Virus record (IMG/VR): IMGVR_UViG_3300045119_000066
Span: 1 to 48,728 of that record
DNA: 48,728 nt
Reading direction: 5' to 3' (one strand)
From: a virus
Below the pieces are notes generated by a model. The model did no database searches. It saw nothing but the letters and a program-made list of their open reading frames with translations, and was not told the origin of the DNA. Each line of letters begins with the position of its first letter. Position 1 is the first letter of the stretch. The position numbers and the translations under genes were made by a program. Positions 1 through 48,728 of the stretch are shown piece by piece.

Positions 1-9
1 CGCTCGCCC

Positions 10-37
10 TTGACGAATTGTGTGGGGTGTTTAGGTT
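10..37 (+). promoter_or_regulatory. Possible rightward promoter in terminal repeat
   Basis: TTGACG at 10-15, a 16-base spacer, then TAGGTT at 32-37. The -35 box matches 5 of 6 and the -10 box only 3 of 6. It points at the terminator at 123-147 with no convincing gene between, so if active it would make a short non-coding RNA of about 110 nt. Confidence 0.3.
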
Positions 38-122
38 GCGGGTTGTCGCCCGCTGGTTCTCCAGTTGTTGGTGGCTCCTTCGTTAAGGCTTGGTCTCCTT
101 GACGGCGGTCTTTCTCCGTTTA

Positions 123-147
123 GGGCGGTCCTTCGGGGCCGCCCTTT
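123..147 (+). terminator. UUCG-loop terminator in terminal repeat
   Basis: GGGCGGTCC (123-131), loop TTCG, GGGCCGCCC (136-144), then TTT. The nine-pair stem closed by a C(UUCG)G tetraloop is very stable, although the T run is short. It reads rightwards; on the minus strand no T run follows. The copy in the right repeat is at 48684-48708. Confidence 0.7.
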
Positions 148-156
148 GCGTTCGTG

Positions 157-768
157 TCAAGCTACGCCCGGGTCCTTCGAGGACGCAAGCGTCAGCGGAA
201 AATTTGTCCCCGGGAATCTGTTGGCTTCCTTCCCCCATGTGGTCCAGCCGTGGCGCGGCGCTCGTGCAAAGAGTTCAAGGTAGGGACCTTCGACCAGTCG
301 CTCGATGCGGTGATGCACGATGCTGGGCTTTCTTGAATGTTCGCGGCGTGGCTCGATGATGCCCTGACGAATACCTGCGTCGATGCGCTTGGGTCTTCCC
401 TTCGTCGCCAGCAGGCACACCTCTGAATTGGCGCGGGTCCAGTAGCCGGTGCCCATGTCGGCTTCGCGGTCGTCGAACATCTCCATCTGGCGCACGTCGG
501 CCTTCATCCACGCGAAGCCGCATGTCTTGTAGGTGAAGCCCCACTTCCGAATCACCTTGAGACCGTGTTCGAGCAACGGCCATGTGACCCACAGGAACAA
601 CACGCTATGCCGCTTGGCCAATGGACCAACGGGCAGGTCTGCGATTTCGTGGAGGGACATGGTCTCGTAGTCGGGGGCGCGGTCTTCTCCCAGTGGAGAC
701 CACGTCTGGAAGCGCCACGGTGGGTCCGCGAGGATCACCCCGTAGTGGTCGCGCGGGAGTTCTTCCAT
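157..768 (-). CDS. MT-A70 family DNA adenine methyltransferase
   Basis: Predicted S-adenosylmethionine-dependent N6-adenine methyltransferase of the MT-A70 family. The catalytic DPPW motif is near residues 15-18, in the context ILADPPWRF. Also visible are the YWTRANSEVCLLATKG strand region, an SRKP segment, and a closing YLELFAR...GWTTWGKE block typical of the family. At 203 residues it is a normal length for phage members. The start is ATG 768, or GTG 771 one codon upstream; either overlaps the stop of the repressor gene, so translation is probably coupled. Such enzymes usually protect phage DNA from host restriction or alter regulation; the target sequence cannot be told from the gene. Its last 11 bases lie in the terminal repeat. 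Confidence 0.9.
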   Translation of the reverse strand: MEELPRDHYGVILADPPWRFQTWSPLGEDRAPDYETMSLHEIADLPVGPLAKRHSVLFLWVTWPLLEHGLKVIRKWGFTYKTCGFAWMKADVRQMEMFDDREADMGTGYWTRANSEVCLLATKGRPKRIDAGIRQGIIEPRREHSRKPSIVHHRIERLVEGPYLELFARAPRHGWTTWGKEANRFPGTNFPLTLASSKDPGVA

Positions 769-977
769 CACCGGAATATATCCGGGCGTAGTTTCTCGCG
801 CGGTATTCCGGTAAACTTTTCAACAGCCCGGAGCCTGTCGATGGGAACAACCGGCCAGTCGGATATGGCCTGCCGCGTCACGCCAAGATGGCGGGCGAGC
901 TGTGATTGCAGACCCTTCTGCGCTCTGATTTCCGACAGGCCACGGCTGATTTTCTTCACGGCTTTGGCGCGTGGCAT
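768..977 (-). CDS. Cro/YdaS-like helix-turn-helix repressor
   Basis: Small 69-residue DNA-binding protein. It has a helix-turn-helix around residues 24-43 (QSQLARHLGVTRQAISDW) and ends in REKLRPDIF, which closely matches the ending of YdaS/Cro-like repressors. A longer frame extends to 1121, but its first 48 residues look unlike protein, whereas ATG 977 follows a GAGG ribosome site. A leftward promoter (1014-1042) and a perfect inverted repeat (993-1012) sit directly upstream, so the protein probably represses its own gene and perhaps the rightward genes from 1051. No integrase accompanies it, so a lysogeny role is not shown. Confidence 0.8.
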   Translation of the reverse strand: MPRAKAVKKISRGLSEIRAQKGLQSQLARHLGVTRQAISDWPVVPIDRLRAVEKFTGIPREKLRPDIFR

Positions 978-992
978 TAAAGACCTCGTCTC

Positions 993-1012
993 TGTCAAGG
1001 TTCGTCTTGACA
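993..1012. promoter_or_regulatory. Operator: TGTCAAG-N6-CTTGACA perfect dyad
   Basis: Perfect inverted repeat with seven-base arms (993-999 and 1006-1012) and a six-base spacer. It covers the expected transcription start of the leftward repressor promoter, the usual place for an autorepression operator. A near copy with the same spacing lies at 44801-44820. Confidence 0.65.
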
Positions 1013-1013
1013 T

Positions 1014-1042
1014 CCAATAGCGCAGGGGCCATCCTTCGTCAA
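1014..1042 (-). promoter_or_regulatory. Leftward promoter of the repressor gene
   Basis: On the minus strand TTGACG (1042-1037), a 17-base spacer, and TATTGG (1019-1014), a reasonable host sigma-70 type promoter. The predicted start falls near 1007, inside the operator dyad, and leaves a leader of about 30 nt before ATG 977. Confidence 0.5.
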
Positions 1043-1050
1043 GGTGACAC

Positions 1051-1266
1051 ATGAACATCGGACTGGCGATGCAGGCCATGCAGAAGATCATCGACATGCC
1101 GACCGCCTGCAAGGCAGCCAAGTATTACGCGCAACTCGCAATGAGCCATCTACGAAACGGAGAGACCAGTGGCCCTGACCAAGCAGCAGATAAAGGCCCG
1201 CACGGGCAAGATGACGGGGTCGCGCGTCGGCGCGATCATGGGCGAGGACCCGGCCAAGATTTATGA
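1051..1266 (+). CDS. Small unknown protein overlapping the exonuclease start
   Basis: A 71-residue frame beginning with ATG 1051 after AAGGTG. The first 38 residues look like ordinary helical protein (MNIGLAMQAMQKIIDM at the start), but the rest overlaps the exonuclease gene by 98 bases and turns into low-complexity charged sequence. It is the first frame after the operator. It may be a real leader gene whose end is read through the next gene, or a chance frame. I recognise no family. Confidence 0.35.
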   Translation: MNIGLAMQAMQKIIDMPTACKAAKYYAQLAMSHLRNGETSGPDQAADKGPHGQDDGVARRRDHGRGPGQDL

Positions 1267-1981
1267 CCTGTGGCTGGAGCTGACCGGCGACCCAACCTTC
1301 GTACCGCCTGACTATACCAACGTATGGGCGGTGCAGCTTGGCAACGCCACCGAGAAATTCCACCTCGACTGGATCGAGGGCCAGCTTGGCCCCATCAGTA
1401 TGCGCGGCAAGAGCTTCCAGCACCCGAAGGTGGCTTGGGCGCTCTCGACTCTGGACGGCTGGGTCGACGATCAAAGTATCCCGGTAGAGGCAAAGCACAC
1501 GGGCGGCTTCGAGAGCATGGACGTGATCGTCGCGCGGTACATGCCGCAGATGCACTGGACGATGTATTGCACCGACACCGAGGAGTGCGTGTTCTCGGTC
1601 ATCATGGGTGCGAAGGAACCAAAGCCCGTCATCATCAAGCGCCACCCGGGCTACATGGCCGAGCTGATACGCACCGCCACCGAGTTCATGCAGCACGTCT
1701 TCGATCTGAGCGAGCCTGTCTCCAACCCCTATGTGAAACCGCCGAAGCCCGAGTACGCGGGCATCATCGACATGACCGGCAACAACCGCTGGAGCGACGG
1801 CGCGGCGGACTGGCTGGCGAACAAGACCGCGCACGAGACCTACGAAGACGCCGCCAAGGTCATCAAGGGCGTGGTGCCGCCAACGGCGAAGGAAGCCTTT
1901 GGCCACGGTGTCCGCGTCTTCCGCAGCAAGTCTGGCTCACTCACGATCAAGCAGGATGGCGGCAATGTTGAAGCCGAGTGA
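1169..1981 (+). CDS. YqaJ-type recombination exonuclease
   Basis: Predicted lambda-exonuclease-fold nuclease of the YqaJ/RecE-like group. These enzymes resect one strand of linear double-stranded DNA to start homologous recombination. Expected metal-site residues are visible: E62 in GNATEKFHLDW, D96 in STLDGWVDD, and E107 and K109 in PVEAKHT. The opening GKMTGSRVGAIMG is typical of the family. At 270 residues the length is normal. The start is GTG 1169, set by GGAGAGACC just upstream. The ERF annealing protein follows two genes later, giving the usual exonuclease-annealase pair. Confidence 0.9.
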   Translation: MALTKQQIKARTGKMTGSRVGAIMGEDPAKIYDLWLELTGDPTFVPPDYTNVWAVQLGNATEKFHLDWIEGQLGPISMRGKSFQHPKVAWALSTLDGWVDDQSIPVEAKHTGGFESMDVIVARYMPQMHWTMYCTDTEECVFSVIMGAKEPKPVIIKRHPGYMAELIRTATEFMQHVFDLSEPVSNPYVKPPKPEYAGIIDMTGNNRWSDGAADWLANKTAHETYEDAAKVIKGVVPPTAKEAFGHGVRVFRSKSGSLTIKQDGGNVEAE

Positions 1982-2255
1982 AGCCAGCGAGTTTGCTGAA
2001 CGTTCGTTTGCCCTAAGCCGGAAGATACAGCCATTGCTGCGCGGGCAGCCCCCGGGTGTGCAGGGCGCGGCGCTGGCCGATCTGGTTGCGATCTTTTTTG
2101 TCGGGCACGACCCGAGGATTCGCATGAAATTCATGGACGCATGGCTGGAGTGCGTGGCCAAGCTGATCGAAAATTCAACTGAAGCAACGGAGAAAGAACG
2201 TGGGAAAAATGAAAGAGACAATCGCAGACGCCGAGCACGACCGCGCCGACGCTGA
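1965..2255 (+). CDS. Small unknown protein between exonuclease and annealase
   Basis: About 96 residues. I chose ATG 1965, which overlaps the exonuclease end by 17 bases; ATG 1956 is an alternative. The core (residues 1-70) is helical with the hydrophobic stretch AALADLVAIFF, and the tail is very basic (RRRR). It overlaps the annealase start by 56 bases. Position suggests an accessory role in recombination, but I recognise no family. Confidence 0.6.
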   Translation: MLKPSEASEFAERSFALSRKIQPLLRGQPPGVQGAALADLVAIFFVGHDPRIRMKFMDAWLECVAKLIENSTEATEKERGKNERDNRRRRARPRRR

Positions 2256-3078
2256 GACCGGCGAGATACTGGACAAGGGCAAGCCAGCGTTGCCAGCAAT
2301 CGCCGGGACGAAGCTGCCGGAGACGGCGGGACCCAACAGGGTGCCCAACGTCATGCCGGTCACGAGTTTCGGCAAGCTGGCCGAGGCCATCGCTACCGTC
2401 ATGCTGGAGATAGCCGAGAATCCGATCCACAAAGCGGGGCGCAATGCGTTCCACAATTACAACTACGCCCGGATGCAGGACATTCTCAACGGCCTGACGC
2501 CGCTGATGGCAAAGCACGGCATCGCGATCATGCAGACCGAGGTCGAGCGCGGCTTCATGGACAACGGCAACGCAATCTTTGCGACCTACGACTTCACGAT
2601 CATACACAAGTCGGGCGAGGTGTGGCCGTTCCCGCAGCGCCAGACCGGCGTGTCGAACACCCGCACCTCGAAGGGGACGTTCGACGACAAGGGCTTGAAC
2701 AAATGCCACACGTCGGCGCGTAAGTATTTTCTGCTGTCGCTGTTCCAGATTCCGACGACCGACGAAGAAGACGCAGATCGCGGCGACAATGATGGATACC
2801 GTGGGGCACCGCCACCGAAGGACAAGCCAGCCGCGCCACCGCTGAAAAAGGTGACGCCGCAGACGCCGCACGAGATACCGCGTCCGGCTGGCATCAAGGC
2901 GGTCGACTGGGGCCGCGCCTTGGTTGAGCAGTTCAAGCTGTGCCAGACGCCAGCCGCGCTGGATGGTTGGCTCGCTTCCAATGACAAGGCGTTGGAGGAG
3001 CTGGAGAAGCTGGCACCGCAGGTCCACGAGCGCGTCATGGACGTTGAAAAGACGAGGCGCGAGGAGCTGGCAAAATGA
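2200..3078 (+). CDS. erf: ERF family single-strand annealing protein
   Basis: ERF-superfamily recombinase, 292 residues. The family anneals complementary single strands exposed by the phage exonuclease, and in P22 is needed to circularise the genome. The ERF core spans roughly residues 45-190 and includes FHNYNYARMQDILNGLTPLM, the IHKSGEVW strand and a DDKGLNKCHTSARKYFLLSLFQI region. A Pro/Lys-rich linker and a small helical C-terminal part follow. The start is GTG 2200, placed by GGAGAAAGAAC. It works with the exonuclease at 1169; in a genome without its own polymerase this pair probably also helps form concatemers. Confidence 0.9.
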   Translation: MGKMKETIADAEHDRADAETGEILDKGKPALPAIAGTKLPETAGPNRVPNVMPVTSFGKLAEAIATVMLEIAENPIHKAGRNAFHNYNYARMQDILNGLTPLMAKHGIAIMQTEVERGFMDNGNAIFATYDFTIIHKSGEVWPFPQRQTGVSNTRTSKGTFDDKGLNKCHTSARKYFLLSLFQIPTTDEEDADRGDNDGYRGAPPPKDKPAAPPLKKVTPQTPHEIPRPAGIKAVDWGRALVEQFKLCQTPAALDGWLASNDKALEELEKLAPQVHERVMDVEKTRREELAK

Positions 3079-3440
3079 AACTGGTCGACGACGGCATCAA
3101 AGACCTGTTTGGCGAAATCGAGTTCACGCCCCCACGGGCGCGGCTCACCGACCCAGAACCCAGCCATCAGGCGGCGGACGACGCCAAGCGCAACGTCAGG
3201 GCAACGCGCAAGCTGGTCCTGCTGGCTCACGCCAGACGCCCAAGTGGGCTGACCGACTACGAGCTGGCTGACATTGTCGGCTTGCAACAGAACAGCGCCG
3301 GAAAAAGACGGGGTGATCTGATGAAGGCTGGGCTGATTGAGCCAACGGAAGAGCGCAGGCCCGGGCCGACCGGGTCCTCGTGCGGCGTCTACCGTATCAC
3401 CCGCGATGGTTTGGACTGGGCGAGGGCGCTGGCACAATGA
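3075..3440 (+). CDS. Winged-helix DNA-binding protein
   Basis: A 121-residue protein whose ATG overlaps the annealase stop (ATGA). Residues about 40-115 form a winged helix-turn-helix: LTDYELADIVGLQQNSAGKRRGDLMKAGLIE followed by a strand and turn (GVYRITRDGLDWARAL). This resembles small phage MarR/ArsR-like domains that read whether two rules or substrates apply to a site. It may be a regulator or a replication-linked DNA binder; the sequence does not decide. Confidence 0.7.
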   Translation: MKLVDDGIKDLFGEIEFTPPRARLTDPEPSHQAADDAKRNVRATRKLVLLAHARRPSGLTDYELADIVGLQQNSAGKRRGDLMKAGLIEPTEERRPGPTGSSCGVYRITRDGLDWARALAQ

Positions 3441-3880
3441 AGACCAAAGGCATATTCGCTCGCGGCAAAGACCAGAACGGAGACCCGGCCCTTTACCCGT
3501 GTGACAAGCGAGCCACCGAAATATGCGGGGAGCTGGAGCCTGACAAGAAGGCGCTGGTCTGGGTCCACACCGCCCGCTACCCGGAGCACCACAGGTTCGC
3601 GTTCGCCGTGATGCAGAAGATCGCGGACGCAATAGGCGTCCCAGTTGAAGCTGTCCTCCTGTCTCTGAAGTACGAGACCGGACGCTTCGACTTCATCCAG
3701 CTTGTGGACGGCAGCGTGATCGAAAGCCCGCACTCGATTAAGTTCGAGTCGATGGACCAAGCAGAGTTTCAGAAATTCTGGGACGACGTGCTGGTCGTGC
3801 TGACCGAAAAGTGGATGCCGAAGATGCGAACCGACTTGTACGAGGAAATCCGCCACATGCTTGCAGGAGAGAGAAAATGA
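3437..3880 (+). CDS. DUF1367-like protein
   Basis: About 147 residues from ATG 3437, which overlaps the previous stop. The middle (HTARYPEHHRFAFAVMQKIAD, then a Phe/Tyr-rich stretch, HSIKFESMDQAEFQKFWDDV) follows the pattern I know from DUF1367 proteins in the ninB-rusA region of lambdoid phages. Function is unknown for that family. Here too it lies among recombination genes with rusA downstream, which supports the match. Confidence 0.65.
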   Translation: MKTKGIFARGKDQNGDPALYPCDKRATEICGELEPDKKALVWVHTARYPEHHRFAFAVMQKIADAIGVPVEAVLLSLKYETGRFDFIQLVDGSVIESPHSIKFESMDQAEFQKFWDDVLVVLTEKWMPKMRTDLYEEIRHMLAGERK

Positions 3881-4155
3881 CCCGACACGTCATGAAGCTA
3901 TACCCGTGGGACGAGGTGCTGAAATCAGCCGACGCCCTCATCAGGGACGGCATGGACGTTTACCAACAGTTCAACTGCTCCGCTTGCGGCGCGAAGCAGA
4001 CGATGGACCACCCCAACAACTTCCACACCACCGGAATCTGCGAGGAGTGCGGACACGAGACCAACATCGTCAAGCATGGCCACAACTACATGGTCCACGC
4101 AGGCAACCCGAAGGCAGTCGAAGCCGTTCTCAAACGCATAGCAGGAGAGAAGTGA
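3877..4155 (+). CDS. Small zinc-ribbon protein
   Basis: A 92-residue protein with ATG 3877 overlapping the previous stop. Two Cys pairs, CSACG and CEECG, about 25 residues apart, form a four-cysteine zinc ribbon of the kind found in nucleic-acid-binding or scaffold proteins. A basic C-terminal helix follows. No family is recognised beyond the zinc ribbon. Confidence 0.75.
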   Translation: MTRHVMKLYPWDEVLKSADALIRDGMDVYQQFNCSACGAKQTMDHPNNFHTTGICEECGHETNIVKHGHNYMVHAGNPKAVEAVLKRIAGEK

Positions 4156-4466
4156 TGCTGCACACGCAAAAGATATTCAACGACAACGGTGTCATGGTAA
4201 TCGACGGCAAGATCGTGCGCTGGCGCTACCACCACCCGGTCGACATTGTAATTCACGAGAAGACCGAGACGTTCTCGTGCGACCTCATCGGAAAAGACCG
4301 CATGTGTCTGCACGATCTGAAGGTGAAGCTGCGGGCAAAGTTTCGCGGCGCGGCAACCGCCAAAGCAAGACGCGAGTTCGTCGATGCGCTGGACGCCGAG
4401 CAGAAGCGCAAAGACCTGATTGACGCGCAGCCGGTCAAGGTGTTTTCGGAAGACTTTGCCAGTTGA
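4155..4466 (+). CDS. Unknown small protein
   Basis: A 103-residue protein with ATG 4155 touching the previous stop; GTG 4152 is possible. AGGAGAGAAG precedes it. It starts with a beta-rich half (DNGVMVIDGKIVRWRYHHPV) and ends with a charged helix (ATAKARREFVDALDAEQKRKD). It is the last gene before a terminator, closing the first rightward run. I do not recognise it. Confidence 0.7.
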   Translation: MLHTQKIFNDNGVMVIDGKIVRWRYHHPVDIVIHEKTETFSCDLIGKDRMCLHDLKVKLRAKFRGAATAKARREFVDALDAEQKRKDLIDAQPVKVFSEDFAS

Positions 4467-4511
4467 CCGATCAATCCGCGCTGTAATTTCCGTGTCAAGT
4501 GTTTCGTTTTT

Positions 4512-4544
4512 GGCCTATCAAGCGCAGGCTTGACGGGCTTTTTT
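4512..4544 (+). terminator. Intrinsic terminator after first rightward gene run
   Basis: Stem GGCCTATCAAGC (4512-4523), loop GCAG, GCTTGACGGGCT (4528-4539), then TTTTT. The stem has six perfect inner pairs, one mismatch, and five outer pairs including two wobbles. It lies 46 bases after the stop at 4466 and separates that run from the genes starting at 4622. Confidence 0.75.
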
Positions 4545-4565
4545 GCTGTGCGCTTCGTCGCGAAT

Positions 4566-4595
4566 CCGGTTTTGGCGAAAGTCGATTTGCTATGA
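4566..4595 (+). promoter_or_regulatory. Possible promoter for the 4622 gene run
   Basis: TATGAT at 4590-4595 is a good -10 box, 27 bases before ATG 4622 and just after the terminator. The -35 region (near GGTTTT, 17 bases upstream) is weak, so an activator might be needed. The call rests on the -10 box and the location. Confidence 0.35.
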
Positions 4596-4621
4596 TGCTC
4601 GAATTGAAACGGAGAACCACC

Positions 4622-4978
4622 ATGAAGACACGCGAACAGAAGATCGACGACATTGAACTCAAACTCAAACGCTGGCTCACGCGCGGGATGCGGGCGCAGA
4701 ACGCCATCAACAAGTTGCTGAAGCAGCAGGCGCGGCTGAAGAAGACGCCGGAGCCGAAGACCGTGGTCGAGGAGAAGATCGCGGACACGTTTGCTCCGCC
4801 GCCTTCTACTCCGGCGTTGCCGCCAGCAGAACCAGAAGACCTGACGGTGCCAGCCTTCCTCAAGCGGACGCAGGCCGACGTTGACCGCATGAAGGCCGAG
4901 CGCACCGCCAAGATCGACAAGACCAAGATGCCGCTCACCGGCAAGGCCGCGCTTGATGCGATCAGGGGGAAAGCATGA
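4622..4978 (+). CDS. Lys-rich coiled-coil protein, unknown
   Basis: A 118-residue protein starting at ATG 4622 after CGGAGAACCACC. The longer frame from 4499 runs back over the terminator and is not used. The first 50 residues are a charged helix likely to form a coiled coil (REQKIDDIELKLKRWL). The rest is Pro/Ala and Lys rich. First gene of the run leading to the large terminase. Confidence 0.65.
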   Translation: MKTREQKIDDIELKLKRWLTRGMRAQNAINKLLKQQARLKKTPEPKTVVEEKIADTFAPPPSTPALPPAEPEDLTVPAFLKRTQADVDRMKAERTAKIDKTKMPLTGKAALDAIRGKA

Positions 4979-5259
4979 GACCGAAGCTCACCCTCAAAGA
5001 CGTGAAGTTCATTCCCAAGGTGGTGCCACCGGCACCACCGCTCCCCCTCCCCCCTCGTCCCAAGCTGGTTGACCCGCCGCCCGAGCGACCCGGGATGCCG
5101 CAGGCGATCTGGGTCCAGCTCCACACCAACTGGCTGCGCGTGGTGATGGACAACCGCGTTGGTCTCACCAAGCGTATCTTCAGGATCGAGATGTATGATA
5201 AAGACCGCAAGGAAAGACTCGCGGTCTTCCGTCGGCAGACTGAGGCGAAGCGCCAGTGA
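4975..5259 (+). CDS. Proline-rich small protein, unknown
   Basis: A 94-residue protein, ATG 4975 overlapping the previous stop. Residues 15-42 are proline-rich (PPAPPLPLPPRPK). The C-terminal half is basic and helical. Unrecognised; real because it fits the chain of overlapping genes. Confidence 0.6.
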   Translation: MRPKLTLKDVKFIPKVVPPAPPLPLPPRPKLVDPPPERPGMPQAIWVQLHTNWLRVVMDNRVGLTKRIFRIEMYDKDRKERLAVFRRQTEAKRQ

Positions 5260-5567
5260 AGTATTCAGTCGAGCAGGAAATCAAACGCTATCCGGTCGGG
5301 GTGGTGACAACCGCCCCACCGGAGGTGGTCGACGGCAACTCGTTCTACGTTTACGACATTGGTGGTCGCTACATCTGGCGCACACATGACCTCGTGCTGG
5401 AGGTTGGCCAGATCGGCGCGGTCTTTTACGGCAAGGTTTACTTTCGGATTCTCGAAGGGATTTTTTTGACGCCGCGAGCGGCCATGCGACAGTGCAGCGT
5501 CATCAAGACGATGTTCTTGAACAACGAAATCGCCTCGCCGTTTCCCGTGGCCGTCCCCTATGCTTGA
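5256..5567 (+). CDS. Unknown small protein
   Basis: A 103-residue protein with GTG 5256 overlapping the previous TGA. Mixed alpha/beta composition with several aromatic residues (FYVYDIGGRYIWRTHDL). No motif is recognised. It overlaps the resolvase start by eight bases. Confidence 0.65.
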   Translation: MKYSVEQEIKRYPVGVVTTAPPEVVDGNSFYVYDIGGRYIWRTHDLVLEVGQIGAVFYGKVYFRILEGIFLTPRAAMRQCSVIKTMFLNNEIASPFPVAVPYA

Positions 5568-6183
5568 CTTCCGCTTCCGGATTCCCGGTCCACTGATGGG
5601 CTGGATGAGAACAAATCGCGGCAAGTACGGCAACCTCTACGACCCGCCCGAGCAAGTCGCGTACAAGCGGATGGTCGCGGTGTTCTGCAAGCGGGCCATG
5701 ATGGAAGCCGGTCTCTACAAGCCGCTCGAAGGGCCTTTGAGCTTGGGCTTTGAAGCTTTCTTCCCGCACCCGCTGAAGACGAAGCCGCTCCGTCTTTATA
5801 AAGACAGCAAGCCCGACCTTGATAACCTCATCAAGAACGTGAAGGACGCGCTGAAGGGGATCGCGTGGCGCGACGACGCGCAGGTCGCGCATTATAAACG
5901 CTGTGCGAAGTGGTTCAGGCCGCCGGAATTTGAGGGCCACGGCTTTGCCCTCGTCACAATAGGGAGTGCTCCCGCCGATGAGTACCCGTACGTCAGATCC
6001 GCTGGAGCCATACCGCGCGATGCTCGCGTCGATGGACCCGAAGGCGAAGGCCGAGCTGGACCGAATCATCAAGAAGGAGATGGCAGCCGCGTGGCATCCG
6101 GACCCGCGCAACATCCCCCAGATGGTGGCCTACGAGAGCAAGGCCGACATGCTCCTGTACGGCGGCGCGGCAGGCGGTGGTAA
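5560..6183 (+). CDS. rusA: RusA-type Holliday junction resolvase
   Basis: RusA family endonuclease that cuts four-way junctions made during recombination. The acidic catalytic cluster is plain: D86 and D88 in KPDLDNLIKNVKDAL, K93, and D105-D106 in WRDDAQV. The normal domain ends near residue 140 (about 5980), but the frame stays open to 6183, giving 207 residues whose last 65 or so are Gly/Arg-rich and overlap the large terminase. That tail is either a read-through frame in GC-rich DNA or a sign of a sequence error. Junction resolution before packaging fits its place just before the terminase. Confidence 0.88.
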   Translation: MLDFRFRIPGPLMGWMRTNRGKYGNLYDPPEQVAYKRMVAVFCKRAMMEAGLYKPLEGPLSLGFEAFFPHPLKTKPLRLYKDSKPDLDNLIKNVKDALKGIAWRDDAQVAHYKRCAKWFRPPEFEGHGFALVTIGSAPADEYPYVRSAGAIPRDARVDGPEGEGRAGPNHQEGDGSRVASGPAQHPPDGGLREQGRHAPVRRRGRRW

Positions 6184-7588
6184 GACCGACCTGTTGTGCG
6201 GGACCGCGCTCACGAGACATGAGCGGTCGGTAATTTTCCGCGCTCAATACAAGGACTTGAAGGCTATCGAGGAGCGTATCCTCCAGATGGCGAACAAGGG
6301 CGGTCGCGACGGCTACAACGGACAGGACATGGTGCTCAAAAAAGACGGGCGCATGATCGAGTTCGGGGCCATCGGCGGTGTCGGTCAGGAAATGGACTGG
6401 CAAGGCAGACCGCACGATTTCTACGGTTTCGACGAAGGTGCCCAGCTCTCATCGCACAAGGTCATCTTCGTCACGAGCTGGCTCCGCACCGTCAAGAAGG
6501 GCCAGCGCACGAGGATCATCATTGCGTCCAACCCACCCATAGGCGGCGAGGGCGAGTGGTTGATCGAGTGGTTTGCCCCGTGGCTGGACCCCATGTTCCC
6601 CAACCCGGCATTGCCCGGAGAGCTGCGCTGGGCCTACGTCGGTCCTGACGGCCATACCGTGTGGACTGAGACCGGAGGCATCGTCCGCATTGGCACCGAA
6701 GAATACCAGCCGATGACGCGGACCTTCATTCCAGCACGGCTGGAAGACAACCCGTTCCTCGACATCAAATACAAGGCGCAAATCCAGTCGCTCCCCGAGC
6801 CGCTGCGCTCCAAGCTTCTGAAGGGCGACTTCCTCGCCGGTCGCGAAGACCACGCTTGGCAGGTGATTCCGACAGAGTGGGTGAGACTCGCACAAGGACG
6901 CTGGAAGCCGGGATCACCGCAAGGTCTGAAGATGCTGACGATGGGCGTCGACATCGGAGGTGGCGGCGGCAACGACCCGCATGTGATTGCCTGTCTCTAC
7001 GGCAACTGGTTCGACAGGTTGACTGTCTTGCAGGGGGTCGACGCCAAGAACGGCCCCGAGCTGGGTGGCCAGATCATCACGCACAGAAAAGACAGCGCCC
7101 TCATCATCCTCGACATGACCGGCGGCTGGGGCGGCTCCGCCCGGGATCACCTCGCCAGCAACAACGTCACGGTGGAGTCGTGTATCTTCAACATGAAGTC
7201 CATCGAGCGAACCAAGGACGACAAATATCGCTTTGCGAATGTCAGGGCCGAAATGCTGTGGAGACTGCGCGAGGCGCTGGACCCGGCGAGCGGTGAGAAC
7301 GTGGCGCTCCCGCCCGACGAACGGCTTACCGCAGAACTCACGGCGGCGCGGTGGAAGCCGAAGGCGGACACCATCCAAGTCGAAGACAAAGACGAAATAA
7401 GACACCGGCTGGGAGGATCACCAGACCGGGCCGACGCCGTGATGATGGCATGGCACTACAGACGGCGGGCCATGCGCTCGAACTTGTTCGATGACGGCGG
7501 CGACATGAGACAGGCTGTCGAAATCGACGACCCCTTCAGTCTTTTGGATGAGCCTCGTTGGGATCGTGAGCCGGTAAAGGGGCGATGA
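5978..7588 (+). CDS. terL: Terminase large subunit
   Basis: ATP-driven packaging motor and nuclease that cuts concatemeric DNA and pumps it through the portal. Walker A is GGAAGGGKT near residues 62-70; Walker B is FYGFDEGAQL; a TRIIIASNPP coupling motif follows. The RNase H-like nuclease domain has acidic strands MGVDIGGGGGNDPHVIAC, LIILDMTGGWGG and a late DRADAVMMAW. The start is ATG 5978 with AGGGAG 11 bases before; GTG 5966 has no room for a ribosome site. Length is about 536 residues, normal. It is the last rightward gene and overlaps the convergent gene at 7536. Its small subunit is some 31 kb away on the other strand. Confidence 0.97.
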   Translation: MSTRTSDPLEPYRAMLASMDPKAKAELDRIIKKEMAAAWHPDPRNIPQMVAYESKADMLLYGGAAGGGKTDLLCGTALTRHERSVIFRAQYKDLKAIEERILQMANKGGRDGYNGQDMVLKKDGRMIEFGAIGGVGQEMDWQGRPHDFYGFDEGAQLSSHKVIFVTSWLRTVKKGQRTRIIIASNPPIGGEGEWLIEWFAPWLDPMFPNPALPGELRWAYVGPDGHTVWTETGGIVRIGTEEYQPMTRTFIPARLEDNPFLDIKYKAQIQSLPEPLRSKLLKGDFLAGREDHAWQVIPTEWVRLAQGRWKPGSPQGLKMLTMGVDIGGGGGNDPHVIACLYGNWFDRLTVLQGVDAKNGPELGGQIITHRKDSALIILDMTGGWGGSARDHLASNNVTVESCIFNMKSIERTKDDKYRFANVRAEMLWRLREALDPASGENVALPPDERLTAELTAARWKPKADTIQVEDKDEIRHRLGGSPDRADAVMMAWHYRRRAMRSNLFDDGGDMRQAVEIDDPFSLLDEPRWDREPVKGR

Positions 7589-7793
7589 CGTTCGGGTCGG
7601 TGTTTATCAGCCCCTCGATATAGACCGGGGTCTCAACACAATGGACGGTCTGATTGTCGCGGCAATAGATCGAAGAGACCGCCCCGTTCATGGCGATCCA
7701 GATAATTTGCGCGGGGTTGATCCACACATTGCGGATGACCGTCCCGTTCGGCTCGCATTGCTTGAGCTGAATAAGCCTTACAGGACCGGCCAT
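7536..7793 (-). CDS. Small unknown protein at the end of the late region
   Basis: An 85-residue protein from ATG 7793 (GTG 7796 also possible) after GAGGTG. The fold looks like a short beta sheet: VRLIQL, NVWINPAQIIWIAM, SSIYC. The layout recalls small FlbD-like proteins found in many phages, but this is only a resemblance. Last gene of the leftward late region; it overlaps the terminase end by 53 bases on the opposite strand. Confidence 0.65.
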   Translation of the reverse strand: MAGPVRLIQLKQCEPNGTVIRNVWINPAQIIWIAMNGAVSSIYCRDNQTVHCVETPVYIEGLINTDPNVIAPLPAHDPNEAHPKD

Positions 7794-7851
7794 CACTTAC
7801 ACCTCAACACGTTCTCGCTGTCGTACTGGCAAGCGCAACACGCTTGCCCAT

Positions 7852-8022
7852 CTAAGGGTGGACGATGAAGCCGAAGTCGTGCCAGCCGAGCAAGAAGAAC
7901 AAGATCAGGATGATGACGTCGTACGCTGGTGCCCAAGGGTAGTTGGGTCCGCCGTAGTGGCGTCCGATTGCCGAAATGATCCACAGCAGCATGATGACCC
8001 AGAAGATCAGACCTATTGGCAT
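7852..8022 (-). CDS. 56-residue two-helix membrane protein, possible holin
   Basis: Translating the minus strand from ATG 8022 gives MPIGLIFWVIMLLWIISAIG, a short polar loop with RHYGGPNYPW, then a second hydrophobic helix (VIILILFFLLGW) and TAG at 7852. GGAGAGGAAAC directly before ATG is a strong ribosome site. Two membrane helices in 56 residues, next to a cell-wall-type protein and another membrane protein, fit a class II holin. The assignment rests on size, topology and neighbours. Confidence 0.65.
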   Translation of the reverse strand: MPIGLIFWVIMLLWIISAIGRHYGGPNYPWAPAYDVIILILFFLLGWHDFGFIVHP

Positions 8023-8038
8023 GTTTCCTCTCCGTCTT

Positions 8039-8467
8039 TTATACGGTTGCCTCGAACTTCCTCTCGTACGGGAAGATCACCTCGACTTCGTCGTCGGTCT
8101 TGATGCCGAGGTCTTCCATCAAGCTCAAACTTATATCGGCTACCCGCCCCGTGTCCCCGTGTGGACCCCAGTCTGCGGGGAAAGCCCGCAATGCGATGCC
8201 GGTCTTTGTCGAGCGGACCATCGCAAGATAGTCCTGACTGGCGAGCATAACCTTCGGGAAGGTGTTGTAGTCCCAGCGGCAAGCGATGAAATGTACGAAC
8301 GGATTAAGCCGTCTCGCAAGGCCAGTAGTGCCCGCTGGCTGGAACGGCAAGAACAAATGCGGGGCGGTCTCCATCTCATAGATGAAGGCCAAGCCTTCTT
8401 CCGGCGAGACGCCCTTGTCGGTCGGCCCTCCGAACCACGACACCTTGCCCAGCAGGGTCAGCGTCAT
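8039..8467 (-). CDS. Double-psi beta-barrel (RlpA-like) protein, possible lysis enzyme
   Basis: A 142-residue protein starting at ATG 8467, overlapping the upstream stop. The second half follows the RlpA-type double-psi barrel pattern: STKTGIALRAFPADWGP, then GRVADISLSLMEDLGI and a closing DDEVEV strand. In RlpA the Asp of the D-x-G-P motif is part of the active site for cutting glycan strands; D99 sits in the same place here. The N-terminal part (GKVSWFGGPTDKGVS) resembles proteins near lysis genes of other alphaproteobacterial phages. It has no signal peptide. It sits between two membrane proteins, so an endolysin-like role is inferred. Confidence 0.6.
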   Translation of the reverse strand: MTLTLLGKVSWFGGPTDKGVSPEEGLAFIYEMETAPHLFLPFQPAGTTGLARRLNPFVHFIACRWDYNTFPKVMLASQDYLAMVRSTKTGIALRAFPADWGPHGDTGRVADISLSLMEDLGIKTDDEVEVIFPYERKFEATV

Positions 8468-8640
8468 GGGGCGTGGTGATAGTGGTAGGTCTGCTTGCGC
8501 TGATAACGAATCTTGCGCCGACGGACCAACTGGAACGTCTGGTTGGTGCCGACCGCCGGACATTGCGGCGCGAGCGCCGCGCCGCGCGTAGCCTGCGTCT
8601 CAACCTCCGGCTCGCCTGTCTTTGTGGTCTTTTCAGTCAT
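8464..8640 (-). CDS. 58-residue basic unknown protein
   Basis: Starts at ATG 8640 and overlaps its upstream neighbour's stop, and its own TGA overlaps the next ATG (8467), so it is one link in a translationally coupled chain. It begins MTEKTTKTGEPEVETQ and ends with a basic, aromatic stretch (RRRKIRYQRKQTYHYHH). There is one Cys and no membrane helix. Function unknown. Confidence 0.6.
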   Translation of the reverse strand: MTEKTTKTGEPEVETQATRGAALAPQCPAVGTNQTFQLVRRRKIRYQRKQTYHYHHAP

Positions 8641-8918
8641 TTCGTTTTCTCCTTGCCAAGCTCTCGCGTCATGATTTCAACAACGTGGTCGAGGCGGTCC
8701 TTGTTCGCGGTCGTCTGCGACTCCAGCACAGTGAGGCGGTTGTCGATCACCTGAAGATGCGGTGATCCTCTAGTCTCCAGCGTGACGACTCTGGTCTCCA
8801 GCTTGACCATGTACGACAGACCGTAAGCGCCGAGGCTCATGAGGGCAATCGCCTGCGCGATCAGGAAGTAGACCAAGGTCGCGTTCTCTTTCACCCATGA
8901 CCTTGCCTGCTCGACCAT
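8637..8918 (-). CDS. Membrane protein with coiled coil, possible holin or spanin
   Basis: A 93-residue protein with one hydrophobic helix near residues 14-38 (TLVYFLIAQAIALMSLGAYG) and a long charged coiled coil behind it (LETRVVTLETR, RLTVLESQTTANKDRLDHVV). This single-anchor plus coiled-coil design is common in holin-like and inner-membrane spanin proteins. It follows the fibre genes and starts a short lysis-like cassette. The family is not recognised. Confidence 0.7.
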   Translation of the reverse strand: MVEQARSWVKENATLVYFLIAQAIALMSLGAYGLSYMVKLETRVVTLETRGSPHLQVIDNRLTVLESQTTANKDRLDHVVEIMTRELGKEKTK

Positions 8919-8921
8919 GCG

Positions 8922-11900
8922 TCAGCCGTACTTGATGACGATGAGACCTTGGATACCAGCACCACCGTTATTCAACTTCAATCCGCCGCCGCCTCCGCCG
9001 CCGTAATTGCCGCCGGGGTGGCCGTCGGCGTTGCTGTCGCCACCGCCGCCGCCACCGGAGCCAGCCGTTCCACCCGCCGATGCCGTCCACTCAGCGCCCG
9101 CTCCGCCGTTGCCGCCGTTAGCAGCGCCAGCTCCGCCAGCGCCAGCATCGCCCGCTCCGCCTGCCCCCGAGACGTTAGCGGCACCGCCATCGCCGTTCGG
9201 CCCACCGGCACCACCACCGCCGCCGCCGTTCGTAGCAACGCGACCGCCAGACCCCGCGCCACCATTTGTCTTCGTTGCGCCTATGCCGCTTGCGGCAGCG
9301 CCACCGGCTGTGGTTGTCGCGTCAACACCGCCCCCGCCGCCTTTGGCGAGGACCGTGGCGGTGCTGTTAAACCAAGTATCGCCGCCCGCGCCCGCGCTGA
9401 CCGTATGCGTCCCGCCGCCACCACCACCGCCCACCGCAAGATTGATGACCTGCCCCGGCGTAGCGGCAAAGTTGCTGAACTTGGAGTAGCCACCACCACC
9501 ACCGCCGCCGCCAACAGAACTAGAGCCGCCGCCGCTGCCGCCGCCACCACCACCGATGACCTCGATGGTGTTCTTGGTGCTCAACCAATCACTGGGGACG
9601 GTCCATGTGCTGCCAGCCGTGACAAAGATGGTCTGCGGCGTGGCCGGTCCAGACGACACCGTGAAGGCTGCGGACGTTCCGTTGATCGAGGACGTGATCG
9701 TGTCGGTCGCCGTGACAGTGAAGTTGCCAACGGTCCCCGGCTGGACCGTGAATGTGCCGACGCCGTTCGCCAGCGCGGCGTTGGCCCCCAGAACCGCCAA
9801 GGGGTCTGTCGAAGTGAGGTGAACTGTGCCCGCGTAGTTATTTGTCGGCTGATTGCTGGCGTCGAGTGCCTGCACAGTGACATTGAACGAGGCTCCGACG
9901 CTGGCCGACGCCGGGGCTGTCACGGAGAAATGCGTGGCCGCAGGCATCGTGCCGCCGCTGTAGGTGATGAAGATGACGCCACGACCGCCGACGCCGGGGT
10001 TGTTGGTCGGCGCGTTGAACTGAGTGCCGCCACCTCCGCCGCCGCCATAAAGACCGCCGTTGCCGGATGGCGGAATCAATGATGCGTTTGCCGCGCCGCT
10101 ACCACCGCCGCCGCCGGAGCCGTGCGTGGCGTCAAACTCTGTACCATTGCCGCCCGCGCCTCCTGCTGTTCCAGCCGCCAAGCCCCCAGCGCCGCCGCCG
10201 CCGGAGCTTCCATTGATTGAGGAGCCAGCCGCACCGCCGCTTTGTCCGCCTGTGCCAGCAACCACGCCGCTTGCGTTTGCGCCATTGCCGCCAATGTAAG
10301 AGGGCGGAGGAGTCCCGCCACCGCCACCGCCACCGCCCGCGCCATTGCCAGCCGCGCCAGCGCCGCCATTGCCGTACCTGCCGCCCGCGCCGCCACCTGT
10401 TCCGGTTCCTGCGCCGCCACTCCATGCGCCGCCCGCGCCGCCGCTAAACTTTGTGGTGCCGACACCGCTCGCGGCAGCACCACCCGCGCCGGGAGTCCCA
10501 CCGCTGCCACCAACACCACCCTTAGCGAGCACCGAGGCGGTGCTGTTGAACCAAGTGTCGCCGCCTGTGACGTTAAACCCGCCGCCCGCGCCGATGTTGT
10601 ATTGGATGATCGAACCGGGAGTGAGCACGAGGTTCGTGATCTTGGAGTATCCGCCACCGCCGCCGCCGGAGCCTGAGTAGTTGCCGCCCGATGCGACGGC
10701 ACCACCACCACCGCCGCCGATGCACTCGATGGTGCAGATGTTGTTCCAATCGGCGGGGACCTTCCATCGCCCCCTGCCAGCAACGTCGAGCACGAGCGTT
10801 GACGGAACTGGTGGGTCTGGGACGTATGGATTGCCGCCAGCAACCGGCGCAGTAAACGGCGCGGTCCAGCGCGCAACGTCCGAGTAGCGAAATTCCTCAA
10901 ACAGAGCGTTGGTGGCGGTCGTGTCGGCGTCGGAGCCGATTTGCAGACCTTGGCTCGAACTCATGAACGGAGTGAGCGCAATGTTCTGCTGGAAGGTCTG
11001 CGCGCCGTTGACGTAGAACGTCAGAAGCGGACCATTGCGGACCAGCGCGAGGTGATACCAAGTCGAGAGCGCAATCCCGGTGGCGATGGTGACATTGCTG
11101 AGTGCCCACGTTGAGCCGTCGGTTGACATATAAAGCGCGATGGTGCCGTTGCCGCCATCAAACATGATGATAGGGCCGTACTGGCCGCTGGAGTCTCGTT
11201 TTGTGAAGATGACGCCGCTGGCGGCGGCGGATCGGTAATACATAAGATCGAAAGTAAAGTTGCCCTTCATGAAATTAAGCTCGGCGCTGTTCGCCACCGT
11301 GATGCGCTGGGCACCGCTGGGCTGCACCTGCGCCACATTCAGCGTCCGCGCCACGTTCTGCGGAGAGCCAAGCTGCGTTGCGCCGTTGGAGGTGACGGTC
11401 TTTAGGTTTAATTCGCCAACGGCGGAGTCGAGCGTGAAGGCGTTATTGTCGAAATGCAGCAACAGCTTGGTTGCGGAGTCGTTGCCGCCGTTCAGGTTCT
11501 CGTAGTACGGCTGGTTCGGCGGCGTGAACGCTGCGGTCCAGCGGGCGATGCCGTTGCTGAAACGAAACTCGTCCATGTAGAACTGGCCGTACGCGCCCGG
11601 GATGCCGCCAATGGCAAACGGCACCGTGGTCTTTTGAATTGCGAGGGCGCTTGTGGGCTGGGCGGCTTGCAAACCGCCGTTGACGTAGAACTTGTAGGTG
11701 TTTCCGGTGCGAACGAGCGCAAAGTGATACCAAGTGCTGGCGGCTATTCCCGGCCCCGCAGCAACGGCACCGTTGACAACATCCCAAGTTGAGCCGTTGC
11801 TGCTGGCATAGAAGTTGATCTGGGTGGCGGTCTGATAAAGCATCCACCCGCCCGGAGTCGCAGATGTCGGCCACTTGCCGCAGATCATTGCTCCAGAGAC

Positions 11901-12266
11901 CGCTGTGCTGGTGTAGGCAAACCAGAAGTCGATTGTGAAATCGACGCCGGGACTCGGATTCAAGTCGGGCGCATCCGGACACTGGATGGCGGCACCGCCG
12001 GAAGTAAACACACCGACCTGATTGAACGGCCAACTGATAGCGGTGTAGGGCTGGCCTGCCGCTATCGTCCATGCGTTACGGCGCGATGGCGGAGCGCCGT
12101 AGGCGTAATCCTTGAAAGCAGCCAGCGTCGGATCGAAGACGTTGTTGAGGCCGTCCGGCGCATCAAAGTGCAGCAAGCTGACCGTGTAGCTGTCGTTGCC
12201 AAGCGCCTGCGACGGCAGGAGGAACTGCTTGCCGCCAAACAGCCGCGATGTGAACCCCGGCAACAT
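8922..12266 (-). CDS. LamG and glycine-rich tail adhesin
   Basis: A 1114-residue protein starting at ATG 12266, whose ATG overlaps the stop of the tail fibre gene. Two concanavalin-like (LamG) repeats begin near residues 22 and 262, each opening GNDSxTxxLLHFD and containing STWYHxALVR and KFYVNG/TFYVNG. Then come a glycine-rich block opening with IECIGGGGGG, an Ig-like domain (HFSVTAPASASVGASFNVTV), and a second glycine-rich block (IEVIGGGGGG) to the end. LamG domains bind sugars; glycine-rich blocks recall polyglycine receptor-binding domains of some phage adhesins. It most likely contacts the host surface at the fibre tip. The glycine codons make the opposite strand look open, with false proline-rich frames. 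Confidence 0.85.
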   Translation of the reverse strand: MLPGFTSRLFGGKQFLLPSQALGNDSYTVSLLHFDAPDGLNNVFDPTLAAFKDYAYGAPPSRRNAWTIAAGQPYTAISWPFNQVGVFTSGGAAIQCPDAPDLNPSPGVDFTIDFWFAYTSTAVSGAMICGKWPTSATPGGWMLYQTATQINFYASSNGSTWDVVNGAVAAGPGIAASTWYHFALVRTGNTYKFYVNGGLQAAQPTSALAIQKTTVPFAIGGIPGAYGQFYMDEFRFSNGIARWTAAFTPPNQPYYENLNGGNDSATKLLLHFDNNAFTLDSAVGELNLKTVTSNGATQLGSPQNVARTLNVAQVQPSGAQRITVANSAELNFMKGNFTFDLMYYRSAAASGVIFTKRDSSGQYGPIIMFDGGNGTIALYMSTDGSTWALSNVTIATGIALSTWYHLALVRNGPLLTFYVNGAQTFQQNIALTPFMSSSQGLQIGSDADTTATNALFEEFRYSDVARWTAPFTAPVAGGNPYVPDPPVPSTLVLDVAGRGRWKVPADWNNICTIECIGGGGGGAVASGGNYSGSGGGGGGYSKITNLVLTPGSIIQYNIGAGGGFNVTGGDTWFNSTASVLAKGGVGGSGGTPGAGGAAASGVGTTKFSGGAGGAWSGGAGTGTGGGAGGRYGNGGAGAAGNGAGGGGGGGGTPPPSYIGGNGANASGVVAGTGGQSGGAAGSSINGSSGGGGAGGLAAGTAGGAGGNGTEFDATHGSGGGGGSGAANASLIPPSGNGGLYGGGGGGGTQFNAPTNNPGVGGRGVIFITYSGGTMPAATHFSVTAPASASVGASFNVTVQALDASNQPTNNYAGTVHLTSTDPLAVLGANAALANGVGTFTVQPGTVGNFTVTATDTITSSINGTSAAFTVSSGPATPQTIFVTAGSTWTVPSDWLSTKNTIEVIGGGGGGSGGGSSSVGGGGGGGGYSKFSNFAATPGQVINLAVGGGGGGGTHTVSAGAGGDTWFNSTATVLAKGGGGGVDATTTAGGAAASGIGATKTNGGAGSGGRVATNGGGGGGAGGPNGDGGAANVSGAGGAGDAGAGGAGAANGGNGGAGAEWTASAGGTAGSGGGGGGDSNADGHPGGNYGGGGGGGLKLNNGGAGIQGLIVIKYG

Positions 12267-13990
12267 CAGGCAAAGCCCGCTTGGAAGGTGCAGAAGATGA
12301 TGCCGCTGTTGAACACCGTGTACGAAATTATATCTATCGCGCCCGACGTATTCGTGATCGTCGGCTTGGTGCCACCGGGGAACCTGTACGCATTGCCCCA
12401 TGTCGTGATGGCGCACCCCGCTGCTTGAGGCGTGATGATGATGGTGCCCTTCTGTCCCGGCTTCGCGTTGGTAGGATTATTGAGCGCACCAGACGCAGAG
12501 TTGATCTGCCAAACAAAGTCGATGGCCGCGTTCATGTCTGGAGCGAGAGCCGACGCCGAACCGGCAACCACAGGTGCCGCCGCCGCCCACGCCGCCCCCG
12601 GCGTGAGCATCTTGTTCGGTGCGCTGTTGGCGGTGTACTCGGCGGCGGTCGCCACCGCGCTGCCGCCAAACCCTCCGGTCGCGTAAACCGCCATAAACGA
12701 CGCCGCGCCGCTGCCTGTCGCCATCAACCTGACATCGTAATCAATAGCCGTCGCACCGCTGTGAAAGTCGATGATCGGGGTACTGGCAACACCATCGACG
12801 CGACCGATCTCGATTGAGGCGGTTCCGGCTCCGCTGATAACGAGCGCACCGCCACCCGCCGGAGGATTGAGCGTGAGCGTCCCTGTGATCGTGTCGCCAG
12901 CCTTCGCGACCTTCTCGCTGTCCACCTCCGCAATGGCGGCTTGTATGTTGGTTGAGGCCACATTGCCCGTTGGCGTGAACGCCATGCCGACAGCGGTAAA
13001 TCTGGGGTCGTCACCAGCCGCCACGGTGTTTGCGGTCGTGCCGATGTCGTGCGTGGCAGAGGTGCCGAGACCGAGGTTGATGCGCGATTGCGTGACGCTA
13101 ATCACGTCGTTGAGGTTGTTGGCGCGCACCATGTCGCCCGTGCCGCCGCCACCTGCTCCCGGCGCACCTTGCTGCGCCAGCAATCCCCATTGCGTCGGAT
13201 GCGTGTCGGGTTGGGAATTGATGTTGTCAATCAAGCAGATGTACGACGAGCCGGAGAAAAAGACCGCGTCGTGCAGCACGTACTGGACGCTTGCAGACCA
13301 GTTGCCTTTCCACTCCACCTCGGCAACCTGCGCGTCGTGTGCTGAATTGGCCGCAGCCGCAGCCGAGTTCGTGGCCGAGTTGGCCGAATTTGTCGCACTT
13401 GTCGCAGAGACCGCCGCCGATTGCGCGGACGCGCCTGCCGCATTGGCGGCGTTGGTCGCCGTCGTCGCGCCCGTGGTTGCCGTCGCCGCGCTTGCCGCCG
13501 CGTTTGTCTCGCTTATCGCCGCCTCGGCTGCGGCGTCCTGCGCGTCTTCCACAAGGTTGACCAGCGTGTCGGCGTCGGGGACTTGGTCTTCCGGCGCGTA
13601 GTCGGGCGCTTTGACGGCGCGGTCTATGCGATCCGAGAGCCGCTGGCAGATTTTGGTGAGCCGGTCGAGCGCCTGCTCGTGGCTGTCTGCCGGGAAGTCG
13701 TCCGCGTTGACGTAGTGCGTGACCTGCACAATGTCGGGATTGTTGATGATGATGAGCGTGTAGCCAGCGGGCGGTGCGACCGTGAAGGTCAGGTTCCCGC
13801 CCGTGGGGTTCATCGCCCCGGTCACGGTGTAGTTAATGCCGACGAGCTGGAGAGTGCCTTCCCCGGTCGTGTCGTTGAACAGCCAGACCTCTAGGTCGCT
13901 GTTCTGGTAGAACTGGTACGGATAGGCGAAGACCTTGGTGGTGCCGTTTCCAGCATACTCAATGCGGGCTTCAGCCGAAGTAACGGTCAT
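12266..13990 (-). CDS. T7 gp17-like tail fibre protein
   Basis: A 574-residue tail fibre. Residues 1-150 match the T7 gp17 N-terminal attachment domain in layout (TTKVFAYPYQFY, a Gly/Pro turn, LIIINNPDIVQVTHYV, DSHEQALDRLTKICQRLSDRID). An Ala/Ser/Thr-rich trimeric coiled coil runs from about 150 to 215. A short chitin-binding-like module (EWKGNWSASVQYVLHDAVFF) and a Gly-rich linker follow, then a beta-rich shaft. The start is ATG 13990, four bases into the previous gene. It anchors to the tail; the adhesin gene next door probably supplies the tip or a second receptor binder. Confidence 0.9.
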   Translation of the reverse strand: MTVTSAEARIEYAGNGTTKVFAYPYQFYQNSDLEVWLFNDTTGEGTLQLVGINYTVTGAMNPTGGNLTFTVAPPAGYTLIIINNPDIVQVTHYVNADDFPADSHEQALDRLTKICQRLSDRIDRAVKAPDYAPEDQVPDADTLVNLVEDAQDAAAEAAISETNAAASAATATTGATTATNAANAAGASAQSAAVSATSATNSANSATNSAAAAANSAHDAQVAEVEWKGNWSASVQYVLHDAVFFSGSSYICLIDNINSQPDTHPTQWGLLAQQGAPGAGGGGTGDMVRANNLNDVISVTQSRINLGLGTSATHDIGTTANTVAAGDDPRFTAVGMAFTPTGNVASTNIQAAIAEVDSEKVAKAGDTITGTLTLNPPAGGGALVISGAGTASIEIGRVDGVASTPIIDFHSGATAIDYDVRLMATGSGAASFMAVYATGGFGGSAVATAAEYTANSAPNKMLTPGAAWAAAAPVVAGSASALAPDMNAAIDFVWQINSASGALNNPTNAKPGQKGTIIITPQAAGCAITTWGNAYRFPGGTKPTITNTSGAIDIISYTVFNSGIIFCTFQAGFA

Positions 13991-16900
13991 TGTGTTGCCC
14001 CTTCTGCGGGTAACGGGACGGGCGTCGACTTAGCCCGCTTGGTCGGCATACCACTCGAATCGACAGCTCCTCGGCCAGCCTTTCTACCACCTCCCTCGTA
14101 TCCTTGTGAGGCGGCTTGGAAGCCAAGCGAGCGAAGTTGCGACTGCATGATGATCGGATTTGCGCCGGGGCCTGCCTGAAGTATCTTTTGCGCCTTCGGC
14201 CAGAATTGCTGGACGGTCTCTATCGGCATGACTTTCGCCTGCGCGAGACGCGCACTCATTTCGCGGCCAACCTCCGGGGAAATTTCAGCAATGGTCTTCA
14301 GGTACGGCTGTGTGTTGACGACCGGCAGGTTCTTGTAGCCCGGGACGCCCTGCACGATGAGGCCGTTGCGGGCCTCGGTCGCCTGAAACTCGTTGAGCGT
14401 CCGCACCAGCACGTCCAGCTTTCCCGGTTCCAGCTTGATGCGCGGACCCATCGGCCCGCCAGTCAGCGTTGCCATGCCACCCTCGGTCTGAAGCCCGTCT
14501 TTTAACGAGCGCACCACGCCAGCCAGCGCCGACGTCCGGTCGAGCGGATGCAGCACGTTGACCAGTGGACCGGCCTTGGCGTTGTGAACGGCGATGTAAT
14601 CGCGCTGGCTCTGGTCGTAGCCGTTATACAGGGTTGTCGCCGCTGGCATGTCGCCGTTCTTGACCTTGTTCTCGAACGACGCCCGCGCAATTTGCAATCG
14701 ACCGTCGTTCTGGCCAATTTGATTGTAGAGTTCGCTCATCGGCTCACCGATGGCCATGCGGTCTTTTATGAACGCGCGTAGCCCGGGCACATCCGAAAGC
14801 TGGGCCGGGTCGCCAGTGGCCAGCGACCGCACCCAGTTTGAGAAACCGCCAAGCTCGCGCGGCATGTCACCGAAGACGCCTTGCATCAGGTATTGCGCCT
14901 GCATTGGAGACCACGGGGCCGCGAGCACCGCGCCCACCACGCCAAGATTGTCACGCAACAGTTTTTGGACGTCGTGCGAATCGTAGCCGAGCGCCGACGA
15001 TGCAGCGTTCAGGCTCCGCGCCACCCAACTATAGAATTTGTTGGTGTATTCGCTGGCCTGAAGGTGCGGCGCAATGTCTTGGTACGCCTTGCTGACAATC
15101 GGCCTGTCGTAGAACGTGTCGTAGTTCGACAAAAGACCGGCACCCTGCTTGAGACCCGGCATCTCAAATGGATTTGGAACCGAGTATGTATAGAAGATCG
15201 ACTTCGCAAACTTCTTCATCGCGTTCGGGTCGCCCGACTGAAGGAACTGCGTTGCCCGTTCCGCAAGGTTGAAGATCGTCCCCGGCTCCCACGGCTTCGG
15301 GATAAAGAGAAATGCCCCCTGCATCCCCTCCGGCAGCTTGACCTTCTTGCCGTTGACCGTCGTGTATTCCCCGGACCCAATGAACGGCAAGCGCACGATC
15401 CAGTATTGCGAGCGCGTCTGCACGGACAACCGCTGAATCATCGGGTCGTCCTTGTTATACATTTCGAGCGCGGCAGATGCAGCCGAGAGCATCGCGATGC
15501 GCGGCAGCAGCTTGCGGCGAGCCAAGTCCTTTGCCTCTTTCTCCTGCGCCGTGACGGCTTCCTTGAACAGAATGTCACCCAGCACACGATGAAACTTGTC
15601 GATGCCTTGGATGCTGGCGTTGAGGAACGGGATCGCCCGCGAGTACGCTTCCATCTTGGAGCCGAAGCGCCCGTAGTCGACAAAGTCGCGAGCCTTCATC
15701 GCAGCGTCAAACATGGCGTAGCGATGCGACCGGCCCATTTCGATGTTGTGGTCGTAGACCGCCCGGAAAAGACCAGTGCGTCCGAAGGTCTCCGTCACCT
15801 CCATCGCCTTGATGACTTTCTTGAAGTTGTCGAAATACAGCCCCTTGTGCTGCTCAAGGCCAGCCGTCTCCAGCTCGCCCGCCAACTGGCTGCGCCGCAG
15901 GTCCTCGGCAATCACTCGTGCGCGTTGCGCCTGATAGGCAGAGACGCCGCCAATCTTTAGCTGCTTCTCCATTTCCAGCAGGCCCTTCTTGCCGCGCTGC
16001 AAGCCTGCCGTGCCGACGCCACCGCCGATGCCCTCGGTCGAAGTGTGCATCCGGTAGAACTCATCGTCCGCAAAGAACGACGTGGCACCGCGCCTGATGT
16101 TCCTGAAGAACAGCGGGAAGCCCTCGATTGTCCCTACCTCGGAGACAAGAAGCCATTGCATAAAGCTGTCTTTCACGAGGTTCTTCATGCCGTACGTCAG
16201 CGTAGTTGTGGCTCCAGCCCGCAGCGAAGCGGAGCCGACGCTCATCACGTCAACGAGTAAGCCTGTGGCTTGCGCCGAAAGCTGCGATCCCTTCGGCCCC
16301 AGCATGTCCATCGTGTTGACGAGCTGCCTGCCAAAGTCGCCGTCGGCAAACTGCATTGCCCAGCGTTCGCCCTTGTCCCATCCGAAGATGACCGGCCTGC
16401 CGCCGCTCTTGATCGGCTCGCGCGAGTAGAACTTCACGCGCATGTCTTCTTCGCCAAGCTCGCGTATCGTCCGCGATGCAAACATGCGGGCGTCTTCCGT
16501 GGTGTAGCCCGCCTTCTTGGCCGCATCCATCAGCGTATTCTTGACGTCTATGTCCATTGCGCGGATGACGGAGTTTGGAATCTCCTCACCGATGGCAGCC
16601 GCAGCACTTCGCGGAAGCCTGCGGAGAAGATCGCGGTAGGACATTTTCGTGTAGTTCTCGACCAACTGATCGTTCACATGCGCGACGTTCTGGAAGATGC
16701 TTTCGAGCACGTTGAGGACGTCCCGGTCGGAGCCGACGCGGGCATGACGCCCAAGATTTTCCAGCCCCTTCGCAGCGCCGCCAGAAGAGACTCCGCCAAC
16801 CTCGTTCGTCATGCTTTGCATGTCGCGCAGCAGCGGGACGTATTCCCAGTTTCTCGGATGCAGCAGCTCGTTCGCCTCGTCGACAGTTCGGAGACCACCT

Positions 16901-19900
16901 TTAAGCTCTATCCGCACCACGTCTTTTTGGAAGGCGTAGATGAGTTCGGCGTTCGCCCGCCAGTGCGGAAATAGCTGTTCCATTTCCCTGATCGTGGTCT
17001 CGGCATCGCCCTTGGTTGCCGACGTTGGCATCTTCGTTGCCATCGCCCGCTCGCCACGCTCCATCTGGGTGTGGAGCTGGTAGACCCAGCGGGCAATCAG
17101 GTACGCGCTTATCTGGTCGCGCCGCAGATTGACCACCTCGGCGTTCTTCGGCTCCAGCTTGGTGATGGGGTCGGCCAGCATTTCATTGATCGGCGTCGTG
17201 ATCCCGCCGCCCATCCGCTCCATCGTCTCGAAGTCCATGACGCCGTACTGAAGATCGTCGACGGTCTTGTTGAAGCCGCCGCGACCGTAGATACGCGCCC
17301 ACACGCGCGGGTCTTCGTAGGGCGCAAGGTCCATCAGCTTTTTGTAGACGTTGTTCGGGTCGTCCCTGAAAATCCTGCCAGCCGCCTTGATCGCGTTGTC
17401 GAGTGGCCGGTCTTTTGCGACGATGGTGCGATACATCGCGTCCCAGTAGCGACCGATTGTGCCGCGCTGGAGCGGGTCGTTGTCGATCACCTTCGGGACG
17501 GCGAATGTGGATTTGGTCATCGCCGTCATCGTCTGCATCGACGGCTTGGTGTTGAAGTTGTTGTACGCTTCGTGCAGCCGGTTGAGCTGGGCCAGAAGGT
17601 CCGGGTTCTCGTTGTTCATCAGCTCGACAAATGCCCGGGTAAAGTCGGGGTCTGTCTGCCGCAGGGATTCCCTGTTGGTGATGAAGCCGGACATGAACTC
17701 GCCAAAGCCCTCGCGGCGAATACCAGCCGCGTCCATGTTGGCTCCGGCGTCCCCGGCAAAGGCCCTCATGCTTTGTTCGTTGGCGTCTATCAGATTCTTC
17801 AGCGGACGCCCGACGGTGTTCTCGACGTCGTGGCCCATTTCGTGCGCCAGATCGGCAACGCCAGCCGGACCTGTCTCTTTCAGTCGGATGATGTGCGTCC
17901 CGTAATCGTACTGACCGACCGCGCCCTGACCCTTCAGCCCGCCTTTGCGGACGGTGAGCTTGAGGTTGTTGATCGTGCGCGTCATCGCATCTTGCAGGCT
18001 TTCGACCGGCGTGAACGGCGCATGGACGTTGGCGCTGGCGATGCCTTCCGCCGGTCTCTGTGATCCGTGCGGGGCGGAGACGCCCTGCGCCCGCATTTCT
18101 CTCAGCCTTGCTGCGACTTCGTCCTCGCCCGACGCAGCAAACCCTCGGCCAGCAGCCGGTGGTTCTCCGCCAGATGCCCGTACTCCTCCCGGCCCCAGCT
18201 CTCCAGCAGGTCCGCCCTTTGCAGGTGTTGGGCTGGTGTCAAATGGAATGTCGACGTTGTCGGGGAACCTGTCTTTACCGGCGTGTCCTCTGCCATGTTC
18301 GCCTGCCCTTGCTGTTGCTCGTTCAACTGCCGAATCCGCTTCGAGGCCGTTGGTGTAAACGTCCTTGATGGCGTCTTCGCGAATCTGATTGCGTTCTGTT
18401 TTGGCCTTCCTGCTCGTGGTCTGCTCTGGGTGCAGACTGAACTCGCGCAACACCGCGTCGACCTCATCCGTCGCGCGAAGCATGTTGGCGTCTGGGGTTT
18501 TTACCCTGCCCAATTCTCCCGGGTGGTAGTGCTTGGCCGCGCCGGTCGATTCGTCCCGCAGGATATTGTAGACGTCATTAAGCGTTGATCCTTCCGGCAG
18601 TCTTTTTTGCTGGACTGCCGCCTCAAGAACCTTCTCCGCCGTTTTCGCCTTGCTGCTTTTCGGGCGAACCATGCTCTTCGACAGGTCGAGGTCTTTGATT
18701 TCAGGCTCGGCTCCCTTGAGACCACCCATCGACTTGACCCACTCCGAGAACGTCTGCGGCGGCTTTTCCTTGGGTGTCAGGTCTTGAGTGACCGCCTCGC
18801 CACGCGCCTGCGCTGCTTCCTGTGCGGCAGCCCGCTCGTGCTCGGCTTCGATCTGCGCCCGCTCTGTTGCGTCAACATGCTGGAACGGGTCGACCGCAAC
18901 GTCTTCCGGGTGGACCATCTTGCCGGTGCCCGTCATCGCGCCTTCCGGCAGCGGCTTTCTGTTTTGCGCGAACTGCGCTGGCAGGATGACGCGGTCGTTT
19001 TGCGTCATTGTCAGCGCGACGTGGTCAGGCACGTCCATGTATTCGTTGGCGTTCTCGAACGGCCTCAACGCAAAAGCGACACGCTGCGACTTGCCGTCTT
19101 CCGGACCTGCCGCGCGATAGATGCGGGTCATGCCGGACGCTGGCTCTGGCAGGACGCCCGATGGCGTCGGCGCGTCTGCCGTAATGTCGACCGCGCGTGG
19201 CGGCGCTCCCGGCGTGAAGATGTCGCCGGGGACCCTGTCAGGCGACGGCGGGGCGGGCGGCATCATTTCCGGCGTAGGTCTCGGACCCGAAGGCCCGCCC
19301 GGTTTGCCGCCGGTCAGGTCATCGACGATGTTCTTGTAGCGAAGGATTTGGTTGTCTTTTGCGAACGCCGGTATCGTCCCGAAGAGGAAGCCGGTGGGGA
19401 TCGCCAGACTTGTCTGGATGGGATCGTATTCTTTGCGGACGCCCGCCCTGATCTGCGCGGCCTGTGCGGCTGCGTCGGCACCGCCCTGCACCGCCGCTTG
19501 TCCAACTCCATAGCCAAGGATGACGGAGAGCAGCGGGTTCGAGGCCCGCCAAGCGGCGCTGCCAACCTTGAAGAACGGGTTGACGAAGTTCTCCGGTGTC
19601 AGGAGTTGCCCGCCGACCTGTCCGTAAGCGGCGGCACCAAACTCAGCGAGTGTGCGAAACGCCGGAGTGTTGTTGTACGAGAGGATTTCCGCCTTGGTCC
19701 GCTCCAGCTCGTCTTTTGCGCTGTCCTGAAACCCTCCCGGTGAGAACTTTATGTCGTCGAGGCTGGCAGCCGGAAGGACGCCTTCCGCGCCCGGGATATT
19801 CAAAAGACCGGGGTCGCCAGTGTATTCAGAATCAGGACGCCTCGGCTGTTCCGAGAGCGCCTTGTTGAGAAGGGCACTGCCAGCGCCAGCAAGAGTGTCC

Positions 19901-20115
19901 AGATGCGACTGCGCGTAATTCGCCTTCGCGCGTCCCTCGATTTCCTGCTGCGAAGTGAGCGGCGTGAACGGATTGCCCGGGCTTAGTTTCGGGCCAAGCG
20001 GCGGCTGCCCGCCTCCGACCTTGTCCGATGTTTCCGAGAAGTCGCCGGGAGAATCCGGCAACGTCATTGGCGTGACGCCTTCCGCACCGGGGACGGAATA
20101 CGGGTCCTCGGCCAT
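13987..20115 (-). CDS. Giant internal virion protein with HEMGH metallopeptidase motif
   Basis: A 2042-residue protein in the position of the last T7 internal core protein. Residues 758-762 are HEMGH in ADLAHEMGHDVENTV, a zincin-type zinc site, so a protease domain is likely near residues 690-830. A late region (about 1490-1510, AIPFLNASIQGIDKFHRVL) resembles a domain common in very large phage-ejected proteins. The N-terminus is Pro/Gly rich and acidic. Such proteins are thought to leave the head with the DNA and form a channel across the host envelope. It has no recognised transglycosylase; that is in the next protein. Its ATG directly follows the stop of the upstream gene. Confidence 0.85.
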   Translation of the reverse strand: MAEDPYSVPGAEGVTPMTLPDSPGDFSETSDKVGGGQPPLGPKLSPGNPFTPLTSQQEIEGRAKANYAQSHLDTLAGAGSALLNKALSEQPRRPDSEYTGDPGLLNIPGAEGVLPAASLDDIKFSPGGFQDSAKDELERTKAEILSYNNTPAFRTLAEFGAAAYGQVGGQLLTPENFVNPFFKVGSAAWRASNPLLSVILGYGVGQAAVQGGADAAAQAAQIRAGVRKEYDPIQTSLAIPTGFLFGTIPAFAKDNQILRYKNIVDDLTGGKPGGPSGPRPTPEMMPPAPPSPDRVPGDIFTPGAPPRAVDITADAPTPSGVLPEPASGMTRIYRAAGPEDGKSQRVAFALRPFENANEYMDVPDHVALTMTQNDRVILPAQFAQNRKPLPEGAMTGTGKMVHPEDVAVDPFQHVDATERAQIEAEHERAAAQEAAQARGEAVTQDLTPKEKPPQTFSEWVKSMGGLKGAEPEIKDLDLSKSMVRPKSSKAKTAEKVLEAAVQQKRLPEGSTLNDVYNILRDESTGAAKHYHPGELGRVKTPDANMLRATDEVDAVLREFSLHPEQTTSRKAKTERNQIREDAIKDVYTNGLEADSAVERATARAGEHGRGHAGKDRFPDNVDIPFDTSPTPAKGGPAGELGPGGVRASGGEPPAAGRGFAASGEDEVAARLREMRAQGVSAPHGSQRPAEGIASANVHAPFTPVESLQDAMTRTINNLKLTVRKGGLKGQGAVGQYDYGTHIIRLKETGPAGVADLAHEMGHDVENTVGRPLKNLIDANEQSMRAFAGDAGANMDAAGIRREGFGEFMSGFITNRESLRQTDPDFTRAFVELMNNENPDLLAQLNRLHEAYNNFNTKPSMQTMTAMTKSTFAVPKVIDNDPLQRGTIGRYWDAMYRTIVAKDRPLDNAIKAAGRIFRDDPNNVYKKLMDLAPYEDPRVWARIYGRGGFNKTVDDLQYGVMDFETMERMGGGITTPINEMLADPITKLEPKNAEVVNLRRDQISAYLIARWVYQLHTQMERGERAMATKMPTSATKGDAETTIREMEQLFPHWRANAELIYAFQKDVVRIELKGGLRTVDEANELLHPRNWEYVPLLRDMQSMTNEVGGVSSGGAAKGLENLGRHARVGSDRDVLNVLESIFQNVAHVNDQLVENYTKMSYRDLLRRLPRSAAAAIGEEIPNSVIRAMDIDVKNTLMDAAKKAGYTTEDARMFASRTIRELGEEDMRVKFYSREPIKSGGRPVIFGWDKGERWAMQFADGDFGRQLVNTMDMLGPKGSQLSAQATGLLVDVMSVGSASLRAGATTTLTYGMKNLVKDSFMQWLLVSEVGTIEGFPLFFRNIRRGATSFFADDEFYRMHTSTEGIGGGVGTAGLQRGKKGLLEMEKQLKIGGVSAYQAQRARVIAEDLRRSQLAGELETAGLEQHKGLYFDNFKKVIKAMEVTETFGRTGLFRAVYDHNIEMGRSHRYAMFDAAMKARDFVDYGRFGSKMEAYSRAIPFLNASIQGIDKFHRVLGDILFKEAVTAQEKEAKDLARRKLLPRIAMLSAASAALEMYNKDDPMIQRLSVQTRSQYWIVRLPFIGSGEYTTVNGKKVKLPEGMQGAFLFIPKPWEPGTIFNLAERATQFLQSGDPNAMKKFAKSIFYTYSVPNPFEMPGLKQGAGLLSNYDTFYDRPIVSKAYQDIAPHLQASEYTNKFYSWVARSLNAASSALGYDSHDVQKLLRDNLGVVGAVLAAPWSPMQAQYLMQGVFGDMPRELGGFSNWVRSLATGDPAQLSDVPGLRAFIKDRMAIGEPMSELYNQIGQNDGRLQIARASFENKVKNGDMPAATTLYNGYDQSQRDYIAVHNAKAGPLVNVLHPLDRTSALAGVVRSLKDGLQTEGGMATLTGGPMGPRIKLEPGKLDVLVRTLNEFQATEARNGLIVQGVPGYKNLPVVNTQPYLKTIAEISPEVGREMSARLAQAKVMPIETVQQFWPKAQKILQAGPGANPIIMQSQLRSLGFQAASQGYEGGGRKAGRGAVDSSGMPTKRAKSTPVPLPAEGATQ

Positions 20116-23100
20116 TTAGAACTCCGTCTGCGTGTCGGTCGACGCTGGCGCGTACGGGTCCGCCTGCTCCGGGTCCGGAGAGGGAAGCGGGAAGGAGAAC
20201 TGATCCCCCTGTGTTCCGTCTCCCGTGACCGGCTGGGCGTTGATGGCTCCCGGCTGGTTGGCGGCACCGCTGGACGACATTTCCGATCCCATCTTGATGA
20301 AGTGCTCGGCTGCTCCAGAGCCGTAGGCTTCGTTGAAGAACTTCTTGATTTCCGGGTTGTTCTGGTTTGCGAGCAACGTCTGGATGCGATCCGGCGGAAT
20401 GTAGCCCGTCCCCGGCACGAACGATCCTTCGCGACCGCCGCCGCTTTCCGCTGCGGTATCGAACGGTGGCGGTCCCATCGTGAGCGTGTCGTGATAGCCA
20501 AACCCGGCCAGCTCCGCATACGACGGAGCCTCGCCCTTCCCCGCCGGGGTCTGCTTGGGCTGCTCGGCTGTGAGCGGATTCTCCTGACTGTTCGCCAGCT
20601 CTGTCTTCGCAACCTGCAATGCCGCAGCCGCAGCCTGCCTTGTGTCCTTCGATATGTCCTTCTGCTTGAGCACGGTCTCCATTGCCTTCGTCGCCAGCTC
20701 GGGATCGTTGCCGACGATTTGCAGCACGTTCTTGGCGACCTGCGCTCCGGCCATCGAGTGCGTCGGGTCCGGGTCTGTGAGGGCACGAAGCGGAGCACCG
20801 ACCGTCCGCGCTTCGTCGACGGTGATTGGAGACTGTGTCGCAGTCGGTACGCCGATAAAATTCATCGCCTTCACACGCGCGTCGACCAGCGCCTTCGCCT
20901 TGTCGACATTGGTCGGGTCTGCGTACGCTGCGTCTCTCGCGGCCTTCACGTCTGGGAATTGGTCCGCAGCGGCGGCTGGGTCTTTTAAGCGGTCTTTGAA
21001 GATGCCCTGCGCCACCTTCGAGGCGTCCGTGTAGAGCGCCCTGTCTTTTGGGAATGTTGCAGTCCCCGGCTGCGGCTTCAGCGAAGCCAGCCGGTCAGCG
21101 ATTCCCTCGTTCGACATAAGCGGCATGTTGTTGGTGCCCTCGTAGAATTTCTGGGCGTGTTCTCGCTGCTCCTGCCATGTGAGTGCTGTGCCGGTGCCAA
21201 GCCGGTTCGACACGAAGTCAAACGAGAGCTTGTCCGTGTGGAAGTAGTTCTGCATGTCTTTTGTCAGCGTGACGCCTTGGCCGTTCGCGGCCATGCCCTT
21301 GACGTCGCTGTCGAGCGTGAGTTTGAGCTTTTTCTCGAACTCGGCCTTCACGGACGCACCCTTCATTGCCGCGCCGTCGAGCGCGTTCTTCTGCCGTTCG
21401 GCATCCATCTGCCAGCGCGAGAGTGACGCCGGAGCCGCCGGTCTGCCGCTGCCGTCGTCTCCAACCAGAACGGGAGCCTGTGCGCCGGAGCGAACGACAT
21501 TGACGATGTCCATGCCCTCGCCCTTGTCGCGCGAGCCGCCCTGTATTTCTCCGTGACCGACCACGTTCTCCGGCGGGATAGGCGCGGCTGGATTGATTTG
21601 CTGCAATCCGTTTACGAGAGCATGGCCGGACTGGACCTGCTCCGGGGTGGGCTTTCCTGACCCGACGTAGGCAACGCCGATGGCGTTGTTGTTGGAAATG
21701 TCTGGACGCGCGGTGCGCGTTGCCTCTCCCGGCGGGCGCACATGGTTGGTGCGGGCATCGAGCGGCGCACCTTGATAAACCGTGCCGTCCTTGTCGATGT
21801 AGAAGTGGTAGCCGAATGACTTGCCACCGCGCGATGGGTCACCCTTCTGGGTCTCCAGTGCGCTTTGCAGACTGTCTCCGCCGGTATTGTGCAGGACGAT
21901 GGCCTTGAACGGCTCGGCGTTAGCTGTCGCGCTGCGACCGAATTGCTGACCGGGCGCGTACGCCGCCTGTATTGGAAGACCGGCAACCGAGAAGTTCTGC
22001 GGCGGCTGCGGCGGACCTCCGGCGTTGACGTTGCCGCCGATGATGGTGCGCGGCTGCTGGTTCTGGTCCGTGTCGATAACGCGACCGGAAGCGTCCGCCG
22101 TGATGGTCTGTTGCTCGCCCGGACGCGGCGCGACCCGGGCATTGGCTACGGCCTCGTCTACATTGCCGCCGGAAAAGCGCGTCCCTTGGATCGCCAGCAT
22201 GTCGCCGGACGAAACCTTCGTGACGTCGCCGCCAAAAAGACGGGCCAGCACATCCTTCGGGATGTTGCCTTTGACTGCTTCCTTCGCCCACTCAATGCCT
22301 TTTTCACGACCCTCTCTGGTCGACAACATGGACTGGAAGGCGGGCTGGTCCGGGTTCTGAAGATGAGTCGTGGCACCGGCAACACCTTGTTGGTGCGACA
22401 GATACAGCTCCTTGTCTGTCGGCGGTCGGCCCAGCTCCTTTTCCAGTTGCGGAGCATTGCGCTGCAAGATCGCGACGTAGGCCCGCGCATTTGCTTCAGG
22501 GTCTCTGATGTTCTTGTTGTCGCCGTTCATCCCCATTTCGGCCTTGGTGAGCTGGAAAAGACCCTCGTGCTCACCCTTCACAGCATTGGGATTGCCGCTG
22601 CTCTCGATTGATGCGGCGACCTTCAGGACCTTCGGGTCCATGCCGGTTTCGGCAGCGACCTTCTCGATTGCCGCCTTGATTTCCGGTTTGGCGTCTATTT
22701 CAGCAATGCGCTTCTCGTTGAGCTTGGTGTCTCCGGATGCCGGTACGACCTGCCCCTGCGGCCCCGCAGGTGCTCCCTGTCCCGGCCCCGGAATCGGAGC
22801 CTTGACCGGCGGGACGTAGGTCTCGCCATCCCAGCGTCCGGCAAGGTCTGGCCGGTCTTTTGCGTACTGGCTCTGATCGGAGAATGTCGGATGGTTCGGC
22901 TTCTTGAACGTGTCGGGCATGTGCCCGCTTTGCGGGTCCGGCGTCACGCCAGCCTTGAACGCACCGCGCAAGTCGTAGTCCTGCCCGCTGTCGTTCGGCG
23001 CGTTCTTCGCCTTCCAAGCCTGAAACTGCTTTTCCTCGGTCGGATTGAGTTTGGTCTCGTACTTGCTGGGATCGACCGGAGCTTGCGCTCCCGGCGTTCC

Positions 23101-23856
23101 CGGCATGACGCGAGTGCCCGGGACAGGCTGCTTCTGAAACTGGACCGGACCTTCCTTCTCGCGGTCAGCCGCAAACTTGTCGGCAAACGCCTTGCCGTCA
23201 TCGACGCGGCCCTGTTGAGCAAATCCCGTTTGGGCATGATTGGAAATGCCGCTCATGTAGCCATCGCGCATACGCTGCTTCTGCGCTGGCGTGATGGTGC
23301 CAAGCTTGTCGAGCGAAGCGATTTCTTGATCGACCTGCTTTACCGCGTCGTGACCGCTGTCGGGATAAGCCTGCACTTGCTTGTAGATTTCACCGACACG
23401 ACGGTCTAGTTCGGTCACGGCATATTTGTTGGTAGTGGCGCTCTCGACCTGCGCTGCGCCGACTCCAGTCTGGGCTGTTATTCCGTTGCCTTTGACTTCG
23501 GCGTCCTTGCGCTGCGACTGCGGTACGCTGTTCTTGTATTGCTCTACCACCTGACCGACGCGGCCCATGATCCGGTTGTGCAGCGTCCCCGGAGGATCGT
23601 GGCTCGGGTCAAACTTCAGCGTCTCTTCGGTGATGATCTGCCGTATTTGCTCGTGCATCAGAGCTTCGGACTGATGCGCTTGCAGCTTGTCGAACTGATC
23701 CTGCTTTTGCTGCCAGTGTGCGCCCAGCTTCATCATGGCATCGCCAACAGAGGTCAGGGCCTTGCCTGTTTCGGTGTTGGCCGTAAAGCGCGGCATCGTC
23801 TGTGCCGCAGCGTCTAACTGGACGTGACGCTCGTAGGTTGGGATGCGGACGGCCAT
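20116..23856 (-). CDS. Internal virion protein with transglycosylase and amidase domains
   Basis: A 1246-residue protein with two cell-wall-cutting domains. Residues about 390-505 form an SLT-type lytic transglycosylase, with catalytic E418 in VAASIESSGNPNAV and the usual GLFQLT turn. Residues about 645-800 form an Amidase_2/PGRP domain that would cut the bond between muramic acid and the stem peptide: H656 in IVLHNTGG, YHFYID at 683-688 and H768 in VVGHGEI fit zinc and catalytic positions. Between 290 and 350 lies a region common in phage virion proteins (YDLRGAF, NHPTFSDQSQY). Long helical parts surround these. It most likely opens the murein during DNA ejection, like T7 gp16, but with an added amidase. 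Confidence 0.9.
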   Translation of the reverse strand: MAVRIPTYERHVQLDAAAQTMPRFTANTETGKALTSVGDAMMKLGAHWQQKQDQFDKLQAHQSEALMHEQIRQIITEETLKFDPSHDPPGTLHNRIMGRVGQVVEQYKNSVPQSQRKDAEVKGNGITAQTGVGAAQVESATTNKYAVTELDRRVGEIYKQVQAYPDSGHDAVKQVDQEIASLDKLGTITPAQKQRMRDGYMSGISNHAQTGFAQQGRVDDGKAFADKFAADREKEGPVQFQKQPVPGTRVMPGTPGAQAPVDPSKYETKLNPTEEKQFQAWKAKNAPNDSGQDYDLRGAFKAGVTPDPQSGHMPDTFKKPNHPTFSDQSQYAKDRPDLAGRWDGETYVPPVKAPIPGPGQGAPAGPQGQVVPASGDTKLNEKRIAEIDAKPEIKAAIEKVAAETGMDPKVLKVAASIESSGNPNAVKGEHEGLFQLTKAEMGMNGDNKNIRDPEANARAYVAILQRNAPQLEKELGRPPTDKELYLSHQQGVAGATTHLQNPDQPAFQSMLSTREGREKGIEWAKEAVKGNIPKDVLARLFGGDVTKVSSGDMLAIQGTRFSGGNVDEAVANARVAPRPGEQQTITADASGRVIDTDQNQQPRTIIGGNVNAGGPPQPPQNFSVAGLPIQAAYAPGQQFGRSATANAEPFKAIVLHNTGGDSLQSALETQKGDPSRGGKSFGYHFYIDKDGTVYQGAPLDARTNHVRPPGEATRTARPDISNNNAIGVAYVGSGKPTPEQVQSGHALVNGLQQINPAAPIPPENVVGHGEIQGGSRDKGEGMDIVNVVRSGAQAPVLVGDDGSGRPAAPASLSRWQMDAERQKNALDGAAMKGASVKAEFEKKLKLTLDSDVKGMAANGQGVTLTKDMQNYFHTDKLSFDFVSNRLGTGTALTWQEQREHAQKFYEGTNNMPLMSNEGIADRLASLKPQPGTATFPKDRALYTDASKVAQGIFKDRLKDPAAAADQFPDVKAARDAAYADPTNVDKAKALVDARVKAMNFIGVPTATQSPITVDEARTVGAPLRALTDPDPTHSMAGAQVAKNVLQIVGNDPELATKAMETVLKQKDISKDTRQAAAAALQVAKTELANSQENPLTAEQPKQTPAGKGEAPSYAELAGFGYHDTLTMGPPPFDTAAESGGGREGSFVPGTGYIPPDRIQTLLANQNNPEIKKFFNEAYGSGAAEHFIKMGSEMSSSGAANQPGAINAQPVTGDGTQGDQFSFPLPSPDPEQADPYAPASTDTQTEF

Positions 23857-24341
23857 CAGGCATCATCGACTGCCGTCGATCCCCCAAAGTCGAATCCACC
23901 TCCGCCGCCAGCCGCCCCGCCAATGCCCTTGATGAGAGGCGCTATCGCGCCGATGGCTCCGGCCTGCTCTTGACCCTGCGCTTTGACGTTGAGTGCCCGC
24001 GCCTGCATGTCGAAGTTCTGCGCTTTGATTTCGCCGTTGTAGCGGATGGCCTGCACGTCGAGGTCGGACTGCTTTGTGCTGTCGTCGATAACGTCCATCG
24101 GAGTACCGTAGAGCGAGACGCCCGCCGACAGGTACGAAGAGCGTTGCTGCGATATGAGCTTGATGGCCTTGTGTTCTTGCTCACGCGCGTTGAAGTCGGC
24201 TTGCTGCCGCTCCAGCAATGCCTGTCTTTGATAGGCTTCAGCCTGCGCCCGCGAAGCCTGTGCCTGTGCCTGTGCGCCAGCCATAGCGCCGACGGCTGAG
24301 ACCACTGATCCCAGTACGCCCGCGACGATCCCGATGGCCAT
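23856..24341 (-). CDS. Internal virion protein, gp14-like
   Basis: A 161-residue protein from ATG 24341; the longer frame to 24452 has poor N-terminal sequence. It opens with a hydrophobic helix (MAIGIVAGVLGSVVSAVGAM), continues with an Ala/Gln-rich helix (AQAQAQASRAQAEAYQRQAL), and ends Gly-rich (GGAAGGGGGFDFGG). This pattern and its position between tail tubular protein B and the large core proteins match T7 gp14-like ejection proteins that insert into the outer membrane. Its stop overlaps the next start. Confidence 0.8.
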   Translation of the reverse strand: MAIGIVAGVLGSVVSAVGAMAGAQAQAQASRAQAEAYQRQALLERQQADFNAREQEHKAIKLISQQRSSYLSAGVSLYGTPMDVIDDSTKQSDLDVQAIRYNGEIKAQNFDMQARALNVKAQGQEQAGAIGAIAPLIKGIGGAAGGGGGFDFGGSTAVDDA

Positions 24342-24361
24342 GACGCACAAAAGACAGTCTC

Positions 24362-26707
24362 CTATTCCGGGTCGAAGACCGGCGTGACTGATCTGATCGT
24401 AGCGGGTAGCGGCTTGTCCGTCTGCATGACGATTTGACCTTGGTCCCGCCATGAGCGGTCGAATCGGTAGGAGAAGATACCATCGTGCAGCGGGGGCGAC
24501 GTGTTCATCTCGTCGCCAACACCACGAAGACCAACCTTTACCTGAAGTTCACGCGCGGAGGGAGAGCCGACTTCGAGGTATCCCGTCTCCATCACGTCAA
24601 TGTTCGCTGAAATGATGTTCTTGCGTCGGCCCAGCCCGGTGCCGTCTTGCTGCCCTTGCGCCAACCGCAACGTCTTCGCCCGCGAAACGTAGTTGATGCC
24701 GAAGGTGATCTTGCTTTTGGCCTTGCCGTCCGGCAGCGCAAAACCACCTTGCGAGTCGACCTGCACTTGCGGCAGCACTGAGCCATCCGCGAGAATCCCG
24801 ATGGTCAGGTTGGATAACCAGTTTGCCCCCGACACGACGTTGGCGGGGCTGCTGTCTACGGTGTAGCTCGAGTCCACAAAGACCGCGTCTTCCTTCTTCA
24901 TCGCCTCGAAGGTTATGGTCATGCGCTCGATGTACCGCTGGTCGATAAAGTTGACCGTGCGGCGCACACTCATCCAGACCTCGGAGCGGTCGAGGCCCGG
25001 GATGGTGGTGACGCTTTCAACAATGCCCCAAGGCGTATCGGGATTGTCAGGGCTGCCCTCGCCCTCGCCCGGGCTGGGTACACCGACAACGTGACCGGCA
25101 ATGCGGTGGCGGGTACAGGCCACGATTTGCTGGTCGCGGTCGTAGGTGATGCCGACCAGCTCGCCGTTGCCCATCGCGTTCCAGATGATGCCGTCCTTGT
25201 CTTGCGCGTAGCACATCTGCTTGATGCCGGAGCGCAGCATGTGTTCGGACAGGATGGTCAGCTCGGGCGAGACGTAGCCGTTGACCTGAAAGTTGAACAG
25301 AAACTCCCGCAAAGACAGCCCGTAGTAGCTCGGGTAGATCGCCACCTCCGCGACCTGCACGGGCTGAATGTCCAGCGACCCGAAGGTCGACTGTCTTTTT
25401 TGCATGAAGTTGGTGGGGCCGAAGTTTTTGCCAGCGTCCGCAGGACCTACCGTTCGCATTGCGCCGTTGGTGCCGACCAGCAAGTCCTGACCTTCGACGA
25501 TCCACGATATGGCGTTGACCTCGCCCGCGAGGATCGTGAGCGTGAGCGCGTCGTCGTCCTGCATCGGGACGGTCGCAGCGAAGTTGTCGAGGATGCCAGC
25601 CTTGCTCATCCAGATCGTCTGCGGCTGGGTGTCGGAACGCGCCCAGATTAAGCGTTGCTGGTAGAACGTCACGCAGCCCGGGTAGCCGGTGGTCGGGCAC
25701 CATGCCCCCAGCCGCCAACCCGCAGTCCAGCTCGCGCCATCCGGCAGGAAGACCTGATTGCCCTTGTCGTCGATATGGCCGACGACGTCGCCAGTGATGA
25801 CCGACGAGCTGTTTACTGCGGTGATCCTGATGCCGTAGTTCTTGTTGGAATACTTCAGGCTCAACCAGCGCCCGACGTCGGAAGCAACAAAGCCGACATT
25901 GCCGTTGATCCCGGTCAAGCTGTTGGCGGTGACAGTTATGATGCCAGCCGTCGCGCTCGGGATCATCGAGGTGCCGGTCGTGTTCTCCGGCAGGTATGGG
26001 CCGTCGAAGCCGGTGTACGGCAGCATCTCGAACTTTGTGCCGGTGAACCGCGACAGCATCATTTGCTGGTAGTTGGGATGCGCGATGTAGAGCACGTCCG
26101 CCGACTGCGCGAATTGCAGCTTCCAGATGTCATCGATTCCGTAGGGCGTCACCACCTCGATTGGAGACAGCCCGCCGTTGGTGCCGCTGCCAGCGGTCAT
26201 CCACGCAATCGCCGTTCCGCCCGGTGTCGCTGAAATCGTGAAGCCGTCGACGTCGACCACGGTCTTGACGTAGTAGGTCACGCCCATTGTCAGCGGTTGC
26301 GGCAGGACGCCGGTCGTCGAAAACTGCACTGGATCGTTGGCAACAAGATTGTGCGCGTCCCAGTTCACGACGTTCGGCATGTCGAAGTAGACGTTGACGA
26401 CGGAGCCTTTGTTGACCACGCCGCCGTTGGCGTAGAAGCGGATGTATTTGTTTCCAAACTCCAGCACATACGCTTGCAAAGTCGAGAAGACGAACCGGAC
26501 CAGCCTGACCTTGTCGCCGCGATTGCGCGTGTAGTTGATCCATTCGGTGCCCGGTCGGCGGCGCAATCCGCCTTGTTTCATCACGAGCCAGTTCACGCAC
26601 TCGCCAAGGCCCATCTTGTAGTGGTCGATGTCGACGCGCGAGAAAAGACGGGGAGACAGCTCGCCCCGTGCAAAGACTGGTTGGAGTGGATAGAGCGGTC
26701 CCGGCAT
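24362..26707 (-). CDS. Tail tubular protein B (gp12-like nozzle)
   Basis: A 781-residue protein. The opening follows the family pattern: FARGELSPRLFSRVDIDHY, GLGECVNWLVMKQGG and LRRRPGTEWI. It forms the tail nozzle below the gp11 ring in T7-like phages and is where fibres and adhesins attach. Beta-rich throughout. It starts one base after the gp11-like gene ends, the usual order. Confidence 0.95.
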   Translation of the reverse strand: MPGPLYPLQPVFARGELSPRLFSRVDIDHYKMGLGECVNWLVMKQGGLRRRPGTEWINYTRNRGDKVRLVRFVFSTLQAYVLEFGNKYIRFYANGGVVNKGSVVNVYFDMPNVVNWDAHNLVANDPVQFSTTGVLPQPLTMGVTYYVKTVVDVDGFTISATPGGTAIAWMTAGSGTNGGLSPIEVVTPYGIDDIWKLQFAQSADVLYIAHPNYQQMMLSRFTGTKFEMLPYTGFDGPYLPENTTGTSMIPSATAGIITVTANSLTGINGNVGFVASDVGRWLSLKYSNKNYGIRITAVNSSSVITGDVVGHIDDKGNQVFLPDGASWTAGWRLGAWCPTTGYPGCVTFYQQRLIWARSDTQPQTIWMSKAGILDNFAATVPMQDDDALTLTILAGEVNAISWIVEGQDLLVGTNGAMRTVGPADAGKNFGPTNFMQKRQSTFGSLDIQPVQVAEVAIYPSYYGLSLREFLFNFQVNGYVSPELTILSEHMLRSGIKQMCYAQDKDGIIWNAMGNGELVGITYDRDQQIVACTRHRIAGHVVGVPSPGEGEGSPDNPDTPWGIVESVTTIPGLDRSEVWMSVRRTVNFIDQRYIERMTITFEAMKKEDAVFVDSSYTVDSSPANVVSGANWLSNLTIGILADGSVLPQVQVDSQGGFALPDGKAKSKITFGINYVSRAKTLRLAQGQQDGTGLGRRKNIISANIDVMETGYLEVGSPSARELQVKVGLRGVGDEMNTSPPLHDGIFSYRFDRSWRDQGQIVMQTDKPLPATIRSVTPVFDPE

Positions 26708-26708
26708 G

Positions 26709-27293
26709 TCACCGGACCATTATGATTTCGTCGTCGTAAGGCTCTTCCGGCAGACCTTCGAGGCTGTCGATGCGGATTGCTTCCACGAAAGCGTTCGTAG
26801 AAATGTCCATCAGTTGCTTGGAGAAGTTGGCCTTTCCCGTCATCCAGTAGCAGAAGTTGGCGGCAAGTATCTGGACCAGAAGGTCAATAAAGACCGGCGT
26901 GAACGCGGCGACGTTCTCCTGTCGAAAGATATACCTGATCGGCAGCGGCGCTGGCTTGTTCGTGAGGATACGCACACCCTCGACGATGTACGGGATCGGC
27001 GGCGAGTTGCGCTTGCCGTCTGCGGTAATTGGCAGGACGCGAAGACAGTCTTCCGGAATGAGGTACTGAAAAGACCACTCGAAGTCCGGCTTGTTCGTGT
27101 CCGCAGCGAGCATCCTTCGCGCGGTCGCGAAATTCCAAGTGTGCCGCTGCAACAAGACGTCACGCTGGAGCGGGTAGTTGCGACTGAGCCAGCGGGCCAC
27201 CGCCTTCTCGTCCGTGGTGGAGAGGACGGATTCCTCTGACAGCCGGTCGAGCACAGCGTTGAATATCTGTGTTTCTGAAAAGCCGGACGTCAT
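26709..27293 (-). CDS. Tail tubular protein A (gp11-like adaptor)
   Basis: A 194-residue protein with the gp11-type layout: FSETQIFNAVLDRL at the start, HTWNFATARRMLA, FQYLIPEDCLRVLPI, and a C-terminal helix pair. It forms the ring between portal and nozzle in short-tailed phages. It lies directly upstream of the nozzle gene, as in T7. Confidence 0.95.
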   Translation of the reverse strand: MTSGFSETQIFNAVLDRLSEESVLSTTDEKAVARWLSRNYPLQRDVLLQRHTWNFATARRMLAADTNKPDFEWSFQYLIPEDCLRVLPITADGKRNSPPIPYIVEGVRILTNKPAPLPIRYIFRQENVAAFTPVFIDLLVQILAANFCYWMTGKANFSKQLMDISTNAFVEAIRIDSLEGLPEEPYDDEIIMVR

Positions 27294-27300
27294 GCTGCCC

Positions 27301-28164
27301 TCACGTCAAGATGAAGCCCATCGTCCCGGCGACAAGCGACTGCTCCGCCGGTAGCCGCTCGTGCATGAAATAGACGTAATAGGTCGGCCCGATAATCATG
27401 CCGCCGACGGTAAACTGCTTTTCGCCAACGGAAGAGACCGCCTGATTGACGGCGAAGATCGCCGCTACGCCGGTATGGTTCTGTCCCGCCTTGACCTGTG
27501 CTGGTGTCGGCGGCGTGGCGTTGCTGGTCACCACCGCGTAGATCGTTCCGTCCGGCTGGTCGGTCGTGACCCACGCCAGCGCGGAGTTTGTTGAAATCGC
27601 CTGTGTCCGTTGGTTGGTGAGCTGCGCCACTGGAATGTTGACGACCCGCACGTTTACGGTTCGCACGAGCACTGAGCCAGCGCCGTTGTCAGCCGTGATC
27701 GTGACCGGATGGAACGTCGATACTTCGTAGTCCCACACTCCAGCCGTCGATAGAACGCCAGCAGCCAGCGTGAACGCATTGTCCGGGTCTGCGGTCTTCG
27801 TGAAGGTGTAGGTCCCGGTCCCGTTGAGGACCTGCAAGTTTCCGATGACGGTGCCCGGGGCCGCGCCTTCGGTCACCTGATTGAGACCAGACAGGTAAAG
27901 CGCCGCCGGTAAAGACGGCCCTCCCGGCACCACGCCAAGCCTCATCCGGCGATGCTTGCGGGCGAAATACATCGCCCATTGCTGTTTGGTGGTGAAGCCG
28001 GTCGGGTATGGCCGCGTGTACGGAGGCGGTTCCCCCACGAGACCGTATTCCGCAGTTTCCTCCGGCCCGGTCTCGTAAAGGTTTTCCGTGTCTCCGGCGA
28101 CTTTAACCACTGTTGCCCGTCTCTTCCTGCGGTACGGCCCGGAGCGGCTTCTGCTCTCGGACAT
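27301..28164 (-). CDS. Cadherin/Ig-like virion protein, possible capsid decoration
   Basis: A 287-residue protein. After a basic start (RSRSGPYRRKRRATVVKVAG), residues about 100-190 form an Ig/cadherin-like domain (GTYTFTKTADPDNAFTLAAG, WDYEVSTFHPVTITAD) and 195-287 a fibronectin-III-like domain. Such paired beta domains are common in proteins displayed on phage heads. The gene sits between capsid and tail tube genes. Start is uncertain: ATG 28164 is used, TTG 28188 is possible, neither has a good ribosome site, and both overlap the preceding gene. Confidence 0.7.
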   Translation of the reverse strand: MSESRSRSGPYRRKRRATVVKVAGDTENLYETGPEETAEYGLVGEPPPYTRPYPTGFTTKQQWAMYFARKHRRMRLGVVPGGPSLPAALYLSGLNQVTEGAAPGTVIGNLQVLNGTGTYTFTKTADPDNAFTLAAGVLSTAGVWDYEVSTFHPVTITADNGAGSVLVRTVNVRVVNIPVAQLTNQRTQAISTNSALAWVTTDQPDGTIYAVVTSNATPPTPAQVKAGQNHTGVAAIFAVNQAVSSVGEKQFTVGGMIIGPTYYVYFMHERLPAEQSLVAGTMGFILT

Positions 28165-28321
28165 TGCCGCGAGCGCCGGAGCGGCCAAAGGCTATGTCGA
28201 TTGCGCGGTGTGCTGCCCGCTGGGCACCACCCATCTGCTTCTCGGCTTCCCGGTTGTCTTCCATATACTTCCGATTCGCTTCGAGCAGCGACACTGTACC
28301 ATCAGGTTCTTTCTTTGCCAT
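28103..28321 (-). CDS. Small hydrophilic protein after the capsid gene
   Basis: A 72-residue, strongly charged protein starting at ATG 28321 after AAGGAG. It contains a short helix (DGTVSLLEANRKYMEDN) and a basic tail. It overlaps the next gene by 62 bases in another frame. Unrecognised; the ribosome site supports it. Confidence 0.6.
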   Translation of the reverse strand: MAKKEPDGTVSLLEANRKYMEDNREAEKQMGGAQRAAHRAIDIAFGRSGARGNVREQKPLRAVPQEETGNSG

Positions 28322-28352
28322 GTTCGGCTCCTTGGCATATCGGCATGATGAT

Positions 28353-28387
28353 GGACGACCCGGCGCTGCCGAAACGCCGGATCGTCC
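28353..28387 (-). terminator. Strong hairpin just after the capsid gene
   Basis: Arms 28353-28365 and 28375-28387 form 13 pairs with one wobble and a nine-base loop, 19 bases after the capsid stop. No T run follows in the leftward direction, so it is more likely a 3-prime stability or processing element, or a leaky terminator, than a full stop. It may let capsid mRNA accumulate over downstream genes. Confidence 0.55.
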
Positions 28388-28405
28388 TACTCGCGAGTAA
28401 CCCCG

Positions 28406-29419
28406 TCAGCCGTTGGTCTGCAAGCAGGCAATCGCGATCTGCTTGCGTTCTGGATAGACCCGCGACCAGTTGGCCGTCGTCCGCAGCTCGGCATCGGTCG
28501 GAGACCGGCCTGCCATCGTGTTCGACGTCCACTTGATGCCGTAGGGGTGCATGACCCATTGACGCCGGACCCACAATTCCTCGACGCCCGCGCCGTTGCC
28601 CTGTGCGGGATAACGGAACGTCTCGACCGGAACGTCCGGCGGCACTTCAGCAAATGCCAGCGCGTTCTTGCCGACGAGGTAGGTGTGGTACATCAGGCGA
28701 TTGGTGCCAGCGACCGCCGGACATCCGTCGTCTTTTACGACCCGGTATCCCAGATAGCTCGGGAAGTTGACCTTGCCCTCGCTGTCCGGAATGAAGTCGA
28801 TCAGGTTTTGCTTGGCCAGATTGGTGTAGACGACCGAGTGCATGATGATCGTATCGAGCACGTCGGAGGCGTCACCCATCGTCTGGGCCGAGTCGAGGAT
28901 GGCGTTGGCAGATACCTTTTCCGCCGCTACCGCAGCACCAGTCGCGTCTGTGCCGATGACCACGCACATATCGCTGGCGTTGACCGCGATGTTGTTGGCG
29001 ATGATGCCGCGCAACACCGAAATCAGGTAGCGTTGGAACTCACGCGCCCACCACGCCGAGACGCGGGCGCTAATCCGCTTCATCGGATCGTCGCCAGCCA
29101 GCTCGGAGACAAGGTCTGCGTCCGACCAAGCCTTGTTGCGGTTGTTGCGGACGGCAATGTCAGTCGCCGCCACGATCTTGTCGGGCGCGGCGGTTACTGC
29201 CGGATCGTCCGATGAGATGTTTGCCGTCGAGGTGTCAGCGAGGTCGTTCCAGAACGGCACGTTGACCGTCTGGCCACCCCCGGTGAGGAAGCTCGACATT
29301 TGCGCGTCTTGTCGCAGGATGCCCGACTGAAAGATGGCCGTCTTGGTCATCGTTTCTTTGAGCATGTAGGGCACGAACACCGCCGGGATGACGGCGTCGG
29401 TAAGTCTGGTAACGACCAT
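28406..29419 (-). CDS. Major capsid protein
   Basis: A 337-residue coat protein by position (between scaffold and tail genes) and content: an N-terminal helix and loop (FVPYMLKETMTKTAIFQSGIL, GGGQTVNVPFWNDL) and a central spine-like region (SVLRGIIANNIAV, IIMHSVVYTNLAKQNLIDF), as in HK97-fold coats of podoviruses. ATG 29419 follows TGGAG. It is followed by a stable hairpin. Confidence 0.92.
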   Translation of the reverse strand: MVVTRLTDAVIPAVFVPYMLKETMTKTAIFQSGILRQDAQMSSFLTGGGQTVNVPFWNDLADTSTANISSDDPAVTAAPDKIVAATDIAVRNNRNKAWSDADLVSELAGDDPMKRISARVSAWWAREFQRYLISVLRGIIANNIAVNASDMCVVIGTDATGAAVAAEKVSANAILDSAQTMGDASDVLDTIIMHSVVYTNLAKQNLIDFIPDSEGKVNFPSYLGYRVVKDDGCPAVAGTNRLMYHTYLVGKNALAFAEVPPDVPVETFRYPAQGNGAGVEELWVRRQWVMHPYGIKWTSNTMAGRSPTDAELRTTANWSRVYPERKQIAIACLQTNG

Positions 29420-29458
29420 GAGCGGACTCCATTTGGTGGTGGCCGCTCACGCCGTTGG

Positions 29459-30349
29459 CTATCCGTCCCTTCCAAACCTGTTCTTGAACAGGGCTTTTTC
29501 GGGGTCTTTACCTGCGGCTGTGATGAGCGACCGGGCTAGTTCCGGGTTCTCGCGGGTGATGCGACCCTGCTCGGTGAGGTTTTCCTGACCGTCCTTCCAC
29601 GGATTTGTATTCGTGAGAGAACCCGGTCCACCGCCGCGCAGTCTGTCTTCCCGGTAAAGCCCTTCACCGACCGTCGCCAGCGCGAAAGCGAGTTTTGCGT
29701 CCGCTATCGAGCCACCTTGGTCAATGAGACCAGCCGCCTTGAATGTGTCCGTTAAACCTAGCCCCCTGAGACCGGCCTTGGCGTGGTCAAGGTTGCCCTT
29801 GTACCCGTCGCTGTCAGTCGGTCCCCACTTCGACAGGATTTCTTGGTGAGCTGTGCCCACCTTGCGTCTCATGCCCTCTTCGGAATCCTTCAACTGCTTA
29901 TCGAACCGTTGAACGAACCGATCATGCACGAGCTGCGCCTGTCGGGGAGATAGGTCAGCCTCGTGCGCCCAGTTTTTATACTCGGTCGCAAAGGCATCGT
30001 CGTACGGGAAGTTCTCCTGAACGCCTTGGGGTAACCGAAACTGGTATTCCCCGGGCGTCTTGGGCTTCCCCAAGGCGGAATAGAGTCTGTCGTAATCTTC
30101 CCTCGGCGCGTTGGCGTCGGGAAGGACAACAGCTTTTCCGAGACGACCTTCCAGCTCCCGATACGAATTGATTACGACGTCTGGGGAGTTGGACTTGTCC
30201 CATCCCTTTTTCGCGACAAGGTCACGGTTGCCTGCATCTTGCAGACCGGACAGCCACGAAGAATCAGGTACGACGTGCGAGCTTGGCGTACCTGATGGAG
30301 CACCGCTGGGTTGCCCGCCTTGCGCGGACCCGCTCGGTTCATTCGCCAT
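29459..30349 (-). CDS. Capsid scaffold protein
   Basis: A 296-residue, highly charged, helical protein with a Gly/Ser/Pro-rich start and a basic C-terminus (EKALFKNRFGRDG), the usual design of podovirus scaffolds that bind the inside of the capsid. It contains LGKPKTPGEYQFRLPQG, a conserved stretch in this scaffold group. It lies between portal and capsid. Confidence 0.88.
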   Translation of the reverse strand: MANEPSGSAQGGQPSGAPSGTPSSHVVPDSSWLSGLQDAGNRDLVAKKGWDKSNSPDVVINSYRELEGRLGKAVVLPDANAPREDYDRLYSALGKPKTPGEYQFRLPQGVQENFPYDDAFATEYKNWAHEADLSPRQAQLVHDRFVQRFDKQLKDSEEGMRRKVGTAHQEILSKWGPTDSDGYKGNLDHAKAGLRGLGLTDTFKAAGLIDQGGSIADAKLAFALATVGEGLYREDRLRGGGPGSLTNTNPWKDGQENLTEQGRITRENPELARSLITAAGKDPEKALFKNRFGRDG

Positions 30350-30351
30350 CT

Positions 30352-30702
30352 TTAGTCCTCCGGTTGATCGGGCGCAAGACCAGTCACTCCTGCCGCTGTC
30401 TGACGCGCGGCAACTTCCAACGAGAGCACTTCAACGTCAGACATTCGGAGGTACTGAAAAATTCGCCCGTAAGCAGCTCTCATGCCCTCGTTAAATACGA
30501 TCACATCGCGCTCGCCGGTCTCCGGCGGAGTGACGCGATAGAAGCCTGTGAAATTCGCGAGGTCGACCAGCACCACGCTCTGGTCTTCCGCCGTTGCGCT
30601 GCCGGTAAAGACCCGCTGGTAGGCAATCGCAATCCGCGCTTCCGCCTTGAGACGGGATGCCGGACGCCTGTCGAGCAAGCGTATCAGCGACGAGAAATTC
30701 AT
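30352..30702 (-). CDS. Bbp19-like small head-region protein
   Basis: A 116-residue protein with the pattern of the Bbp19 phage family: AIAYQRVFTGSATAEDQSVV, DLANFTGFYRV, then VIVFNEGMRAAYGRIFQYL. Bbp19-like proteins lie near the portal in Bordetella-type podoviruses and many relatives; their function is not established. It sits between portal and scaffold here, as expected. Confidence 0.7.
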   Translation of the reverse strand: MNFSSLIRLLDRRPASRLKAEARIAIAYQRVFTGSATAEDQSVVLVDLANFTGFYRVTPPETGERDVIVFNEGMRAAYGRIFQYLRMSDVEVLSLEVAARQTAAGVTGLAPDQPED

Positions 30703-30708
30703 GGCGGA

Positions 30709-32640
30709 CTAGCCGCCGGACGGGAAGCCTGACGCTCCGGGGACCGGCGCTTTCCCGAATTGTGCGAGAAGTGCATTGGTGCTGTCGACCGCTGGTTGGG
30801 TTGCTGCCGGATTTTGTGACACGCCACCCTTCAGACGATCCAGAAGACCACTGAGCGCGTCGGCAGTCGCGGGGCCTTGCTGTGCTGTCTCGCCAGCCTT
30901 GTTGGCTGTCTCGCCTACGTTGCGTCCGGCAATCGAAGCGTCCTTGGCGATTTCCGCGCCCTGTTTGCCCATTGCCATCATCTTCATCATGTTTTGCTGC
31001 TGCAATGATTGCTGGCGGTTTGCAGCCATGACGGTCTCCGGCACGATCACCTCGGCAGGTGCTCCGAAGATTTCCCTCAAAAGACGGAGGGTCTTGTCCA
31101 GATCAAAGTTGTCGAGAATGTCCGGCTTCACTTTCACCATTGGCAGCGCGACGTTGAGAAGCTGGGTGGTGCCGACGCCTTCGTTGGCGCGGCGCATACG
31201 GTCAAGCGGCGAGGTCATCCGTACTGAGATGGCCATGCCCTGCAAAGACTGGGGAGCCGCCAAGGGAGACGCCGGTCGGAAGACACCGCGCCGGGTCATG
31301 ATCCCCAGCTCGCGGTCGATCATCTGGGAAAGACCGGCCTGTATCTTGCCGCCTGCCGGACCCAGCAACTCACCCTTTTCGTTCGACCGAATCATCGCCT
31401 CGGTCGCGGTCATTTCCGGGTTTTTGATGAGGGTCTGGAACAGGTTGATGTAAAGGGTCTCTTTGACCTGTGCGCGGCGGACCTCCATGACCTTCTCGGC
31501 AAAGTCGGGAGACTGCGCCGTGATAAGAGGTTTCACCCGCAGGCTCCCGTCCGGACCCACAGCGCCGGGGTTGACGGCTCGCGGGTTCAGATTTGGCCGG
31601 TTCATGACGCCGTCGTTCGGCATCCCCAGCGGCGGGTCGGTCCACTGGCCGAAGGCGCGTAGCTCGCCCTTCCCCATGAGCTGGAGCGACTTGATTTCGG
31701 ACAGCGCCAGCATGACCGGCGATTCCGCGTACGGCCCGTTGTCCTGTTGCAGCCAATGATAAATGGCGAACGGAAATTCGTGGAAGCCGCCGTCGTCGAG
31801 CAAGTGCTTGGTGTCGACCTCGCAGTAGTACGACGCGATCTGGCTGCCCTTGAGTGTTCCTTCAAGATTGTAAGACCCGATTTCCATTCTGGGGCACACC
31901 GCATGTATTACCGGGCAGATGGTCTCGAACTCCTGATTGTCCCACGCAGCTTGGACGCGGCTCGATACTTTCTTGTAGCCGAACTTCTGCACGAGTTGCT
32001 TGACGGTGAAATTGCGAACTCTGTAGTTCGTGTCGACGTTGCCGTAGTCGTTGGTCGCCAATAGGTTCTCGTTGAGCGGGCAATACTGGTAGCGGAACGG
32101 CGTTGCCGAGCTGTCGCCAGCGCGGGGCCGTCCGTCGTCCTGCTCGACGTACATCACGCCGGTCCCGAACGCCACGCACGAGCGCATTGCCTTCTGGTGG
32201 CTGGGGATGAAACCGGCGCGGGGATCGTAGCGCAACGCAAACTGGAAATTCCTCAATCGCTCCAGATAGATGTTCTCTTCGTCCGTGGTCTTGTCGTGCA
32301 GCACGTCGGCCACTGTCAGCCCGTGCCACTTCTCGGATTGCGGTGTGACCAGCGACTCCATCCCCGACGCGAGCCGGTCGCAGCTCATCATGCCGGTGTT
32401 GTCGTAGATCGACTTGACGCGGGCGGTCGAGTTTGGCCCGCCGATGCCGATACGAGACCGCGCACCCGTGGCGGACGCGGCGCTCGATCCCTGCCCGCCG
32501 AACATCATGTATTGGAAGGACGTCTCTGACGACTCGGTCGGCAGCACCAGCTTGGCAATGTCGATCCAGACGTTGACCCAGTTGATGCGGTCTGCCGCCA
32601 TGACGTCGGCGCGGTCGATGATGTCGCCAGCAATGCCCAC
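30709..32640 (-). CDS. Portal (head-tail connector) protein, gp8-like
   Basis: A 643-residue portal protein that forms the ring through which DNA passes. Features include the early IDIAKLVLPTESSE, a DNTGMMSCDRLASGMESLVTP region, the long stem helices (ESPVMLALSEIKSLQLMGKG) and the TATEAMIRSNEKGELLGPAG segment typical of T7-type connectors. The last 100 residues are Ala/Gln-rich. It precedes Bbp19, scaffold and capsid. Confidence 0.95.
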   Translation of the reverse strand: MGIAGDIIDRADVMAADRINWVNVWIDIAKLVLPTESSETSFQYMMFGGQGSSAASATGARSRIGIGGPNSTARVKSIYDNTGMMSCDRLASGMESLVTPQSEKWHGLTVADVLHDKTTDEENIYLERLRNFQFALRYDPRAGFIPSHQKAMRSCVAFGTGVMYVEQDDGRPRAGDSSATPFRYQYCPLNENLLATNDYGNVDTNYRVRNFTVKQLVQKFGYKKVSSRVQAAWDNQEFETICPVIHAVCPRMEIGSYNLEGTLKGSQIASYYCEVDTKHLLDDGGFHEFPFAIYHWLQQDNGPYAESPVMLALSEIKSLQLMGKGELRAFGQWTDPPLGMPNDGVMNRPNLNPRAVNPGAVGPDGSLRVKPLITAQSPDFAEKVMEVRRAQVKETLYINLFQTLIKNPEMTATEAMIRSNEKGELLGPAGGKIQAGLSQMIDRELGIMTRRGVFRPASPLAAPQSLQGMAISVRMTSPLDRMRRANEGVGTTQLLNVALPMVKVKPDILDNFDLDKTLRLLREIFGAPAEVIVPETVMAANRQQSLQQQNMMKMMAMGKQGAEIAKDASIAGRNVGETANKAGETAQQGPATADALSGLLDRLKGGVSQNPAATQPAVDSTNALLAQFGKAPVPGASGFPSGG

Positions 32641-32642
32641 GT

Positions 32643-32939
32643 CTAACCCCCGAATCGGTTGTAAGCCTCGACCTCGTAAGGATTATTGCGGTAGCCGAAT
32701 TTCAGCAAAAAGACCAAGTATTTGAGGTGCCACACGATGATGCCTTCGCGCTCCATCTGCTCGTAGTGGACGCGCTCGTGCTGGCGAAGCACCTCGCTAT
32801 TGAGCTTGTCCGGCAGGACGTGGACGACGCGCCACGGCATCGGGATCGCCCAGAAGTCATAGCGGACCAAGAACCAGTGCCAAAACCAGTTGGCGTTGCG
32901 GAAGCGCGGCTCCCGTCTCAGCTTGGCGGGCGGTCCCAT
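32643..32939 (-). CDS. Small protein with HERVH zinc-protease-like motif
   Basis: A 98-residue protein with HERVH in LRQHERVHYEQMEREG and a downstream Glu in NNPYEVEAYNRFG. That is a zincin HExxH plus a possible third ligand. A hydrophobic helix (IIVWHLKYLVFLLKFGY) lies between. Similar small proteins occur near phage portal genes. The stop of the upstream gene overlaps its ATG (TAATG). Protease activity is not proven. Confidence 0.7.
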   Translation of the reverse strand: MGPPAKLRREPRFRNANWFWHWFLVRYDFWAIPMPWRVVHVLPDKLNSEVLRQHERVHYEQMEREGIIVWHLKYLVFLLKFGYRNNPYEVEAYNRFGG

Positions 32940-33160
32940 TATTTCGTGACCACGGTCGACGTGCCGCCGGGAGCGCCGAGCGCGACCTTGCCCGGGGTCT
33001 GGTCGAGCTGCGTCACCAGCGGCTTGTCGGGATCGTAGCCTGCCGCGATGTACGAGCGCCGCTGTATGTCTTTATCGACTTGCAGCTTGTCGTACGCCAC
33101 CTGATCCGGGTTTGGCGGAGTTGGTGGATAAGCCGGTGAACCGCCGCCGCCCATGCACAT
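32939..33160 (-). CDS. MCMGGGG-type Pro-rich small virion-region protein
   Basis: A 73-residue protein beginning MCMGGGGSPAYPPTPPNP and ending with DQTPGKVALGAPGG. It is the third of three related genes in a row (also 33164 and 33383) with a Cys at position 2, a Gly run and a proline-rich stretch. I know small proteins like this next to portal genes in other podoviruses, without a known role. Confidence 0.75.
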   Translation of the reverse strand: MCMGGGGSPAYPPTPPNPDQVAYDKLQVDKDIQRRSYIAAGYDPDKPLVTQLDQTPGKVALGAPGGTSTVVTK

Positions 33161-33163
33161 TGG

Positions 33164-33373
33164 TTAGCTCGTTACGTTGGAGCCTTTGCTCTGGCCCAGT
33201 ACGACCTGACTGCCGTCTTGAATTTGCTGCGGCTCGTTGCCGGTCAACATGCCGCGCCTTACTTCCTGAAACCGCTGGTACGAATCGGACCCGGGAGGGA
33301 CCGGCGTATTCTGCGGCGGCGGCGGAGTTGGCGGCGGATATGCAGGCGAGTTATTGCCTCCACCGAAACACAT
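33164..33373 (-). CDS. MCFGGG-type Pro-rich small virion-region protein
   Basis: A 69-residue protein opening MCFGGGNNSPAYPPPTPPPP and ending QVVLGQSKGSNVTS. The middle (SYQRFQEVRRGMLTGNE) is a charged helix. It has the same plan as the flanking copies, so the trio probably came from duplication. No signal peptide precedes the Cys, so a lipoprotein is unlikely. Confidence 0.75.
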   Translation of the reverse strand: MCFGGGNNSPAYPPPTPPPPQNTPVPPGSDSYQRFQEVRRGMLTGNEPQQIQDGSQVVLGQSKGSNVTS

Positions 33374-33382
33374 GGCCCTCTC

Positions 33383-33601
33383 CTATGCTGTTCTGCTGGT
33401 AGAGCCGAGAACCGTGCCGCCGCCCTGTCTGGCGTAATCGGATGCGCCGAGACCGCCGGTCAGGATGGTTGCGCCGAGACCTTGCGCTGCGATTGCCTTG
33501 GTGCGCTCATCGCGCGTTCGCTGGATGGCTTCCGCGTTGTCCGTTGTTGGAGTGGCCGGGACCGGGGGCGGGGGTGGCGGGGGACTTCCTCCTCCCATGC
33601 A
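33383..33601 (-). CDS. MCMGGG-type Pro-rich small virion-region protein
   Basis: A 72-residue protein from ATG 33601, beginning MCMGGGSPPPPPPPVPAT. Its helix (AEAIQRTRDERTKAIAAQ) and end (TVLGSTSRTA) resemble the other two copies. It overlaps the end of the GNAT-like gene by 95 bases. The longer frame to 33703 is the GNAT gene's shadow. Confidence 0.7.
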   Translation of the reverse strand, partial: CMGGGSPPPPPPPVPATPTTDNAEAIQRTRDERTKAIAAQGLGATILTGGLGASDYARQGGGTVLGSTSRTA

Positions 33602-34160
33602 CATGATGCTTTCCCTTCCGTGCGATGACGTTGCCGTGTTTTCCGAATCCGGCAAATTCGGAGCGTAGCCATCTATACTGCACGAATCGCTCCTTGCCCA
33701 CACCCCACTCGGGCAGCTCGCACTCTTTCACAAAACCGAGCCATTCCAGCCAGCGGTGCGATGCGCGGTGTTCGTAGATCGAACGCGCCTCGATGCGCCC
33801 GCAGCCTTCAATGTCGAGACGGTCGATCAAGGACGGGACGCCGTTGCCGCCCTTGGCCCAGCGGGCCAGCTCCGGCATGACGACGTCGATCTTGTCCGAT
33901 CCCCACGCCCACGCCGAAAACAGATGCGGGTTCAGCGCACTCTGCCGCGTGAAGCCGAATGAAAATTCGGGGTTGCCGTCGACCCACGCGCACCACGCGA
34001 TACCGCCGTAGATTTCCAGCATTTCCCAAGTGATGTAGCCGCACTCGGTCATGTTGCGGGGACCGGCGGCGATGATTTCTCTCTTGTCGATTTCGCGGGC
34101 GATTGACGCGGTGTAGCAAAGGTCGCGGCGGTTAGCCCATTTTATTTCCACCGTTGGCAT
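33507..34160 (-). CDS. GNAT-like acetyltransferase-fold protein
   Basis: A 217-residue protein starting at ATG 34160. It follows the GNAT-like pattern of T7 gp13-type internal proteins: an N-terminal helix (CYTASIAREIDKREI), a central strand pair with GGIAWCAWVDGNPEFSFGF, a helix (DVVMPELARWAKGG), then IEARSIYEHRASHRWLEWLGF. The normal domain ends near residue 170; the last 40 residues are low-complexity and overlap the next gene by 95 bases. The acetyl-CoA site is not clear, so it may be structural. Confidence 0.75.
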   Translation of the reverse strand: MPTVEIKWANRRDLCYTASIAREIDKREIIAAGPRNMTECGYITWEMLEIYGGIAWCAWVDGNPEFSFGFTRQSALNPHLFSAWAWGSDKIDVVMPELARWAKGGNGVPSLIDRLDIEGCGRIEARSIYEHRASHRWLEWLGFVKECELPEWGVGKERFVQYRWLRSEFAGFGKHGNVIARKGKHHVHGRRKSPATPAPGPGHSNNGQRGSHPANAR

Positions 34161-34491
34161 CGCTCTCGTCTTTTTTGATTGCGGTCTCCGGGTCGCGCAC
34201 CGTGATGATCTTCGGCATCGCGCGTTTGGCTGGGGCTTCAATGCGAAAGAGGATCGACCGCAGCTTGCGCTTGAGAACACGCACCTCCGGAAAGCCGTGG
34301 TCCTGATAGCCGTTCTCGTGCAGCAGCGTGTAGAAATGCTGCGTGGCCTTGTGAGCGGCGGAGGTGGCAGCGTCTTCGCCAATCGAGAAGCCGTTTACCA
34401 CGAACAGCATCTCGGCGGAGAAGACGCCACCTTCATAGATCACCGCACCGACATGCAGCGTTCCTGCCGATGCAGGTCTATCAAGCGGCAC
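34132..34491 (-). CDS. Unknown protein before the GNAT-like gene
   Basis: A 119-residue protein: a beta-rich first half (GTLHVGAVIYEGGVFSAEML) and a helix (SAAHKATQHFYTLLHENGY), then a basic part. It overlaps both neighbours by 10-29 bases, as is usual here. Unrecognised. Confidence 0.65.
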   Translation of the reverse strand: MPLDRPASAGTLHVGAVIYEGGVFSAEMLFVVNGFSIGEDAATSAAHKATQHFYTLLHENGYQDHGFPEVRVLKRKLRSILFRIEAPAKRAMPKIITVRDPETAIKKDESDANGGNKMG

Positions 34492-34774
34492 TGGGCTGGT
34501 CTTCGACGTTGGTGGCCGGGGATTCCGGCAGCGGCGTCACCTCGACAATCCGCAGCTTGTTGAGGTCGATCTTGAACGACGGATGATTGAAATGCGACAC
34601 GACCAGATCGCCCCGCTTGTCGCGCGAAACCGACGCACCCAGCCGGTCGATCAGCGACGTGAGCAGCGACAGGCTGCCGCGCTCGCGGTCGCGGTTGCTG
34701 GGTCTTTTGGCCTTGATGCGTTTCTTCAGCCGCGCTTTCAGTTTGGTCTTCAGTTTCTTCCTAGCCTTCGGCAT
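34481..34774 (-). CDS. Lys/Arg-rich small protein, possible nucleic-acid binder
   Basis: A 97-residue protein from ATG 34774 after AGGGAG. The first 35 residues are almost all Lys/Arg (MPKARKKLKTKLKARLKK), enough to bind DNA or RNA. A helix (SLSLLTSLIDRLGASV) and a small beta part (DKRGDLVVSHFNH) follow. It might help condense packaged DNA, but that is a guess. Confidence 0.65.
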   Translation of the reverse strand: MPKARKKLKTKLKARLKKRIKAKRPSNRDRERGSLSLLTSLIDRLGASVSRDKRGDLVVSHFNHPSFKIDLNKLRIVEVTPLPESPATNVEDQPSAA

Positions 34775-34934
34775 TTTCGACTCTCCCTGTTGACAGATCG
34801 ACCACGAGGTCCGGCACCTGCGGTCCTTCAATCACCACGACGTCCTCCTCGTAGATCGTGTACCTCAGACCGAGGCGCATGAGCGTACGGTAGAACGCGG
34901 CGCGGATGGCGCGGTTTTGCGTCGCCAGCTTCAT
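34761..34934 (-). CDS. 57-residue unknown protein
   Basis: Starts at ATG 34934, whose first bases overlap the stop of the 29-residue membrane peptide. Sequence MKLATQNRAIRAAFYRTLMR then a beta hairpin (YTIYEEDVVVIEG). The longer frame to 35036 is a shadow of the membrane peptide. Unrecognised. Confidence 0.6.
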   Translation of the reverse strand: MKLATQNRAIRAAFYRTLMRLGLRYTIYEEDVVVIEGPQVPDLVVDLSTGRVENAEG

Positions 34935-35020
34935 CCTCTGACCTGCGTCAACGCGAAGGCTGACAGCATGATGCAGAGCATGAACACAACGTAGCCGGTA
35001 ACGATCAGTGCTTCCTTCAT
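34931..35020 (-). CDS. 29-residue single-helix membrane peptide
   Basis: Translating from ATG 35020 gives MKEALIVTGYVVFMLCIMLS followed by AFALTQVRG and TGA. ATG overlaps the stop of the 35017 gene and TGA overlaps ATG 34934, so it is held between two coupled genes. A single hydrophobic helix with a short basic end would insert in the inner membrane. Too short for most gene finders. Confidence 0.6.
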   Translation of the reverse strand: MKEALIVTGYVVFMLCIMLSAFALTQVRG

Positions 35021-35481
35021 GAGTGTAGTTTGCCATCCCCGTTGGCTTCCTGTGTCAGGTCTTCGGCGGAAGAGAAATACCCAACGACGCCGTTGAAAAG
35101 GTTTTCCATCACGTTGCGGAGAAGCATGAGCCGCATGTCGCCCTTGCGCTCGACCTCGATCCCCGGGTTCTGCGGCACGATGGTCATGAGGGCAGCGCCC
35201 AGCATGTTGACCAGCGGCAGCGTCATCATCTGCAAGAACTCCTCCAGCGGGGCGTCCCTGTCGGCGCGGTCGTCATGCTTGATGCCCTCGATGAACGCCC
35301 TGCGCTCCCGGTCGAGAAAACGGATGAAGACCGGCATCAGCTCGATCAGCATTTCGGCGGAGCGGGCGTCCATCGAGCCTTCGTCGGCTTCGGCCAGCCG
35401 GAATTTCATCAAGGAAACCATCAGCTTGATCGACTGCTCGCGCTGCTCCGCGCTGTCGAGGGAAATCACGGGGCTTGTCAT
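35017..35481 (-). CDS. Helical unknown protein
   Basis: A 154-residue helical, acidic protein. ATG 35481 follows GGGAGAGAAG. Helices include EQREQSIKLMVSLMKFRLAE and AEMLIELMPVFIRFLDRERR, and a hydrophobic stretch (MLGAALMTIV) near residue 95. Unrecognised. Confidence 0.7.
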   Translation of the reverse strand: MTSPVISLDSAEQREQSIKLMVSLMKFRLAEADEGSMDARSAEMLIELMPVFIRFLDRERRAFIEGIKHDDRADRDAPLEEFLQMMTLPLVNMLGAALMTIVPQNPGIEVERKGDMRLMLLRNVMENLFNGVVGYFSSAEDLTQEANGDGKLHS

Positions 35482-35626
35482 TCACTTCTCTCCCTAGTTC
35501 TTCTGGATGCTCTTCGTAGTAGTCACTCGCGTCAAAGCAGTCGCAGTCCGGGTACTGGCAGCTCGCACCGATGACATTGCGGGCGATGCAGTTTTCCTTC
35601 AATTCGGCTTCGGTCCTCTTTCTCAT
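35273..35626 (-). CDS. Small Cys-containing protein with long overlap
   Basis: Starts at ATG 35626, overlapping the stop of the 35623 gene. The first 55 residues look real, with three Cys (NCIARNVIGASCQYPDCDCF) and acidic DYYEEHPEE. From about 35460 the frame runs on for 200 bases inside the next gene as Arg-rich sequence to 35273. Either the overlap is real or a frameshift hides the true stop. Confidence 0.5.
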   Translation of the reverse strand: MRKRTEAELKENCIARNVIGASCQYPDCDCFDASDYYEEHPEELGREVNDKPRDFPRQRGAARAVDQADGFLDEIPAGRSRRRLDGRPLRRNADRADAGLHPFSRPGAQGVHRGHQA

Positions 35627-35925
35627 TGCGGGCCTGACTGGGGATGCTCGGGTCCGTACAGCCGGTTGACCTCTTCCTTGATCTTGTCGCGCAGGTATTG
35701 CCGGAAGCGGTAGAGGATGAGGTCGGCGGTCTGGTAGTCGTCCATGCCGGACGCGCGGCACTCCTGCAAATACTGCACGATGCGCCCGACCGACATGGAG
35801 TAGGGCGCGTTCGCCAGCTCCTTGCGGACAACCGGCGGCAACGTGTCGAACATGGCGAAGTGCTCCTTTTCGAGCACCACGCGCTCTGCCACCACGTTGC
35901 CGGTATCGCGTTGTGATTCGCTCAT
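35623..35925 (-). CDS. Helical unknown protein
   Basis: A 100-residue protein with a long helix (YLQECRASGMDDYQTADLIL) and YRFRQYLRDKIKEEVNRLYG. Its stop overlaps the next ATG. It starts just downstream of the lysin gene. Unrecognised. Confidence 0.65.
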   Translation of the reverse strand: MSESQRDTGNVVAERVVLEKEHFAMFDTLPPVVRKELANAPYSMSVGRIVQYLQECRASGMDDYQTADLILYRFRQYLRDKIKEEVNRLYGPEHPQSGPQ

Positions 35926-35933
35926 GAACTTGA

Positions 35934-36476
35934 CTATTGCGCGATGCCCCAGCGGTTGTCTAGGTCACCCTTGACAAAGGCTGTGGACGTCTCGCGTGGC
36001 GTCCGCCGTCTGGCCGACATGGAAGACCCGCAAGCCTCTGCCGTCACGCCAACCTGCGCGTGGCCGTAGTCGGAGTGGCACCACTGGCCCCCTTCAAACA
36101 AGCCGTGGGCGGCTGCTATTCGCGCCAGAGTGCTGCGATCTGGGAGATGGCAACGGCTGTCCACGCGGCCACGAGCAAGCTGGCAAACATCAAGTGCCTT
36201 CCCGCATGGATGTAGAGAACCAGCCCAGCAATGCCCGCGACGGATGCCGCCCATAAAGCGGACTGAAGCGCCTTGGCTCTCCAGATCGTCGATGTAAGCC
36301 TGAAAGGTCGCGGCATACTGCCAGCTCACGCGGGCTGAAGCGCCCGTTTTCTTGGAAACCACATTGCCCGAGCCAGCGTTGCCGTTGGCATCGACGGCAA
36401 CGCGGTGTCTCCGTGCGTCGGCCTGCGAAGCGAACAGGACGACCGACAAGGTAACAGCAACGATTGTGCGAAGCAT
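35934..36476 (-). CDS. Exported M15-type peptidase, probable endolysin
   Basis: A 180-residue protein. Residues 1-21 are a Sec signal peptide (MLRTIVAVTLSVVLFASQAD) with cleavage near ADA-R. The rest matches zinc D-Ala-D-Ala or L-Ala-D-Glu peptidases of the M15 type: SLHPCGKALDVC supplies H89 and D96, and QWCHSDYGHAQV supplies H139. Six Cys (83, 91, 98, 109, 133, 149) suggest disulfides in the periplasm. It would cut peptide cross-links in murein. A signal peptide means Sec export, so lysis timing may not need a large-hole holin. The ribosome site lies in a hairpin (36483-36504). Confidence 0.8.
   Translation of the reverse strand: MLRTIVAVTLSVVLFASQADARRHRVAVDANGNAGSGNVVSKKTGASARVSWQYAATFQAYIDDLESQGASVRFMGGIRRGHCWAGSLHPCGKALDVCQLARGRVDSRCHLPDRSTLARIAAAHGLFEGGQWCHSDYGHAQVGVTAEACGSSMSARRRTPRETSTAFVKGDLDNRWGIAQ
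36116..36316 (-). CDS. Possible two-helix membrane protein nested in the lysin gene
   Basis: A 66-residue frame from ATG 36316, wholly inside the lysin gene in another frame. It has two hydrophobic helices (ALWAASVAGIAGLVLYIHAG and FASLLVAAWTAVAISQIAAL) with a basic N-terminus, a holin-like plan. The ribosome site is weak (GAGCTGG). Nested lysis genes exist in other phages, but hydrophobic frames also arise by chance in GC-rich DNA. Confidence 0.25.
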   Translation of the reverse strand: MPRPFRLTSTIWRAKALQSALWAASVAGIAGLVLYIHAGRHLMFASLLVAAWTAVAISQIAALWRE

Positions 36477-36482
36477 CGTATT

Positions 36483-36504
36483 CCCCCTGTTGTGGTGAAG
36501 GGGG
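36483..36504 (-). promoter_or_regulatory. Hairpin hiding the lysin ribosome-binding site
   Basis: On the minus strand CCCCCT, a ten-base loop and AGGGGG form a six-pair GC stem. The Gly-rich arm GGGGG is the only good ribosome site for ATG 36476, six bases away, so the stem should slow translation until melted or bound. Confidence 0.55.
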
Positions 36505-36523
36505 CAAGCTTGACACGATTCGG

Positions 36524-36718
36524 CTATCCGCGCCCGAGGAGCTTCTGCGCGTGGCGGGTCAAGGCGCTGTCTCTATTGGGGATCGAGCTGTCTTTACACA
36601 GCTTGGCGACCCCCTCATGGAAAGAGACAGCGTCCTCGTGGTTCTCGAACTCGGCGGTCATGGTGACTTTGTGCGTATTGTCCGTGCCGGTGTAGATCGC
36701 GAGGTTGAGGGCTTTCAT
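36524..36718 (-). CDS. 64-residue unknown protein
   Basis: Starts at ATG 36718 after GAGGAG; the longer frame to 36766 is not used. Sequence MKALNLAIYTGTDNTHKVTM, a helix with FENHEDAVSFHEGVAKLC, and a basic end. It overlaps the upstream stop by four bases. Unrecognised. Confidence 0.65.
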   Translation of the reverse strand: MKALNLAIYTGTDNTHKVTMTAEFENHEDAVSFHEGVAKLCKDSSIPNRDSALTRHAQKLLGRG

Positions 36719-36936
36719 GGCAGCTCCTCGAAGTTGGCGGCAAAGTAGCCCGCCGCCACCAACCACTGGTCTTTGTGGTTGGCGGGGTTGCGGGCGATCA
36801 TGTCGCCGTCCTTGGGCGAACCGTTGATGCGGTCGGCCCCTGACACGCTGACATGCTCGATGTCTTCGCCCGCGACATACGGGCGAAGCTCGGCTATCTG
36901 CTTGCGGCGGTAACGCCTGAAGCCGGAACCGCTCAA
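36715..36936 (-). CDS. Conserved small phage protein (RPYVAGED type)
   Basis: About 73 residues from TTG 36936, which overlaps the previous TGA (TTGA); ATG 37008 is an in-frame alternative inside the previous gene. The core QIAELRPYVAGEDIEHVSVS and GDMIARNPANHKDQWLVAAG matches a small protein I have seen often in phages and prophages of Rhizobiales. Its role is unknown. Confidence 0.65.
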   Translation of the reverse strand: MSGSGFRRYRRKQIAELRPYVAGEDIEHVSVSGADRINGSPKDGDMIARNPANHKDQWLVAAGYFAANFEELP

Positions 36937-37298
36937 CGGCGACGGCTCGGTGTCGGGACCGGGCCTTGCGGCACGATCACGGTGACCCAGCCGGTCTCCG
37001 GCGTCCATGCCGCCACCACCTTGAAATTCGGCGGTGCTGGTACTTCGGGCGGGGTGCCGCCCCAGCCCCACGGTGGCTCCGCGATTGGCACGGTGGGTCG
37101 TGGATCGTTGGGTCCCCAGATGTGGTCGGGGAGTTCTTCGGTCGGGGGTGGCCATGTGCCAGTGCCCGGGTCCCAGCCTGCAATCGGCAAGGTCGGACGC
37201 GGATCGCCCGGACCCCAGATGACAAGGGGTGGCGGGACGCCCTCGGGACTTTCGACTGCGGTGATCGGTGAATCGCTCTGCGCGTAATACTTCGTCAT
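36933..37298 (-). CDS. Pro/Trp-rich repeat protein
   Basis: A 121-residue protein from ATG 37298 after GGAGTGAAGG. Two copies of a WGPxDPRPTxPIA motif lie near residues 26 and 61, with WPPPTEELPDH between. The rest is proline-rich with a short beta end. Similar repeat proteins occur in rhizobial phages; function unknown. Confidence 0.65.
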   Translation of the reverse strand: MTKYYAQSDSPITAVESPEGVPPPLVIWGPGDPRPTLPIAGWDPGTGTWPPPTEELPDHIWGPNDPRPTVPIAEPPWGWGGTPPEVPAPPNFKVVAAWTPETGWVTVIVPQGPVPTPSRRR

Positions 37299-37429
37299 GC
37301 CTTCACTCCACTGGTTGTGATGAACCGGGGCGGCGTGAGGCGAGCGGGGGCTGGAAAGGGTGGGGAACACCCGGTTAGTCTCGCCCGCCTCACACCTACA
37401 CGCCAACGGGCCTAGAACCGTCGGCGCGA

Positions 37430-37759
37430 TTACTTTCTGCTCTCGGCCTTGTGTTCGGCCTTGTTCTCTGGCCGCGCATGGCGCTTGGCCTCGGCCTCGT
37501 CCGGCGGAGTATCCTTCCAGTTCGGATTGCCGGTCTGGGAAGTCTGCGGTGCGCCAACGTCGCCGCCCACGAGTCCAACTTGGTCCTCGCCCGGTGGCTC
37601 AATCGGCGTCGGCGGCAATACGCCCGAAGGATCGCCGTCGGTCTCGTTGGGACCCGTGGGAGAGTGCGGTGGTCCCATCTGGCCCTCGACGTGTGCGCCC
37701 TTCGCGCCCGGACCAGCTGGCCCGCCGGTCGGCTTGGTCGTTCGTTCCTGTTCAGCCAT
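37430..37759 (-). CDS. Pro/Gly-rich hydrophilic protein
   Basis: A 109-residue, disordered-looking protein from ATG 37759 after TTGGAGGCG. Rich in Gly, Pro and charged residues (PTGGPAGPGAKGAHVEG at the start, ENKAEHKAESRK at the end). No fold is evident. A 131-base gap with an inverted repeat follows it. Confidence 0.55.
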   Translation of the reverse strand: MAEQERTTKPTGGPAGPGAKGAHVEGQMGPPHSPTGPNETDGDPSGVLPPTPIEPPGEDQVGLVGGDVGAPQTSQTGNPNWKDTPPDEAEAKRHARPENKAEHKAESRK

Positions 37760-37775
37760 GTTCGCCTCCAATTAT

Positions 37776-37799
37776 GTTGCAACGTGCTACCACTAGCAC
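37776..37799. promoter_or_regulatory. Paired palindromes in the gap between 37759 and 37889
   Basis: GTTGCAAC (37776-37783) is a perfect palindrome, and GTGCTA-CCAC-TAGCAC (37784-37799) is a perfect six-pair hairpin next to it. They lie in a 129-base gap on the minus strand and just before a short plus-strand frame. They may be an operator or an RNA element. Confidence 0.35.
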
Positions 37800-37892
37800 A
37801 TGATCGAAGACCCGTGGGTCCGCATTGTCTTCATCGCCGTCGGCATCGCCGCGCTGGCGTTCCTGATCTACGCGGGAGCTACCGCGCCCTAG
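37800..37892 (+). CDS. Possible 30-residue membrane peptide, antisense
   Basis: Plus-strand ATG 37800 to TAG 37892 encodes MIEDPWVRIVFIAVGIAALA then FLIYAGATAP, one hydrophobic helix. It fills most of the gap between two leftward genes and shares its stop triplet with the Acb2-like gene's antiparallel stop. No ribosome site is visible. It may be chance. Confidence 0.25.
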   Translation: MIEDPWVRIVFIAVGIAALAFLIYAGATAP

Positions 37893-38116
37893 TCGTCAAG
37901 TCGCGGAGAGCCGTCGGGTTGCCGCGTGATCGCAACATTCCCCCACATCGCCAGCGTCCGCAACATCCGCAACACATGCGTCTTGTCGGGACCATCGGGT
38001 AAAATTCTCTCCAGCTCGCGGCCAAACTCCCCGGTCTTCTGCCGGAGATGCGTCATCTTCTCAACTTGGCTCTGGCTCGGTGCCAGATAATCAAACGCGC
38101 TCGCGTGTAGCGTCAT
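37889..38116 (-). CDS. Acb2-like protein, candidate anti-CBASS sponge
   Basis: A 75-residue helical protein. The pattern F-x-Y-x-x-P near residues 8-13 (FDYLAP), followed by helix QVEKMTHLRQKTGEFGRELE, a P-x-x-P/D turn, and LRMLRTLAMWGNVAITR, matches the Acb2 (Acb2/Tad1 hairpin) family. In known members a hexamer binds cyclic oligonucleotides made by CBASS or Thoeris systems and blocks host suicide. Identity is by pattern only and not by search. ATG 38116 follows GGGGGGA. It sits early in the late region, next to the tRNA, a place where accessory genes gather. Confidence 0.65.
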   Translation of the reverse strand: MTLHASAFDYLAPSQSQVEKMTHLRQKTGEFGRELERILPDGPDKTHVLRMLRTLAMWGNVAITRQPDGSPRLDD

Positions 38117-38133
38117 GAAATCCCCCCGTGATT

Positions 38134-38209
38134 GGAAGCAGGAGCCGGATTTGAACCGGCGACCTTCAGCTTATGAGGCTGACGAGCTGACCATCTGCTC
38201 CATCCTGCT
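38134..38209 (-). tRNA. tRNA with CAU anticodon (Met or Ile2)
   Basis: A 76-base minus-strand tRNA with encoded CCA. Acceptor arm AGCAGGA/TCCTGCT, D stem GAGC/GCTC, anticodon stem TCAGC/GCTGA with loop CTCATAA (anticodon CAT), variable AGGTC, T stem GCCGG/CCGGC with loop TTCAAAT. A1 pairs with U72, so it is not an initiator. CAU could be elongator Met or an Ile tRNA that needs lysidine; the sequence does not separate them. It lies between the small terminase and the Acb2-like gene. Confidence 0.93.
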
Positions 38210-38216
38210 GTGCAGT

Positions 38217-38230
38217 CAAGCTACAGCTTG
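38217..38230. promoter_or_regulatory. Perfect dyad CAAGCT-AC-AGCTTG upstream of the tRNA
   Basis: A perfect six-base inverted repeat with a two-base centre, eight bases before the 5-prime end of the tRNA. It could be a regulator site or an RNA processing hairpin. No promoter is clear beside it. Confidence 0.35.
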
Positions 38231-38379
38231 TCGCGCTGCTGGCAAGAAGTTTTTTAGTTTTGGAGGGAGTTGTGACTGTGAGGGTGGCTACTACTCCTAG
38301 CCTCGCCTCGCGTTCCCCTCCCCACCACCCCTTGTGGGAAAAGGGACCCATCGAGACCACATGTTGTGTGAGGCCGTCT

Positions 38380-38967
38380 CTATTCCCGTGGGCCGTCTTT
38401 GGTCGCTGTCTTTACTGGTGTCACGTCGATGCTGTGACTCTCAATAAGTCGCTGGGCCTCAACGAGATTGGGCGCTTTTGCCACTGTTTCCCGGGCCATC
38501 ATCAATGCGAGGACTCTCGCTCTGTCTTCGTCACTGATGCTGTGAGTCACTGTCAAGGCACCGCTTGCCACTGTCTCCAGTCGGTCTGCATATGTCTTTG
38601 GCTTCAGCTTCGACGCGACCCATTTACGCGCATCGACTGCGAGACGAGCTGCATTGACTCTCGCTGAATCGAACTGACCAGCATCACGCACACTGTCTGC
38701 AATGGCCACTGTCTCTTCCGCCAGCGTGTCGGCACCGTTTTCGCGAGCGCGAGCATATTGGTCTGCAATAATCGGATTATCCGCGAACCACTCATACCAG
38801 CACGAGAGGCCGGGGCCTTGCGGGTATTGCCTGCAAAAGCCTCTGAGGCTTCCGCCTTCTGTGAGGTGGACGCACAGAGCGTTGACCCATTGGGCTTTCA
38901 GCTCTGGGGGCCAATCGCGTTGGCGAGGCATTGCCGGGGGCGTTTTGTGCTTGTGGCTTGTCGCCAT
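38380..38967 (-). CDS. terS: Terminase small subunit
   Basis: A 195-residue packaging subunit. The C-terminal half carries the Sf6-type small terminase pattern: ARENGADTLAEETVAIADS, ARVNAARLAVDARKWVASKL and KPKTYADRLE. The N-terminal part has a helix-turn-helix-like segment (WPPELKAQWVNALCVHLTEG). It recognises phage DNA and feeds it to the large subunit. ATG 38967 follows ACAGG; ATG 38931 has no ribosome site. It is the first gene of the late region, about 31 kb from terL and on the opposite strand. Confidence 0.9.
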   Translation of the reverse strand: MATSHKHKTPPAMPRQRDWPPELKAQWVNALCVHLTEGGSLRGFCRQYPQGPGLSCWYEWFADNPIIADQYARARENGADTLAEETVAIADSVRDAGQFDSARVNAARLAVDARKWVASKLKPKTYADRLETVASGALTVTHSISDEDRARVLALMMARETVAKAPNLVEAQRLIESHSIDVTPVKTATKDGPRE

Positions 38968-39293
38968 GTGGACCTGTCCGAAATCACCCAGGCATCGGGC
39001 ACCACCTGGGCGAATATTGACACTCTACGGCGCGGGGCGATCCGGAGAAAGCCTGAGAGGCCCAGCTCAAATATGCGCCCGATTCGCTGGGGCGTTTGGA
39101 CCTATTTACGAATGTCCTGTCTTTTCAGTCTCTTGCCCTGTGCATAACCGGATTGACACAACATCTGGGACAAGTTTCAGCTTGTCTTTTCGTGCTTAAC
39201 TCACTGAAAAGACGAGTCTTTATGAATTGCGGCAAGACACGTCTTAAGGCCATGACCCACTACATCTTGTATGCCTTTTCGACCCGATAACCC

Positions 39294-39304
39294 CACATCT
39301 TGTG
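39294..39304. promoter_or_regulatory. CACA-N3-TGTG operator-like dyad
   Basis: CACATCTTGTG is an inverted repeat CACA-TCT-TGTG. A related dyad CACATGTTGTG lies at 38358-38368 just after the small terminase gene, and a partial one at 39262-39270. They may be sites for one regulator. Confidence 0.4.
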
Positions 39305-39319
39305 TTAACGACGCTAGGC

Positions 39320-39348
39320 TTGACAGGTCTCTATTCGACCATTAAAAG
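39320..39348 (+). promoter_or_regulatory. Promoter for the AAA+ ATPase gene run
   Basis: TTGACA (39320-39325), 17-base spacer, TAAAAG (39343-39348). A perfect -35 box and a 4-of-6 -10 box. The transcript would start just as the leader hairpin begins. Confidence 0.5.
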
Positions 39349-39370
39349 CGCCAAGCGTTTTCGGCGCTTT
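39345..39370 (+). promoter_or_regulatory. Leader hairpin before the AAA+ ATPase gene
   Basis: AAAGCGCC (39345-39352), ten-base loop, GGCGCTTT (39363-39370): an eight-pair stem. A second small hairpin CTGGC-GAG-GCCAG follows before the ribosome site GGAGAGAGACC. No T run, so it is more likely a translation or stability element than a terminator. Confidence 0.5.
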
Positions 39371-39421
39371 CGAGCTGGCGAGGCCAGCCGGTGCCGGAGA
39401 CCTTCGGAGAGAGACCAGACC

Positions 39422-40696
39422 ATGAAAGTCGCGACCATGACCACCGCCGAGCTTGAGGCCCGCCTTGGGCCTCGCGGCGCATTTCGCACCACAAAAGACA
39501 ATCGCTGGGACGTCCGCAAATGGCTCACGGCACAGGGGTTCAAGTCGACGTTTGTGAATCACCTGTCATATGCCGACCTTGCAGCGGCTTACAACGACAC
39601 GACTGGGACGACGTTGCAGACCCTCAAGGCGCAGGAAGCCCGGGGCGATACGCCGTTCAATCAAGCGGCGGAAGAGGGCGCAGTCTTTGAACAGGACGAG
39701 CCAAACTTTGCGCTTGAGCCAACCCGGGAGAATGTTCCCCCGGCTATTTCTAAGCCGACTCACGTCCAGACAGCGCCCGACGTCGCGACCATTGCCGAGA
39801 TGCTGGCGAAGCTTTTCGCCCAGCAAAACCGGCCAACCTTGGACGTCGACGCCGTACGCCAGATCGTGAAAGACGAGGTTCAAGGTCTCAAGCCCCGGCC
39901 CATCCAAGTCACGGTCAATGAAGGCCCCGCAGTCATGATTGACGAGCGGGTAAACCCCATCTTTGACCGCGTCTTGAAGGAAGTGGCGTCCGGCCAGAAC
40001 GTGCTTCTGGTAGGCCCCGCTGGGTGCGGCAAATCCCACCTTTGCGCCCAAATCGCCCGCGCACTAAAGGCGGATTTCGGCGCAATTCATGGCACGTCTG
40101 GCGTCTCTGAATCGGCTTTGACTGGCTGGCTCCTCCCGAGCGATGGCGGGAAATTCGAGTATGTCCCGTCGCGCTTTGTCGAGCTTTACGAAAAAGGCGA
40201 GTCGCTGTTTTGCTTCGATGAATACGACGCTTTCGACCCTAATATGATGATGGTCGCTAACGGCGCATTGTCGAACGGTCACCTCCACATTGCCCACCGT
40301 CGCGAAATGCCATCGACCAAGCGCGGGAACAACGTGCGGATCATGGCGACCGCGAACACCTACGGCACCGGAGCGAACCCGCTTTACACGGCGCGGAACG
40401 CAATGGACGGCGCTTCCAATGACCGCTGGCTGATGATCCCAATGGATTATGACCGCGACTTGGAGGCCGACATTGGCAAGGCCGCAGGACTGACAGTAGG
40501 CGAAATGTCCGACCTGTGGGCCTTGCGCGACAAGGTGCGGGAGGCTGGCTTGCGCCGCATCATCTCAACCCGGGCTTTCCAGAAGGCCGCGAAAATGAAG
40601 GGCAACGGCACCGACTGGAAAACCATCAAGTCTTCGCTGGTCGAAGGCTGGTCGAAAGACGAAAAGGCCAAGGTTGGCATGGCGGTGCAATCATGA
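39422..40696 (+). CDS. MoxR/CobS-type AAA+ ATPase
   Basis: A 424-residue AAA+ ATPase from ATG 39422; the longer frame to 39302 runs back over the promoter. Walker A is GPAGCGKS at 198-205, Walker B is LFCFDEYDA near 262-270, and sensor 1 is IMATANTYG. The N-terminal 150 residues are a variable helical adaptor. MoxR/CobS ATPases act as chaperones on a partner with a VWA domain, and the next gene, overlapping by four bases, has such a domain. Similar pairs occur in other large alphaproteobacterial phages; their substrate is not known. Confidence 0.88.
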   Translation: MKVATMTTAELEARLGPRGAFRTTKDNRWDVRKWLTAQGFKSTFVNHLSYADLAAAYNDTTGTTLQTLKAQEARGDTPFNQAAEEGAVFEQDEPNFALEPTRENVPPAISKPTHVQTAPDVATIAEMLAKLFAQQNRPTLDVDAVRQIVKDEVQGLKPRPIQVTVNEGPAVMIDERVNPIFDRVLKEVASGQNVLLVGPAGCGKSHLCAQIARALKADFGAIHGTSGVSESALTGWLLPSDGGKFEYVPSRFVELYEKGESLFCFDEYDAFDPNMMMVANGALSNGHLHIAHRREMPSTKRGNNVRIMATANTYGTGANPLYTARNAMDGASNDRWLMIPMDYDRDLEADIGKAAGLTVGEMSDLWALRDKVREAGLRRIISTRAFQKAAKMKGNGTDWKTIKSSLVEGWSKDEKAKVGMAVQS

Positions 40697-41508
40697 GCCG
40701 CCAGCCCCTAGGCGATGGCCGATACGACAGCGTTTCCGAGTTCATTGCGGACGCCAGCGCGGACGCCGTGAACAGCGAGAACCAACCCCTCGTGCGGCAA
40801 TTCATCGAGGAGCGGCGCGGGGAATGGTACGGCGCTGGTTGCCGTACCGGCGCGGATGTTGACCACCTCGTCAATACCGGCTGGCAGGAAGGCCGGAAAA
40901 AGACCGACGCCTTCCTAGCCAAGCTGGAGTCAATCGAGCTTGCGCCGCGCGATATGCGGCGCAGGGTTCATCGTACCGACTTTGGCGATCACCTCGACAT
41001 TGGCGACGTCTACGCCGGACGCATCCAGACCGCTTGGACCGTTGCCCGCCGCAAGACGGGCTTCGGACCCCAGCGCATCGACCTTTGCGCGAACATGATT
41101 TGCTACGGCATCGAAGACGCCGACGTCCTGTTCTGGCGAGGAGCCGCCGCAGTCGCGCTTTGCGACAAGCTGGAGAACGCAGGCTACATGGTGCGCCTCG
41201 TGGTTGGCTTCGGAGACGTTGGCGACCGCATATCGTGCCGCGTGACCGTGAAAGATTACGGTATGCCGATGGACCTATTGACCGCGTCGTCCGTGGTCCT
41301 GCCGGGATTCTTTCGGGCAATCGGTCACCGCTGGATATGCTCGCACGATCCCAAGCGGCGCAGCCAAGGCGGAATCAGTGTCGGCCAGAGCCTCGTGGAC
41401 CCGGGCGAGATATTCCTAAGCCACGAAATCCGCAGCGAGCGAACCGCAAAGGAACAGGTCGAAAAGATCATAAGGAAGATCGACGCCACGGCTATCGAGG
41501 CCGCGTGA
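40693..41508 (+). CDS. VWA-like partner of the AAA+ ATPase
   Basis: A 271-residue protein whose ATG overlaps the ATPase stop. After a helical N-terminus (SEFIADASADAVNSENQPLV), the central part follows a VWA-like fold: RIDLCANMICYGI where DxSxS would be, then VLFWRGAAAVALCDKLENAG and YMVRLVVGFGD. The metal-site motif reads D-x-C-x-N instead of D-x-S-x-S, so metal binding may be lost. Genes of this pairing usually remodel a protein complex; here the target is unknown. Confidence 0.7.
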   Translation: MSRQPLGDGRYDSVSEFIADASADAVNSENQPLVRQFIEERRGEWYGAGCRTGADVDHLVNTGWQEGRKKTDAFLAKLESIELAPRDMRRRVHRTDFGDHLDIGDVYAGRIQTAWTVARRKTGFGPQRIDLCANMICYGIEDADVLFWRGAAAVALCDKLENAGYMVRLVVGFGDVGDRISCRVTVKDYGMPMDLLTASSVVLPGFFRAIGHRWICSHDPKRRSQGGISVGQSLVDPGEIFLSHEIRSERTAKEQVEKIIRKIDATAIEAA

Positions 41509-41509
41509 T

Positions 41510-41581
41510 TGCAGCCCTTGCACCCAGCCGCAGAGCTGGGTGCAAGAACGGCAATCCTGCCGAACCGGAGAAAAGACCATG
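41510..41581 (+). ncRNA. Double-hairpin leader RNA, copy 1
   Basis: TGCAGCCC directly after the stop of the VWA gene, then hairpin 1 (41518-41528 with 41535-41545, 11 pairs), then hairpin 2 CGGCA-ATCC-TGCCG (41549-41562), then CGGAGAAAAGACC and ATG 41579. It aligns with copies 2 and 3; stem 1 differs in sequence but keeps pairing. Likely a cis-acting leader RNA. Confidence 0.65.
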
Positions 41582-41776
41582 AGAACCGCGACCGTTGGAA
41601 TCCAGAAGGCCCGAGACGCAGACCGCCAGCTAAAATGCGAGACGGTCTACATGCTGGGGCAGCTCGACAAATACATCGCGAGAAATTACGGCCCGCGTTG
41701 CGAGGAGCACGAGGCAGGTTGCCCCGTGTGCGAAATGTGGGCGCGATACGACTCAATCAAAAACTACACCGCTTAA
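41579..41776 (+). CDS. Small zinc-binding-like protein
   Basis: A 65-residue protein from ATG 41579, which follows leader RNA copy 1. It has a helix (KARDADRQLKCETVYMLGQL) and CEEHEAGCPVC, a C-x2-H-x3-C-x2-C cluster likely to bind zinc. Unrecognised otherwise. Confidence 0.65.
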   Translation: MRTATVGIQKARDADRQLKCETVYMLGQLDKYIARNYGPRCEEHEAGCPVCEMWARYDSIKNYTA

Positions 41777-41799
41777 CCAGACAGAACGGAGAAAGACCA

Positions 41800-42039
41800 A
41801 TGTTCAAATGGGACCATCGAATCGTGAAGACCGCCGAGGGGTTCACGCTGGCCGAGGTTAGCTATGGCGAGGACGGCAAGCCGTTCGCGCACAATGCGCC
41901 CTTCCTTTACGGCGAGTCCGTGGACGAAATGAAGACGCTGGCCGCGCGACTGCTGATCGCGACCGGCGAACCAGTGATCGACTTTACCGGCGCGGAGCCG
42001 GTAGAGAATCCCGCCCTCACCCCCGTCTACCTGTTCTAA
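41800..42039 (+). CDS. 79-residue unknown protein
   Basis: From ATG 41800 after CGGAGAAAGACCA. A small alpha/beta protein (FKWDHRIVKTAEGFTLAEVS, then MKTLAARLLIATGEPVIDF). It has no hairpin leader; the space before it is only 23 bases. Unrecognised. Confidence 0.65.
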   Translation: MFKWDHRIVKTAEGFTLAEVSYGEDGKPFAHNAPFLYGESVDEMKTLAARLLIATGEPVIDFTGAEPVENPALTPVYLF

Positions 42040-42053
42040 TCGGAGAAAAGACC

Positions 42054-42158
42054 ATGTTGGAATATGCAAACGAAATCGCCGCCAGCCTTGGGGCGCTTGG
42101 ATTCTGTGTCGGCGCGATTGCGCTCCTTTGGGCACACATCGAGGACGCCGCATCATGA
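42054..42158 (+). CDS. 34-residue single-helix membrane peptide
   Basis: ATG 42054 after CGGAGAAAAGACC encodes MLEYANEIAASLGALGFCVG then AIALLWAHIEDAAS and TGA. One hydrophobic helix, and the stop overlaps the next ATG (42155). The strong ribosome site and coupling support it. Too short for most gene finders. Confidence 0.65.
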   Translation: MLEYANEIAASLGALGFCVGAIALLWAHIEDAAS

Positions 42159-42361
42159 CCCGCTTTAGCAAACTCAATCCCGACGGCACCGAGTCAGACG
42201 TCCGGATTATCAGGCAAGCCGACATGCTGGCTTGTCCGCATTGCATCATGATGCCCGAGCACTACCGCAAGGACGGCACCTGCAAATGCGACGACGCGGG
42301 CGAGTCGATCATGGCGGACTGGGGCTATCACTGGAACGAGACGCTGGCCCGCTGGCTCTGA
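42155..42361 (+). CDS. Small Cys/His protein, possible zinc binder
   Basis: A 68-residue protein with ATG 42155 overlapping the membrane peptide's stop. It has CPHCIMMPEHYRKDGTCKC: two Cys, a His and two Cys that could hold zinc. It ends DWGYHWNETLARWL. Leader RNA copy 2 begins immediately after its stop. Confidence 0.65.
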   Translation: MTRFSKLNPDGTESDVRIIRQADMLACPHCIMMPEHYRKDGTCKCDDAGESIMADWGYHWNETLARWL

Positions 42362-42432
42362 TGCAGACCATGCGCCACGCCCCAGCGCGGCGCATGTGCG
42401 GCAATCACGCCGAAAACGGAGAATAGACCATG
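42362..42432 (+). ncRNA. Double-hairpin leader RNA, copy 2
   Basis: TGCAGACC follows the stop at 42361, then hairpin 1 (42370-42376 with 42389-42395, seven pairs), then hairpin 2 CGGC-AATCAC-GCCG (42399-42412), AAAA, then CGGAGAATAGACC and ATG 42430. Compared with copy 1 the first stem is shorter and differs in sequence but is still fully paired. Confidence 0.65.
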
Positions 42433-42660
42433 AGTATCTTTGCGAAGAGGCACTACGAGTCCGTGGCGCTGGCAATGCAGAAGACCTACCCGGGCAGCCG
42501 GGACCCCGGGGGATTGCTGGCATGGAACGACGTCCGAGCCGTCATGTCCGACACGTTCAAGGCCGATAACTACAAATTCGACCGCGAGCGATTCTTGTGG
42601 GCCTGCATCCCCGGGCGCAATGCGAGGGCGCGGACCCAGCACCTCAGAGCCGCAGAATGA
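42430..42660 (+). CDS. 76-residue unknown protein
   Basis: From ATG 42430 after leader RNA copy 2. Helical (HYESVALAMQKTYPG, AWNDVRAVMSDTFKADNYKF) and ends basic. The stop overlaps the next ATG. Layout resembles small phage proteins of unknown role. Confidence 0.65.
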   Translation: MSIFAKRHYESVALAMQKTYPGSRDPGGLLAWNDVRAVMSDTFKADNYKFDRERFLWACIPGRNARARTQHLRAAE

Positions 42661-43010
42661 ACCGCCGAGCCATCATAGGCGCGGCGCTGGGAGCCACGGC
42701 AGCAATCGTTGCCGTGGTTGCGTTGTCGACCGTGGCGGTTAAATCCCCGGCCCTGCTGGCGACGATCAAGAACACGCCGCCGCCGTTCAGCATGGAGGAC
42801 TTCAGACGGGACGCCGAGCGGGAGCGGTTAAGCCACATGGGAGCCGAGCCGCGAAAGCACGAGCCACCGCACGAGGACACCGCGCCGCCGTTGCGTGAGT
42901 TGCCATCGCGGCAAGCCACGCCACCGGCAAAGCCTCGAGTCCCGCAAATCCGGCCCATGCCGGACTTCGCACCCAAGCCAAAACCCAAGACGGCTGGCTG
43001 GGACATCTGA
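42657..43010 (+). CDS. Membrane-anchored proline-rich protein
   Basis: A 117-residue protein with ATG 42657. Residues 4-28 form an uncleaved signal-anchor helix (AIIGAALGATAAIVAVVALS). The rest is proline- and charge-rich and ends KPKPKTAGWDI, which would reach into the periplasm like a spanin or TonB-type linker. It could be part of lysis or superinfection exclusion. Last gene before the terminator at 43021. Confidence 0.65.
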   Translation: MNRRAIIGAALGATAAIVAVVALSTVAVKSPALLATIKNTPPPFSMEDFRRDAERERLSHMGAEPRKHEPPHEDTAPPLRELPSRQATPPAKPRVPQIRPMPDFAPKPKPKTAGWDI

Positions 43011-43020
43011 AAAAGACCAG

Positions 43021-43051
43021 ACCCCCGGGACATCCCCGGGGGTTTGCTTTT
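43021..43051 (+). terminator. Strong intrinsic terminator
   Basis: ACCCCCGGG, loop ACATC, CCCGGGGGT (nine pairs), then TTGCTTTT. It lies 11 bases after the stop at 43010 and ends the ATPase run. Confidence 0.85.
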
Positions 43052-43157
43052 CCGGGCAAAAGACCCGGCACCCTGAAACCGGCGGTAAGCCCCTGAAAAG
43101 ACTGGCAAAAGACCGGCTCCGGCGGCGACCCGGCGCGGCCCGGGCAAGGTCTCCGCC

Positions 43158-43224
43158 GAACGGGCAGGGAGATTCAGTCAGCGAGAATTTCGTAGTCGGA
43201 ACGGGCAGATAGATTCAGTCAGCG
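43158..43224. repeat. Two 26-base direct repeats
   Basis: Copies at 43158-43183 and 43199-43224, differing only at GG against AT near the middle, 41 bases apart start to start. Shared core is GAACGGGCAG and AGATTCAGTCAGCG. They may be binding sites or the trace of a small duplication. Confidence 0.7.
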
Positions 43225-43233
43225 CAAAACGAA

Positions 43234-43263
43234 AAGCCCGGGCCAACTCAAAGGCCCGGGCTT
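43234..43263. terminator. Bidirectional intrinsic terminator
   Basis: AAGCCCGGGCC (43234-43244), loop of eight, GGCCCGGGCTT (43253-43263), eleven perfect pairs. T-rich runs flank both ends (CTATTTT rightward; TTTTCGTTTT leftward). It stops the leftward sorting-signal gene transcript and backs up the terminator at 43021. Confidence 0.85.
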
Positions 43264-43377
43264 CTATTTTGGACCCCTCGCAGGGTGTGGCGTTGTCGGT
43301 CAGGGAAGCGTTCGGGTTCCTTGGCTTAAACGACCTACGAGGGGATAACGGAGCGGTTAGTAATGATGGACGCCCCG

Positions 43378-44166
43378 CTATGCTGTGACGCGCGTGTCCC
43401 AAGCAGTTTTAGTATTCCGTCTGCGCCTTGTCACGAGGCCGAAGGCTGCCATCACGCTGCCAAAGAGCCACACGGCTCCCGGGATCGGCGTGGTGTCAAC
43501 GAGCTGCGGCGTGACCACAAGGTCATTGGATGCCGCCGTCCCGACGAAGCCACCGGGGTTTGGTCCCGACAGCTCCTCGAAGAAGCCGACGATCACGCTC
43601 CCGGCTGGCAGGTTCGCGCCAAACAAGAACTCGTTGAGCAGCGTCGAGCCACCACCCTGACCATCGAGTGTGATGTTCGGAATGGTGATCTTGAAGCCCT
43701 CGTAGTTCCCGGTAAAGCCCGGGTCTTGCAGCGGTGTGCCGACAGACAGATTCGCGAAGTTGTCGGTCGGTGAGTAGCTGCCCGCGTTCGGCAGACCAAG
43801 GTACGTCGCAATGCTCGCGCCGTCTGCGGCGTTGAGCAAAGCGGCGATCTTGAGCGCCAGCAACAGCGAGCCACCGTTGTCGGTCAATCCCGGCAACACG
43901 AACGTCGGCAGGTTGATTTCATTGGTGGGGACGAACACGCCAATGGTCAGATTGCCGGTCGCTGGCCCGGGGGCGATCTTCCACCCGAAGCCGAGGTTCG
44001 ACAGCGGCGTGAACGAGCCGTTGTCGTTTTGAGCACAGCCGCCCGATGTTCCTGTGCAGGAGTAGCTGATAAGCGGGTCGAGCGGGTCGAAGGTTTCGGC
44101 TTTCGCCATCCCAGCGCCCGCCAGCAGCGACGTAGCTGCCAGTATTCCAAGCAGTTTCTTCATCAT
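43378..44166 (-). CDS. PEP-CTERM/VPLPA-type exported surface protein
   Basis: A 262-residue protein with a signal peptide (MKKLLGILAATSLLAGAG, cleavage near AKA-E), a beta-rich middle, and a C-terminal sorting signal: TPIPGAVWLFGSVMAAFG then LVTRRRRN, that is a P-x-P motif, a membrane helix and an Arg cluster. This is the layout of PEP-CTERM/VPLPA-CTERM proteins, cut by a host exosortase and linked to extracellular matrix or envelope. ATG 44166 follows CGGAGACG. It is unusual in a phage and may be a lysogenic-conversion or host-surface gene. A bidirectional terminator ends it. Confidence 0.8.
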   Translation of the reverse strand: MMKKLLGILAATSLLAGAGMAKAETFDPLDPLISYSCTGTSGGCAQNDNGSFTPLSNLGFGWKIAPGPATGNLTIGVFVPTNEINLPTFVLPGLTDNGGSLLLALKIAALLNAADGASIATYLGLPNAGSYSPTDNFANLSVGTPLQDPGFTGNYEGFKITIPNITLDGQGGGSTLLNEFLFGANLPAGSVIVGFFEELSGPNPGGFVGTAASNDLVVTPQLVDTTPIPGAVWLFGSVMAAFGLVTRRRRNTKTAWDTRVTA

Positions 44167-44206
44167 CGTCTCCGTTTGAGTAGACAGGTAGTTCTATACC
44201 GGATTC

Positions 44207-44749
44207 TCAGGCTGCGGTCTCGCGGGGGACGAGCGTCACCTCGTTCTTTTCGACGACTGCCCGAGGCCGATGCTTGACGCCGAGCCGCACGATGCGGGTC
44301 TCGTTTGGTCTGTTACGCTTACTGACCGTGTGCTCTCCGGCCTTGATGCGCCGGTAGCGAGCTTTGTTGAGCTTCGAGCGATGCGCGAGAGTACGCCCAG
44401 CGGTCGGAGCGGACAGCTTGACCGTGGTCTTTACCTCTCCCCGATGCGTGTCGAAGTAATCACGGACACGGGCAGCCGCCGCCGAAATCGTGAAGTGCAG
44501 CGCATGGGCGCGGCGTATCGCGGTCTCGCGGAAGACAAGGTAGGCGTCCTTGCCGGAGCCGATGTAGGCACCGAGGACAAGAGGATCGCGCCGCGCACCG
44601 AGCGCGACGAGACAGCCGTACGGGTCTCCGATCACAGCCTTTTTGCAGTCCTTCTTGTAGACCGGAATCGTGTAGTCGTACGGGGCTTCAAACAGGGGGT
44701 ACTTAACCCCTTCTGGCGTCACATAAAAACGCCGCAGCTTCTTCTTCAT
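44207..44749 (-). CDS. Basic unknown protein
   Basis: A 180-residue protein from ATG 44749 after GGAGAAGGACC. It has a mixed N-terminal domain (GVKYPLFEAPYDYTIPV, YKKDCKKAVIGDPYGCLVAL) and a strongly basic C-terminal half (RYRRIKAGEHTVSKRNRPNE). It could bind nucleic acid, but no family is recognised. It is upstream of the sorting-signal gene on the same strand. Confidence 0.65.
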   Translation of the reverse strand: MKKKLRRFYVTPEGVKYPLFEAPYDYTIPVYKKDCKKAVIGDPYGCLVALGARRDPLVLGAYIGSGKDAYLVFRETAIRRAHALHFTISAAAARVRDYFDTHRGEVKTTVKLSAPTAGRTLAHRSKLNKARYRRIKAGEHTVSKRNRPNETRIVRLGVKHRPRAVVEKNEVTLVPRETAA

Positions 44750-44800
44750 GGTCCTTCTCCTGTTTTTGGGACACGCGAGGGGAGCATGGGGAAATTACAG

Positions 44801-44820
44801 TGTCAAGCAACACCTTGATG
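44801..44820. promoter_or_regulatory. Second operator-like dyad, TGTCAAG-N6-CTTGATG
   Basis: Same half-site and six-base spacer as the operator at 993-1012, with the last two bases changed (TG for CA). It lies in the gap between the leftward gene at 44749 and the rightward promoter at 44848, so one repressor could act on both. Confidence 0.5.
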
Positions 44821-44847
44821 CAGTCCCGTTATCCACTGACGACAGGC

Positions 44848-44875
44848 TTGACAAACAATACGCGCGAGCTATTGT
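44848..44875 (+). promoter_or_regulatory. Promoter for the 44908 gene run
   Basis: TTGACA (44848-44853), 16-base spacer, TATTGT (44870-44875). A perfect -35 box and a 4-of-6 -10 box, 33 bases before ATG 44908. Confidence 0.6.
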
Positions 44876-44907
44876 AATTTTGTGAAATTCAACAACGGAG
44901 AGCGACC

Positions 44908-45354
44908 ATGCTGAAAATCGAAGACGTCATGAAACACAAGGCCCAGCGGCAGGCGATCAAAGGATTCCTGATTGATCCGAAGACCCTGCAAATCACCGAG
45001 TTTACCCTGCCCGGGAAGAGCCGGGACAATCTGAACGCAATGTATAAGGCCATCGGTTGCGAGCTGGTCGAGGTCGTGTACCTCAATGCCAAGCGCGACG
45101 GTGTCTTTGTGGACGAGGAGGGTTTGCTGAAAAACCCGACCGAGTTCTTCTATATCGAGGGAACCCACCAACCGCTCGCTGGTCGCGGAGTCGTTGTCGG
45201 GTGCGACGAGGAGGGCGAGACAGTCAGTGCCCAAGCCGTCACCCTTGATTGGCTGCGAGCGAACACCGCGTTCGTGAAGCACCTTCATCCCGGCGTACTG
45301 GCGATAGCATCGCCGGAAAAACTTGTGGAGAAAGTGGAAAAGTTCTTCGCGTAG
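44908..45354 (+). CDS. DUF3846-like protein
   Basis: A 148-residue protein from ATG 44908 after CGGAGAGCGACC. The pattern GFLIDPKTLQITEFTLPG, a Y/VEVV strand, VFVDEEGLLKNPTEFFYIEG, then PLAGRGVVVGCDEEGETV matches DUF3846 proteins of phages and plasmids, whose job is unknown. First gene of the rightward run. The stop is followed by leader RNA copy 3. Confidence 0.72.
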   Translation: MLKIEDVMKHKAQRQAIKGFLIDPKTLQITEFTLPGKSRDNLNAMYKAIGCELVEVVYLNAKRDGVFVDEEGLLKNPTEFFYIEGTHQPLAGRGVVVGCDEEGETVSAQAVTLDWLRANTAFVKHLHPGVLAIASPEKLVEKVEKFFA

Positions 45355-45364
45355 AACAGCGGTA

Positions 45365-45445
45365 TGCAGCCCATGCGGTCCCGGCCCCGTCCCCAGTCCA
45401 ACGGGACCGCATGTACGGCAGACTGCCGACGGAGAAAAGACCATG
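45365..45445 (+). ncRNA. Double-hairpin leader RNA, copy 3
   Basis: TGCAGCCC shortly after the stop at 45354, then hairpin 1 (45373-45383 with 45402-45412, 11 pairs, 18-base loop), then hairpin 2 CGGCA-GAC-TGCCG (45416-45428), then CGGAGAAAAGACC and ATG 45443. Both stems are fully paired. Confidence 0.65.
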
Positions 45446-45586
45446 AAGACCAAGACCAAGTGCAAATGGTTTCTGCTTTGCGACAACCCCGCCACCACCA
45501 CGCAATCCCATCCAGTGCTGGGCGAGGTCCCGATCTGCGAGCGTTGCGCCGAGTGGTACAAGCGCATGAAGGAGCCACGGTCATGA
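45443..45586 (+). CDS. 47-residue zinc-ribbon protein
   Basis: From ATG 45443. CKWFLLCDNPATTTQSHP and VPICERCAEWY give a C-x5-C...C-x2-C zinc knuckle. Small proteins of this type occur in rhizobial phages. The stop overlaps the next ATG. Preceded by leader RNA copy 3. Confidence 0.7.
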   Translation: MKTKTKCKWFLLCDNPATTTQSHPVLGEVPICERCAEWYKRMKEPRS

Positions 45587-46089
45587 CCTTGCGAGAGAGG
45601 CTGACCGAACAGGCTGATTGCTGGGGCCAGATGGGTGTCCCGTCGTTGCTGGAGCGGTTCGTGCTCCGCAACGGCAGGGAGTTCACGCCAGCCAAGCGGA
45701 TAGGCCGCAAGCGCCGAGCAAAGATGTGCTTCTCGAACTCCACTGACTTCGTCATCCAGAAAAGACAGGGCACCTACGTCGAGGGCTACGCGCTCTCGCT
45801 CAAGTTTCCGCTCATGCCAATCCACCATGCGTGGGTCACGATGGACGGAGACGACGCAATGGACCTGACGCTCAACGCGGAAGACTACGAGTATTTCGGA
45901 GTCGTGTTTGACAACCTCACACTGAAGTCAGAGCTTCTGAAGCTGAAGCGATACGGGTTGCTCGACACCGGCTTCGGCCTCAATCACGAGCTGATGTTCA
46001 AGCTCGACCCCGAGCTGGAGCACATTTGCCGGAAGATCATCGACTCACGACCACGGAGGAAAGACCATGAGCAAAGAGCTGCTGGATAG
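45583..46089 (+). CDS. Unknown protein
   Basis: A 168-residue protein from ATG 45583, overlapping the zinc-ribbon gene's stop. Mixed alpha/beta with an acidic middle (VTMDGDDAMDLTLNAEDYEY) and a basic end. It overlaps the next gene by 23 bases. Unrecognised. Confidence 0.65.
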   Translation: MTLRERLTEQADCWGQMGVPSLLERFVLRNGREFTPAKRIGRKRRAKMCFSNSTDFVIQKRQGTYVEGYALSLKFPLMPIHHAWVTMDGDDAMDLTLNAEDYEYFGVVFDNLTLKSELLKLKRYGLLDTGFGLNHELMFKLDPELEHICRKIIDSRPRRKDHEQRAAG

Positions 46090-46576
46090 GCTGGGCGTCG
46101 ACCCAGCGACCGTCGTCGAGACGCGCAAGCAACAGGGCAAGGATTACCACGCCGCCACGTTCGACGCCTGCGGCAAGATCATCGAGCAGGCGCTCGACTA
46201 CGCGAAAGAGCTGGGCTTCGGCAATGCCACGAAGCTCTACATCATGCAGGGCGCGACCGAGCCGGGGCTGTTTGCGGTGGCCATGTGCGTCACCTACCCG
46301 CCCGACATTGCCAAGTGCAAGCCCCATCAAATGCCGTTCGACAGCGTCCTCTTTGCGGCGCTGTTCACGGCGTTGTCCTCTGACTGTGTGAACGACACCA
46401 AGCCGAAGCACTACGTCGGCAGGGAAATGGAAGCGGCGCACAAGATGTTCTACGCGCTGACCGGCAGGGTATTCCGTGACTGCTTCATCGAGACGTGCTC
46501 GTGCGCCAACTGCAAGGCGCGGCGGAAGATTCACGGCATCAAGTTCAATCCCGACAAAGAGGGCAGGTGGCTATGA
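46067..46576 (+). CDS. Unknown Cys-rich-ended protein
   Basis: A 169-residue protein from ATG 46067 after CGGAGGAAAGACC. The fold looks alpha/beta (AATFDACGKIIEQALDYAKE, TKLYIMQGATEPGLFAVAMC). The end has CFIETCSCANCKARRK, a likely zinc site. Unrecognised. Confidence 0.65.
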   Translation: MSKELLDRLGVDPATVVETRKQQGKDYHAATFDACGKIIEQALDYAKELGFGNATKLYIMQGATEPGLFAVAMCVTYPPDIAKCKPHQMPFDSVLFAALFTALSSDCVNDTKPKHYVGREMEAAHKMFYALTGRVFRDCFIETCSCANCKARRKIHGIKFNPDKEGRWL

Positions 46577-46860
46577 GGCGGCGCAACGGTCTCTCAATGT
46601 CGGCGGACGAGGTGAAGATCGCGCTCGCCGCATTGGACCTTGAGGGCCAGCCGCACAAGGTCGCGCGTATCTTCGATCACAACGTCAGGTCTGTGTGGCG
46701 CTGGCAGCGAGACGGCGCACCTCCCCATGTGGCGCTGGCGTTCGACGAACTGCTGGCGGGCCGCGTCCACATACACGGGGTCAAGTATCTGCTGCGGCGC
46801 ATGGGCCGCTCGCGCGACGACGGCGACCGCTACCGGCAACCAACAGGAGGATACCCATGA
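46573..46860 (+). CDS. Helix-turn-helix-like protein
   Basis: A 95-residue protein with ATG 46573 overlapping the previous stop. VKIALAALDLEGQPHKVARI and VRSVWRWQRDGAPPHVALAF make a helix-turn-helix like those of small phage regulators. It ends basic. A regulator or replication DNA binder is possible. Confidence 0.65.
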   Translation: MRRRNGLSMSADEVKIALAALDLEGQPHKVARIFDHNVRSVWRWQRDGAPPHVALAFDELLAGRVHIHGVKYLLRRMGRSRDDGDRYRQPTGGYP

Positions 46861-47099
46861 CCCCAGAACAGCGCCGAATAACGCAAGAGCAGATCGACGG
46901 CTTCGAGGCCACGCTGCGTGATGGCATGAGGCCGTTAAAGCTAATCGAGAGGGGCTACGATCCAATAATAGTCGAGGCGGAAGAACGCGGGATGCGGTCG
47001 ATGATTGCCGATCTCAAAAAACAGCTATCGGACGATGTTGGCCCTCAAGCGCCGAACTCCACCACCTCCTCGTCGGGGACCGAGAGGGCATCTTCATAG
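46857..47099 (+). CDS. Helical unknown protein
   Basis: An 80-residue protein from ATG 46857 after AGGAGGATACCC. Mainly one charged helical hairpin (RITQEQIDGFEATLRDG, IVEAEERGMRSMIADLKKQL). The tail overlaps the convergent gene by 55 bases. Unrecognised. Confidence 0.65.
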   Translation: MTPEQRRITQEQIDGFEATLRDGMRPLKLIERGYDPIIVEAEERGMRSMIADLKKQLSDDVGPQAPNSTTSSSGTERASS

Positions 47100-47806
47100 G
47101 CGTCCAGAGGCAGCGCCGAGGCGTAGGGCGGTAGCTGGTCTTCGATGACTTCGGTGGCCGGGGCGTTGAGCTGGTGCAGCCGTAGCCCGTTTGTGGCCCG
47201 CCCTGCCACATGCCACGTTGGCGCTATCCAGATACCGGGGCGACCGTCGAGCTGGCCGTAGTAGGATTCCTTCTTTGTGCTGGCTTCGTGCCGCTCCGCC
47301 ATAGCGGCGTACCATTGTGTTTCCCGTGAAACAAAAAGCGTGGCCTTGTCAGTGACCGAGAAGGTCCGCGCTGGCGTGAAGCTGCGCGGTGTCAGGTCAG
47401 CGACCTTGACGTACTTCTCGCCGTTCCATTTCCAGCCGAAGGCTTCCGCCGTTGCGTTGAGCTTGTCGCGGTCGACCGGCGTGACCGGCGCGTAGCCATC
47501 GAACCTCTGCTGATTGAGCCACGTCACAGCCATCGGCACGAAACGCTTGCCTTCGTCCCCGTCTTTTCTCACGGCTTCGGCCCATTGGCGGGCGGCATCA
47601 ATGATGACTTCGGGCTTCACCCCGCCAGCCAGCAGCTTGAGCCACGACTCCCTCGCCTTGCTCTTGGGCTGGTCTCCGGCACGAGACGGCTTGATGAGCC
47701 AGAACTGCTCGAACATTTCGTTGGCTGGGGACAAGCCGGAAGCAACAGATGTGCCACGAGCTATGTCCTCTTGCTGGATGGCTTGGCCTAGTAGGTCTGT
47801 CTGCAT
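47045..47806 (-). CDS. Possible replication-initiation-type protein
   Basis: A 253-residue protein from ATG 47806 (GTG 47809 also possible) with AAGGAG upstream. The first half has the pattern I know from the C-terminal parts of phage replication proteins and helicase-loader-like proteins: EMFEQFWLIKPSRAGDQPKS, a WLKLLAGGVKPEVIIDAARQ helix, and FVPMAVTWLNQQRFDGY. The rest is unlike anything I know. If right, this is the only replication gene visible and would recruit host enzymes. It is downstream of the 47806 gene. Confidence 0.5.
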   Translation of the reverse strand: MQTDLLGQAIQQEDIARGTSVASGLSPANEMFEQFWLIKPSRAGDQPKSKARESWLKLLAGGVKPEVIIDAARQWAEAVRKDGDEGKRFVPMAVTWLNQQRFDGYAPVTPVDRDKLNATAEAFGWKWNGEKYVKVADLTPRSFTPARTFSVTDKATLFVSRETQWYAAMAERHEASTKKESYYGQLDGRPGIWIAPTWHVAGRATNGLRLHQLNAPATEVIEDQLPPYASALPLDAYEDALSVPDEEVVEFGA

Positions 47807-48252
47807 CACATGGCTCCTTGTTGCGGGGCGGTCAGCAAGTAGGACATACGCTCGACCAACGGACGCCCGTCGTCGGTCAGCATGTGCGGCATGAAGACCG
47901 CCTCAAAAGACAGGATGCCGCACTCGACGGCTGTGATCTGGCCCTTCACCCAATCGCGCAACAGCGAGTTGACGGCGACCAGACCTTGATTGAGCGCGGC
48001 TTCCTCGTAGTCATGCTTGTTCAGTCTGCGCTGACCGGACCACGGATTCTGCTTGAGCCAGAGGTTGGCCCAGCCCTGCGCCGACGCCTTGAGCTGCACC
48101 TGACGGCCTCGATGGCGGAAGGCCAGCAACACTGACTTGTCCTCGAAGTTGTCCATGAAGCCAACTGAATCGCAGCCGAACTGCTGGAGCATCTTGGTGA
48201 TTTCATCTCGCGCCTTCATTCCGCTGGTGGCGCTGGCGTAGGGTATCGGCAT
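47806..48252 (-). CDS. Conserved alphaproteobacterial phage protein
   Basis: A 148-residue protein from ATG 48252 after GGAGAAGACCA. Sequence MPIPYASATSGMKARDEITK, GRQVQLKASAQGWANLWLKQ, LLRDWVKGQITAVECGILSF recurs, in my memory, in phages of Rhizobiales, without a known job. It probably starts the small leftward run with the 47045 gene. Confidence 0.72.
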   Translation of the reverse strand: MPIPYASATSGMKARDEITKMLQQFGCDSVGFMDNFEDKSVLLAFRHRGRQVQLKASAQGWANLWLKQNPWSGQRRLNKHDYEEAALNQGLVAVNSLLRDWVKGQITAVECGILSFEAVFMPHMLTDDGRPLVERMSYLLTAPQQGAM

Positions 48253-48561
48253 TGGTCTTCTCCTGTTTGCATAGCCCGGACCCCGTGACCCTCCCCTCCG
48301 GGTGGAGGAGACACGATGAGGGGGAAGCTCGAAGCGCGTATAGCCTAGCTGCGTTGTATCGGTCGCCAGCCGCCTCCCCCCGGGGGTAAGGCCCACGGTC
48401 CTACGCAACTCACACTGGGGTACTGGTCGCTAGGTTGTCTCTCAGGACGCTTCCATCCATTCGAGGCGTCGGGGTCGCCCGCCGCGCTGTTCGCTCGTTG
48501 ATTCGACCGGGATCAAGAGTGAGAGAAGACCCGCATACCCACGCGCCCGGGGATTTCCCGG
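48253..48561. other. 309-base intergenic region before the right repeat
   Basis: No gene seen. It contains small hairpins (CCTCC-GGGT-GGAGG at 48295-48308), a CCCCCGGGGG palindrome near 48376-48385, and an imperfect GCGCC...GGCGC hairpin at 48543-48564 that crosses into the repeat. With 1-156 it forms a 465-base non-coding span on the circular map. I cannot name a function; an origin or end-recognition site is possible. Confidence 0.4.
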
Positions 48562-48728
48562 CGCTCGCCCTTGACGAATTGTGTGGGGTGTTTAGGTTGC
48601 GGGTTGTCGCCCGCTGGTTCTCCAGTTGTTGGTGGCTCCTTCGTTAAGGCTTGGTCTCCTTGACGGTGGTCTTTCTCCGTTTAGGGCGGTCCTTCGGGGC
48701 CGCCCTTTGCGTTCGTGTCAAGCTACGC
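48562..48728. repeat. Right copy of 167-bp direct terminal repeat
   Basis: Same sequence as 1-167 apart from T at 48667 where the left copy has C at 106. The copy stops at the end of the window. Because of it, the features at 10-147 are duplicated here, including the terminator hairpin at 48684-48708. Confidence 0.95.

Follow-up and report, generated by a model that had tools for sequence, protein, structure and literature searches.

Results

Three elements between the cistrons of one virus

The window analysed here, i.e. the whole 48,728-nucleotide stretch of IMG/VR viral record IMGVR_UViG_3300045119_000066, carries three copies of a structured RNA element whose parts follow the order a - H1 - b a' b', in which H1 is a hairpin, strands b and b' close a second hairpin (H2) and strands a and a' pair with each other (P1). 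The elements and the genes that follow them are listed below, with E values from R2, a covariance model trained on 28 relatives and on none of the window copies, and z scores for RNA folding relative to shuffles.

41506..41562, + strand: copy 1, whole element, from the upstream stop codon to the end of GCCG (R2 E 8.9e-14; z -5.0)
41507..41512, + strand: copy 1 strand a (GAUUGC), overlapping the UGA stop at 41506-41508, partner of a' (from the sequence and the P1 covariation of the family)
41517..41546, + strand: copy 1 H1, 12 bp, loop CGCAGA
41549..41562, + strand: copy 1 H2 and 3' strand of P1, with b CGGC at 41549-41552, a' GCAAUC at 41551-41556 and b' GCCG at 41559-41562
41566..41581, + strand: conserved ribosome-binding sequence CGGAGAAAAGACC-AUG, 3' of the copy 1 element
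41579..41776, + strand: gene after copy 1, 65-residue Cys-rich protein, function unassigned
42359..42412, + strand: copy 2, whole element, from the UGA stop (42359-42361) of the gene at 42128-42361 (R2 E 8.9e-10; z -3.1)
42359-42364, + strand: copy 2 strand a, UGAU(GC), pairing with AUCA via a bulge
42369..42396, + strand: copy 2 H1, 8 bp
42399..42412, + strand: copy 2 b CGGC, loop AAUCAC, b' GCCG
42430..42660, + strand: gene after copy 2, 76-residue protein
45361..45428, + strand: copy 3, whole element, preceded by a DUF3846 gene at 44908-45354 whose end lies 10 nt from TGCAG (R2 E 5.9e-10; z -3.7)
45372..45413, + strand: copy 3 H1, 11-12 bp, long loop
45416..45428, + strand: copy 3 b CGGC, loop AGACU, b' GCCG
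45443..45586, + strand: gene after copy 3, 47-residue Cys-rich protein

All three copies fold far better than their shuffles, and R2 matches exactly these three spans in the window, its next-best matches lying at E 0.0086 (copy 2, antisense) and then 0.62. TGCAG follows the end of the upstream stop codon at a distance of 1, 0 and 10 nt in copies 1, 2 and 3, respectively, and a second hairpin of the form CGGC(A)..(T)GCCG, then CGGAGAA(A/T)AGACC-ATG, is found in each, in agreement with the single plan recognized in the first-pass annotation. Its first stems of 11, 7 and 11 pairs are indeed paired, the counts becoming 12, 8 and 11-12 with the closing C-G pair, and the downstream genes are, as it described, two small Cys-rich ones (the first and third) and one encoding 76 residues. 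The designation as a leader RNA was mistaken, since the copies lie between cistrons, and the description as a double hairpin captures one fold (H1+H2) but misses another, P1+H1, in which the 5' flank and the TGC of TGCAG pair with H2 nucleotides in the loop and the 5' arm.

Searches of Pfam and NCBIfam with the Cys-rich proteins behind copies 1 and 3 returned no match; the family of the 76-residue protein also lies behind an element in L251 and L282. CGGAGAAAAGACC-AUG has further matches in the window at 42041, 42417, 45430 and 46054, amounting to five in total compared with 0.33 expected, so that the sequence is not limited to element-bearing genes. Other element-bearing phages have ribosome-binding sequences that differ from CGGAGAAAAGACC.

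A large family of phage RNAs

The three copies are real members of a large RNA family that has no Rfam entry. Over 50 IMG/VR viral records together contain approximately 139 non-redundant copies, at most 12 per record and all on the sense strand, and the elements are spread over dozens of unrelated viruses. An Rfam 15 covariance search of the window and eight related loci left the elements unmatched even at E<=1, and, as far as tested, no prior description was found in Rfam or the literature, in line with the initial impression of novelty. BLAST searches with single elements against cultured phages gave partial chance matches only. Among 84,980 bacterial genomes the strict pattern is present in 3 Bradyrhizobium genomes (a fourth match, Streptomyces L137, was judged to be chance), while the R1 model matches 4 of 147 Bradyrhizobium genomes, with one more weak match among 385 of the class; these counts rule out a broad presence in bacterial chromosomes. 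Since R1 and the patterns behind the larger set enforce P1, the P1 frequencies of that set are biased and were left out of the evidence.

The neighbourhood of the elements consists of small, mostly uncharacterised non-structural genes, with ArdC antirestriction, DUF932, GP88 and AAA proteins adjoining. A tie to a single downstream gene family is ruled out, as 125 downstream proteins fall into 98 clusters. A shared trans-acting phage protein was sought in 17 element-bearing records and no plausible dedicated factor emerged, the widest protein families reaching at most 8 of these records; among these families are those of an endolysin, of tail fibres and, in 7 records, of an unannotated protein.

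Comparison of the genes adjoining different elements gave 7 pairs with both neighbours in common, 22 with the downstream neighbour only and 25 with the upstream neighbour only, and L286 differs from L224 by one additional gene with its element, placed exactly between two elements. Such reshuffling of unrelated accessory genes, separated by elements, is consistent with a recombination junction or cassette boundary that would operate as folded single-stranded DNA like integron attC, or through short homology between modules. The elements also resemble attC in starting at a stop codon, in combining conserved structure with variable sequence, in keeping small genes in arrays apart, and in the form of P1 (NNNNYGC/GCRNNNN), which, like the R boxes of attC, is constant at its inner positions and variable at its outer ones. 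However, the attC R''/R' core (RYYYAAC...GTTRRRY) is absent, as is an integrase or any other gene common to the element-bearing phages, and the elements have an extra strand b' and a tightly spaced Shine-Dalgarno sequence and start codon. This spacing and the G.U excess described below favour mRNA, and any repeated sequence is expected to shuffle; we consider a recombination junction highly improbable.

Two alternative folds

Covariation was assessed in alignments drawn from patterns that leave the 5' flank and the hairpin-2 loop unfixed. In counts uncorrected for phylogeny, 9 of 9 tested H1 pairs show double-sided changes with 98% of cells paired, and 4 of 5 tested P1 pairs do so with 87-89% of cells paired. 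The covariation is clear in P1, whose 5' strand GAUUGC, usually including the UGA stop, pairs with GCAAUC from the H2 loop and arm. The whole structure is 95% paired, compared to 76% when shuffled and 29-49% when slid, with 0 of 500 shuffles reaching the observed values, and RNAalifold picks P1+H1 unaided. The compensatory changes noted initially are thus strongly supported and indicate a selected RNA; both covariation and further copies in related phages, the absence of which the first-pass annotation had listed as counting against it, are present. Chance hairpins are excluded by the same covariation. An intrinsic terminator, i.e. a GC-rich hairpin followed by a U-run, was suggested by the annotators of phage Percy, who gave H1 of the Percyvirus copy (see below) this label, but the hairpins are not followed by a U-run, the three window copies do not resemble terminators and the genes go on along the same strand, so that a terminator or a chance origin is almost certainly wrong.

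H2 remains paired across its variants, which comprise CGGC/GCCG, CGAGC/GCUCG (16 contigs with at most 4 copies each, one sequence, L460, being without a clear H1), GGUGC/GCACC (4 contigs) and CGUGC/GCACG (one contig). As the end of b and the start of a' are the same GC(A), P1 and H2 cannot both form fully, and P1+H1 and H1+H2 are mutually exclusive alternative folds. An H-type pseudoknot combining P1 and H2 was judged sterically impossible in those elements whose hairpin-2 loop has only 4 nt. The two folds differ in energy by a mean of 2.2 kcal/mol, P1 being favoured in 103 of 133 cases. In H1, G.U occurs 31 times versus 5 for A.C, an excess that identifies the folded strand as the sense RNA. 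Within the window, P1 is bulged in copy 2 and weak in copy 3 (GGUAUGC versus GCAGACU, with one A.G mismatch). The maintenance of both folds by evolution in dozens of unrelated viruses points to an undescribed switch or punctuation mark between genes.

Anchoring between stop and start codons

In most copies the gap from the upstream stop codon to TGCAG measures 0-5 nt; of 139 copies, 73 have a gap of exactly 1 nt and 106 one of 0-6 nt. The start codon usually lies 14-22 nt 3' of GCCG, and the elements occupy nearly the entire space between the cistrons. With a score cut-off of >=17, a search for the stop-codon-anchored architecture matched element-bearing loci 52 times and shuffles not once. 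Genome economy could account for part of this anchoring.

By filling the untranslated gap, the structured RNA could act against polarity, either by keeping Rho off the transcript or through a cis effect on RNA polymerase, comparable to the HK022 put antitermination RNA. The latter is likewise a phage RNA of about 65 nt with two hairpins and is able to act without a phage protein, and our elements are found in unrelated phages that have no trans factor in common. In contrast, put occurs once per operon, where an early transcript begins, and is not anchored to a stop codon, and a shield needs no two alternative folds, making an anti-polarity or antitermination function improbable.

The intercistronic location is also that of an RNA processing site, at which RNase III or another nuclease would cut P1+H1, a duplex with some 18-20 pairs and an internal loop, to yield separate mRNAs with protected ends. 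Early-gene RNase III sites of phage T7 are similarly imperfect intercistronic duplexes with an internal loop in phage operons; the free exchange of stem sequence and the several copies per operon fit this function, and the lack of a common phage protein makes a host enzyme plausible. Cleavage leaves the conserved and covarying b' (GCCG), the alternative H2 and the conserved CAG/CGG bases unexplained, and a strand-exchange partner is not known in T7. A processing site is an alternative that we regard as rather unlikely.

Discussion

Based on the two folds and their placement, we tentatively propose, with a little less than an even chance of being correct, that the element is an intercistronic bacteriophage RNA switch that would signal to gene n+1 whether gene n is being translated. 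Two hallmarks of a ribosome-toggled switch are present, namely mutually exclusive helices and a stop codon in or adjoining strand a. With strand a starting at or within the upstream stop codon, the RNA would form either a:a', P1 stacking on H1 in one long hairpin, or b:b' (H2). A terminating ribosome would cover a stretch of around a dozen bases that starts at the stop codon, i.e. strand a and the following AGCC and not H1, which may melt P1 and allow H2 to form adjoining the downstream Shine-Dalgarno sequence; with the ribosome absent, P1+H1 is usually the more stable fold. The affected downstream gene would be a non-structural one, and the probable effect would be that initiation or re-initiation 14-22 nt onward is helped or hindered. 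As a secondary option, the long duplex may be laid open to nuclease. Occupation of the stop codon shifts the computed opening of the ribosome-binding site by +0.4 +/- 2.5 kcal/mol (73 copies), and as this is hardly a change, simple masking of the Shine-Dalgarno sequence by either fold is unsupported. The role in translation or RNA processing put forward initially is plausible.

In translational coupling hairpins and ribosome-sensing attenuators, as in the proposed switch, a ribosome on the upstream coding sequence is thought to choose between helices. Unlike in these systems, the element would sense the normal termination of a full gene, it recurs as a family across unrelated phages, and its downstream Shine-Dalgarno sequence is not visibly masked. 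It is possible, with somewhat lower confidence than for the switch itself, that the elements represent a general class of phage RNAs that punctuate cistrons, being bistable and reaching from within the stop codon to the next ribosome-binding site, in which each termination would reset the switch for the following gene. Such a class would occur in alphaproteobacterial phages unrelated to each other (soil phages, Bradyrhizobium prophages and Caulobacter Percyviruses), comprise several sequence-unrelated subfamilies and use host machinery only.

The closest described kind are the Start-Associated Sequences (SAS) and Extended SAS (ESAS) repeats of actinobacteriophages, which differ in sequence and nature. 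They occur in cluster K mycobacteriophages and cluster EF Microbacterium phages, SAS being one 13-bp sequence and ESAS a conserved 17-bp inverted repeat (PMC3203893, PMC7302621, PMC12699233). The SAS consensus at the ribosome-binding site is GGGATAGGAGCCC or GGGAAAGGACCCC. In common with these repeats, our elements are present in many copies per phage, in one orientation and just 5' of the starts of some non-structural genes, and place an inverted repeat 5' of a conserved ribosome-binding sequence. However, the stem sequence of the element is free, with pairing alone kept, and the element has a second, alternative helix and begins at the upstream stop codon. The SAS consensus is lacking, the window copies having CGGAGAAAAGACC and other phages other sequences, and no conserved 17-bp inverted repeat is seen, as H1 varies between copies. 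R1 had no match in the right half of Anaya (28-60 kb), where the ESAS arms repeat one sequence, and homology to ESAS was rejected on this result.

Little is understood of how expression is controlled gene by gene in phage operons of small non-structural genes, and a mechanism for the start-associated repeats of actinobacteriophages has been lacking since 2011. The present family is a structurally well-defined counterpart, offering two competing helices and a clear candidate trigger, the terminating ribosome. As the element marks the borders of small non-structural genes, it may also help in finding them.

Cultured Caulobacter Percyviruses have the same layout with a different sequence: CAUCUG-H1-CGUCCAGAUGGACG lies directly 3' of the stop codon in 4 of 5, and H1 is replaced yet paired. 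A search of viral contigs with the pattern of the Percyvirus version gave no additional contig. The host of these phages is Caulobacter vibrioides CB15, a strain in standard laboratory use.

A family of intercistronic RNA elements

The three RNA elements of the window belong to a conserved family with the plan a - H1 - b a' b', in which a first hairpin (H1) is accompanied by a helix P1 (a/a') and a second hairpin H2 (b/b'). On sequence inspection, the content of the three spans matches the first-pass annotation, and each folds better than shuffles (z -5.0, -3.1 and -3.7).

Elements and associated features of the window
41506..41562 (+), RNA element, copy 1
42359..42412 (+), RNA element, copy 2
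45361..45428 (+), RNA element, copy 3
41566, 42041, 42417, 45430 and 46054 (+), ribosome-binding sequence CGGAG(A/G)AAAGACC-ATG
44848-44875, promoter-like site, consensus match only
43234-43263, terminator-like site, consensus match only
38133-38209 (-), tRNA-Met (CAT) gene, at the border of the structural and non-structural blocks
Minus strand, structural block: portal (phrog_332), major head protein (phrog_247), tail protein (phrog_376)

Because the window was to be tested without circularity, the covariance model was rebuilt after removing its three rows (R2). This model recovers exactly the three copies (E values 8.9e-14, 5.9e-10 and 8.9e-10), followed in the window by the antisense of copy 2 (E 0.0086) and a chance match (E 0.62). 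Four copies turned up in one IMG/VR contig (L080) with a pattern fixing only TGCAGNCCNTGC..CGGCA..GCCG. A stricter pattern hit 19 stretches of viral DNA, and its yield from 84,980 genomes of prokaryotes was three loci in Bradyrhizobium plus one match judged to be chance. Alignment A1 holds 31 elements, from which model R1 was built; searches of loci and whole records brought the family, redundancy removed, to about 139 elements spread over more than 50 records of viruses, a set biased by the search patterns. Record G014 carries 12 copies inside 7.8 kb and record G004 nine, each on a single strand.

The upstream stop codon ends exactly one base 5' of TGCAG in 73 of the 139 elements (UGA-U-UGCAG) and 0-6 bases 5' of it in 106; where strand a has no UGA, another stop adjoins it. 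The start codon usually lies 14-22 nt from GCCG, with a Shine-Dalgarno in between, or 34-43 nt away in some 30 copies, sometimes with an extra small hairpin. With a stop codon just upstream and a start codon just downstream, the elements are thus intercistronic, and not leaders as first annotated.

RNA structure

H1 is beyond doubt a real conserved hairpin: in the family alignments 98% of cells pair and 9/9 pairs show double-sided changes (raw pair counts, kinship ignored), bearing out the compensatory changes noted earlier in the window. G.U pairs outnumber A.C mismatches in H1 (31 vs 5), hence it is the sense strand that folds.

The original double-hairpin description overlooked P1, in which GAUUGC, before and within TGCAG, pairs with GCAAUC, the 5' arm and loop of H2. 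Unaided, RNAalifold picks P1 stacked on H1. In alignments from patterns leaving the 5' flank unconstrained, four of five tested P1 pairs show compensatory changes (raw counts, kinship ignored), with the variants GAAUUGC/GCAAUUC, CGAUUUGC/GCAAAUCG and GAUGUGC/GCAUAUC, and later GAUCGC/GCGAUC and CUGUCGC/GCGACAG. H2 (CGGC..GCCG) is near-invariant in that set and therefore shows no covariation there. Gaps in G004 missed by R1 hold the same plan with different H2 stems, and dedicated scans found the subfamilies CGAGC/GCUCG (16 contigs, at most four copies each; one sequence, L460, without clear H1), GGUGC/GCACC (four contigs) and CGUGC/GCACG. As these stems are exchanged yet paired, compensating change maintains H2 as well.

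In every subfamily the GC that closes b is shared with the GC(A) that opens a', which makes P1 and H2 mutually exclusive; where the H2 loop has only four bases, both at once as a pseudoknot would not be feasible. Mean energies are close (P1+H1 -28.0 vs H1+H2 -25.8 kcal/mol), the P1 fold being favoured by energy in 103 of 133 elements.

Proposed mechanism

Given the element geometry and the established general size of the ribosome footprint, a ribosome terminating on the upstream gene would have to cover strand a, opening P1 and thereby freeing b to pair with b'. This may affect the next gene via standby or re-initiation; alternatively, the P1+H1 duplex could be exposed to RNase III. Computed ribosome-binding-site accessibility changes by only +0.4 +/- 2.5 kcal/mol between occupied and free stop codon, and by this calculation Shine-Dalgarno masking probably does not suffice as an explanation.

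Comparison to known elements

No Rfam family matches the elements and literature searches found no description, as the first reading had supposed. The nearest described kind, the Start-Associated Sequences (SAS) and Extended SAS (ESAS) of actinobacteriophages, resembles the family in position, copy number and gene class but not in sequence; variable stems, a second helix and stop-codon anchoring occur only in the present element, and R1 found no match in the comparison phage Anaya (28-60 kb). In the window, CGGAG(A/G)AAAGACC-ATG occurs five times (0.33 expected), also preceding genes that lack the element. The ribosome-binding sequence is a different one in other phages with the element, e.g. 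ATGGAGACTGAC in G014, so that each phage seems to own a SAS-like start sequence. At four junctions of locus L465 (4021-6940, -), TTGCCTAGGAGGGCAA lies 5' of the start codon, with the Shine-Dalgarno within a small TTGCC/GGCAA hairpin.

Caulobacter phages encode a distant homologue of the gene that follows copy 2; R2 found no match in these phages. Five Percyviruses each have one junction of the same plan and unrelated sequence, in the order CAUCUG (directly 3' of the stop codon in four of five), H1 and CGUCCAGAUGGACG; between Percy and DCM the H1 sequence is wholly different with pairing kept, and the flanks are conserved. This shared plan suggests one mechanism for both groups without implying common descent. 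GenBank labels the Percy H1 (L473 4967-4997) "terminator"; a U-run after it is absent from the sequence.

Genomic context

Small proteins (median 95 aa) are encoded downstream of the elements, and they are diverse (98 clusters among 125). Flanking genes of known family are non-structural (GP88, DUF932, ArdC antirestriction, DUF3846, DUF7192, DUF6011, AAA and UvrD), and across 17 element-bearing records no shared gene able to encode a dedicated factor was found. Neighbour genes are reshuffled around the elements. Where L224 (8087-8152) has a single element, locus L286 (11759-12119; reverse-complement coordinates for both) carries in addition a gene of 73 aa together with an element, placed exactly between two elements, a cassette-like gain or loss. 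In Bradyrhizobium, two elements flank a DUF932 gene (292 aa), and a second palindrome, GCGCAATTGTGCGC, lies between GCCG and the start codon (L131-L136; e.g. L176 7501-8531, -).

The window, 48,728 bp long, corresponds to one complete IMG/VR record of a virus; its class is linear, and it may thus be a fragment. A podovirus-like structural block occupies the minus strand; at either end lie non-structural genes, on the plus strand. Copy 3 lies between genes 1 and 2 of the unit with the promoter-like site, and copies 1 and 2 within the unit ending at the terminator-like site. A 262-aa protein (43378-44166, -), with no significant NCBIfam match, has a signal peptide and the C-terminus TPIPGAVWLFGSVMAAFGLVTRRRR, which by eye looks like a PEP-CTERM sorting signal, unusual for a phage. 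Two very large proteins, one of 2042 aa (13987-20115, -) mostly without assignment and one of 1246 aa (20116-23856, -) with transglycosylase and amidase/endolysin domains, occur in this phage with a T7-like portal.
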